The notes beneath the pieces are model-generated. The model worked only from the letters and a program-made list of their open reading frames with translations, was not told where the DNA came from and did no database searches. A DNA stretch of 36,400 bases from a virus: positions 1 through 36,400 of IMG/VR virus record IMGVR_UViG_3300048832_000084; one strand, written 5' to 3'. The translations under genes were made by a program, and so were the position numbers. Positions within the stretch are counted from its first letter, which is position 1. Each line of letters opens with the position of its first letter. Positions 1 to 36,400 of this stretch are shown piece after piece.

Positions 1-119
1 TCTGGCTCTGGCTATGGCTATGGCTCTGGCTATGGCTCTGGCTCTGGCGATGGATCTGGCGATGGATCTGGCTCTGGCGATGGCTTGGGCTATGGCGATG
101 GCTATGGCTTTGGCTCTGA
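1..119. repeat. Left copy of the 119-bp terminal repeat
   Basis: Bases 1-119 are identical to 36282-36400. The repeat lies wholly inside the hexamer-repeat coding region of a Gly-X protein, and the reading frame continues exactly across the join (36282 and 1 are both first codon positions). This fits a circular or terminally redundant genome of about 36,281 bp whose ends were duplicated by assembly. Confidence 0.9.
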
Positions 120-141
120 CGATGGCTATGGAATTGGATAA
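1..141 (+). CDS. Gly-X dipeptide-repeat protein, C-terminal part (starts at 36081)
   Basis: This is the C-terminal end of the protein that begins at 36081. Joining 36081-36281 to 1-141 gives one open frame of 113 residues ending in TAA at 139-141. The visible part is almost entirely alternating Gly and Ser/Tyr/Asp/Phe, ending GYGIG. Codons are nearly uniform (GGC alternating with TCT, TAT or GAT), much more so than in the four related genes downstream, which suggests recent repeat expansion. I know of no assigned function. The alternation could form extended beta or polyglycine-like structure, but that is inference. Confidence 0.75.
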   Translation, partial: SGSGYGYGSGYGSGSGDGSGDGSGSGDGLGYGDGYGFGSDDGYGIG

Positions 142-144
142 CGC

Positions 145-402
145 ATGGAAACCTCAAATTCTCATGATGGCTTTGGCAACGGAAACGGCTCGGGAAATGG
201 GCTAGGTGGTGGTGAGGGATATGGATGCGGCTTACGATATGGATCAGGATTTAGATCAGGATCAGGTAGTGGTTATGGGTTTGCCTATGGCTTCGGTGAT
301 GTATATGGCGATGGAAATAGCAAAACCGCAGGTGATGGATATGGCGATGGTTACGGATTTGGAAACGGCGAGGGCTATGGATTCGGTGAGGGTGACGGTT
401 AG
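145..402 (+). CDS. Gly-X dipeptide-repeat small protein, paralogue 2
   Basis: An 85-residue protein starting METSNSHDGF and then mostly Gly alternating with Tyr, Ser, Asp, Phe or Asn. It begins three bases after the stop of the preceding paralogue, and the METS leader resembles those at 36081 (METSFF) and 825 (METSNS). The ribosome-binding site is weak, so translation may be coupled to the upstream gene. Gly codons are mixed (GGT, GGA, GGC), so it is older or more diverged than the uniform copy before it. A central stretch (about residues 56-62, DGNSKTA) breaks the pattern. Function unknown; that it is a real gene is inferred from the conserved leader, the tandem context and the preserved frame. 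Confidence 0.7.
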   Translation: METSNSHDGFGNGNGSGNGLGGGEGYGCGLRYGSGFRSGSGSGYGFAYGFGDVYGDGNSKTAGDGYGDGYGFGNGEGYGFGEGDG

Positions 403-411
403 TAGAATATC

Positions 412-597
412 ATGGAAAATTTAGACCACGGTTATGGATACGGTTCTGGATGCGGACAAGGATTCTGCGATGGATCAGGTAATTGCATTAGTGACAATTC
501 AATTTATGGTTCTGCTTATGGCTCGCAACACGGATATGGTCACGGAGATGGTAGCGGTTTCGGTGCCGGTTTTGAAACAGGTTCGGGCTATGGTTAA
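412..597 (+). CDS. Gly-X dipeptide-repeat small protein, paralogue 3
   Basis: A 61-residue protein starting MENLDHGYGYGSG. The Gly-X pattern is interrupted by a polar stretch with two of the protein's three cysteines (CDGSGNCISDNS, about residues 20-31). It lies 9 bp after the previous paralogue and 9 bp before the next, in the same direction. No good Shine-Dalgarno is visible, so coupling is likely. The preserved spacing and dipeptide alternation despite varied codons argue for selection at the protein level. Function unknown. Confidence 0.65.
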   Translation: MENLDHGYGYGSGCGQGFCDGSGNCISDNSIYGSAYGSQHGYGHGDGSGFGAGFETGSGYG

Positions 598-606
598 AGG
601 GGTATT

Positions 607-816
607 ATGCAAATATTAAATTCTGGTTATGGTTCAGGATCAGGTGAAGGATTCGGTTGTGGATTCGGTGATGGTGCTGGCGAAATTTACGGCCACGGGA
701 ATGGTTCAGGTGATGGCGATGGACACGGTGATCGTGAGGGTGACGGTTTAAGCTATGGTGACAGTTCAGGTCATGGGTTTATCTGTGGCTCGGGTTTCGG
801 TCATGCAAACAGTTAG
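607..816 (+). CDS. Gly-X dipeptide-repeat small protein, paralogue 4
   Basis: A 69-residue protein starting MQILNSGYGSGSGEG, preceded by a good ribosome-binding site (AAAGGGG about 6 bases upstream). It is Gly alternating with Ser, Asp, His, Tyr or Phe, with two Cys residues, and is richer in Asp/His than its neighbours. An acidic, histidine-containing Gly-rich chain could bind metal, but nothing proves this. It belongs to the tandem family running from 36081 to 962. Function unknown. Confidence 0.7.
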   Translation: MQILNSGYGSGSGEGFGCGFGDGAGEIYGHGNGSGDGDGHGDREGDGLSYGDSSGHGFICGSGFGHANS

Positions 817-824
817 GAGGGCAC

Positions 825-962
825 ATGGAAACTTCAAATTCCGGATATGGTTCATGTTCAGGTGACGGATTTGGCGGTGGTAGTGGTGACGGAGATGGTT
901 ATGTTTATGGTTCTGGTTTTGGATGGGGTTCTGGGGATGGTGCCGGCGACGGTGATGATTAA
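825..962 (+). CDS. Gly-X dipeptide-repeat small protein, paralogue 5
   Basis: A 45-residue protein starting METSNSGYGSCSGDG and ending GDGDD. It has the best ribosome-binding site of the family (TAGGAGGG, 5 bases before ATG), which strongly supports translation even though it is very short. Its leader METSNS is identical to that of the paralogue at 145. It contains one Cys and one Trp in the Gly-X context. It is the last member of the tandem family, followed 14 bp later by a zinc-knuckle protein gene. Function unknown. Confidence 0.75.
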   Translation: METSNSGYGSCSGDGFGGGSGDGDGYVYGSGFGWGSGDGAGDGDD

Positions 963-976
963 AGGAACTATAAAAT

Positions 977-1171
977 ATGAGTGATGAATTTGGATGTATT
1001 TCACACCGAAAATTTAACGCCATGGAATGCGATATTTGTGGTAGCAAAGGATGCTTTTGGTGCAATAATAAACAAGATGAATTTAGGAGCAGGTTGAATG
1101 GATGGCAAAAGGAAGATAAACCCGAAGTTATTTCTAGCGAAGTTGGAACGACTGAAAGCAAAACGGAGTAA
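977..1171 (+). CDS. Small CxxC-x4-CxxC zinc-knuckle protein
   Basis: A 64-residue protein with four cysteines at about 18, 21, 26 and 29 (CDICGSKGCFWC), a compact CxxC-x4-CxxC arrangement typical of a zinc-binding knuckle. AAGGA lies about 11 bases before ATG. Its C-terminal third overlaps the start of the next gene (1098) by 74 bases in another frame; both genes have ribosome-binding sites, so the overlap seems real, but the polar tail could be poorly conserved. Role unknown; DNA, RNA or protein binding are all possible. Confidence 0.6.
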   Translation: MSDEFGCISHRKFNAMECDICGSKGCFWCNNKQDEFRSRLNGWQKEDKPEVISSEVGTTESKTE

Positions 1172-1403
1172 GTCAGAAATAGCCCTCGATAAACATATAT
1201 CTGAGGTGCTCAATTTATTGCCGAACGGGCTGACACTGAACAAACTTAAATTTTCATACGTCGATAAAATTATCGCGGAACATCATGGTAATTTATCTGC
1301 TGCGGCTAGGGTGTTAGATGTACCATATAGGACGATGGTTTCATGGGTTCATGATTACCATCGCGTAGCACAGAAGCTAGATGAATTAAGGGCTAATAAG
1401 TGA
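1098..1403 (+). CDS. Fis-type helix-turn-helix DNA-binding protein
   Basis: A 101-residue basic protein. Residues about 54-88 contain a Fis/NtrC-type C-terminal helix-turn-helix (HHGNLSAAARVLDVPYRTM, then VSWVHDY), matching the GNxSxAARxLGxxxRTxxxWI pattern of that family. The N-terminal 40 residues are Lys/Arg-rich. AGGAG lies 10 bases before ATG. It is one of the last genes of the rightward early block, so it could regulate late transcription or bind DNA architecturally; neither is shown. The fold call is fairly firm, the role is inference. Confidence 0.75.
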   Translation: MDGKRKINPKLFLAKLERLKAKRSKSEIALDKHISEVLNLLPNGLTLNKLKFSYVDKIIAEHHGNLSAAARVLDVPYRTMVSWVHDYHRVAQKLDELRANK

Positions 1404-1609
1404 CAAAATCTGAACTTGATAAATTATTTGAACAAATTTTGGAAGATAAACATGAGGTTTGTTTATCCTGTAATGGCGTAGGTTGTAGGATATGTTCTAT
1501 GGAATTAAAACTAACTCGGTGTAAAACATGTGGTGGAACCGGTAAAATGCTCAAATCAGGAAATAACCTTAATGATCTTGGAAAAAACGGGCCCACTAAT
1601 CGTGGATAA
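1400..1609 (+). CDS. Small DnaJ-type cysteine-rich zinc-finger protein
   Basis: A 69-residue protein starting with GTG in a GTGA overlap with the preceding stop; AAGGG lies about 9 bases upstream. It has CLSCNGVGCRIC and CKTCGGTGK, two CxxCxGxG-like motifs as in the zinc domain of DnaJ and in many small phage proteins. No J-domain is present, so it is not a full co-chaperone. Its 3' end overlaps the oppositely oriented gene at 1556-1786 by 54 bases, where the early and late blocks converge. Probably a small zinc-binding adaptor; target unknown. Confidence 0.65.
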   Translation: MTKSELDKLFEQILEDKHEVCLSCNGVGCRICSMELKLTRCKTCGGTGKMLKSGNNLNDLGKNGPTNRG

Positions 1610-1786
1610 TTTGATAGCCGCTAGAATCTGAATGATTGCCGATCCCACTTCAATCATCAGCTCTTTTTTTTCATCTCCGTCTAGCTCACCCAATTCTTTA
1701 CCGACAAGATCGTAGTCGATCGACATTAGCTCAATCACATCATTTTTGATTACATGGATTAGTCGCAATGTTTCGTCGATTCCCAT
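1556..1786 (-). CDS. Hypothetical protein at the end of the late block
   Basis: A 76-residue acidic protein with an excellent ribosome-binding site (AGAGGAGGG, 5 bases before ATG). Predicted mostly helical, with a hydrophobic C-terminal half (about residues 48-75, GSAIIQILAAIKLSTISG) that may be membrane-associated. Its start overlaps the previous gene (1740-1997) by 47 bases and its end overlaps the convergent gene at 1400-1609. Together with the membrane protein just upstream it could be part of a holin-like pair, but there is no recognisable family signature. Confidence 0.6.
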   Translation of the reverse strand: MGIDETLRLIHVIKNDVIELMSIDYDLVGKELGELDGDEKKELMIEVGSAIIQILAAIKLSTISGPVFSKIIKVIS

Positions 1787-1997
1787 GGCATCCCTCCTCT
1801 AAGAATTTATCTATTATGCACGTATTGACAGCTAACCTCTTATCTAGTTCGTTGACACTAGAATTAAGCTTATCAACCGCAAACGTAAATCTCTCCTCAA
1901 TGGTAGATAGCTTATTGAAAAAAACTTTCGTAAAACCAATTGAGGTAGCTACAATGGCGCTGCCAGCAGCAATGACTTCTGACAACGGAATATCCAT
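1740..1997 (-). CDS. Small membrane-anchored coiled-coil protein
   Basis: An 85-residue protein with one hydrophobic segment near the N-terminus (about residues 7-27) followed by a heptad-like helix (KLSTIEERFTFAVDKLNSS). GAGGT lies about 9 bases before ATG. The layout of one transmembrane helix plus coiled coil fits a holin-like or membrane-adaptor protein. The phage's endolysin at 31.3 kb has no signal peptide, so some membrane-permeabilising protein is expected, and this and the TM proteins at 2976 and 5701 are candidates. Assignment to a holin family cannot be made from sequence alone. Confidence 0.55.
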   Translation of the reverse strand: MDIPLSEVIAAGSAIVATSIGFTKVFFNKLSTIEERFTFAVDKLNSSVNELDKRLAVNTCIIDKFLEEGCHGNRRNIATNPCNQK

Positions 1998-2059
1998 AGG
2001 AGCTACCTCTAATGACTTTAATGGAGCTACTGCTATTGACGCGAAAGTATATGGGTATC

Positions 2060-2974
2060 TTAGCTGAATGAGCCGAAGGTTTCAAGTGTATGCCAAATTA
2101 TGAGTTTGCCCATAAATAACATGTCCCAGCCGGAGGATTGTACGGGGTTTATTTGGCCTTTTTCCCATATCCAGTCATTACCCAAGGCAGAACCGTCAAC
2201 TATCTCGGCCATCGCTAAATACCTATCGATCATTTCAACGGTAAAATGACGCTTTGCGAGAAACTCATAGAATAAATTATCAGGTTGACGCTTGTGGCAA
2301 ATTTCACCAACTTTGATCGAATATTCACGGCTTTGACCAATGAGGTATTTAATATAGGCCTGAACTGCCTTGAGATGAAGTTGATAGCCTAGTTCAACGT
2401 TTTCAGCCTCAAAGACTGAAATGTCACCGTCATATTTATCCCAATCTCTCATTTGATCGTGTTTTTTCCAACCTCTAAATTGCCATACACGACCCATCAA
2501 AGCCCACATGGTTGGTGTGATGTTTGCACGATCATCGTCCTGAACACAAACTTTATAAATGGGTGATCGTAGGGCACAACCACCGCCAGCCCACTTAGGT
2601 TTTTTAACTAAACATGGCCTTGAACAATCAATATAATCAATCCATCTTTGAGCTGTTTCAGTCGGGAATTCACTGTCGATCATGGCGCAAAGCAAACCAA
2701 GGGTCATGTCACGGCTAAAACCCCATTCACCGGAATAACGCTTTTTTGGTGAACGGTAAAACATACCGCTTTGATCTTGGCATTCAAGAATGCTTTTTAG
2801 TGCCCATTTATTGTCAGATGGAAACAACACGGTGTTCAATAGTCCCATAAATAGCATGGAATCACCGCTATCAATGTAACGATTGCCCGCTTGTGTTATT
2901 CCGGATGCTAACAACGGTTCTAAAAACTGACAGTAATCTTTAATTTTTTGTATTTTTGGATTCATGCCTGTCAT
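2060..2974 (-). CDS. Unknown helical protein, possibly alpha/alpha-toroid glycan-active
   Basis: A 304-residue protein taken from the ATG at 2974, which directly follows the stop of the upstream gene; a longer frame to 3052 would overlap that gene heavily. It is rich in Trp, Cys and Met. SGDSMLFMGLL near the N-terminus is echoed by SGWDMLFMGKL near the C-terminus. The repeated helical segments and conserved aromatics (GEWGFSRDMTLGLLCAM) recall alpha/alpha-barrel glycoside hydrolases or epimerases, but I do not recognise a family. It lies at the end of the nucleotide-sugar cassette, which weakly supports a glycan-related role. No signal peptide is visible. Confidence 0.55.
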   Translation of the reverse strand: MTGMNPKIQKIKDYCQFLEPLLASGITQAGNRYIDSGDSMLFMGLLNTVLFPSDNKWALKSILECQDQSGMFYRSPKKRYSGEWGFSRDMTLGLLCAMIDSEFPTETAQRWIDYIDCSRPCLVKKPKWAGGGCALRSPIYKVCVQDDDRANITPTMWALMGRVWQFRGWKKHDQMRDWDKYDGDISVFEAENVELGYQLHLKAVQAYIKYLIGQSREYSIKVGEICHKRQPDNLFYEFLAKRHFTVEMIDRYLAMAEIVDGSALGNDWIWEKGQINPVQSSGWDMLFMGKLIIWHTLETFGSFS

Positions 2975-2975
2975 T

Positions 2976-3227
2976 TTAACGTTTAGCTGGATTTTGTTCA
3001 ATTTCAAAAAGTTGTGCCTCTGTACGAAATTTAGGCTTGATTCGTGGACCACGGTACCTCGGTGTTAAATCTATTGGTTTGATTGGTTCTTTTACTTCGA
3101 TATGTCGGTTTTCCCAAAAGTTTTTGCGTATTGATCTGAATTGTAGCCACAAAAATATGAATAGGCCAATAAATAGCACATAAACAACGATTGCAGTGAT
3201 CCAAATCAAACCTGAGATTGCCTCCAT
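2976..3227 (-). CDS. Small single-pass membrane protein
   Basis: An 83-residue protein with a strong N-terminal transmembrane helix (about residues 7-29, rich in Ile/Val/Leu/Phe/Trp) followed by a basic, proline-containing soluble tail (YRGPRIKPKF). It overlaps the end of the acetyltransferase gene by 22 bases, indicating co-translation. It could be a holin, spanin or envelope anchor for a sugar-modifying step. No family is recognised. Confidence 0.6.
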   Translation of the reverse strand: MEAISGLIWITAIVVYVLFIGLFIFLWLQFRSIRKNFWENRHIEVKEPIKPIDLTPRYRGPRIKPKFRTEAQLFEIEQNPAKR

Positions 3228-3748
3228 TCTGCCTCCATAAATTCTTGACGAGTCATTGAAACAAGATGGCAGTCAATAAAATGACCTTCTCTAAAATAGA
3301 ATTGCCGCCGTGTCCCATCATGTTTCATACCTATCTTTAAAAAAATATCATAAGCATGATTACCTGAAAAAGTCTCCCCCCAAATCACATTTAAATTCTG
3401 ATTCAAAAAACCATGAGAGAACAAAGTTTTTAATGCAGCAGTTGCAAGACCTTTTTTTTGATATTCAGGGCCAATATAAAGAGAAAATTCAGCCCTTTGA
3501 TTGATTCGGTCAATATCTGTCAGACCACATATGCCGATAGGAATTTCAGCATCATAAATAACATACATTTTTATTGTACTATCTTTAGCTATCTTATCAA
3601 ACCAATCGGCATGATTTTTGTAGTTCAAAACATCATTTTGACGGCACCATTTCCACACGCGATAATCATTTCTCCAAATAAATGCCAAATCACCTACAGC
3701 TTCATATGATGCTGATAAAAGTCTAACCCCATGTCCGAAATCAATCAT
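3206..3748 (-). CDS. GNAT N-acetyltransferase, PseH-like
   Basis: A 180-residue GNAT-fold acetyltransferase. The acetyl-CoA binding region is the segment around IGPEYQKKGLATAALKTLF (about residues 92-110), the Q/RxxGxA/G signature. The N-terminal layout (FIWRNDYRVWKW, then HADWFD) resembles PseH, which N-acetylates the 4-amino group of UDP-4-amino-4,6-dideoxy sugars in pseudaminic acid synthesis. The ATG overlaps the aminotransferase stop (ATGA), so it is translated right after the enzyme likely to make its amino substrate. Exact substrate is inferred from context; RimJ-like activity on a protein remains an alternative. Confidence 0.75.
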   Translation of the reverse strand: MIDFGHGVRLLSASYEAVGDLAFIWRNDYRVWKWCRQNDVLNYKNHADWFDKIAKDSTIKMYVIYDAEIPIGICGLTDIDRINQRAEFSLYIGPEYQKKGLATAALKTLFSHGFLNQNLNVIWGETFSGNHAYDIFLKIGMKHDGTRRQFYFREGHFIDCHLVSMTRQEFMEAEWRQSQV

Positions 3749-4977
3749 TGTCTTTCCCTTATAATTTGTGCAACTGCCTTACGTGGCATTGGTCCTTTTA
3801 AATATGCTTTACCATCAGATATTTTTTTAAGTGCAAACTCACTTACCATCATAAACTCGTCAATGTGATGCTTCGTAGCATGATTCAAAAAGAATGTCTT
3901 TTTCGTGAAAATTCTATTTTCTACCAGTTCCTGACGAAATAAAGCAACATTTAAATCAGAGCCAACAAAATTCATTCTTGCCCCCCAACCCTCAAATTTT
4001 ATGATCTCAGGACTTAATGAATTGAATCGGTCTTTTAACAGCAAAGCCCTTTCATTCAAATCATCCACGTCGTATTTAGTGTCATGTTTCGATAAATACA
4101 TGCAATAATCGGTCGCTTTTAAACTTGGAATATGACCAAAATAGGTACCGCTCACAAAATAATCACCATCCAATATGTCGGATCGTCCTGCTACAATTCC
4201 GATCTTGTAACCGTTGGCACAGGCTTTACCTAGGCATATGAGATCGGGGTAAATATTCCAGTGTTTCGCGACTGATAATGATGGATAGCGCATACCAGTA
4301 ATGACTTCATCGAAGATAAGTACTATTCGATGGCGATCACAAAACTCTTTTATTTTTTTAAGATAATTGATGCGATCCTTGGAATCATCTACCATTACGG
4401 GTTCCATGATAATCGCTGCTATATCATGCTTGAAATACCCATGATTGAATTTATCTAGATCGATGGAAAAATTCTCAAGAGATTGAAACCGATGTCCTAA
4501 AGGAGTGCCTACAGCATTGTCATTCCATGCAGTTGCCTCATCGTACCAACCGTGATAGCCCTCCCATAATACGATATCTTTACCCGTAAACGCTCTAGCC
4601 ATGCGAATGGCTGCCATGCAAGCCTCAGTACCATCATTGAGGAATTTAACCCGATCGCACCAATGAAACGTTGCCTTGACGCGCTCGGCTGTAAAGATCT
4701 CTTGTACAGTGTTGCCAGAAAGACAACCGCCATGTCCTGAAACCTTCATCACCGTGTTTTCTAGTTGCTCGTTAGCATAACCAAGGTTGATAGCACCAAG
4801 GCCTGAAACAAAATCAAGGTATCTAGTTCCTTCTGTGGTGTAAAGGTAGGAACCGTAACCCTTTTCAAAGTGCGTAGGAAAAACACCTAAAACATCAGTA
4901 TCAGGATGCTTTGAATTTGTGAGTGATCCCTGAGCTATTGATAGCTTCGAACGATCGAGCCATAACTTAGTACTCAT
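3745..4977 (-). CDS. Class-III PLP aminotransferase (GSA-aminomutase-like)
   Basis: A 410-residue fold-type I, class-III aminotransferase. Visible elements are the phosphate-binding GTEA (116-119), YHGW (141-144), the PLP-ring aspartate in IFDEVITG (D223) and the Schiff-base lysine in ICLGKACANG (K251). It is related to glutamate-1-semialdehyde aminomutase, but its context between a dehydratase, a cytidylyltransferase and an acetyltransferase points to sugar amination rather than tetrapyrrole synthesis. Classical PseC belongs to the DegT family, so this would be a non-orthologous 4-aminotransferase or a different sugar. It overlaps the cytidylyltransferase end by 11 bases. Enzyme class firm, substrate inferred. 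Confidence 0.85.
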   Translation of the reverse strand: MSTKLWLDRSKLSIAQGSLTNSKHPDTDVLGVFPTHFEKGYGSYLYTTEGTRYLDFVSGLGAINLGYANEQLENTVMKVSGHGGCLSGNTVQEIFTAERVKATFHWCDRVKFLNDGTEACMAAIRMARAFTGKDIVLWEGYHGWYDEATAWNDNAVGTPLGHRFQSLENFSIDLDKFNHGYFKHDIAAIIMEPVMVDDSKDRINYLKKIKEFCDRHRIVLIFDEVITGMRYPSLSVAKHWNIYPDLICLGKACANGYKIGIVAGRSDILDGDYFVSGTYFGHIPSLKATDYCMYLSKHDTKYDVDDLNERALLLKDRFNSLSPEIIKFEGWGARMNFVGSDLNVALFRQELVENRIFTKKTFFLNHATKHHIDEFMMVSEFALKKISDGKAYLKGPMPRKAVAQIIRERQ

Positions 4978-5704
4978 AAACGTAAAGACCTTCCTCTATC
5001 GCTGCTTTTTTCTTGGTGTAAGCATCATTGAAGCGCTTCTTTGCTGCTTGATATTCTTCTTCTGTATCGATGCATAGCTTAATATCAGAAAGATCCTCTT
5101 TGGTGAGCAATGCTGACTTTTTTAAGTTAGGCGGCATTAGTTCCCTGATAGCTAGGGTTACATGCTCTTTATGTCGATCGCTGTTAGCGTTTTCGCGTAG
5201 CCAGTTCAAGGCGTTCCACGACATTATCTCGATATCATGGCCGTCTATAGATGTTCGGTATTTTTCCCAGACATTCGAACAGTAATCGATATCATGATAG
5301 ACTGATGTCCATATTGCCTTATTCATGGCGAGTTGCGGAACATTCGGACAATCGGCCGTTAGTCTCATGATATAGTCATATGCATCCGGCAATAAATCCG
5401 TGTAACGGGATAGTACATTTGTCATCGATCCAGCGCGAACTATGACGTGCTTTGTCTTTAAATACTCAACCCAATAATCATACTCGGCTTCTGGGACTAA
5501 AACGATTATATCCACTGAAACGCTAGTATTTGGATCTCGTTTGGCCTCGACATGGTCTGCACATGACCGGCAATTTTGGATTAAACTCGATATTGCAGTG
5601 ATGCCAGTCGATGAAATTGGCAAGATCGATTTATTAGGTAGCCGTGATGATGAAAGACGGCATTGAATAGCAATGGCTACCTTCTTTTTCACTTTCTTGA
5701 TCAT
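4967..5704 (-). CDS. SpsF/CMP-sugar cytidylyltransferase-like protein
   Basis: A 245-residue nucleotidyltransferase-fold protein. The N-terminus AIAIQCRLSSSRLPNKSILP matches the nucleotide-binding signature of SpsF, KdsB and acylneuraminate cytidylyltransferases (usually xxQARxxSxRLPGKxLxP), and YIMRLTADCPNVP matches the RxTxDCPxxxP metal and product loop. The likely reaction is CTP plus a sugar acid giving CMP-sugar plus pyrophosphate. The canonical Gly before Lys in the first loop is Asn here. ATGA overlap with the upstream gene. No NeuB/PseI synthase or PseG hydrolase is encoded in the window, so the acceptor sugar acid would have to come from the host or the product is different. Confidence 0.8.
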   Translation of the reverse strand: MIKKVKKKVAIAIQCRLSSSRLPNKSILPISSTGITAISSLIQNCRSCADHVEAKRDPNTSVSVDIIVLVPEAEYDYWVEYLKTKHVIVRAGSMTNVLSRYTDLLPDAYDYIMRLTADCPNVPQLAMNKAIWTSVYHDIDYCSNVWEKYRTSIDGHDIEIMSWNALNWLRENANSDRHKEHVTLAIRELMPPNLKKSALLTKEDLSDIKLCIDTEEEYQAAKKRFNDAYTKKKAAIEEGLYVYEY

Positions 5705-6027
5705 CGGTATTGTCCGCCATTATGATAGTAAATGTCATTTTTATCAATTTGCTCAATGTGAATCAATGCACCGCCATTTTTCATGTCTGATAGAATCTTG
5801 AGAACATCATTTGAAGGTTTTTTTGCTGCCTCTTGTAGCTTTGTGCTTAAACGTTCAACCTGTTCTTTATTGAGTGCAGCGTCCTCTAATGCCTGTTGAT
5901 AAAGTAGTCGCAAACGTCCCAATTCGTCTTTGAGCATAATTGCATCAAATTTTTTTATAAAATACATCACTGTCGAAATAATACACCCGAGCGATATGGC
6001 TACCGCAGTTATTCCATTTAATTGCAT
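5701..6027 (-). CDS. Membrane-anchored coiled-coil protein (i-spanin-like?)
   Basis: A 108-residue protein taken from the ATG at 6027, which has AAAAGGAAAA upstream; a longer frame to 6069 would overlap the dehydratase gene. One N-terminal transmembrane helix (about residues 4-24) is followed by a long amphipathic coiled coil rich in Leu, Gln, Glu and Lys (about 30-75), then a short polar tail ending NGGQYR. This is the architecture of Rz-type inner-membrane spanins, but no partner outer-membrane lipoprotein gene is nested within or beside it, so the call is tentative. It lies between two sugar genes. Confidence 0.5.
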   Translation of the reverse strand: MQLNGITAVAISLGCIISTVMYFIKKFDAIMLKDELGRLRLLYQQALEDAALNKEQVERLSTKLQEAAKKPSNDVLKILSDMKNGGALIHIEQIDKNDIYYHNGGQYR

Positions 6028-6028
6028 G

Positions 6029-6892
6029 TTATTTTCCTTTTGAGCAATAATCCAAGACGGTAGGACCAACTAGCCCACATAACTCATCAAACGAATAATG
6101 TTCGGCTGTATCACTTCGAATACAACTATCATGGTCACTCTTTAAGTGCTCGTGAATTTTTTCGCCTGGCCTAATACCTGTTACATTTATGTCATAGGCC
6201 ATTTTCATAATATGGGATATAGCCTCGACAAGATCAATGACCTTAGCGGATTTAATCTTAGGATGAATGAGCACATCTGCATTACGATCATGCTCATCAC
6301 TTGTCACAAATTGGATAGCATCATCTATTTTGAGCCAGAATCTTGTCATATCGGGATGTGTGATATTTACAACCCCTTTTTCAATCTGCTGCATAAACCC
6401 ATGGATAGCTGACCCTTGGGAACCTATGATATTACCCCATCTAAAAATATCAATTCTTCTATCCGTAGCCTTTTTTATTGCTAACAAATGTTTTTCAGCT
6501 AACGCTTTTGTCATGCCATAAAGGTTTATTGGTAGCACTGCCTTATCCGTTGAAAAAAATACGAACCTATCACAATCAACGTGATTGAATAAATTGATGG
6601 TGCCTTGATAGTTCACTGAATGATAATGCATGGGATAACATTCACCAAAATCAACGTGTTTTGATGCGGCACAATGATAAACTACATGTGCTCTCGTAGA
6701 TAAAACACCGTGTAAATCATTGCGAATATCCCCAAGATGCCAAGTTACTTGTGGATATTGTGCTGACCACTGCTTAATCTTATGATCGCACCTAGAAAGA
6801 GCACAAACATGGTCGCCTTGCTCTACGTGGTATTTAAGTAATCTTGATCCTAAAGTGCCGGTCGCGCCGGTGATGATAACGAGTTTTTTCAT
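6029..6892 (-). CDS. SDR nucleotide-sugar 4,6-dehydratase, PseB/FlaA1-like
   Basis: A 287-residue extended short-chain dehydrogenase. It has the NAD(P) Rossmann motif ITGATGTLG (7-15), the catalytic STDKA (114-118) and YGMTK (125-129), followed by GNIIGSQGSAI and the substrate-binding MTRFWL. These match UDP-GlcNAc 4,6-dehydratases of the PseB/FlaA1/CapD group, which start pseudaminic acid and related 4,6-dideoxy amino sugar pathways. At 287 residues it is slightly short against about 330. It is the first gene of the sugar cassette and follows a 112-bp gap after the fibre gene, where a promoter may lie, though none is clear. Confidence 0.85.
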   Translation of the reverse strand: MKKLVIITGATGTLGSRLLKYHVEQGDHVCALSRCDHKIKQWSAQYPQVTWHLGDIRNDLHGVLSTRAHVVYHCAASKHVDFGECYPMHYHSVNYQGTINLFNHVDCDRFVFFSTDKAVLPINLYGMTKALAEKHLLAIKKATDRRIDIFRWGNIIGSQGSAIHGFMQQIEKGVVNITHPDMTRFWLKIDDAIQFVTSDEHDRNADVLIHPKIKSAKVIDLVEAISHIMKMAYDINVTGIRPGEKIHEHLKSDHDSCIRSDTAEHYSFDELCGLVGPTVLDYCSKGK

Positions 6893-7004
6893 CTAATGCC
6901 TTCAATAAGTCGTAGAATATAAAGTTTTGCTGGTAACAATATCTTATATCGATGATGTTGACTACAAATATTTTTTTAACCAGATGAGACAAAAATTTTT
7001 CATT

Positions 7005-7628
7005 TTAAGATATTTTAGTCAGCCACCAAGTTCCAGTTAATGTGCTTCCGCTATCTTGCCTGATTTGGACGTTGACATCACTATCAATCTGAACGTAAGA
7101 AGTAGCCCCATCATTTTTATTAAATAAAGCTACTGCTGTATTGCTACCCTGAATTAAAGCATTTCCACAATATGCCTGACTACTTGCCGTTTTAAATGCC
7201 CATGAAAATAGCCAAATCCCAAATGTAGTAGCACCAATTGTAAATGTTTTCACAGTAGTATACGTTCCCGATGAACAACTTTGAGTTCCTGTTTCTGATA
7301 ATACATATGTTGAAACAACACCACCATTAAAAGTTTTAGCACCTGAAAATTCTTGCGCTGCTGTAGTAACTAACCCCTTTTGTGTTGCCGATGCATCTCC
7401 GCCAGTGCCAGCAAAAGCACCATTCACGGTAATAACATCACCGGTAGCATTTCCGAGATCTACCGCACCATTCAACGTTGCTTTTCCTGCTGCTGTAATT
7501 GCATCTATGTTCAGGGATTTAGTGCCATCGGTCAGACCATTGATGATATCGGTAAAATTTTGATTAACTTGGGATGCGTCCGCAACGCTGCCGTTTGTAA
7601 AAGTGTAGGTTACTGCTGGATTTGCCAT
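7005..7628 (-). CDS. Tail fibre / receptor-binding-type protein
   Basis: A 207-residue protein. The N-terminal part (ASQVNQNFTDIINGL, about 17-31) is the AsxVNxNFxxI motif typical of phage fibre and appendage proteins. The middle (ASATQKGLV, about 79-87) is the xATxxxxGLV fibre-repeat motif, and the C-terminal 90 residues are Thr/Ser-rich and beta-predicted. GAGGA lies before ATG. It is the last gene of the virion block before the sugar cassette. A short single fibre gene suggests either limited receptor range or dependence on another spike. Ser/Thr-richness also makes it a possible glycosylation acceptor. Confidence 0.7.
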   Translation of the reverse strand: MANPAVTYTFTNGSVADASQVNQNFTDIINGLTDGTKSLNIDAITAAGKATLNGAVDLGNATGDVITVNGAFAGTGGDASATQKGLVTTAAQEFSGAKTFNGGVVSTYVLSETGTQSCSSGTYTTVKTFTIGATTFGIWLFSWAFKTASSQAYCGNALIQGSNTAVALFNKNDGATSYVQIDSDVNVQIRQDSGSTLTGTWWLTKIS

Positions 7629-7630
7629 TA

Positions 7631-10033
7631 TTATTGTTCCTCACGATTAGGTGTTATAAGTGATGATCTTGCTGCCTCGGTCGCTCCAAATGTCTTAGCC
7701 GATTCTAGTCTTTTTCCTGTTTTTATCATCTTATCACCTGCCTTTGAAGGTTCAATGACTAATTCTTTGTACTTATTGATTCGACTAGCCTCGGCTCTAA
7801 TTTCCTTAAGTGGTTCAAGCCATGTTGATGGTTTGAATAACTCAAGGTTTTGTGCTGTTTTAGATGGGTTTGCCATCGATCTTTTGAAACTACCAATGTC
7901 AACAATTGCCTTGACCTTATTCACGTGATCCGGTCCAAAGATGGCAAGTAACTCATCCTTAGATTTAGTTTTAAGACGATTGACAACGGCTGCACCAAAT
8001 TCTTCGGATGGTCCCACTTTTTTGTAGATTGAATCAAGGAAATTACCTAACTCAATTTTATCTGTAGCTTCATTGACGATATCAGCTACATTAGTGATCT
8101 TTTCGTTGGCTTTTTCACCAAGGAGTGCAATTTTTTGGGTATCGGTAAGTTTTTTGAACTCATTAAGTACTACATTCCTAACATCTTTTCTTGTCTGTGC
8201 TACCTCAAGCCATATTTTACCCAACTTTTGACTAACCATTTGCTTGTATTCTTCGCCATAGTTTTTCATCAGCCATTTGGCTTTTTCGATATCATTTTCA
8301 GATGCTATCTTAGAAAAGATAGTTTCAGGTGACGTTTTAGCTAGCTCGTCTAGCTTTTCTTTGGCACTAAAAGCCCTACTTGATGACACACCAGGCCTTT
8401 TTACAATCGAAGTGATATCTTCATTCAAACTTTTATAAATACTGTCAGCTTTTTTGAGACTTTTGTAAATATCCTCATAATAAGCTACTGACTTTTTCGC
8501 CATGGGATCTAAGCTACCCTTAGATTTTTTTATGATGTTCATGATGGTGTCTGAAAATGTTTGTGATCTTGCATCCAAAACAGCGGACCTTATGGCTTTA
8601 CCTGCTGCCCTAACGCTTTTATTACCATCTTCAATGTTATCAAGAAGAATTCTGCTAAAATCTTGAAGACCATCCATCGTTTTTATTTCATCAACGTTGC
8701 TTTTCATAACATCTAGCCATTGATCGAACTGACCACCAACACCGACCTCTTTGGGACGAAGTGACTTGATTGTTTTATATATCTCTCTTTTCGCTGGCAC
8801 TAGTTCCTTTCCTGCGAAAGCAGCATCTACTTTCTGATATAGTTCCGATGCTTCCTTGTACTTATCTGTTAGTTTACCCATGATTGTTTTACGAATATTT
8901 TCGCCAACCACTGGCTCTAATTGCCCTGCTGGTGCCTGTTTCGCTCCCATGATGGTGTTCAGTACTTGCACAGCTTTTTCATCGGCCTTTTTACCGACTT
9001 CTTTAATGCCTTGTTCTATCTCATCGATTCCTACCCCGAAGTTTTGTTTACTTGCACCATCAAGTGAATCCGATAGCGCCTTTCCCCATGCCTTGGCATT
9101 CTGCTCGACTTGGGATTTTAATTGCCTCGTGAAAGGAAAAAAGTTTGAACTGCTGCGAACGATAGCATCCTCAAGCTCTCTGACTGATTCATCAGCAAAT
9201 TTTGAGGCAGCAGTTGCAGCTCCACCTATGATTTTCCATCCCTTCTCAAGTACATCTGAACCTTTTCTAAGTCCTAATTTTGCTGCCGCAGAAGCCTTTT
9301 TACCAAGACCATAGGCCTTAGCAGCTTCGCCAGCGCCCTTTAGCAAACCTCCAGTTGTAGCACCTATCAACGCCTCTTGGCCTATCAGTCCTGTATCTGG
9401 ACGATCTCTTAATCCTGCTGCAATACCGATTCCTTGCCTTAAGGCCTCAGTAGTGCCTCCGAGAGCACCGCCTAGTCCAGCAGCTACCCCAATACTTGCG
9501 CCGGCCGTTGCTGGTGCTCCAATTGCACCGACCACCTTAGCACCAGTGCCGGCGGCTTCAGCGATCCCCTTGACTACATCAAAGCCAATATCACCGATCT
9601 CAAGAGCAAAATCAGACCAATCCATACCATCGGGGTCAATCACTTTAAACATAGCCTCATCGGGTTTTCTCACTTCGACTCTGTTCTTGACAATCCTCGT
9701 TTCATAACCTTTTTCATCGAGATACTTCTTTTGTAGTGCAGGATTTTCATCGATAAAGTTTTTTATTGCAAAACGCTCTCTTGGGAGTATGCCTCTTTTT
9801 TCCTCAGCAGGTAAATTACTTGCTACCTTCGAAAACACCATGTTTTTAGTCTTGATGGATTCCGGCATGTCAGGCGTTTGACTTGCATTGCGATAACTCA
9901 TAACGTCTTTTTGAGTTAGACCAAGGGCATTTGCATACGTCACCGCTTTTTTCTTTTTGACGGGATCATCCTCATTATCAAAATTATCTGTGATAAAATT
10001 GAGTGTTTTAACTGCGCTTGATAATTCTGGCAT
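7631..10033 (-). CDS. Large internal virion / DNA ejection protein
   Basis: An 800-residue protein, the largest in the window. Residues about 155-207 form a Gly/Ala-rich hydrophobic stretch (GAPATAGASIGVAAGLGGAL) like membrane-inserting segments of podoviral ejection proteins, followed by long charged helical regions. It starts one base inside the stop of the previous gene and has GGGGAG upstream. Position after the tail hub and other internal proteins matches the ejection-protein slot of podoviruses (P22 gp7/gp20/gp16 or T7 gp14-16). No lysozyme or transglycosylase motif is evident. Family not named from sequence. Confidence 0.7.
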   Translation of the reverse strand: MPELSSAVKTLNFITDNFDNEDDPVKKKKAVTYANALGLTQKDVMSYRNASQTPDMPESIKTKNMVFSKVASNLPAEEKRGILPRERFAIKNFIDENPALQKKYLDEKGYETRIVKNRVEVRKPDEAMFKVIDPDGMDWSDFALEIGDIGFDVVKGIAEAAGTGAKVVGAIGAPATAGASIGVAAGLGGALGGTTEALRQGIGIAAGLRDRPDTGLIGQEALIGATTGGLLKGAGEAAKAYGLGKKASAAAKLGLRKGSDVLEKGWKIIGGAATAASKFADESVRELEDAIVRSSSNFFPFTRQLKSQVEQNAKAWGKALSDSLDGASKQNFGVGIDEIEQGIKEVGKKADEKAVQVLNTIMGAKQAPAGQLEPVVGENIRKTIMGKLTDKYKEASELYQKVDAAFAGKELVPAKREIYKTIKSLRPKEVGVGGQFDQWLDVMKSNVDEIKTMDGLQDFSRILLDNIEDGNKSVRAAGKAIRSAVLDARSQTFSDTIMNIIKKSKGSLDPMAKKSVAYYEDIYKSLKKADSIYKSLNEDITSIVKRPGVSSSRAFSAKEKLDELAKTSPETIFSKIASENDIEKAKWLMKNYGEEYKQMVSQKLGKIWLEVAQTRKDVRNVVLNEFKKLTDTQKIALLGEKANEKITNVADIVNEATDKIELGNFLDSIYKKVGPSEEFGAAVVNRLKTKSKDELLAIFGPDHVNKVKAIVDIGSFKRSMANPSKTAQNLELFKPSTWLEPLKEIRAEASRINKYKELVIEPSKAGDKMIKTGKRLESAKTFGATEAARSSLITPNREEQ

Positions 10034-11322
10034 TACTTTTTACTCCCCATGAATAAATCAGCAGCATCCTCATCCGTCAAATCCTGCTTAGTTTTGAAAA
10101 TGGGAGAATATGGACTTGGTACCTTAGAATTGCTTTTAAGCACATCTTTTAGTGATTTTGGAAGTGATAGGGCTTTAGTTTCATAATATGCCTTGGCCTT
10201 ATCTCTAATCTCGGACATTACGCGCCTAACGCCTTCAGCATCATTATTACCCGCGGCTGTGTTTAATTCTGTCGATAGCCTCATGGCCTCGCTTTCACTA
10301 ATAGCTGCGCCGGATCTTTTTTGTAGAAGTAAGTTGATAACACCGGCAATCGTGGCTTGATTCCTTGTTGCTTCTTTACTGAGAAAACGTCGCCCAAGTA
10401 TTCCCGTATACCCCGTAGTAGGTATCATTGATGATGAATCGGTAACACCGTCAATGTTTTGTTTTCTATCTGCAACAATATTGCCGTCCTTGACGGCATA
10501 GTCTATACCTATTTCACGATCGAAACGCTCTAAAGCACCAATGAAATTGGTATCATCTTCTTTGATTGTATTTTGATATTGCGTCAATTTTTTATCTAAA
10601 AACGTGGGCGAATTATCGAGTGCCTGTTGCGGTGATGGATTCTCGATACCATTAGCAATTGCTGTGCTCCAACCTGCTAGTAGTTCCGAATCCTTTTTTG
10701 CCCACTCTGGAGGTTTAGGTTTACCTGGCTCTTCATCTGTTTTTATCTTTTTTGCCGTATCTGCCGAGATCCAAATCGGAACTTCCTGCTGATTAGCTGG
10801 ATCAATGTAAAATGATTTGACTGTATTCGGCTTTGGTTGTAGAGACCAATTTTTGACTTTACCAGTTGTAATATCTGTGAGAGGAATACCCCCCCTAGAC
10901 CTGATGTTTATGTCGTTTATGCGGCTACTGCTTTCCGTTTGTTTGTCTAGATATGCCTGAATTTGAGCCGGTTCTTTGTTGATATAATAAAACCTTTTTA
11001 ACTGTGTTTTAGGCTTTCCAGTATCAACGTCATAGATCGCCTTACCTGTAGGTGTCCGCTCTATTTCCTGGACATAACCAATTGATGCGCCTTTGGTGTC
11101 TGGTGTGACTTTATATAAGTTTGAAACTTCCGATTCCGTGAATTCACCAGCTTCTAAGCGTTTTCTGGCTGTTTCTTCTTCATCCAAAAGTTTTTGCTTT
11201 TGCTCGTTAAGCTTCATTTGATCATAAGCGGATTTAACACCCATAATTGATTGAACAACGCTCAATCCCTGCGATATTTTATCGAGTGCGCTACGCCTTT
11301 GCGGTATATATACCTCTGCCAC
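10033..11322 (-). CDS. Internal virion protein with shared AEVxIPxxRS N-terminus (GTG start)
   Basis: A 429-residue protein. I place the start at GTG 11322, with GGAGG 9 bases upstream, rather than the TTG at 11358 of the longest frame. From there the protein begins (V)AEVYIPQRRSALDKI, closely matching the start of the upstream neighbour, MAEVFIPEKRSTLSKF. The shared N-terminus confirms the start and suggests a common docking or packaging tag. The rest is charged and helical with Gln/Lys/Glu-rich stretches (about 40-75). It overlaps its neighbour by 32 bases. Likely an ejection or internal virion protein. Confidence 0.75.
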   Translation of the reverse strand: MAEVYIPQRRSALDKISQGLSVVQSIMGVKSAYDQMKLNEQKQKLLDEEETARKRLEAGEFTESEVSNLYKVTPDTKGASIGYVQEIERTPTGKAIYDVDTGKPKTQLKRFYYINKEPAQIQAYLDKQTESSSRINDINIRSRGGIPLTDITTGKVKNWSLQPKPNTVKSFYIDPANQQEVPIWISADTAKKIKTDEEPGKPKPPEWAKKDSELLAGWSTAIANGIENPSPQQALDNSPTFLDKKLTQYQNTIKEDDTNFIGALERFDREIGIDYAVKDGNIVADRKQNIDGVTDSSSMIPTTGYTGILGRRFLSKEATRNQATIAGVINLLLQKRSGAAISESEAMRLSTELNTAAGNNDAEGVRRVMSEIRDKAKAYYETKALSLPKSLKDVLKSNSKVPSPYSPIFKTKQDLTDEDAADLFMGSKK

Positions 11323-12019
11323 TTTTCTTACCTCCAAGGTTTTGACGTGCCTTTTCAAGCTTCATCGAGATTTGTCTTGATTCTTCTGGTGGTAGCCCTG
11401 CGACTTTTAGCGCCTTTTGTGCTTCTGTAATATCTCGCATTGCATTTTGTTGACTTGCTTGCCTACGATCGATTGCACTCATTGAATCACTGTCAGTTAG
11501 GCCAAGACCCATGTTTTTTAGATTAGTTTTTGTCGCACCAACTGGATCAGAAAATCCGCTTGCAACTTTAGTTTGCATCTTATCTTGAAATGATCCAGGT
11601 TTTTGCCCTTGACCTATCGCATATCTACCTGCACCTTCACTATTTCTCGTTCCCTCTCTCACACCCGACTGATATTTATACTCGTCGTAGGCAGCAGTGC
11701 CAAGAGCTGCAGCAGGTGCGACATATCCCATGGCAGAGGAACCACTCGATGCGGTAGTGGACGCATTTGTGGCTGGCACGGCTTTTTCACCGCCCATGGC
11801 ATATTTATAAGCAGCAGCACCAGCGACGCCTACACTACCGCCTCCCCCTCCACCACCTTCCGTGCCGCCTCCATCGGTTGGTGTGCCTTTTCCAGCGGTT
11901 AATGATCCCCAAGCCTGTTTACCTTTTGCACCAGCCTGAATTAGGCTTGACCCCTGTTCGAACATTCCGGCAAATTTTGATAATGTGCTTCTTTTTTCTG
12001 GAATAAAAACTTCTGCCAT
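11291..12019 (-). CDS. Gly/Ala-rich internal virion protein with AEVxIPxxRS N-terminus
   Basis: A 242-residue protein starting MAEVFIPEKRSTLSKF, then a low-complexity Gly-rich region (about 48-63) and an Ala/Gly-rich hydrophobic middle (about 64-112), and a charged helical C-terminus (about 180-235). The N-terminal 16 residues are paralogous to those of the next gene. AGAGGT lies upstream of ATG. The Ala/Gly-rich region could insert into a membrane during DNA ejection. Likely one of a set of internal virion proteins; no named family. Confidence 0.7.
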   Translation of the reverse strand: MAEVFIPEKRSTLSKFAGMFEQGSSLIQAGAKGKQAWGSLTAGKGTPTDGGGTEGGGGGGGSVGVAGAAAYKYAMGGEKAVPATNASTTASSGSSAMGYVAPAAALGTAAYDEYKYQSGVREGTRNSEGAGRYAIGQGQKPGSFQDKMQTKVASGFSDPVGATKTNLKNMGLGLTDSDSMSAIDRRQASQQNAMRDITEAQKALKVAGLPPEESRQISMKLEKARQNLGGKKSGRGIYTAKA

Positions 12020-12025
12020 ATTATT

Positions 12026-13042
12026 TTACCTCTTACCAAGTGGATATTTCATCGAGTAACCATCGCCGCCAAATAAATCACCGAGAATTTGACCAAAAAA
12101 ACCGCTTTCATTATATTTTTGGATGTCTTTTGCAATTTTTTGGTTAGCCTCAATAACAGCGTCTTCTCTGATCTCAGCCCTATCTAGGCGTTTTTGTGTC
12201 TCGTTATATTCTTGATTTTGACGTTCAAATTCTTTAGCCATTTGCTCCTGTTGATCTTTATATTGGCGTTGTTCAAATACTCTTTTTGCTTCGCTCTCTG
12301 CTGCACCTAATCGCATACCTGCACGCTGAATATTTCGCGCTTGTGTTGCTTGGTCTGCTGATTGCATTGCCCTTGCTTGTTCAGATGATAATCCTAGCTG
12401 TGATTCTGCTGCACGACGTCCAGCCTCTTGTTCTGATTGCTGTGCCATCCTCATTCCTGCACCACTACCACCCATTCCGGATGCTGCCAATCTTCTCGCC
12501 ATCGCCGACTGTTCAGTCCGTCGTTGACCACCTTCCCTTAGTTTTGCTAGCTCACTCATATCCCTGTATTGTTGACCTATCTGTGACCTCATAAAATCAG
12601 AGGATTCATTATCCCCGATTAGTGCAACTAAATTTGGATTTTCGGCTGCTGATGCCTCACTCGTTAGATTCAATTTTTGAGTAAAAGACTGATAAGGGTC
12701 AACTAATCCAGGAAGCCTATTACCTGTGTCCTGATTTCGCATGGTGTTTGTTGTGTTGTCTGTTATGTTTTGAATCGGTTTAATAATGTCTGTTTGAAGC
12801 GTATTTTTAAGCGGTTTTGTTACCGGACTAATTAATTTTTGACCATACTTTTTAAGCGGATTAATACTGCCCTGTTTAACGGATTGGTAAGTTGCTACGG
12901 TCGGTTGTTTAACAGCCAATGAATAAATGTCACCAGCACCTTTTGATACTGTAGAAGCCACACCTCCGACACCACTTGATATTTTTTTACCTGCTGCCGG
13001 TTCTAAAACTGTTTTTCTAAATTTCTCCCATGCTGCTGCCAT
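12026..13042 (-). CDS. Coiled-coil internal virion protein
   Basis: A 338-residue protein. The N-terminal 130 residues are Thr/Lys/Pro-containing and loosely ordered. Residues about 150-315 are a long Gln/Glu/Arg/Ala-rich helix with coiled-coil character, including a Met/Gly-rich hinge (ASGMGGSGAGMRMAQQ). The C-terminus is glycine-containing (GQILGDLFGGDGYSM). A helical rod with a glycine hinge is typical of podoviral internal or ejection proteins. The ATG overlaps the stop of the tail hub gene by one base, with AAGGGG upstream. Confidence 0.65.
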   Translation of the reverse strand: MAAAWEKFRKTVLEPAAGKKISSGVGGVASTVSKGAGDIYSLAVKQPTVATYQSVKQGSINPLKKYGQKLISPVTKPLKNTLQTDIIKPIQNITDNTTNTMRNQDTGNRLPGLVDPYQSFTQKLNLTSEASAAENPNLVALIGDNESSDFMRSQIGQQYRDMSELAKLREGGQRRTEQSAMARRLAASGMGGSGAGMRMAQQSEQEAGRRAAESQLGLSSEQARAMQSADQATQARNIQRAGMRLGAAESEAKRVFEQRQYKDQQEQMAKEFERQNQEYNETQKRLDRAEIREDAVIEANQKIAKDIQKYNESGFFGQILGDLFGGDGYSMKYPLGKR

Positions 13043-14967
13043 TATCTTTTCCCCTTGAGGTTGTAGGTTAGATTTAAACCGATCACCTTAAACCCACTAT
13101 TTACAGTGTTTTTATTCGAAAATTTAAACTGAATTCGTTTCCCTCGAAACTGGCCGAGTGGTTGTTTTATATCTTTTGATGTTGATCCTGCATCCCAATT
13201 GTCTGAACCAAAAATTAATGTCCCCCAAACAGAATCGCCAGGATCACAATCGAGATCATAAGTAAAGCCATCACCGGAATCCGAATCAACACGTATCGTG
13301 ATACCCATGTCCCAGTCACCTATAAGGCCATAAAGAAGGTTGGCAAACCGCCAATCCTTAAACCAAGTCGAATGTGGTGCTTGACCTGAAAACTCTTTAG
13401 TAAAGAAATATGAATTTATGGCTACCCCGTTGTCGGAATATGTAGTTTGATTCATTTGGTAGACAAAACCTACAGCATCAGCCGATGCATAGTAGAGATT
13501 ACCGTTATAAACAACAAATTGAGCTGCATTAATACCGCTCCATGGTGCCCACGTATATTTTTGACTCTTTTCTAGCCCATTCCGTGAAAAGTCAAACACA
13601 AAAACCCGATTATTATAAGTCGAACTACCTGATGGAACTGAAATATAGGCTTTGTTTTTATAAACAAGTGAAGCAATCTTGTTGAGGTATGTCGAATTTA
13701 CCGCAAACATCTCATTTTCGATAGGGGTCGATAGTAGTTCGCTTCCTACCGTACCAACGTCCGTAAGGGATGCTGTGGGCTCAATACCTGCTGCCGTTAA
13801 AGCACCAAAACCAACAAATTTATCCTTTTCAATGGCTGGAAAAATGAGAAAATTAAGGGCTTCGAACAGACCTTTCGGTGATTTACTCCCAAATTGTGAT
13901 CGGATGCGTAATTGGACCCAGTCAGAATCGTCGGTAGTTGGCATGTAAATCATCCAGGCTGTACCACGCGCACCGTGAACAATCAAATAGTTGTCCCACA
14001 ATCCCAAAGAATTCGGTACATCAATGGTTTGGTCCCCAATATTGATGAAATTTAAGGTTCCCCAAACATAAGGGTTATTGAGATCAGAATAGTAGACGCG
14101 GTCGTAATCATCACCTGGATAACGTCCGATAGCAAAAATTCTGCTTTGATGATAAAGGCAAGGGCCATAATTTGGCGGCACGTTTTGATCACTAGCTGCC
14201 TCATCACCGAGGCCAGCATCTGCAAGTGCGTCAACATATGTTGTTGCAGTATTATCTGCGATGCTTCCAGCATAATATAACACCGTTCCACTTGCTTCCG
14301 TTCGATAGATATTTCGACTGCTAACACCAAATGATTGAGGTGCAACTGGAACCGAGGTCAACTGAACTGCTGAACTAGCTGCCGTAAACGTTGCCGTAAA
14401 TGGACTAAGATCACTCTCAACCAAAGCACTATTAACGTACGCTACTGCCCATCTATAATCGCCTGAAATACCACTAACGGAAGTACTTGCAGAAGCTACC
14501 GACATCGTGCTGGTCGGTGCATAAATACCTTGACGAGTAAACGCCAAGCCGTTCCACTTATAAGGTATGGTTCCCGATCCAAAGCCAAAAAATATGTTGT
14601 TTTGGTACTCAGTGGAAAAAACCGCATTACCTGCGGTGTGAATAGATGTTGCACTGGCTACGGCCGTAAATGTCGTAGTACCAAGGGTAAACATTGTACC
14701 GCCAAAGAACACACACATAGTCTCGTTTATCGAACCGCGTTCATGGCGAACATAAATACCATCGCAAGCAAACGTTCCAACTGATGCCGTATTGACTTTT
14801 ACCGTTCCAGGTCTAGTTTGTACTGAATCATCGTCAAAAATCACATTCAAACAACTTGGCGACTGGTTATCAAGAATAATGTTCTTTTCAATTTTTGAAT
14901 TCTGACCACCATTGAACCTGATATAGTCTTCATTCGGTGGGTATGCCACATTGAAATAGTTAGCCAT
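13042..14967 (-). CDS. Tail hub / DNA stabilisation protein, P22 gp10-like
   Basis: A 641-residue beta-rich protein. I use the ATG at 14967 (GAGGTG upstream) rather than GTG 14973. The N-terminus (FNGGQNSKIEKNIILDNQSP, then SVQTRPG) is the usual start of short-tailed-phage tail-closure proteins, in which repeated beta blades form a propeller (P22 gp10, packaged-DNA stabilisation protein, and related tail nozzle proteins). It sits directly after the adaptor gene, as expected. Blade-like repeats with YYADS/YYASADA-type strands are visible to about residue 500. Specific family membership is inferred from layout and N-terminal motif. Confidence 0.7.
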   Translation of the reverse strand: MANYFNVAYPPNEDYIRFNGGQNSKIEKNIILDNQSPSCLNVIFDDDSVQTRPGTVKVNTASVGTFACDGIYVRHERGSINETMCVFFGGTMFTLGTTTFTAVASATSIHTAGNAVFSTEYQNNIFFGFGSGTIPYKWNGLAFTRQGIYAPTSTMSVASASTSVSGISGDYRWAVAYVNSALVESDLSPFTATFTAASSAVQLTSVPVAPQSFGVSSRNIYRTEASGTVLYYAGSIADNTATTYVDALADAGLGDEAASDQNVPPNYGPCLYHQSRIFAIGRYPGDDYDRVYYSDLNNPYVWGTLNFINIGDQTIDVPNSLGLWDNYLIVHGARGTAWMIYMPTTDDSDWVQLRIRSQFGSKSPKGLFEALNFLIFPAIEKDKFVGFGALTAAGIEPTASLTDVGTVGSELLSTPIENEMFAVNSTYLNKIASLVYKNKAYISVPSGSSTYNNRVFVFDFSRNGLEKSQKYTWAPWSGINAAQFVVYNGNLYYASADAVGFVYQMNQTTYSDNGVAINSYFFTKEFSGQAPHSTWFKDWRFANLLYGLIGDWDMGITIRVDSDSGDGFTYDLDCDPGDSVWGTLIFGSDNWDAGSTSKDIKQPLGQFRGKRIQFKFSNKNTVNSGFKVIGLNLTYNLKGKR

Positions 14968-14974
14968 AGGCACC

Positions 14975-15634
14975 TCACCAATTATATGGGAATCGGTTTG
15001 AAACAGGATCCGAACCGAAATAGTAATCTTTGGTCCGAGCCTGTTTGTCTGCTCGTTTTTGTCGGTTTTGATTCTGCCTAGCTTTCTCTACGCACAGCAT
15101 CCATTTGGTATTATATGCCGTTGCAAGGGCTAGGTTTTGATCCTTTATCGCCATTTCAGCGAGTACTTTATCAGCGATGCAAATTTGATACTCATCGGGC
15201 ACGTTGAGAGGGTCAGTTGCTGCTGATAATTCCGATGGCGCCTGGTAGGTTCTGAGTTGAATTGTGTCACCAGCTACCGTTGGTGTTGGAAATAAAATCA
15301 GTTCCTTTTCCCAAATTGCATATGTCGTAGGCGTACCAGTGGGGTTATTATCATCATTTTTCGGGTCATTTTCTAAATCAACTTTAATAAGTTTGGTACC
15401 CTTGTATCTCACCTCTTTGATTCCGATGCAATTAGATGGCCATGCTAATGATCTAGTTCCTATGACTGAAGTTGTCGTGTAGGTTTTTTCGATCACCCAG
15501 CCATCATTCGCCAGCATAGTCTCTGCTGCCCATATCTGTTTAATCATCCATTGATCAGTAAAAAAGGTGTCACCCGTAGCACTATTATAAGCTGCCCTAA
15601 TAAAGTCCGTTAGGGTCGAAAGCGTCATTGTCAT
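14975..15634 (-). CDS. Head-tail adaptor (gp4/gp17-like)
   Basis: A 219-residue protein from ATG 15634, which overlaps the previous stop (ATGA); the longer TTG start at 15676 is unlikely. It begins MTMTLSTLTDFIRAAYN, with helical N-terminus, then SLAWPSNCIGIKEVRYKG and a beta-rich centre (YAIWEKELILFPTPTVAGDT, YQAPSELSAATDPLNVPDEY). This pattern is common in adaptor proteins that sit below the portal in short-tailed phages. The C-terminal tail is Lys/Gln/Arg-rich. It is followed 7 bases later by the tail hub. Confidence 0.75.
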   Translation of the reverse strand: MTMTLSTLTDFIRAAYNSATGDTFFTDQWMIKQIWAAETMLANDGWVIEKTYTTTSVIGTRSLAWPSNCIGIKEVRYKGTKLIKVDLENDPKNDDNNPTGTPTTYAIWEKELILFPTPTVAGDTIQLRTYQAPSELSAATDPLNVPDEYQICIADKVLAEMAIKDQNLALATAYNTKWMLCVEKARQNQNRQKRADKQARTKDYYFGSDPVSNRFPYNW

Positions 15635-16062
15635 GTCTGCACCCACGTTGTAGATGGTTGTGTTGATTCGGTCCAAGTTGTTGTTGGATCAGTTACCTCA
15701 GAGAAGGAATCGACCGGAAATGATAAGGCGTTTGTGGTACCGCCCTGCTGCGAGTACCAACCGTTATTGACTCGGTACACTGATACGAGCTTTGAGGATA
15801 ACGATAGATTTTCAAACACTCGTGATGGATACTCACGAGAAATGATAGTCCCAAGTCCTATCTGTTCGTTTGTAAAATGATGCACGATAAAAGCGTTGGT
15901 TGAACTAACCGCCATGGTGTTCACAACCGATTTGTAATCGGTCCACTGAACATCCTGTTGAGCCCATGTGTCAGTCCCCCAAACGAGGGTACCCCATTTA
16001 TTATGGGGTTCGACACCATAGAGCCTGATAGTATTTGTCACGGTCATTGTTAATATTGCCAC
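15631..16062 (-). CDS. Hypothetical virion protein
   Basis: A 143-residue protein with a GTG start at 16062 supported by AGGGG 8 bases upstream; the internal ATG at 16047 has none. Beta-rich and Thr/Ser/Trp-containing, with a repeated motif near both ends (WGTLVWGTDTW at about 23-33; TTTWTESTQPSTTW at the C-terminus). Lies between head and adaptor genes and is translationally coupled to the adaptor. Probably a minor structural protein; no family recognised. Confidence 0.6.
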   Translation of the reverse strand: MAILTMTVTNTIRLYGVEPHNKWGTLVWGTDTWAQQDVQWTDYKSVVNTMAVSSTNAFIVHHFTNEQIGLGTIISREYPSRVFENLSLSSKLVSVYRVNNGWYSQQGGTTNALSFPVDSFSEVTDPTTTWTESTQPSTTWVQT

Positions 16063-16086
16063 AAACTGACCCCTGTTGACCTATTT

Positions 16087-16533
16087 TTAGGAAACAGTTA
16101 TCTCGGTGGTTACAATCAGCGTATCGTTTGCACCTTTAGTTATTAAACCCTCGGTGTCGCGTGAAAACATGGAACCGGACGCAGTTGTAATCGTCGAAAA
16201 AACCGCATATTCGTAGATATTACCGGTGCCAATGCCGCTTGCAAACGTAGCTGTAAGGCGGTAAATTGACGTCGCTGTCGAAACTGTGGCCGTAGCTCTA
16301 GCTGTTTCGGTACCTAGTGCCGTGTTGCTAGCTGATTCGGCCGCGTTATTACTTCCAATCGCAATATATTTATAATCCCATGCGGATGCTGCTGCTGCTG
16401 CACTCGCTAAATGATCGACAAGAGCTTGTAGGCCAACGGTTGTAATCACGTTCTTACCATGTACGCTCTGTTTTACTTCATTCGGTGCACCATATAGTGT
16501 TGCCCACCAATGACCCGTTATCTTTACATCCAT
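16087..16533 (-). CDS. Small virion protein, Ala/Thr-rich
   Basis: A 148-residue protein. The start is ATG 16533, with AGGAG 8 bases upstream; the longer frame to 16671 would run through the zinc-finger gene. It begins MDVKITGHWWATLYGAPNE and contains GKNVITTVGLQALVDHLASA followed by a DYKYIAIGSN segment, a layout seen in small phage structural proteins. The rest is Thr/Ala/Ser-rich and beta-predicted. Candidate acceptor for O-glycosylation (see the DUF115 gene) but with no direct evidence. Confidence 0.65.
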   Translation of the reverse strand: MDVKITGHWWATLYGAPNEVKQSVHGKNVITTVGLQALVDHLASAAAAASAWDYKYIAIGSNNAAESASNTALGTETARATATVSTATSIYRLTATFASGIGTGNIYEYAVFSTITTASGSMFSRDTEGLITKGANDTLIVTTEITVS

Positions 16534-16537
16534 TAGA

Positions 16538-16915
16538 TCACTCCTTTGGTTCCTCAACCATAATGTCGGAATGTTCATTTTTGCTATGCTTAGTGAGTGC
16601 TGCTTTTGAATCAAATTCTTTGCCGCAAGCCATGCATACAAAAACCTTCTTTGTTTTTTCTTCGGATTCATTGCGTAAAATTAGCTCTACACGCCGACGA
16701 TCATCATGATCCATAACAAGTTTTTTGTAGGTACGTGGATCTTGTGTACCATCTTTTCTACGGCTAAATGGTTGCATCTGGCCTAAAAAAAGGTGTGCCT
16801 CTTCATAATCCATTTTTATATGCTTGCCAGCAGGAATAAATATTTCTTTACCCCTGAACTTTTCCGTGTAGTCGTACTCGTTTTTGTTATGAATCTTTAC
16901 TAAAAAATCCGACAT
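16538..16915 (-). CDS. C2H2 zinc-finger protein in the head gene cluster
   Basis: A 125-residue charged protein with a classical C2H2 zinc finger near the C-terminus: C94-x2-C97-x12-H110-x4-H115 (FVCMACGKEFDSKAALTKH, then SKNEH). The N-terminal part (GKEIFIPAGKHIKMDYEEA, about 22-40) is typical of small phage head proteins. AAAGGA precedes ATG. C2H2 fingers are common in eukaryotes and rare but known in bacteria (Ros/MucR) and phages. Within a head operon it may bind protein or DNA during assembly; function unknown. Confidence 0.65.
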   Translation of the reverse strand: MSDFLVKIHNKNEYDYTEKFRGKEIFIPAGKHIKMDYEEAHLFLGQMQPFSRRKDGTQDPRTYKKLVMDHDDRRRVELILRNESEEKTKKVFVCMACGKEFDSKAALTKHSKNEHSDIMVEEPKE

Positions 16916-16924
16916 ATAGTTCCT

Positions 16925-17272
16925 TTATGCAATGCCAATTACACTAAAAATATACGATGCCTGAGTTGTGGCACTCGTTAAATAAATTTGAAAATACTGA
17001 CCTAGAGGCGGCACTCCCACAATCGCATTCGAAACGCTTGAAGGAATGTTTACTACCGTAGGTGCTGCCGTTGCTACCGTTGGTGCATGATACAAGGTTG
17101 AATAGGTCGTTCCCTCGTCATGTGAAACAGCAAAGCGAACATCACCACCGCTTGCCATTGATGGAATTCGGACTTGATAAGCCTTGTATCCACCACCAAT
17201 GTTAAACGTTACTGCTGTGGTAGCAGAAGCCAAAGATTTTGAAAACACCTTAACAGGTGATATCGTGGACAT
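16925..17272 (-). CDS. Small beta-rich virion protein
   Basis: A 115-residue protein, Ala/Ser/Thr/Val-rich and beta-predicted, without charged clusters or membrane segments. The VRFAVSHDEGTTYSTLYHAP segment is compatible with a decoration or fibre-base domain. Starts two bases after the stop of the gene at 17275. No strong ribosome-binding site, so translation is probably coupled. Ser/Thr content of about one quarter makes it a possible glycan acceptor. No family recognised. Confidence 0.6.
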   Translation of the reverse strand: MSTISPVKVFSKSLASATTAVTFNIGGGYKAYQVRIPSMASGGDVRFAVSHDEGTTYSTLYHAPTVATAAPTVVNIPSSVSNAIVGVPPLGQYFQIYLTSATTQASYIFSVIGIA

Positions 17273-17274
17273 GG

Positions 17275-17517
17275 TTATCTACCAAACACAATTACATAAA
17301 AATTATCTCCATTAACTGCTGCCGAAACTGTGATCGTCCCACCACTTGCTTTCATAAGTGGACTAGCAGTTGCCATCGAAATTGGTGCTATTGAATAACC
17401 AGCAATTGTTGATAAGCCTGTGGGTATCGTTCCAGAAGCACCGTCAGCAGTGACGTTGCAGAAATGGACCCTCATATTGCCAAAAACAGTTTTTTCTTGT
17501 GTGACTGTATATGCCAT
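17275..17517 (-). CDS. Small virion protein
   Basis: An 80-residue protein, Thr/Ser/Ala-rich and beta-predicted, with AGAGAGG upstream of ATG. Lies between the DUF115 glycosyltransferase-like gene and another small structural gene, in the same transcript. Similar in length and composition to small head decoration proteins. A candidate substrate for the neighbouring DUF115 protein by proximity only. Confidence 0.6.
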   Translation of the reverse strand: MAYTVTQEKTVFGNMRVHFCNVTADGASGTIPTGLSTIAGYSIAPISMATASPLMKASGGTITVSAAVNGDNFYVIVFGR

Positions 17518-17531
17518 TTTAAACCTCTCTT

Positions 17532-18560
17532 TTAAAAAAGAATTACGTCTTTACCTGCAATCGGTGCCGTGGGTTCTTCGACACGATATTTTAGTTTTTC
17601 ACTCAAAGAATTCATCTCGAATACTTTATCAAGATCCATTTGCAATATCGACATGATATTGCCCTCTCGATACGAGCCCAATGTACCACCTTCAGTCGCA
17701 TTGATATAAATACCTGGGCAAACCATCGTTACATAGTCGAACCACAATTTAAAATTATGATAAGACGGCCATGTTTTGACAGAATTTCCGAAGATATCTA
17801 CAACGCGAATAGTTTGGCCTATTGAAGCGTCATATTGAGAGTCCCAATAATGGAATTTTACTTTGTCCCGATTGCTAAATGCGAAGTCAGAGCCAACAAA
17901 AACAGTGGTTAGCGCACCTAACCACCCTTTTGCAATATAGAGACATGCACCAAGAACATTTCCCCCGTTCGAAACGTACTGATGAAATGGATCTATCTCG
18001 GCTACCTCTTTCATATAGCCATCATCAGGAACCGGAGCATTAAAAAAATAGATAGTACCCTTCCATTTTTTCAATAGGTCGGGATCAGAACCGATGAAAG
18101 CAATCAGAGTACGGTTTGCGGTCATTTCCCAATATTCATCAGGTGTTTTCGTTCCACCTTCTGACACTTCATGAATTGTGATAGGTCCAGCATCTAGTGA
18201 CACGTAAAAATCAACCTCGGAACCGTTGTCTTCCATGGCATGAAAATTGTGCAAGCAGGATATCAACTTGATGTGCTTTGGCCGATTCTTCAATTTCGCT
18301 ATGTTCAGCGACAAGGATGGTCCGCTACCTGCTACTATGCAAGTACCACCAACCCATTGATTGAATAGTTTACCTATTCCTTTTTCTGCAAATGGACCCA
18401 TCGATTTAGAATTTTGAGTGATGTTTGATATCCACTTAGACCTCCAAGCTTGCACAGTTTGAGCATCTGAACTACATGCAGAAGAATACATCTGCTGAAG
18501 TGTCTGAGGCGGATACTGAATATAAGGTTGTAGCTCTAGTTGAATATTCGCTTGTTTCAT
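17532..18560 (-). CDS. DUF115 / Maf-like putative glycosyltransferase
   Basis: A 342-residue protein with the DUF115 (MptE-like/Maf) core: CIVAGSGPSLSLNIAKLKN (about 74-92), then CLHNFHAMEDNGSEVDFYVS and SLDAGP (121-126), SNGGNVLGACLYIA (197-210) and FVGSDFAFSN (221-230). In flagellated bacteria, motility-associated factor (Maf) proteins of this family transfer pseudaminic or legionaminic acid onto flagellin Ser/Thr. Other members act in pterin synthesis, so the activity is not certain. It lies among head genes, between two small Ser/Thr-rich proteins, in the transcript that ends with a nucleotide-sugar cassette. ATG 18560 and GTG 18563 are both possible starts (AAAGGA upstream). Confidence 0.8.
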   Translation of the reverse strand: MKQANIQLELQPYIQYPPQTLQQMYSSACSSDAQTVQAWRSKWISNITQNSKSMGPFAEKGIGKLFNQWVGGTCIVAGSGPSLSLNIAKLKNRPKHIKLISCLHNFHAMEDNGSEVDFYVSLDAGPITIHEVSEGGTKTPDEYWEMTANRTLIAFIGSDPDLLKKWKGTIYFFNAPVPDDGYMKEVAEIDPFHQYVSNGGNVLGACLYIAKGWLGALTTVFVGSDFAFSNRDKVKFHYWDSQYDASIGQTIRVVDIFGNSVKTWPSYHNFKLWFDYVTMVCPGIYINATEGGTLGSYREGNIMSILQMDLDKVFEMNSLSEKLKYRVEEPTAPIAGKDVILF

Positions 18561-18583
18561 CACTCAAAATCCTTTCAATACGT

Positions 18584-19048
18584 TTACTGGCAGCTAATGT
18601 AGGCTAAACCTGACACGTTTGTCGCTGCTGATACTGTACTAAGCAACTTGGCGAAAAATGGTCCTGTTACGCCTGAAACCCATAGACCATTGGCACCTAA
18701 TTGCATCGGTGCCCCACCTGTTACGGCGGCCGACACATGGATATTACAATGGCCTCTTGTTTGAATCCAGCCATAACATGACGCGCTCAATGTAGCATTT
18801 TTTACCACCCCGAGTGGGACATCAATTTGGGCAGTTGTCGAAATCGTGCAACTATAGCCCGTCGTGCCAGCAAGTGGGGTTACTGCATAACCGATAGGTA
18901 CTGCAGTTGTCGCTGCATTGTAAACATAAAGATACTCATTTCCGCCGTAATTAATGCGGGTTCCTAGTTCTGGATCTTTGGAACCGCGAGTCGCTGTTAC
19001 ACCGGAAAGACCACCAAAGATGATTGGATTTTCACTGTAAAAAGCCAT
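18584..19048 (-). CDS. Head decoration-type protein
   Basis: A 154-residue beta-rich protein (NEYLYVYNAATTAVPIGYAV; LGVVKNATLSASCYGWIQTR) directly downstream of the major capsid gene, with AAGGAG before ATG. Size, composition and position fit capsid decoration proteins that bind HK97-type lattices. Ser/Thr/Ala content is high and it has four or five cysteines. It lies immediately before the DUF115 gene and is the best structural candidate for glycosylation by position and likely surface exposure. Confidence 0.65.
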   Translation of the reverse strand: MAFYSENPIIFGGLSGVTATRGSKDPELGTRINYGGNEYLYVYNAATTAVPIGYAVTPLAGTTGYSCTISTTAQIDVPLGVVKNATLSASCYGWIQTRGHCNIHVSAAVTGGAPMQLGANGLWVSGVTGPFFAKLLSTVSAATNVSGLAYISCQ

Positions 19049-19099
19049 ATTTTTCTCCTTTTAGTAAAGGTTTTAATTAAAAAACAAACACGACGAAAA

Positions 19100-19119
19100 C
19101 TAACAGCTTATGCTGTTAG
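19100..19119 (-). terminator. Hairpin over the capsid stop codon, weak terminator
   Basis: A perfect 8-bp inverted repeat with a 4-base loop. On the minus strand it reads CTAACAGC-ATAA-GCTGTTAG and is followed by TTTT. The capsid stop codon TAA falls inside the loop. It may reduce read-through from the highly expressed capsid gene to the genes beyond it or stabilise the capsid mRNA 3' end. The T-run is short, so termination would be partial. Confidence 0.55.
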
Positions 19120-20031
19120 TGCAGAAAGTTTGGCATGTAAACGGTTATTTGAGGAACCGAATGCACCCATCCAAAGAATTCGAGATACTTTTACTTGCTG
19201 ATTTAGAGGCTTTTGGAATGGTTCCATAGAAAAGTTACGCTCTGGATGATAGAACAGCCAAAGATGCTTTTCGTTCAGCATGAAAACATGGTTTGCAGGG
19301 CAATGACTATCGGAAATGAAGGGGATTCCGTTAAACATTAAATTTTGAAACCCACCGCGTGCCGTTTCACTGTCTGTAAATCTTTGCTGGGGCTGAAGCA
19401 AATTGTAGTAGCGTGTGTAATTGGTACGAGTACCAATTGCAACGCTAGGCTTCTCACTGTCAACACTTGCAGCTTCGTACTGAGTGTTTAGCGCAGCGAT
19501 TGTCAGCGTAGTTGTAGTACTGTCCACCTGACCACGCCAAAACGAGTTATCCGACTGTGAGATACCGCCAACGGTTTGATCGACTGCAACGATATCACTC
19601 AGACCAACAATCGACTTGGTGTTTGTGCCATCAGAATAAAGCCCAGTTCCTAGGCTATCCTTGATGGTTTTCTCGGCAATCTGTGTCTTAGAAGCAAGAA
19701 TCTTAAGAACACCAGCATCGCCGCCGTTCTTTAGTTCATCCTCTTCCGTGATCGTGATTCCAGAGTAGAGTGAACACCAATCATAGGTAGCTGCCGTCAA
19801 TAGTTCATTCTCGGATGTATCGAGGGTCTCAGCACCTCGGTACCAACCAGTTGCAGTTACCTGTGCATAAGAAAGGGGAACCTGTAGAGAGGTACCACCA
19901 TTTTGTGATTTATATTGTCCGCTCGCCAGCATTCGCTTAAGAAGTGGGTTCGAGTCGAAAATATTATCGAATAGTTTCGGCATAATGTACTTGTGGGTCA
20001 CTGCGTTTAAGGTATCAAGTGTAAGAGCCAT
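19108..20031 (-). CDS. Major capsid protein, HK97-fold type
   Basis: A 307-residue protein starting MALTLDTLNAVTHKYIMPKL, followed by FDNIFDSNPLLKRMLASGQY, an N-terminal helix and a sequence pattern common in phage major capsid proteins that lack a cleaved delta domain. AVGTRTNY-like and FNGIPFISDSHCPANHVFML segments match the P-domain and the conserved strand near the C-terminus. AAAAGGAG precedes ATG. It lies between scaffold and decoration genes as expected. Length about 307 residues is normal for a scaffold-dependent capsid protein. Confidence 0.9.
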   Translation of the reverse strand: MALTLDTLNAVTHKYIMPKLFDNIFDSNPLLKRMLASGQYKSQNGGTSLQVPLSYAQVTATGWYRGAETLDTSENELLTAATYDWCSLYSGITITEEDELKNGGDAGVLKILASKTQIAEKTIKDSLGTGLYSDGTNTKSIVGLSDIVAVDQTVGGISQSDNSFWRGQVDSTTTTLTIAALNTQYEAASVDSEKPSVAIGTRTNYTRYYNLLQPQQRFTDSETARGGFQNLMFNGIPFISDSHCPANHVFMLNEKHLWLFYHPERNFSMEPFQKPLNQQVKVSRILWMGAFGSSNNRLHAKLSALTA

Positions 20032-20054
20032 GTTAGTCTCCTTTTATTTAAAAT

Positions 20055-20960
20055 TTATGTTAGACCGAGATCCTTTATCGCCATATCTACAAGTGAATGA
20101 TAGCTGTGTCGGCTAAGATTCAGTTGTGGTTGGCTTTGGGACATAGGACTGTCTGATTGTCCTAAAAATCCCTGCTTGACCTGTTGTTGCATTTGTTTTG
20201 CAACGCTTTCTTTGGCTGCTGTCTGTTTTTCTGCGAGAATCCTATCAAACATCAAGTCTCGAAATGCAGCTCGAAAACTGCTAATTCCATTTGCTTGTGC
20301 ATGTTGAAGGATTTGAGATTCTAGACTTTCACCAGTCGAGGGATCAGTCGCCGATAGGTCAATGGTCGGATGTTCTGACTGCACACCTTGAATTTCTTGA
20401 GCCAAAGCAGCGTCCTGTTCGGCTACCATCCGTTGGTGTTGCTCCTCTTTATACTGATTGACGAACGAGCGCATTTCAGCCAACTCTCGAGATATTTCTG
20501 GAGGCAATTGGCTTTGTTGTTGTTGTGACGACTGGCTGCCGAATTGGTCAAAACTGCTGCTTTGCTGTGATTGGCTTGAAGCAAACCGTTTTTCCCACTC
20601 CCCACGGACATGATTAGCCCACTCAGGATTCTGATTGGCATACTCATCATACTGTCGCCATTTTTCTGATTGTTGCGCTATTTGCTGTTTTTGTGCTTCA
20701 AGTTCCGCTTGTTGCTGCTTATATTGCTGCATAAGTTGAGCATAATTGTAACCCATCGAAGCACGTTGTATCACCGTACTCAGCGGTTCGGTTATTTCAC
20801 GACCGTTAGCTTTGTACGGTATATTTAAATTCGGATCAAACGATGGCTGATTGATCTGAGGTGCTTCTGCCGTAGGTTGACCATCTAGTTGTGGCTGTTC
20901 ACCTGCAAAGGCACCTGTGTTGATGTCGTTTACCGCTTGATCAATATCGAAATTTATCAT
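20055..20960 (-). CDS. Scaffolding protein
   Basis: A 301-residue protein very rich in Gln, Glu and Ser, predicted helical (QYKQQQAELEAQKQQIAQQS, about 83-102), without enzyme motifs. A basic C-terminus (about 240-260) may contact the capsid. It sits between the portal/small head protein and the capsid gene, the usual scaffold position, and there is no separate prohead protease gene. AAGGAG lies about 11 bases before ATG. Confidence 0.8.
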   Translation of the reverse strand: MINFDIDQAVNDINTGAFAGEQPQLDGQPTAEAPQINQPSFDPNLNIPYKANGREITEPLSTVIQRASMGYNYAQLMQQYKQQQAELEAQKQQIAQQSEKWRQYDEYANQNPEWANHVRGEWEKRFASSQSQQSSSFDQFGSQSSQQQQSQLPPEISRELAEMRSFVNQYKEEQHQRMVAEQDAALAQEIQGVQSEHPTIDLSATDPSTGESLESQILQHAQANGISSFRAAFRDLMFDRILAEKQTAAKESVAKQMQQQVKQGFLGQSDSPMSQSQPQLNLSRHSYHSLVDMAIKDLGLT

Positions 20961-20963
20961 CTA

Positions 20964-21233
20964 TTACATTGCTCCTTGTGGACCTTGTGGCATACCTTGA
21001 CCGCGCTCTGGCATTGGCTGAGGCCTTTGACCACCACCACCTCCGCCTTGACCACCCATGAATTCAGCCATGACTGAACTGAATTCTTCATAAATTGCCT
21101 GCAATTTTTGAGCAACATCAGGCCGACTTTCTGCTGCAGCTTGTGCTAAAGATCCAATCGTATCAGCCACATTTTGAACGATCTCTTGTGCTGATGCACC
21201 GCCGGCGCCTGGGTCCATTCCTTGTTGTGCCAT
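20964..21233 (-). CDS. Small Gly/Gln-rich head-region protein
   Basis: An 89-residue protein with a helical middle (about 15-58) and a low-complexity C-terminus of Gly, Gln, Pro and Met (GGQGGGGGGQRPQPMPERGQ). Lies directly downstream of the portal gene (2 bases), with AAGGAG before ATG. Similar small genes occur between portal and scaffold in many phages; role unknown. Confidence 0.6.
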   Translation of the reverse strand: MAQQGMDPGAGGASAQEIVQNVADTIGSLAQAAAESRPDVAQKLQAIYEEFSSVMAEFMGGQGGGGGGQRPQPMPERGQGMPQGPQGAM

Positions 21234-21235
21234 TT

Positions 21236-23065
21236 TTATGCTCCTTGTTGTGCAGCAGCGGCTTGTTGCTCGGCTGCCATTTGTTGACGTTCTGCTAATC
21301 TTTGTAAAATTTTCTCTCGATTAGGATATTGTAGCTGTTCGAGTACTTCTTCAGCATCAATAATTTGCCTATCAAATAATGCGAGTGCTTTTCTTTCTTT
21401 ATCGGCTGCCTCAAACGGCAAATCACTACCGGATTGGACCCGTAAATCTAGCTCACCCATAAGGATGTGTTTCCGAGTTTGCATGACATTACCGGTTTCA
21501 TCCTGTTCGATAATCGTGGCCTCTTTTTTTGGACCATAATCGGTTTCGACAGTATCAATCGAAAACTTCATGAAATACTGGCTACCGTCCTGATTTGTCA
21601 TGCGATACACACGTGGAACCGTGTAATGCTCTAACACGCGGTACATCCATTGACGACCAGCATTTTTTAGATAGCAATCGAGGTTTCTCATCCGCTGCCT
21701 AATCCGTGTCCGACTTGCTGAGATGAGCTGTTCGATTGCACTTGCTGCAGTTACCCCCCCTGGTGCTTCACCACGAGAAAAGTCACTTTGTCCAGCGATG
21801 TCGTTAAACCATCCGATAAGACGATCGAGTACCTGCGTAAATCCTGGATTAAGAGGTGGACCATTTTCTCGTCTAACTTCCGATCCTGGTGACTTTTCAA
21901 CTACGGTGCCTGGGATGTTGTTAAGGTTATCAGTATCCACATCAGCACTATGATCCACGATCCAGATCGGGTTTGACGTGTATAGAAGCACGTCAATTGT
22001 GTACGACAGTATCTTATTTAATATGATCTGAGGGGAAGCAAGTTGCTCAACCTCACTAATACCCCAAAACTGCCTTGGATCAACATAGTTAACATATTTG
22101 TGAAATGGTATCTCACCATCTTCGTATTGTAGCGGACCATCATGCAGCTTCATACCGTTTGCAATGCACACATAACGGCCTTTCGGATATTTCTTTTGAA
22201 CCTTATATACCTTGCTGCCATCCTCTTGCTGTTCAGCATGTTCTTCTACATCATCTGGCTTGAGATGGCACTCATAGACCATTGTTTTTGGAATAGCATA
22301 ATCAGATGGTGTTTCGGTATCCATCGACATTTCTGGCATCGACATGGATGTGGACATGTGCTCAGTCATATAGGTACGATTAAGGTCATACTTATCTTTG
22401 ATAAGAACATCTTTTTGCACGTCCGATTTAATGAGATGTGCTCGCTTAGGATACTTGGCTTTTAGTCTAGCCGTTGGCATGGGATAAACTTTGAAAAAAC
22501 CCTCTGAAATATCATCGTTGATGTCGTTACACTCCGGATCGGGGTAACAGTAGAAAGGTTCCTCACTTTTGTAGACAGGTGCTCCCATGCCAAACAATAG
22601 TTTTGGATCATACGTCATACTGCTGATACCCGATCCAGTAATATACCCGTCAAGAATTACCTCTTGAACGACCATCATCCAATTATTTCGCTCCCATTCA
22701 CAATCACAAAGCTTATTCATGATATCAGCAAACGGGATATCCGATGGTTCCTGAGCCATGAAAGTAAATTTCGGCCTAACATCGGTTTGTAGTGGTACTT
22801 GGCTTTGGATCGTTTGCCAAATAAAGTTGACTATCTCACTTGTTTTCCAACTGGGTCGCTTCATTGACCACTGCTGACCGCGAAAAAGCTTATAATAAGC
22901 GATCCAGTTCTTTGATGCTTGATCCCTTACGCGCTTATACTGATAAAACTTTTTCATCAGGTTTTTAACTTCTGCCTGTTCTTTTGGATCAACATCGGGA
23001 TTAGTGCTAATTGGACCTAGATTTTGATCGTTAGAACCTGGTACTTGATTCAGTGTTTCGAGCAT
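21236..23065 (-). CDS. Portal protein
   Basis: A 609-residue protein with the features of short-tailed-phage portals: SWKTSEIVNFIWQTIQSQVP near the N-terminus, a long central alpha-beta region, SEVEQLASPQIILNKILSYT (about 350-370, the wing/stem part), and the GVTAASAIEQLISASRTRIR motif (about 445-465) typical of portal crowns. The C-terminus is Gln/Ala-rich helical. The ATG overlaps the previous stop (TAATG). It directly follows the terminase/zinc-ribbon pair, as expected. Confidence 0.9.
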   Translation of the reverse strand: MLETLNQVPGSNDQNLGPISTNPDVDPKEQAEVKNLMKKFYQYKRVRDQASKNWIAYYKLFRGQQWSMKRPSWKTSEIVNFIWQTIQSQVPLQTDVRPKFTFMAQEPSDIPFADIMNKLCDCEWERNNWMMVVQEVILDGYITGSGISSMTYDPKLLFGMGAPVYKSEEPFYCYPDPECNDINDDISEGFFKVYPMPTARLKAKYPKRAHLIKSDVQKDVLIKDKYDLNRTYMTEHMSTSMSMPEMSMDTETPSDYAIPKTMVYECHLKPDDVEEHAEQQEDGSKVYKVQKKYPKGRYVCIANGMKLHDGPLQYEDGEIPFHKYVNYVDPRQFWGISEVEQLASPQIILNKILSYTIDVLLYTSNPIWIVDHSADVDTDNLNNIPGTVVEKSPGSEVRRENGPPLNPGFTQVLDRLIGWFNDIAGQSDFSRGEAPGGVTAASAIEQLISASRTRIRQRMRNLDCYLKNAGRQWMYRVLEHYTVPRVYRMTNQDGSQYFMKFSIDTVETDYGPKKEATIIEQDETGNVMQTRKHILMGELDLRVQSGSDLPFEAADKERKALALFDRQIIDAEEVLEQLQYPNREKILQRLAERQQMAAEQQAAAAQQGA

Positions 23066-23433
23066 TACGCCCTCACATTATATTTTGGATTTAGATACTC
23101 TTGCCAACGTTCTGACGACCTGCGTTCACGCTCTTGATCAGCCCGTTGATTTATTTTGTTCACATCTTCATTGCCAACTTCGATCCATCCGCGCTGTTTT
23201 GCTTGCCTAGCTTGATCTTTTTTGCTTTTGACCATCTTACCTAGGGATACCGAATAAAAAGCCTCGTCCGGTTTTTCACCAAAAAACTCTTTGCCTTTGG
23301 TAATGATGCGGCTTTTCTTATCGCATGAGTTTAGACATGCAGGACATGACTCAAGATCATCGATGTTGGCAATACGCTTAACAACATCAAATTGATGATT
23401 ACACGTTGGACATTTGTAATCGTATGTAGGCAC
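23065..23433 (-). CDS. FmdB-type zinc-ribbon protein
   Basis: A 122-residue protein with GTG start and GAGGG upstream. The first 40 residues are an FmdB-family zinc ribbon (PTYDYKCPTCNHQF, then CPAC), with Cys at 8, 11, 30 and 33. The rest is charged and helical (KKDQARQAKQRGWIEVGNED). Such proteins are often found between the large terminase and portal genes of phages. Role is not established; it may bind DNA or portal during assembly. Confidence 0.75.
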   Translation of the reverse strand: MPTYDYKCPTCNHQFDVVKRIANIDDLESCPACLNSCDKKSRIITKGKEFFGEKPDEAFYSVSLGKMVKSKKDQARQAKQRGWIEVGNEDVNKINQRADQERERRSSERWQEYLNPKYNVRA

Positions 23434-23440
23434 TCAACCC

Positions 23441-24784
23441 TCAAAGGATACGACCACTATGATTCTTTTTCTTTAGTAATTTATCATAGTTGAGATCATA
23501 ATTTGAAGCGATCCGCGCAGGGACAATATCAGTTTTATCGGATTGTATTATTTTATTCGGTTTTTTGCTAGTTGTAAACAACGCACGTGTTAAATAAGAA
23601 TTTGCGTCACAGCAATGATTTTCCTTATCGACTGGTAGCTCACTTCTGTCGCTTTCGGATTGATCAGGCCTAAGGTCTTTTTCCTCTGGGTAATGATACA
23701 TTTCATACTCGTCTACAGTTTTGAAATTATCACCCTTGAATACTGCATAGCATCCCGAATTTATCAGCTCCCAATGTAGCTCAATATTCTTCTTTATCTC
23801 TTTAATCGCTGGTATTGTCCTGAGACCTGCAGCGTTGAACGATGCAATATCATCTGGGTTAGCACTATCAGCAATAAACTTTTCGATCGGGTACATTGTT
23901 TTAAGCCGATATGCTGCGTCAATCTTATCTGCTAGCATCATCTGAGTTTGGTAGAATTCAGCGACTTGATAGTGCATCCCAAGGGGAGTAACTGCCCTAA
24001 CAACGATAACAAATGGGTGAGTATAGCCCCAGTCAATCCCACCATAAAACCTAGTACCAGCAGGAAGATTAATGGGATCGATCCAATGCTTTGAAGCATC
24101 GAAACAGGAATAGACGAGGCCTTGAGCCTTATCAAAGTTACCTCCATACATCATATTGAAGCGACGAGGTTCCATAGTCCGACGCTTACTCTCGTATTCA
24201 TCCGCAGGGAAATAGGGGTTTTCTGATGATTTGGCTTGGCAAAGATGCACTTGGTTTCGAATATATTCATCACCCATTTTGTGCTTACGGATGTAATCAC
24301 GATAAAGCCAGTTAAGCGAGTATGGCGATGTTACTATCGTAATCGGACACTTTTTTATCGAGCTACGAGCCTGGATATTTTCCCAGAAATAAAGACTGTA
24401 GAGTCCTGCCTCATCACAAAGAATATGCCTAACATCGGTAATACCGACAACGCTATCGGGATCGGTTCCCGTACGAAACCAGACTTTACCTCCTCCGTGA
24501 ATATGAAAACACTCGTTTTTTCTATCGTACTGACCAATACCTTTATTCCAAAAAAGAAATGGAGGAATTGTTGACTGATAAAGTATTTTGTAGGTCGGAC
24601 TTGTAACAATGAAATTATCAGTTGGGCTAATATATTGGTGCATTGCCATTTTAAGACGCATTACACCGATGGTAGTCTTACCCCACTGAATCCCAGTAGC
24701 AGCAATTGTAATACGCTTGTCGGAAAACAAAACATCATTCTGCTTATCACTATGGGGTTCAAATACTTTGGGATTTAATGACAT
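23441..24784 (-). CDS. terL: Terminase large subunit
   Basis: A 447-residue packaging motor. The ATPase domain has a Walker A variant GIQWGKTT (31-38) and Walker B ILCDEAGL (121-128, D124/E125). The C-terminal RNase H-like nuclease has Asp residues in YGGIDWGYTHP (D251), FIADSANPDD (D306) and ENHCCDANSY (D393). Drives ATP-dependent DNA translocation into the prohead and cuts concatemers. It follows a structural gene and a 17-residue ORF rather than the small subunit directly. Confidence 0.95.
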   Translation of the reverse strand: MSLNPKVFEPHSDKQNDVLFSDKRITIAATGIQWGKTTIGVMRLKMAMHQYISPTDNFIVTSPTYKILYQSTIPPFLFWNKGIGQYDRKNECFHIHGGGKVWFRTGTDPDSVVGITDVRHILCDEAGLYSLYFWENIQARSSIKKCPITIVTSPYSLNWLYRDYIRKHKMGDEYIRNQVHLCQAKSSENPYFPADEYESKRRTMEPRRFNMMYGGNFDKAQGLVYSCFDASKHWIDPINLPAGTRFYGGIDWGYTHPFVIVVRAVTPLGMHYQVAEFYQTQMMLADKIDAAYRLKTMYPIEKFIADSANPDDIASFNAAGLRTIPAIKEIKKNIELHWELINSGCYAVFKGDNFKTVDEYEMYHYPEEKDLRPDQSESDRSELPVDKENHCCDANSYLTRALFTTSKKPNKIIQSDKTDIVPARIASNYDLNYDKLLKKKNHSGRIL

Positions 24785-24917
24785 TTTTTCGGCCTACCCA
24801 TAATCAACGATTGAAAATGAGAGTATAGATTTGATATGATCCCCATCAGTTTGGTGTTTTTCCTTTTGAGAAAGTCGTTTCATTGTTTAGTAAGTGTACT
24901 CGCTACTGTATAGCTGT

Positions 24918-24950
24918 AAACCCCATAGTTCAACATGGGGTTTATTTTTT
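24918..24950 (+). terminator. Hairpin with T-run, plus-strand-oriented
   Basis: A perfect 9-bp stem (AAACCCCAT / ATGGGGTTT) with an 8-base loop, followed on the plus strand by ATTTTTT. By the usual rule this terminates rightward transcription, although all genes here are leftward. On the minus strand the hairpin follows an A-run and has no T-run. It may block antisense transcripts or act as an RNA-processing or stability element between the 17-residue ORF and terL. Confidence 0.6.
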
Positions 24951-24952
24951 GA

Positions 24953-25006
24953 CTACTTCTTAGGCATTTTAGGTTTTGGCATTGGCTTTTTTTTGTCACA
25001 TCCCAT
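24953..25006 (-). CDS. Putative 17-residue Lys/Pro-rich peptide
   Basis: A very short frame encoding MGCDKKKPMPKPKMPKK, too short for usual gene calling. It has the strongest ribosome-binding site in the region (AAAGGAGGT, 5-6 bases before ATG), which is hard to explain unless it is translated. Lies between the virion protein gene at 25023 and terL, followed by a stable hairpin. Could be a real basic peptide (DNA or RNA binding) or a translated leader controlling terL expression. Confidence 0.55.
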   Translation of the reverse strand: MGCDKKKPMPKPKMPKK

Positions 25007-25022
25007 TGTAGACCTCCTTTCT

Positions 25023-26282
25023 TTAGTAAAATTCTTGATAATCAATAGCTGCACAAGCACTAGCATTGGCCGAAAGACCACGTGCAACAATAGATAATGT
25101 ATCTGCTGCGCCTGATAATTCACCACCGAGCCATAGAATATTGGCAAATAGGTCTTTGACGGATTGCCTTGTTGATGTCGCTGTGTAGACAGTTGCCAGC
25201 TTCGTTGAACCTGTGATGTGAGTAGCTGCGACGTCTACCATGCCGATACCTGGTGCATTAGCCCACGACGCTGATTCGAGGGTTCCGCCATAATGCACCT
25301 CAAAAATAGTATTTACGTTTCCAATGGCAAGCAAGTTTACATCAATAGGCCTAAGCATTGCTTGACCCACATTTGCGGTTTGCAGTTTCATTGAAATTAT
25401 TGGGATGCCAGTTGTTGTCGTAATAGATCTTGATGTAACTCCGTTACTAATCGTTCTCGGTATCTTGCTAGTCGTTTCCGTTCCCTCAACAATTACCGAG
25501 CAACAAATTTGCCTGAAATCAGCAAGTGCAGTTGATGCACCAAAATTTTCGACTTGATATGTGACCGGTAAAATCGGTGTCTTCATGTAGACCGTGCTGA
25601 GTTGGTTGTTGTGATAGCATTCATGACATATATATGGCATACCTTCATGCACGAAACCAAATCTAACGCGACCAACGCCAAGCCATTCCAAGTCAATATA
25701 AAAAATCTGGGTTTTGGTAAAATCAAGATTGATGCCTGATGATCCTGTACCATCCATTGAATCAATATTCCAATCAGATCTTGCTACCCTTGTATTGACC
25801 ACCGATCCTGTGGTTGATGATCGAACCACAACACCCATCGCACCGTCACGCTGTTCAAAAAACACGCCGTCCATTGCACTAAATAGTCCTGAACGTTGAG
25901 CGCTGTTCGTTGCTCCTTTGCCCATAACTACCGTTAGTAAGCATAAAATTGATGTACCAGGAGTATAGAGCGAAAGCTTTTTACTTGATCTTGTCGCTTT
26001 ATCCCCATTAGCTGCTGTGGTCTCAAATTTACATGATGAATTATTAGCCACATGTGCAATTGTTGCACCTCCCACAAGAGCCTCAGACCATATCAATGCC
26101 TTTTTATCTTGGATCTCGTAGTTGTCGAAAACAACGTTTGGTGTTGATACTCGTTGACGTGCAAAGGCATCAATCGTAGGACCATCACCAAAGGTAACAC
26201 GCTGTGCGAATTCTAAATGATCGCCTCGTGTTGTTTCAACGTAGCTCCTATATATCCTGTCATTCAGACTTGTCTCCGTCAC
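25023..26282 (-). CDS. Conserved phage structural protein (DAF-RLRVS family)
   Basis: A 419-residue protein from GTG 26282 (AGGAG, 7-base spacing). It contains the signature DAFARQRVSTPNVVFDNYEI (about 38-57), a variant of the DAFGRLRVSxPxxLFD motif of a widespread phage virion protein family, followed by GVFFEQRDGAMGVVVRSST and IDLEWLGVGRVRFGFVHEG (about 200-218). The family is beta-rich and its position varies; here it lies between terminase subunits. Exact virion location is not known. The start overlaps the small terminase gene end by 23 bases. Confidence 0.8.
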   Translation of the reverse strand: MTETSLNDRIYRSYVETTRGDHLEFAQRVTFGDGPTIDAFARQRVSTPNVVFDNYEIQDKKALIWSEALVGGATIAHVANNSSCKFETTAANGDKATRSSKKLSLYTPGTSILCLLTVVMGKGATNSAQRSGLFSAMDGVFFEQRDGAMGVVVRSSTTGSVVNTRVARSDWNIDSMDGTGSSGINLDFTKTQIFYIDLEWLGVGRVRFGFVHEGMPYICHECYHNNQLSTVYMKTPILPVTYQVENFGASTALADFRQICCSVIVEGTETTSKIPRTISNGVTSRSITTTTGIPIISMKLQTANVGQAMLRPIDVNLLAIGNVNTIFEVHYGGTLESASWANAPGIGMVDVAATHITGSTKLATVYTATSTRQSVKDLFANILWLGGELSGAADTLSIVARGLSANASACAAIDYQEFY

Positions 26283-26688
26283 TGTCTGACTCCTTTTTCT
26301 TGTTAAAGCCTAATTTTATTTCGACACCATCCTTGGTTTTTATTATAGTAGGCTTCTGTTCAAAAATCTCTTCGGGATTATCTCGCATACCGAGCCAGTT
26401 TTTTGACAGCCAGATCATCATCGGGACAGAGCCTTTAATTACAGCGTTCATCATCGCTTTTCGTAGCGAACTTTTGCCAAATTCTTTTTCTTTTTTTAGG
26501 TAATCAGCAAAAGATATACTGTATTTTTCCTGTACCCGACGCGATAAAGTATCGTATGAGATGCCTAGAACATAGGCACAATCATCGCCTGTACAATGCA
26601 CTCTTGCTAGACGCTGTAACTCATCCCAATCGGGATCAGGTATTTTCGGCCTACCTCCCTCACCTTTTTTTGGACCTGGTTTTGCCAT
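26260..26688 (-). CDS. Terminase small subunit-like DNA-binding protein
   Basis: A 142-residue basic protein. ATG 26688 is chosen (AGGTGA, 8-base spacing) over GTG 26697. The N-terminus is a basic arm (MAKPGPKKGEGGRPK), followed by a helix-turn-helix (CAYVLGISYDTLSRRVQEKY) and an oligomerisation helix ending SVPMMIWLSKNWLGMRD, typical of phage small terminase subunits. It recognises the packaging site and recruits TerL. It is separated from terL by one structural gene and a peptide ORF. Confidence 0.8.
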   Translation of the reverse strand: MAKPGPKKGEGGRPKIPDPDWDELQRLARVHCTGDDCAYVLGISYDTLSRRVQEKYSISFADYLKKEKEFGKSSLRKAMMNAVIKGSVPMMIWLSKNWLGMRDNPEEIFEQKPTIIKTKDGVEIKLGFNKKKESDSDGDKSE

Positions 26689-26697
26689 GAACGTCAC

Positions 26698-26934
26698 CTA
26701 TATTTCTTCATAAATTAACAAGCCATCATCATTCACATCACCATGATGCCTAAAAGTTAGCTCTTTTAAATAAATATCATGATCAGTTGGGCATTTTTTT
26801 GTACCCTCTGAATACGCTAATGCGTTTTTATTTGGCTCTACAATTTTGATAAATGGAATTCTAGATAGATCTGTTTGATCTGGCATTTCCATAATTTTAG
26901 AAAATCTTTTTTTATCGACAAGCACCACTCGCAT
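26698..26934 (-). CDS. Hypothetical protein
   Basis: A 78-residue protein with AGGAAA upstream of ATG. The first half is basic, the C-terminal part contains YLKELTFRHHGDVNDDGLL. No membrane segment, signal peptide or known motif. Lies between the first gene of the leftward late block and the small terminase gene. Confidence 0.5.
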   Translation of the reverse strand: MRVVLVDKKRFSKIMEMPDQTDLSRIPFIKIVEPNKNALAYSEGTKKCPTDHDIYLKELTFRHHGDVNDDGLLIYEEI

Positions 26935-26943
26935 CTCTGTTTC

Positions 26944-27261
26944 CTATTTTTTACCTTTTCCCTCAGTCAGCTTACTAACCTCTTTCATCAACATTAAATC
27001 GATCTCATCAGGATTTTCTTGCACATCTAACGCGCCTCCATCAATCAAAATTATCTCAGACTTAAAATATAAATCGTCATAGGGATAATATTGCTTGTAC
27101 GAGCGGATTGCGTTCACATTTAGTCTAATAGCACGATTTTGGTTTGCGTGAACAGTGATAAAAAAAGGCCTAGTGATCGAAATATCATATCCGGTGTTGA
27201 TATCTGCCATCGTTTTGTTACCTGCTGTTAATGTTATGATCATTAGTATTAATCTTATCAT
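26944..27261 (-). CDS. Hypothetical protein at the start of the late block
   Basis: A 105-residue protein from ATG 27261 with GGGAGG upstream; a second start at 27210 with CAGGT is also possible. The N-terminal 19 residues are hydrophobic (MIRLILMIITLTAGNKTMA) and could be a signal or anchor, absent if the second start is used. The C-terminal half (SEIILIDGGALDVQENPDEI) resembles the beta-hairpin plus helix of FlbD-like proteins, weakly. First gene of the leftward late transcript. Confidence 0.5.
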   Translation of the reverse strand: MIRLILMIITLTAGNKTMADINTGYDISITRPFFITVHANQNRAIRLNVNAIRSYKQYYPYDDLYFKSEIILIDGGALDVQENPDEIDLMLMKEVSKLTEGKGKK

Positions 27262-27285
27262 CCCCGTGCCTCCCAATGTTGTCAA

Positions 27286-27417
27286 TTTATATTACTTATA
27301 TTATCAACATGTTATCAGATAATTTAAAGTTTTTCTTCACTTTCTGCGATTAGTATTATATATCCCCTAAGGCTAGCAGTGTTAGGATAAGGGACTGAAC
27401 AATGAAAGGTAAATAAA
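27286..27417. promoter_or_regulatory. Divergent intergenic region, likely promoter zone
   Basis: A 132-bp AT-rich gap between the divergent genes at 27261 (minus) and 27418 (plus). This is the only place where both the late block and the small rightward cassette can start, so promoters for both are expected here. Visible elements are two TTATCA direct repeats around AACATGTT (an 8-bp palindrome) at about 27303-27320, and AT-rich -10-like boxes (TATTAT, TATATA). No consensus -35/-10 pair stands out. A four-codon open frame (MKGK) at 27402 precedes the first plus-strand gene. Confidence 0.45.
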
Positions 27418-27585
27418 ATGAGCACAATAGACCAATCCCTTGAGCAATTTGGTGACACTATGAACATGAAACAAATCAAATGTTTCTTGAGACTTCACGG
27501 AATATCATTCAACGAATTTTCTGAATCATTTTCGACTGAAACAAATATAGACACCGCACTTTTTTTTGACTGGCTTGGGTATTAA
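27418..27585 (+). CDS. Small protein at the start of the rightward cassette
   Basis: A 55-residue protein (MSTIDQSLEQFGDTMNMKQI at the start, ending FDWLGY), preceded by AAAGGT at 8 bases. Predicted helical with a conserved-looking aromatic C-terminus (TALFFDWLGY). First gene of the seven-gene rightward cassette 27418-28949. Function unknown; such small early genes often modulate host proteins. Confidence 0.6.
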   Translation: MSTIDQSLEQFGDTMNMKQIKCFLRLHGISFNEFSESFSTETNIDTALFFDWLGY

Positions 27586-27597
27586 AAAGAGAAAATT

Positions 27598-27843
27598 ATG
27601 AACACTGAACAATCACAAAAAGAAGGGACAGAATCACAAATATACACATTTTTTGTTAAGTCGAACAATGACCCTGATTGCTCAAAATATGACGCTATTA
27701 TGTTAGAGGGAGTTGATAGATTAGACGCACAATCAAAACTCAATGTATATCATAGACGAATAATCGCATTTAGGAGGGAAAACTGTGAGCAATGTAACAA
27801 AGATCAAAAAGAACACGGACAACATGATGATCGAATGTGCTGA
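27598..27843 (+). CDS. Small protein with Cys/His-rich C-terminus
   Basis: An 81-residue protein. The C-terminus has CEQC (63-66), two His (about 73 and 76) and a last-residue Cys, a possible zinc site. The next gene starts inside it at 27785. Ribosome-binding site moderate (AAAGAGAAAA). Function unknown. Confidence 0.6.
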   Translation: MNTEQSQKEGTESQIYTFFVKSNNDPDCSKYDAIMLEGVDRLDAQSKLNVYHRRIIAFRRENCEQCNKDQKEHGQHDDRMC

Positions 27844-28000
27844 AAAGAACGTTTACGGTCGTATGCTTATTTATGTAACTAATGAACAGCAAGCAAAGTA
27901 TCTTAGGATTTTGACAAACAAAACAACACTAGATTATCGAGACCTTGAGGCTTTGCAGAACCTAGGCTTTGAGATCCAACTAACTCAATTACCGGCGTGA
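27785..28000 (+). CDS. Small hypothetical protein (GTG start)
   Basis: A 71-residue protein starting with GTG at 27785, with a near-perfect ribosome-binding site (TAGGAGGG, about 7-base spacing), so this start is well supported although it overlaps the previous gene by 59 bases. Helical and charged; contains YVTNEQQAKYLRILTNKTTL. No recognised family. Confidence 0.65.
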   Translation: MSNVTKIKKNTDNMMIECAEKNVYGRMLIYVTNEQQAKYLRILTNKTTLDYRDLEALQNLGFEIQLTQLPA

Positions 28001-28011
28001 GGAACAATGAA

Positions 28012-28362
28012 ATGAAAAAGAAAGTAACTAAAAAAGCACCTAAGAAGTTAGGTTGGGAAAAACGTCAACAAATGGGATTTGATTTGATTGATGAGAGTTT
28101 TATCGCTACGTGGGTGCAATACCTATCTGACATACGCAACAACACAAACAACGAAGAATTTCTGCACGATGTAAATCAAACCCTTTATAATTTTGTGATC
28201 ACTTTATCAAATCTATGTGGTGAAATGATGTCAGCGGACCCAGAAAAACATGAAATAGGAGCAATAATATTTCGATCGATGTTGATCGAAAATTTACATA
28301 GAAATCAAGTTGATCAACTTATTGACCTGAAAAAATCAAAGAAGGTGAGTAAAAAGAAATGA
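28012..28362 (+). CDS. Lys-rich hypothetical protein
   Basis: A 116-residue protein taken from ATG 28012, with GAGGA about 8 bases upstream; the GTG at 27997 is less likely. N- and C-termini are Lys-rich (KKKVTKKAPKKLGWEK; KKSKKVSKKK) and the middle is helical with Asn/Thr. Basic ends suggest nucleic-acid contact. Overlaps the next gene by ATGA. Function unknown. Confidence 0.6.
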   Translation: MKKKVTKKAPKKLGWEKRQQMGFDLIDESFIATWVQYLSDIRNNTNNEEFLHDVNQTLYNFVITLSNLCGEMMSADPEKHEIGAIIFRSMLIENLHRNQVDQLIDLKKSKKVSKKK

Positions 28363-28550
28363 AAGTACAACTTAAGATTTTGCGTAAAGGGCGGGGTAAA
28401 ATGCGCGTATCTGTGTATGAAGTTACGAGTGATGCCCGAATCTATTTATGCGTAATGGAAGGGACAATACCCGAAATTGTGTATAAATTAAATCAAAAGT
28501 ATGGTGAGAGAATCGAAGTCGAAAAGTCGATTTTTCAAGGGTGGTATTAA
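28359..28550 (+). CDS. Small GWY-ending protein, paralogue A
   Basis: A 63-residue beta/alpha protein starting MKVQLKILRKGRG and ending EKSIFQGWY. The next gene has the same layout (MKIKLKIL ... MKQKGWY), so the two are tandem paralogues. ATGA overlap with the upstream gene. Function unknown; small anti-host proteins are often found in such duplicated early pairs. Confidence 0.6.
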   Translation: MKVQLKILRKGRGKMRVSVYEVTSDARIYLCVMEGTIPEIVYKLNQKYGERIEVEKSIFQGWY

Positions 28551-28738
28551 TGAAAATTAAACTAAAAATATTAAGTCTCAATCGATTTGGCGTTTATCAC
28601 TCAAAACCGGATGAGGTGGTATTTCTTGGCGAGTATAAGGGGTCGATAGCTACTGTTAAACGGCTATTAGGTAAAAATCTAGCAATCCCAGAATCCGAAA
28701 TTGAGATTGAACGAATGAAACAAAAAGGATGGTATTAA
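28550..28738 (+). CDS. Small GWY-ending protein, paralogue B
   Basis: A 62-residue protein starting at ATG 28550, overlapping the previous stop (TAATG); the GTG at 28541 is not needed. It begins MKIKLKILSLNRFG and ends MKQKGWY, mirroring the gene before it (MKVQLKIL ... FQGWY). Internal sequence has diverged, so the duplication is not recent. Function unknown. Confidence 0.6.
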   Translation: MKIKLKILSLNRFGVYHSKPDEVVFLGEYKGSIATVKRLLGKNLAIPESEIEIERMKQKGWY

Positions 28739-28739
28739 T

Positions 28740-28949
28740 ATGGATATCAAAACTGTAATAATGGTGAGAAATCAGGAAACAAGTACCTTAAGTTTAGTTA
28801 ATGTAACTTTAAAAGAATTTATCAACAATGAAAGTGATCGACTAATTGTTGCTTGTGATGAAGCTGAAAATAGGTACCAAAAAACTGATGAGTTTTTGAA
28901 TTATTTCGGCTGGCCTGAAGAAATTTGGGTTAAAAAGATTATGCCTTAA
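28740..28949 (+). CDS. Small hypothetical protein ending the rightward cassette
   Basis: A 69-residue protein starting one base after the previous stop (TAATATG), probably by translational coupling. Acidic, mixed alpha/beta, with the C-terminus FGWPEEIWVKKIMP. Its last 11 bases overlap the convergent nuclease gene. Function unknown. Confidence 0.55.
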   Translation: MDIKTVIMVRNQETSTLSLVNVTLKEFINNESDRLIVACDEAENRYQKTDEFLNYFGWPEEIWVKKIMP

Positions 28950-29253
28950 CCTTCAGATAGCCTTTTTCCGCCAGTATACTATTTAGCGACCTACCTTTGA
29001 CTAGCACTTCACACAGCCAACGACCAAACGAATCTTGCTTGTGGGGATCTATCACTACAGTTGCACCGCCAATAAGAGCCTCAACAAATTCTTTGGCATC
29101 CTCCCCGCGTTTTTTATCGGACCCATGGACTTCGAAAGCGTCACAATCAAAAAGCCTTACCGTAACAGTGATTGTGATACCAAAGTCTAAATCAACCGAT
29201 CCTTTAAATGTATCAGCATCAACAACACGAGTGACTTTGCAATTATGGAGCAT
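28939..29253 (-). CDS. Thermonuclease (SNase) family nuclease
   Basis: A 104-residue protein from ATG 29253 (GAGGTG, 8-base spacing). It has the staphylococcal nuclease layout: RVVDADTF (D12 and D14 equivalent to D19/D21), RLFDCDAFEV (R33, D38, E41 equivalent to R35, D40, E43) and DSFGRWL (R78 equivalent to R87). The Thr at SNase position 41 is Ala here. No signal peptide, so it should act in the cytoplasm, perhaps on host DNA. Shorter than secreted SNases but the core is complete. Confidence 0.85.
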   Translation of the reverse strand: MLHNCKVTRVVDADTFKGSVDLDFGITITVTVRLFDCDAFEVHGSDKKRGEDAKEFVEALIGGATVVIDPHKQDSFGRWLCEVLVKGRSLNSILAEKGYLKVKA

Positions 29254-30064
29254 AAAAGCACCTCGGACGATTGCGACAAACTGCATTTCTGTTCATTGGT
29301 ATTATTGTATCATCCCAGGCCTTGTCGCACAAAATTCCTGCCATGTATATGTCAAGACGGCATTGACTGGGAGGGTGTAGCTGCAAAGTGATTTTGCTCA
29401 CATAGGAATCAGTAACATCAGGATCAGGTAGACGTGTCTCACGGTTTAAAGTGTAGATCGTTTCGGCAAGGGATTTTGCTGCGAAATATGAGCGGTAACA
29501 AACATTTTGCTCAAATACTGTATCAAAGTTTTTGTCGCACATTTCAACCTTTAGATTATTGCGCTCTAATTTCTTTGTTTTTTCCATTTGCCCAAAAATC
29601 TTGCGAGCACATACGTGAGTTGCATAATAATCAGCCTCACCTTCGATAGAATATTCTAGGTAGCTCATAAGAGGATATCCTGCTAAGAGATGTCCTATCT
29701 CATGGCAAATTGCTAGCATAAACCCGTCTTTTGTTAGCTGCACACGACGGGCAAGACCACCGTTTAGCTTAATGACCCATGCGTTCCAGTTCCAGGGTGG
29801 AACCTTGCTGATGTTTGCGTAAATGTTATTGATGCGACTATTCCAATCGCTATCAAACCAAAAGTAAACTGGCTCACCCGTAGTCGATTTTACGCCGTTG
29901 AAAACGGGTTTATAAATCTTGTAGACATAGTCGATTATCTCCCAAAACTCTTTTTCCGAGATATTCCATGTGACCTTGGGATCATCCCCGTTATGCATTT
30001 CATTTTCAGGAAAGGAAGCAAATAGATTCGTACTAATAAAAAATAGAAGTATTATTCTGAGCAT
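29243..30064 (-). CDS. Exported zinc metalloprotease (HEIGH ... EGEADY)
   Basis: A 273-residue protein with an N-terminal signal peptide (about residues 1-16, LRIILLFFISTNLFA) and a zinc motif HEIGH (121-125) followed by SIEGEADYYATHVC (about 139-152), where E141, E143 or D145 could be the third ligand. This resembles a group of exported peptidases that I associate with Bdellovibrionota. At least nine Cys in the second half suggest disulphides. Its Shine-Dalgarno (GAGGG) lies in the stem of a terminator-like hairpin immediately before ATG. It may cut envelope or prey proteins during release; target unknown. Confidence 0.8.
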   Translation of the reverse strand: MLRIILLFFISTNLFASFPENEMHNGDDPKVTWNISEKEFWEIIDYVYKIYKPVFNGVKSTTGEPVYFWFDSDWNSRINNIYANISKVPPWNWNAWVIKLNGGLARRVQLTKDGFMLAICHEIGHLLAGYPLMSYLEYSIEGEADYYATHVCARKIFGQMEKTKKLERNNLKVEMCDKNFDTVFEQNVCYRSYFAAKSLAETIYTLNRETRLPDPDVTDSYVSKITLQLHPPSQCRLDIYMAGILCDKAWDDTIIPMNRNAVCRNRPRCFYAP

Positions 30065-30099
30065 AAAAAAACCCTCGTTTTATTGTTTAAAACAAGGGT
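30065..30099 (-). terminator. Intrinsic terminator whose stem holds the next gene's SD
   Basis: On the minus strand an 11-bp stem with one C-A mismatch (ACCCT-GTTTTA side and TAAAAC-GAGGGT side, 5-base loop) is followed by seven T residues and then the metalloprotease ATG at 30064. It would terminate transcription from the papain-like gene before the metalloprotease. The GAGGG in the 3' arm is also the best ribosome-binding site for the metalloprotease, so folding would also block translation. Confidence 0.7.
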
Positions 30100-30125
30100 A
30101 TTTAAAAATTAGGAGTTAGTCAAAT

Positions 30126-31304
30126 TTAGTATTCAATCTCTGGCTTAATTGTCTCTCGGTAGGTATTGCCAACCTTGACAGTCACGCTATCCGTCGCCTC
30201 ACCGCATTGGGTAACTGCGTGAAGTGTTAGCCTCTTGGTAATTCGCGGCCGGTACTTAATCATGGCTGATTGTGGCTGTGCGCCGTTGTCAAACGCTGGT
30301 TCTGCAGTCCAATAGTAGCGATGTCCAAACCGCTCTTTAGTGCCTAAAAACATGATCTGACCATATCTCACGTTCACGAGATCGCCGTAACCGGTGTCAG
30401 CATAAGGCTGAGGGTCACATGGTCCTGGATCGGGATCAGGCGTTGGATCAGGATCAGGTGATGGACCTGGATCTGGCTGCTTGTCGTCATAGACGATATA
30501 GTTAGCCCATTCACCGATGCCATTAGCACCGAATTTGATGCGCATGTAACCGCCTTCACCCCATGATTGACCCCAACTGTTACGCATAATCCAGTAGTCT
30601 TTACCCCATCCAACAAGGTTGACGGCGTGATTATGTTGACGGTATCCGGTATCCTCGAATATTCCACTTCGATAACTCGAAAAGCCTGAATCTACTGCAA
30701 CGCCAACTGAGACTGGACCATACTTAAAAATTGCTGATTTTATCTCTTCTGTCGTGGGACTTTGTGAGATATAACCCCAGCTTGTTAGTTTCCATTTGTA
30801 GTTAATATTTGATTTACAAGTGCTATCGGTTCCAGTATATGGATACTCGCTAGCTAATACGGAACCTTTTGGCGACATATGCGCATCGTGCGCAAAAAAT
30901 CCCCCGTTACAAGACCACTCACTCGGATTAGCGCACGATAGCAGATACTGCTCGCTAAGATCCTCTTTACCACCAAATATCCTTCGCACATCCTGAAAGG
31001 TTGCCGTCGTACTAAATGCCCAGCAGCTGCCGCACTGCCCTTGGTTCTCGATTGGTGCTAGCTCTGCTTTTTGTCGCCAGTCGAATTCCTCGGGCAAATT
31101 AGCCTCGATTGGAACCCTTCTAAATTTGATTTTAGAAGTATCCTTTGGGATCACTAAACCTGTGCGATACATATGACCTGATTTAGTAAAAACTGCGTCT
31201 TTTGGTATCGTTAGCATAACCGAGGATTTTTGATCTCCGATTTCGATACTTGAACAACTTGTGGCTAGCACAAATAAAGCCATAAACTTCCAAAATGACT
31301 TCAT
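30126..31304 (-). CDS. Exported papain-family (C1A) cysteine protease lipoprotein
   Basis: A 392-residue protein. A lipoprotein-type signal ends at LATSC (Cys 17). The papain domain has QGQCGSCWAFS (oxyanion Q88, nucleophile C94), the CNGG disulphide loop (132-135), HNHAVNLVGWG (H226) and NSWGQSWGEGGY (N242), so all catalytic residues are present. There is no obvious inhibitory I29 propeptide. A Pro-Asp repeat linker (about 277-295) joins a C-terminal beta-rich domain (about 300-392), perhaps for binding. AGGAGGTG-type site before ATG. Very unusual in a phage; likely acts in the envelope or outside. Confidence 0.9.
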   Translation of the reverse strand: MKSFWKFMALFVLATSCSSIEIGDQKSSVMLTIPKDAVFTKSGHMYRTGLVIPKDTSKIKFRRVPIEANLPEEFDWRQKAELAPIENQGQCGSCWAFSTTATFQDVRRIFGGKEDLSEQYLLSCANPSEWSCNGGFFAHDAHMSPKGSVLASEYPYTGTDSTCKSNINYKWKLTSWGYISQSPTTEEIKSAIFKYGPVSVGVAVDSGFSSYRSGIFEDTGYRQHNHAVNLVGWGKDYWIMRNSWGQSWGEGGYMRIKFGANGIGEWANYIVYDDKQPDPGPSPDPDPTPDPDPGPCDPQPYADTGYGDLVNVRYGQIMFLGTKERFGHRYYWTAEPAFDNGAQPQSAMIKYRPRITKRLTLHAVTQCGEATDSVTVKVGNTYRETIKPEIEY

Positions 31305-31348
31305 GTTTCACCTCCCGTTTACACATGATGTTTCATACCATAATTATA

Positions 31349-31774
31349 TCAGGGCTTCGGCATATAATCAAATTTCCAAATTTTCCACATTGGAAAGTTA
31401 GGGCAAGTCTTGATTGGTGAGAAATAATTGTGAGGATAAACTTCGCTGCGCTTGATTTTATATGTCGCCATTAGGTTTTTAACCAAAAAGTAAAGTGCAT
31501 TAAATTGCTTTTCGTTAAACTCCCTACGGCCTGAAACACAAATACCTATTGATCTAAGGTTATGCTTTCTACAGTGGGCACCAGATATTTTAATGTCACG
31601 TCCGTTGAATACCTCACCCTTTTTATCGATGAAAAAATGATAGCCGATGTCAGTCCATTTTTTATCCAAGTGCCATTTTCTAACGGTCTCAATATTATCA
31701 TGATCCGGTACGTCACTGTCTGAACAATGCACTATGATTTTATCTATTTTATTCAAGTCACGTTCTACGTTCAT
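31349..31774 (-). CDS. N-acetylmuramoyl-L-alanine amidase endolysin, T7 lysozyme-like
   Basis: A 141-residue amidase_2/PGRP-fold enzyme without signal peptide. Zinc ligands H16 (IIVHCSDS), H115 (VYPHNYF) and C124 (IKTCPNF), catalytic Y45 (IGYHFFID) and K122 match T7 lysozyme H17, H122, C130, Y46 and K128 with the same spacing around K-T-C. It cuts the amide bond between MurNAc and L-Ala in peptidoglycan. Cytoplasmic until released by a membrane-permeabilising protein. ATGA overlap with the upstream gene. Confidence 0.92.
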   Translation of the reverse strand: MNVERDLNKIDKIIVHCSDSDVPDHDNIETVRKWHLDKKWTDIGYHFFIDKKGEVFNGRDIKISGAHCRKHNLRSIGICVSGRREFNEKQFNALYFLVKNLMATYKIKRSEVYPHNYFSPIKTCPNFPMWKIWKFDYMPKP

Positions 31775-32172
31775 TTAAAAACCTTCAATTGACCCGTGTA
31801 TTTAATGATTGATTTTTTTTCCTCTATGTCGAATCCGATGATACCATCTTCTAACAAACTTTTTACTATTTCATAGGCAATCGTTTTTTTAATATGTTTA
31901 TCCAGCATATCGTGATCTATAGACATCTCGCATATCACTTTATCAATAGTATAATGTCTTGAAACAGTGTGTAGGTTTTCTTTCAAATATATCTTTATAT
32001 ATGGAGTGATATCAAAACCTACTTTTCCTGCTTCATCTATTTTTTTCTCTAACTTGTCTATCAATGTAATAATTTTTACAAATGAATCCTCTAATAACTC
32101 CCCGCCGTTAGGCGGAGTAATACCGCGTTTGATGCATTTTTCTTCGATTGTCTTACATAGTTTATGAATCAT
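31771..32172 (-). CDS. Hypothetical protein upstream of endolysin
   Basis: A 133-residue Lys/Ile/Glu-rich protein, helical with a long amphipathic centre (SFVKIITLIDKLEKKIDEAG). No signal or membrane segment. Coupled by ATGA overlaps both to the gene upstream and to the endolysin gene downstream. Function unknown. Confidence 0.55.
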   Translation of the reverse strand: MIHKLCKTIEEKCIKRGITPPNGGELLEDSFVKIITLIDKLEKKIDEAGKVGFDITPYIKIYLKENLHTVSRHYTIDKVICEMSIDHDMLDKHIKKTIAYEIVKSLLEDGIIGFDIEEKKSIIKYTGQLKVFK

Positions 32173-32411
32173 AATTTAACGTGCCCAATCTTTTCAAACT
32201 CGTTCAGCTCAAACTCACCCATAATTTCCTTGAGAGGTTCGATCGATTCTGCACCGACAGCCTTAGCGTATATTTTTAGCCTTTTTTTACTGTCTTTGAT
32301 CTCGGTGTTGTAACCTCTCACAAGCGTAGCTTTGTCCTCAAGTTGCTGTTCAATGTGATTTGCAATTTGTACGATCTTTTTCGATAAATACTCAATTTGA
32401 TCCGAATTCAC
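32169..32411 (-). CDS. Small helical hypothetical protein (GTG start)
   Basis: An 80-residue protein with GTG start supported by AGGGGA about 6 bases upstream. Mostly helical, coiled-coil-like (EYLSKKIVQIANHIEQQLED). Lies between the resolvase gene and another unknown gene, translationally coupled. Function unknown. Confidence 0.55.
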   Translation of the reverse strand: MNSDQIEYLSKKIVQIANHIEQQLEDKATLVRGYNTEIKDSKKRLKIYAKAVGAESIEPLKEIMGEFELNEFEKIGHVKL

Positions 32412-32412
32412 A

Positions 32413-32913
32413 TTAATCCCCTAAATCAATAAATGTCCAGTCGTCACGGTAAACAGCTCGCATATCGTCTAGAATCCACCGTGCGATTAAAAACGCATCT
32501 ACTAGCCCATTATTTGCTTTTGTAATTTTACGGTCAAACGAAGGGTTTATACTAGCAAAAAACGATGCGCTTTTTTCTTTTGCTGTGATGCCTGACACTC
32601 CCCTATGAACCTTTGCTTGCCAGGTTTTAGGCGCAACATAATGCAACGGAACGTGATGCAGTAGACCTAAAAGCATTCCATAATTCTTGCCATATTCGAT
32701 GATCTGTGTTGATCCCCAATTCCCTGCCCGACCGATCTTTTCGATCACTATTTTATCAACGTTTGCGAAACCCTCAAAGGTCCTTTCGATAAGGTGCCCA
32801 TCGATTACATTATCCGCACGGTATGGAATTTTCAAATAACGTGCGGTTTTTTCCTTGACATTGAGCTCGCAAAAATAGCCGCTTTTGCCGCTGTCGATCC
32901 CGATAACCCTCAT
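32413..32913 (-). CDS. RuvC-like Holliday junction resolvase
   Basis: A 166-residue protein with RNase H-fold resolvase motifs: RVIGIDSGKSG (D7), KIVIEKIG (E58), APKTWQ (95-99, typical of phage RuvC) and NGLVDAFLIARW (D139). It would resolve branched replication or recombination intermediates before packaging. GAGGT precedes ATG. It is the first gene of the leftward block at 28.9-32.9 kb, transcribed divergently from the replication initiator. Confidence 0.88.
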   Translation of the reverse strand: MRVIGIDSGKSGYFCELNVKEKTARYLKIPYRADNVIDGHLIERTFEGFANVDKIVIEKIGRAGNWGSTQIIEYGKNYGMLLGLLHHVPLHYVAPKTWQAKVHRGVSGITAKEKSASFFASINPSFDRKITKANNGLVDAFLIARWILDDMRAVYRDDWTFIDLGD

Positions 32914-33227
32914 TTTTACCTCATTATTTTTTTATAAATATGATGGTTTGTTTTACTTTATTAAGCAGAAAATGTCTATTATATTACGTTTATTATTTTC
33001 TAACCGGCTGGCCAATTTTTCGCTTTACATATTTTTACAGGGGGTTTATTAATGTTCTGATATTAAAAGCATAATCAAAATATTAGACAAAAATGAGTGT
33101 GGTAAAAAAGTAAAAAGCCAAGGTATCAACTTGGCTTTTAGGTTCCAGCAATGGAACTTAAAAACAATCGTTAGCTTGTTTTACCACAAAAAAGAGTAAA
33201 AACAAGTTTTTTCGAAGAAAGAATCAA
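32914..33227. promoter_or_regulatory. Intergenic control region between RuvC and initiator
   Basis: A 314-bp AT-rich gap between the divergent genes at 32913 (minus) and 33228 (plus), so promoters for both are expected. I see no coding frame with a ribosome-binding site. The right half contains a nested structure: outer arms TGTGGTAAAA (33098-33107) and TTTTACCACA (33179-33188) enclose a strong hairpin at 33113-33139 and a weaker one at 33140-33158. Possible functions are attenuation before the initiator gene, a regulatory RNA, or part of a replication origin. Confidence 0.6.
33113..33139 (+). terminator. Strong hairpin, terminator-like in both directions
   Basis: A perfect 10-bp stem AAAAGCCAAG / CTTGGCTTTT with a 7-base loop GTATCAA. 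It has T residues at the end on the plus strand and an A-run before it, so it could terminate weakly in either direction. It lies inside a larger inverted repeat (33098-33188) upstream of the initiator gene. Confidence 0.6.
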
Positions 33228-34061
33228 ATGATGAGTGATTCAAACAGTTTCCCAAAAAATCCTTATGCAGGTGGAAGACTTCTCAAGGCTATATCAGCAA
33301 ATAAAAATCTAAAGGCTTATGAAAAGCTAGTCATGTTGACGCTAGGCGGTGAGCTCGATTATAAAGATTTTGAGCATTCACAAAGGTACATAAGTGTTGC
33401 TCAGTTTTCTGAGTTAACAAGTCTGTCGAGAGATACGGTGTTTAGAGTTATCAGTAAACTATGTCAAAATGGTTACATAATTCGAGAAAATAGATTCGAT
33501 GAAAACAATCGTCAACAATCAAATTTGTACTCTTTGACACCCAAAATATTTACAGAATGGGTATGTGCCAATTCTACCGAGGGTAGCTGTCAGCCACGGG
33601 GGGGGGTAGCTAATAGCCACTCCAATCTCCCTCAGAAAGAACTCCCTAAAAAGAACACAATATTAGGAGTACCTAATATTGTGTGCGCGTGCGCACCCAC
33701 GCCCAATCAAAATATAGGCGATCCCATTGATGAGGTTAAGGTTGAGAAAAAAATCAAACCAGAGGCCAAAAAGAGAAAAGCTAAGGCCTCGAAATACACA
33801 AGACCACCTGTAACGCAGTCTCACCAAAAAATGGCCAGGATCTTTACCCCTAAACCCGAACTAAAATCATTCGTTCATAGGAATGATATTCTTTTTGCAG
33901 TTGATGAGCTTATCGAGGAATTTGGGGAAGTATGTCACAATGTTATAGAATACTTCTATCAATGGGCAAAAAATAATGATAAGTGCGGCAATATTAGATG
34001 GAGCCATGAGGTGCTCCGTGATTGTTTTTTAACTGCAAAAAGGAAAATGGAAAGTGAATGA
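33228..34061 (+). CDS. Winged-helix replication initiator
   Basis: A 277-residue protein. Residues about 20-105 form a winged helix (LKAYEKLVMLTLGGELDYKD; ISVAQFSELTSLSRDTVFRV; ISKLCQNGYIIRENR), as in phage O-type, DnaD-like and RepA-like initiators. A low-complexity linker (about 115-200) separates it from a small helical C-terminal domain (about 220-275). The DNA of the linker (33581-33696) contains iteron-like and inverted repeats, as in the lambda O gene. Ribosome-binding site weak; ATG 33228 or 33231. Likely binds its own gene to start replication. Confidence 0.75.
   Translation: MMSDSNSFPKNPYAGGRLLKAISANKNLKAYEKLVMLTLGGELDYKDFEHSQRYISVAQFSELTSLSRDTVFRVISKLCQNGYIIRENRFDENNRQQSNLYSLTPKIFTEWVCANSTEGSCQPRGGVANSHSNLPQKELPKKNTILGVPNIVCACAPTPNQNIGDPIDEVKVEKKIKPEAKKRKAKASKYTRPPVTQSHQKMARIFTPKPELKSFVHRNDILFAVDELIEEFGEVCHNVIEYFYQWAKNNDKCGNIRWSHEVLRDCFLTAKRKMESE
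33581..33696. other. Candidate replication origin inside the initiator gene
   Basis: Within the linker-coding part of the initiator: two 17-bp near-identical repeats (GGGTAGCT-NNN-AGCCAC at 33581-33597 and 33604-33620, each an imperfect dyad) separated by a G-tract of nine, then a perfect 13-bp inverted repeat with 4-base loop at 33655-33684 (arm ACACAATATTAGG) and a GTGCGC/GCGCAC inverted repeat at 33683-33696. In lambda the origin iterons lie within gene O in the same way. Assignment as origin is inference. Confidence 0.55.
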
Positions 34062-34677
34062 ATTCGACGAGGTCTTGAAAAAACATAATGATAACAACAC
34101 AAAAAATTATCAAAAATTGGATCAAAATGCCGGTGATGAAAAATTAAGGAAAGCAATTTTTTATGCTAAGGCTATTTATCAACCCAAAAACAACCAATAT
34201 TTTGTTAATAATTCTGAAATAGAATTTGTAGCACAACAGTGCTATGAAAAATATGGTTTTGAAGCGATTGAAAAGCTTTTCAATTCCGTTAAAGAACAAC
34301 GTTTACTAGGTCTCCTTCGAAAAAAATGGACAGTTAATTCCATGGAGGATGATCTTTTAAAGCTTAACGGTGAATTAGAAAAAGAAGTTAAAAAACCGTT
34401 TGAGATCTCTGAAAAAGAGCAATTCAATAGATATATTCACCTGGTTTATGCAGAAAATGAAATTAACGTCATGGCACTAGATACTAGACCAAATAAATTG
34501 CTAACTAACATTTCAAATATGGCTTATCTGAAATATAAACTCTCAGATATTGAGGCTTTGATCGATTATTTCAATAGCAGAAGTGAATTCAGACACAGCA
34601 GGTATGGTAAAAAAATAACCTTTCTAGATCTTGAAAAAGATATCCATGAAGCTGTTTCAGATATGGGAAACAAATGA
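34054..34677 (+). CDS. Unknown protein, possible helicase-loader position
   Basis: A 207-residue charged helical protein with GTG start overlapping the initiator gene end by 8 bases; AAGGA and GGAAA lie upstream. Rich in Asn, Lys and Glu; no Walker motifs, so not an ATPase loader of the lambda P/DnaC AAA type. Position directly after the initiator suggests a replication role such as helicase recruitment. ATGA overlap with the next gene. No family recognised. Confidence 0.55.
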   Translation: MNEFDEVLKKHNDNNTKNYQKLDQNAGDEKLRKAIFYAKAIYQPKNNQYFVNNSEIEFVAQQCYEKYGFEAIEKLFNSVKEQRLLGLLRKKWTVNSMEDDLLKLNGELEKEVKKPFEISEKEQFNRYIHLVYAENEINVMALDTRPNKLLTNISNMAYLKYKLSDIEALIDYFNSRSEFRHSRYGKKITFLDLEKDIHEAVSDMGNK

Positions 34678-34889
34678 GTGACAATGATGTAATTTATGGC
34701 AAGGGAATCCTGGATAATTTACATGATGAATACATCCATGAATATGTTTGGGAAAATCACCGCCAAATAAAAAAACAAACAGAATGGAAACCACCTCAGG
34801 AACCACAACTGACATACTTTGAGGAACATGTATTACGATTACTTGACGACATTTTACAACTTCTAAAAAATATAAATGAAAAAATATAA
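34674..34889 (+). CDS. Small hypothetical protein
   Basis: A 71-residue acidic protein with an ATGA overlap to the upstream gene. Rich in Glu, His and aromatic residues (DEYIHEYVWENHRQIKKQ) with a helical C-terminus (about 50-70). Followed by a 63-bp AT-rich gap with AGGAG before the RecT-like gene, where a promoter may lie (TACAAT at about 34929). Function unknown. Confidence 0.5.
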   Translation: MSDNDVIYGKGILDNLHDEYIHEYVWENHRQIKKQTEWKPPQEPQLTYFEEHVLRLLDDILQLLKNINEKI

Positions 34890-34952
34890 CTCTTTACTCT
34901 GGACATTTTTTGCTATATATATCAGCACTACAATATATAGGAGTACACGACT

Positions 34953-35768
34953 ATGACAACAAACTCGTTAGCGCTTTACGATGATTTTAACAAGATGATG
35001 AGCATCGCAAGTGCTTTGGCCTCAAGTGATTTAGTCCCTCAACATTTCCAGAAAAAACCTGCAAACGTTTTGATTGCGCTTGAATTTGCCCATAGGAATG
35101 ACATAGCACCTTTTGCAGCTATGCAAAGCCTCTTTATCATCCAAGGAAAAGTGGGAATGAGTGCCACGATGGCTATTTCCCTTGCGAGAAAATGGAACGT
35201 ATTTACAAAGCTGCAGTACGAAGTTACCGGCAAGGATGATGATCTCAAGGTCAAAGCAATTGCAACTTTGCACGATGGTGAAAAGATCGACACTGAAGTT
35301 TCGATGAAAATGGCAATCACCGCAGGTTGGGCAAAAAACCCAACATATAAATCGATCCCAGAGCAAATGCTTAAATATAGGGCTGCAACTTTTTTAATCA
35401 GATCACACTTTCCTGAGGTGCTCTTTGGAATGCAGACTATCGAGGAAATAAGTGACGTAGAATATGCCAAGAAAGCGCATATAGCATTACCGACTACAGC
35501 ACCGACTATTGATGTGAAGCCCATTGAAGTGATCGATGAGGTGATAGAATCAAAGCCTGAGCCCAAAATCGAAACACCTGAGCGTGATATTGAGGATATG
35601 AGGGGTGAGGTTAGGGAATTCCTTGAAACGCGTCCTGATGCATGGTTTGAACGTATCGGCAAAGAGCGTGTCAAAATGATCGAGATGGTTGATAATGAAC
35701 GAGATCCGGTCGTCATGAAAGCCATTTTGGCCAAGACGCTACAATATGACAAACAAGCGAGTGTTTAA
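34953..35768 (+). CDS. RecT-like single-strand annealing protein
   Basis: A 271-residue protein. The N-terminal 165 residues match the RecT/Bet-type annealing core: ASALASSDLVPQHFQKKPAN, NVLIALEFAHRNDIAPFAAM with QSLFIIQGKVGMS, AGWAKNPTYKSIPEQMLKYR, then AATFLIRSHFPEVLFGMQTI and EEISDVEYAKKA. The acidic C-terminal linker and helical tail (about 190-271) are variable in this family. Promotes annealing of complementary single strands in replication and recombination; usually paired with an exonuclease, but none is encoded beside it. AGGAG before ATG. Confidence 0.88.
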   Translation: MTTNSLALYDDFNKMMSIASALASSDLVPQHFQKKPANVLIALEFAHRNDIAPFAAMQSLFIIQGKVGMSATMAISLARKWNVFTKLQYEVTGKDDDLKVKAIATLHDGEKIDTEVSMKMAITAGWAKNPTYKSIPEQMLKYRAATFLIRSHFPEVLFGMQTIEEISDVEYAKKAHIALPTTAPTIDVKPIEVIDEVIESKPEPKIETPERDIEDMRGEVREFLETRPDAWFERIGKERVKMIEMVDNERDPVVMKAILAKTLQYDKQASV

Positions 35769-35789
35769 CTAGATTCGAAAGGAATATTC

Positions 35790-36080
35790 ATGATTGGAAA
35801 GTACTGCATTGTAAGAACGTACTCAGCAGGTGTTTTTGCTGGAACGCTTGAAAGCCTAGACGGAAAAGTTGGTAAAGTGACAAAAGCCAGAAGGATTTGG
35901 TATTGGGACGGAGCTAGCTCACTAAGTGAATTGGCAGCAAGGGGAACCTCAAAGCCTGATAACTGCAAATTTCCTTGCGAAGTTGACGAGGTTTTATTAA
36001 CTGAAATTATCGAGGTTATTCCTTGTACTGATAAAGCGATTAAATCCATAAAAGGCGTTAAAGAGTGGACAAAGCATTAA
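35790..36080 (+). CDS. DUF6948 phage protein
   Basis: A 96-residue protein starting MIGKYCIVRTYSAGVFAGTL, with ARRIWYWDGASSLSELAARG, CKFPCEVDEVLLTEIIEVIP and the ending KGVKEWTKH. This matches the DUF6948 family of small phage proteins. AAAGGA precedes ATG. The function of the family is not known to me. It ends immediately before the first Gly-X repeat protein, which starts at the next base. Confidence 0.85.
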   Translation: MIGKYCIVRTYSAGVFAGTLESLDGKVGKVTKARRIWYWDGASSLSELAARGTSKPDNCKFPCEVDEVLLTEIIEVIPCTDKAIKSIKGVKEWTKH

Positions 36081-36400
36081 ATGGAAACCTCATTTTTTAA
36101 CTCTGGCTTTGGCGATAGCTGTGGCTTTGGCTGTGGTGAGGGATATGGATGCGGCTATGGCTCTGGCTATGGCTATGGCGATGGCTTTGGCTCTGGCTCT
36201 GGCTATGGCTCTGGCTCTGGCGATGGATCTGGCGATGGATCTGGCTCTGGCGATGGCTATGGCGATGGATCTGGCTATGGCTCTGGCTCTGGCTATGGCT
36301 ATGGCTCTGGCTATGGCTCTGGCTCTGGCGATGGATCTGGCGATGGATCTGGCTCTGGCGATGGCTTGGGCTATGGCGATGGCTATGGCTTTGGCTCTGA
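36081..36400 (+). CDS. Gly-X dipeptide-repeat protein, N-terminal part (ends at 141)
   Basis: Starts METSFFNSGFGDSCGFGCGE and continues as Gly alternating with Tyr, Ser, Asp or Phe to the window end; the gene continues at base 1 after closing the circle and stops at 141, giving 113 residues. A unit of 36 residues (108 bp) is repeated at least twice. There are three Cys near the start. Starts directly at the stop of the DUF6948 gene. The other two plus-strand frames are also open through the repeat, because the hexamer pattern lacks stops, but they lack starts with ribosome-binding sites. Function unknown. Confidence 0.8.
   Translation, partial: METSFFNSGFGDSCGFGCGEGYGCGYGSGYGYGDGFGSGSGYGSGSGDGSGDGSGSGDGYGDGSGYGSGSGYGYGSGYGSGSGDGSGDGSGSGDGLGYGDGYGFGS
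36194..36366. repeat. 65-bp direct repeat, period 108 bp, inside Gly-X gene
   Basis: Bases 36194-36258 are repeated exactly at 36302-36366, 108 bp apart (36 codons). The whole region is made of NNT-GGC/GGA hexamers in which only the NNT codon (TCT, TAT, GAT, TTT) varies. The exact long repeat indicates recent duplication or slippage and is a place where short-read assembly can lose or gain units. Confidence 0.85.
36282..36400. repeat. Right copy of the 119-bp terminal repeat
   Basis: Identical to bases 1-119. See the left copy. The match is exact over all 119 bases, longer than the internal 65-bp repeat, so it is not explained by the internal repeat alone. Confidence 0.9.

Follow-up and report, generated by a model that had tools for sequence, protein, structure and literature searches.

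A family of uncultured phages encodes a predicted CMP-nonulosonate-type pathway and a candidate Maf-like glycosyltransferase

The closest described counterparts of the phage genes reported here are the bacterial PseB-C-H-G-I-F and LegB-C-H-G-I-F pathways, with which they share a PseB-like dehydratase, a PseH-like acetyltransferase, a cytidylyltransferase and, in related phages, a NeuB/PseI-type synthase. The phage set differs from these pathways in having a class-III aminotransferase instead of or beside a DegT enzyme, an added Gfo/Idh/MocA protein, no recognised PseG, an SpsF-type rather than a PseF enzyme, and genes that are split over two phage loci; its proteins also score under the equivalog cut-offs for PseB, PseH, PseI and NeuB. 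FlmG belongs to a cellular system and to a transferase family other than that of the phage DUF115 protein described below. In Caulobacter it carries out NeuB-dependent O-glycosylation of flagellin in the cytoplasm (PMC7591256), and its likeness to the system proposed for the phages is that a dedicated transferase puts a NeuB-made sugar on structural proteins within the cytoplasm. Maf proteins move nonulosonates onto flagellin (PMC13317340).

Phages are already known to modify a host nonulosonate, and some glycosylate their own virions. According to the available part of PMC12053666, two enzymes of an Acinetobacter prophage, EpaA and EpaB, epimerise a host-made capsule sugar, so that here too a phage-encoded enzyme of a cytidylyltransferase family works on a nonulosonate; that part of the source does not report a dehydratase, class-III aminotransferase, GNAT, synthase or Maf-like protein. 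In mycobacteriophages, glycans are found on capsid and tail proteins (Freeman et al. 2023, as cited in the available text of PMC12619734, where a CMP-nonulosonate pathway is not mentioned).

We analysed 36,400 nucleotides of IMG/VR record IMGVR_UViG_3300048832_000084 (positions 1 to 36,400, hereafter the window), an uncultured bacterial virus that likely encodes most of a pathway to an activated sialic-acid-like sugar together with a candidate enzyme for attaching it. A preliminary description had proposed that its nonulosonate-like enzymes and DUF115 gene form an undescribed phage glycosylation system, and our results support this. In the literature searched, a search that most subscription papers lay outside, we found no report of phages that have a near-complete predicted CMP-nonulosonate pathway and a Maf-like transferase among their core genes, on a par with terminase and portal, and no described isolate with such a system was found.

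The four cassette ORFs are intact, lie on the minus strand at the positions first given, and belong to the enzyme families first named, all of them matched by profiles far above chance. They had been described as four in a row at 2976-6892. All four do lie in this interval, but they are not strictly adjacent, as a small gene (5701-6069, minus strand) splits the SDR gene from the SpsF gene; it encodes a predicted single-span membrane protein whose C-terminal motif is conserved. The interval also takes in a second gene for a small, predicted single-span membrane protein (2976-3227, minus strand), which overlaps the GNAT gene. We infer late expression of the cassette from gene position only.

The SDR (6029-6892, 287 aa), a predicted nucleotide-sugar 4,6-dehydratase of PseB/FlaA1 type, matches PF02719 (E=9.5e-57). 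Its best NCBIfam model is PseB (2.2e-50; 171 bits against an equivalog cut-off of 407.75), its closest solved structures are the UDP-GlcNAc 4,6-dehydratases 4j2o and 2gn4, and residues T115/D116/K117 and Y125/K129 are invariant in 11 phages. The SpsF-like cytidylyltransferase (4967-5704), a predicted CMP-sugar synthetase, matches PF02348 (E=1.1e-7), and its profile aligns over the full length with the solved cytidylyltransferase 6oew (E=5.9e-32); it is of the SpsF/COG1861 type, with RxxxxRxPxK and TxDCP motifs kept in the 11 phages. The aminotransferase (3745-4977) falls in PF00202 (E=1.4e-31), which bears out the earlier assignment to the class-III, GSA-type PLP enzymes rather than to DegT/PseC. 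Its best NCBIfam models are PRK00062/hemL, and at 159.6 bits it does not reach the equivalog score of 527.3 for HemL glutamate-1-semialdehyde aminomutase. The candidate PLP lysine K251 and D223 are invariant in the 11 phages, and in a tree 32 phage sequences form one clade (support 100/100) separate from the sampled cellular relatives. The fold model of this protein is of middling confidence (pLDDT 72), and no conclusion rests on it. The GNAT N-acyltransferase (3206-3748) matches PF13302 (E=3.4e-15) and has PseH as its best model (4.5e-18), with 65.8 bits against a curated cut-off of 93.1 (68.8 bits for the homologue in phage G128).

The cassette occupies the same position, with the same gene order, in 11 of 11 related phage records that reach the locus, following the tail-fibre gene, and both it and the DUF115 gene lie in the structural/late region in all of them. 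SDR, SpsF, aminotransferase and DUF115 genes are each present in all 11 genomes, as are terminase and portal; the GNAT is likewise found in 11 of 11, and a fifth cassette gene, for a Gfo/Idh/MocA oxidoreductase, is usual in the relatives and missing from the window. Catalytic motifs and gene order are kept in the 11 phages at identities down to about 26-36%, and gene distances follow those of the portal gene (aminotransferase r=0.85, SpsF 0.86, SDR 0.78, DUF115 0.86; Mantel p<0.001). Accidental or decaying host genes in a single phage, a reading for which the absence of NeuB and Gfo/Idh from the window might speak, are refuted for the phage family by this kept order, these motifs and the portal-tracking distances, and we give the reading a negligible probability; the cassette is not a random pickup of host genes. 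Sequence comparison shows the SDR, Gfo/Idh/MocA, class-III aminotransferase, PseH-like GNAT, NeuB, SpsF and DUF115/Maf-like genes to be a conserved set at fixed positions. In searches of GenBank phages, neither the SpsF nor the DUF115 query gave a phage match, and the aminotransferase matches (about 24-31% identical) were set aside as background, since several are plainly the usual genes of bacteria (hemL, astC, bio locus) within records labelled as phage.

The preliminary description had also noted the lack of a synthase, which is correct for the window and not for its relatives, practically all of which have NeuB. A NeuB-family synthase gene lies directly upstream of the terminase (TerL) gene in 30 of 30 other related records that reach this site, these 30 being every record, among the 45 from the portal and DUF115 scans, that extends upstream of TerL. 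When the aminotransferase was the only query, 27 of the 36 records retrieved carried NeuB as well, and the gene lies within the cassette itself in the distant phages L128, L142, L138, L125, L130, L134, L143 and L144; the NeuB query matched 3 of 50,697 phage records in the background. The NeuB proteins of the relatives score well above the PF03102 gathering threshold, conserve the K, E, YP, SDH and ExH motifs, and have pseudaminic acid synthase 8h2c as their best profile match (1.6e-54), with PseI and NeuB equivalog cut-offs not reached. In the window, the site (24785-25022) is a clean gap that consists of a 17-aa ORF, a hairpin and spacer, matching the position at which the nearest relative, G090, has NeuB. 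Because the upstream small ORF, the hairpin and the terminase start are all retained, the gap looks like a clean deletion rather than assembly loss.

Two explanations had been built on the missing synthase, a pathway that diverts and reshapes a host nonulosonate and a shorter route to a new sugar. As a general account neither finds support, since the synthase is missing from the window genome only, and the related phages carry it upstream of terminase and the distant ones within the cassette. A host-dependent reading is possible for the NeuB-less window genome alone, which may, and given the clean loss probably does, rely on its host to supply either the synthase or the ulosonic acid ready-made.

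The claim that PseG hydrolase and DegT/PseC are lacking stood up. No PseG-like Pfam domain was matched among the scanned proteins of the window and of its relatives (a partial scan for the latter), no DegT-type aminotransferase was matched among the scanned proteins of either, and a NeuC-type hydrolase was likewise not recognised in the family; a weak PseG-like gene occurs only in L144, a phage unrelated to the window family. The class-III aminotransferase adjoins a DegT enzyme in cellular loci, so the phage enzyme may not replace PseC. NeuB clusters holding the cassette enzyme types are found in cells, which supports a nonulosonate-type pathway in the phages: Halorussus has Gfo-SpsF-aminotransferase genes adjoining NeuB and SDR, Pseudosulfitobacter an SpsF::aminotransferase fusion within a PseB/C/G/I locus, and Methylomagnum a locus with SpsF, transketolase, class-III aminotransferase, SDR, NeuB and HAD and without PseB/C/G. 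The class-III aminotransferase/Gfo-Idh variant points to an uncharacterised nonulosonate route that the phages have in common with bacteria and archaea. A scan of genome contigs with five phage aminotransferase queries returned a single match, a HemL-like Poribacteria gene without cassette neighbours, and 85 Poribacteria genomes held one SpsF match, on a 4.8-kb contig without another cassette match; these scans yielded no donor or host.

The DUF115/MptE-like protein (17532-18563, minus strand) is encoded about 11 kb from the cassette, next to head genes, and matches PF01973 (E=2e-19). The best PDB match of its AlphaFold2 model (pLDDT 88) is the Maf flagellin glycosyltransferase 5mu5 (E=5.6e-9, TM-score 0.52 by query length), a member of the same Pfam family, followed by archaeal HPPK and human sialyltransferases; the domain and the fold place it with the Maf proteins. 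It differs from Maf in length (343 aa against >600 aa), shows 15% identity in the structural match, and lies among head genes, not flagellar genes. By its fold the protein might also be a pterin pyrophosphokinase, a reading that we place below Maf. We think it slightly more likely than not that this protein is the transferase of the CMP-nonulosonate pathway. Its co-occurrence with the cassette in related phages, proposed earlier as a refutation test, was borne out, both being core in the family; it is missing from many unrelated phages that have a cassette.

It is highly probable that the phage family encodes a CMP-nonulosonate-type pathway. The SDR would form a 4-keto-6-deoxy amino sugar nucleotide, to which the aminotransferase would add an amino group for the GNAT to acylate; NeuB would condense the freed sugar with PEP, SpsF would activate the product with CTP, and the Maf-like DUF115 protein, working in the cytoplasm, would attach the sugar to a protein at Ser/Thr. 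The sugar is likely destined for the virus particle or another protein of the infected cell. With the DUF115 gene surrounded by head genes and the cassette placed after the tail-fibre gene, a virion protein would be the most likely acceptor, though we put this at slightly under an even chance. One speculative acceptor is a putative head decoration (cement) protein (18584-19048, minus strand; PF22758 Phage_cement, sub-threshold at E=0.087), encoded next to DUF115 and, in the relatives, between it and the major capsid protein. That the pathway feeds the DUF115 transferase, with a virion target and with the NeuB-less window leaning on its host, we regard as fairly likely as a whole. We suggest more tentatively, at somewhat less than even chance, that a widespread uncultured phage lineage makes its own CMP-sialic-acid-like sugar by the class-III-aminotransferase variant and coats its particles by the Maf-like transferase, unrelated phages having gained similar cassettes independently. 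If virions do bear such sugars, this would have a bearing on defence, receptors and immune recognition in animals.

Instead of the virion, the pathway might alter the surface of the infected host cell (its capsule, LPS or flagellin), perhaps as a means of preventing superinfection. EpaA/EpaB set a precedent, reworking pseudaminic acid in the Acinetobacter capsule (available part of PMC12053666). Flagellin is the normal Maf substrate, and the cassette is flanked by small predicted membrane proteins. We nevertheless consider this unlikely, given the tail-fibre and head genes beside cassette and DUF115 in all relatives, the lack of a recognised integrase among the window genes examined, and the resemblance of the modelled DUF115 protein to a cytoplasmic protein glycosyltransferase.

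The product might also be a CMP-linked acid that is not a nine-carbon nonulosonate and that arises by an undescribed route, one in which the class-III aminotransferase takes part and a UDP-sugar hydrolase does not. The finding of no recognisable PseG or DegT gene in the family, the similar enzymes of the Methylomagnum locus and a weak similarity of SpsF to KdsB would fit such a route, which we hold to be quite unlikely, as the PseB-like SDR and PseH-like GNAT fit pseudaminic steps best and the NeuB profile of the relatives lies far closer to PseI/SpsE/NeuB structures than to DAHP synthases. It is decidedly improbable that the window cassette, having lost NeuB and Gfo/Idh with its other four genes intact, ends at a UDP-linked diamino sugar that is used directly, SpsF being idle or acting on a host ulosonate: the window SpsF is as well kept as in NeuB-bearing relatives (68% identical to that of two of them), so a CMP-sugar is arguably still made.

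The small membrane-protein genes are cassette-linked in the relatives. Homologues of the gene at 5701-6069 occur in 9 of the 11 related genomes, the cassettes of L110, L113, L120, L121 and L142 have similar small membrane ORFs upstream of them, and in most cassette loci examined the 3' end of the GNAT gene coincides with the start of a small hydrophobic ORF.

The window spans an entire 36,400-base IMG/VR virus record and carries structural genes (portal, terminase and SU10-type adaptor) on its minus strand. The family assignments that the preliminary description gave to the four minus-strand cassette enzymes hold, and all four ORFs are intact: a PseB/FlaA1-like SDR (6029-6892), an SpsF-like cytidylyltransferase (4967-5704), a class-III aminotransferase (3745-4977) and a PseH-like GNAT (3206-3748). 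Small membrane-protein genes lie between SDR and SpsF (5701-6069) and after GNAT (2976-3227); related phages (kin) have counterparts at the same positions, and similar proteins are also present where the cassette sits elsewhere in the genome (L142; the downstream one in L128).

Four further phage records with this cassette (L001, L002, L007 and L008) came up when the aminotransferase and SpsF were used as queries; three of them have an extra Gfo/Idh/MocA oxidoreductase gene directly before SpsF. Kin were sampled independently by portal-protein (38 loci) and DUF115 (15 loci) searches, and local HMM searches over the resulting records gave a fixed order: NeuB synthase, terminase, portal, major capsid protein, cement protein, DUF115, tail genes, tail fibre, SDR, Gfo/Idh, SpsF, aminotransferase and GNAT. 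All 11 records extending well beyond the tail-fibre gene have SDR, SpsF, aminotransferase and GNAT; six of these came from the portal or DUF115 searches, the others being the window itself or aminotransferase-found. Two further records, G099 and G113, stop at or just beyond the tail fibre and are uninformative on the cassette. The Gfo/Idh protein of the kin cassette is short, and only two of the 11 records, the window and the related G001, lack its gene. For SDR, SpsF, aminotransferase and DUF115, pairwise distances track portal-protein distances (r 0.78-0.86, Mantel p<0.001); NeuB, GNAT and Gfo/Idh do so less closely (r 0.47-0.53). This pattern argues that the cassette has been inherited mostly with the phage backbone rather than acquired repeatedly.

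A NeuB family search found the synthase in four of the first five records, the window being the one without, and in 30/45 kin records; by position, no kin record extending upstream of the terminase gene lacks it. The corresponding window site (24785-25022) has no NeuB, just a short ORF, a hairpin and a spacer. In G090, the window's closest relative, this short ORF is followed by NeuB, so a deletion of the gene in the window's lineage is the most likely explanation. Phage NeuB keeps the catalytic motifs of its family, and its profile matches pseudaminic acid synthase 8h2c (1.6e-54), with SpsE and NeuB structures next. In G002 (2-1549; L026), a single open frame covers NeuB and the structural protein upstream of it, owing to either a fusion or a frameshift.

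The simplest account of the cassette would be a CMP-nonulosonate-type pathway. What the sequences show are family identities, conserved motifs and linkage, core status, and the apparent NeuB loss in the window; inferred beyond that are the reaction order, the sugar made, its transfer and the virion as the thing modified. Neither a nucleotide-releasing hydrolase for the sugar nor a DegT enzyme was recognised among the scanned window and kin proteins. SpsF and class-III aminotransferase genes similar to the phage ones occur in NeuB-bearing cellular loci, which ties the pair, by gene context, to ulosonate metabolism. Halorussus has the order Gfo/Idh, SpsF, aminotransferase, with SDR and NeuB nearby; a Methylomagnum locus has SpsF, a transketolase pair, aminotransferase, SDR, NeuB and HAD; and in Pseudosulfitobacter an SpsF::aminotransferase fusion lies within a PseB/C/G/I locus. 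Since DegT enzymes are also present in Halorussus and Pseudosulfitobacter, equating the class-III aminotransferase with PseC would probably be too simple. The pathway parts are individually of known kinds; our literature search found no report of the enzymes in this combination, of their being core to a phage lineage, or of the variant aminotransferase.

The candidate transferase is DUF115 (17532-18563, beside the head genes), a core gene in the window's family. Its predicted structure (pLDDT 88) matches, in order, the Maf glycosyltransferase 5mu5, an archaeal pterin pyrophosphokinase and human sialyltransferases, and a sequence profile search agrees weakly with the model (5mu5, E=7.7e-4). Maf proteins transfer nonulosonates to flagellin (PMC13317340). 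Among 36 aminotransferase-found records DUF115 was present in 14, and it was not found in many unrelated phages that have a cassette. Elsewhere, therefore, the pathway can presumably operate without this protein.

A wider viral search with 11 aminotransferases gave 46 loci. Within 8 kb of the aminotransferase in loci L104-L145 (n=42, including further copies of records already seen) we found SpsF in 39, SDR in 35, GNAT in 35 and Gfo/Idh in 29. NeuB is encoded by 27 of the 36 aminotransferase-found records, all newly searched, against a GenBank phage background of at least 3 in 50,697 records (a lower bound from a single query). It lies inside the cassette in the distant phages L128, L142, L138, L125, L130, L134, L143 and L144, with the order SDR-NeuB-Gfo-SpsF-AT in L128 and L142. 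In an aminotransferase tree with few cellular sequences sampled, 32 phage sequences, the window's included, form one clade with full support, and those of other cassette phages branch separately, close to or interspersed with cellular sequences, suggesting that cassette-type aminotransferases entered phages more than once. The 57-kb phage record L144 has a fuller nonulosonate locus (4500-14000) with NeuB, SDR, class-III aminotransferase and SpsF, together with a PIG-L/LmbE-type deacetylase, two formyltransferase-like genes and a weak PseG-like gene. Aldo/keto-reductase-like genes in the cassettes of L125, L134 and L143 (Pfam-tested in L125 only) recall EpaA, a cytidylyltransferase/aldo-keto reductase fusion.

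Several other features of these phages were observed. Terminase large subunits are 758-1103 aa, versus the usual about 440, in G001 (26869-29154; L025), G128 (31072-33348), G091, G110 and G117; the G001 insert, ending ...VSNC, looks like an intein. The major capsid protein gene is two open frames in G106 (17246-17467 and 17697-18425) and also split in G116, as an intron or an insertion might cause. The kin phage G128 (L099) has a family-18 glycosyl hydrolase and an N6/N4 DNA methylase (5799-6998 and 9006-10319). In the window, a 330-aa protein without a family match (2060-3052), in a lysis-like region, is shared with G001 alone (72% identical), and a papain-family (C1) cysteine protease whose start resembles that of a lipoprotein (30126-31304), unusual for a phage, is retained in G001 and G002. 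Imperfect hexanucleotide arrays (TGGCTA type) occupy both record ends (3-131 and 36104-36399) and could be a single array at which the assembly of a circular or permuted genome broke; a similar repeat lies at the record end of L008 (11145-11422).
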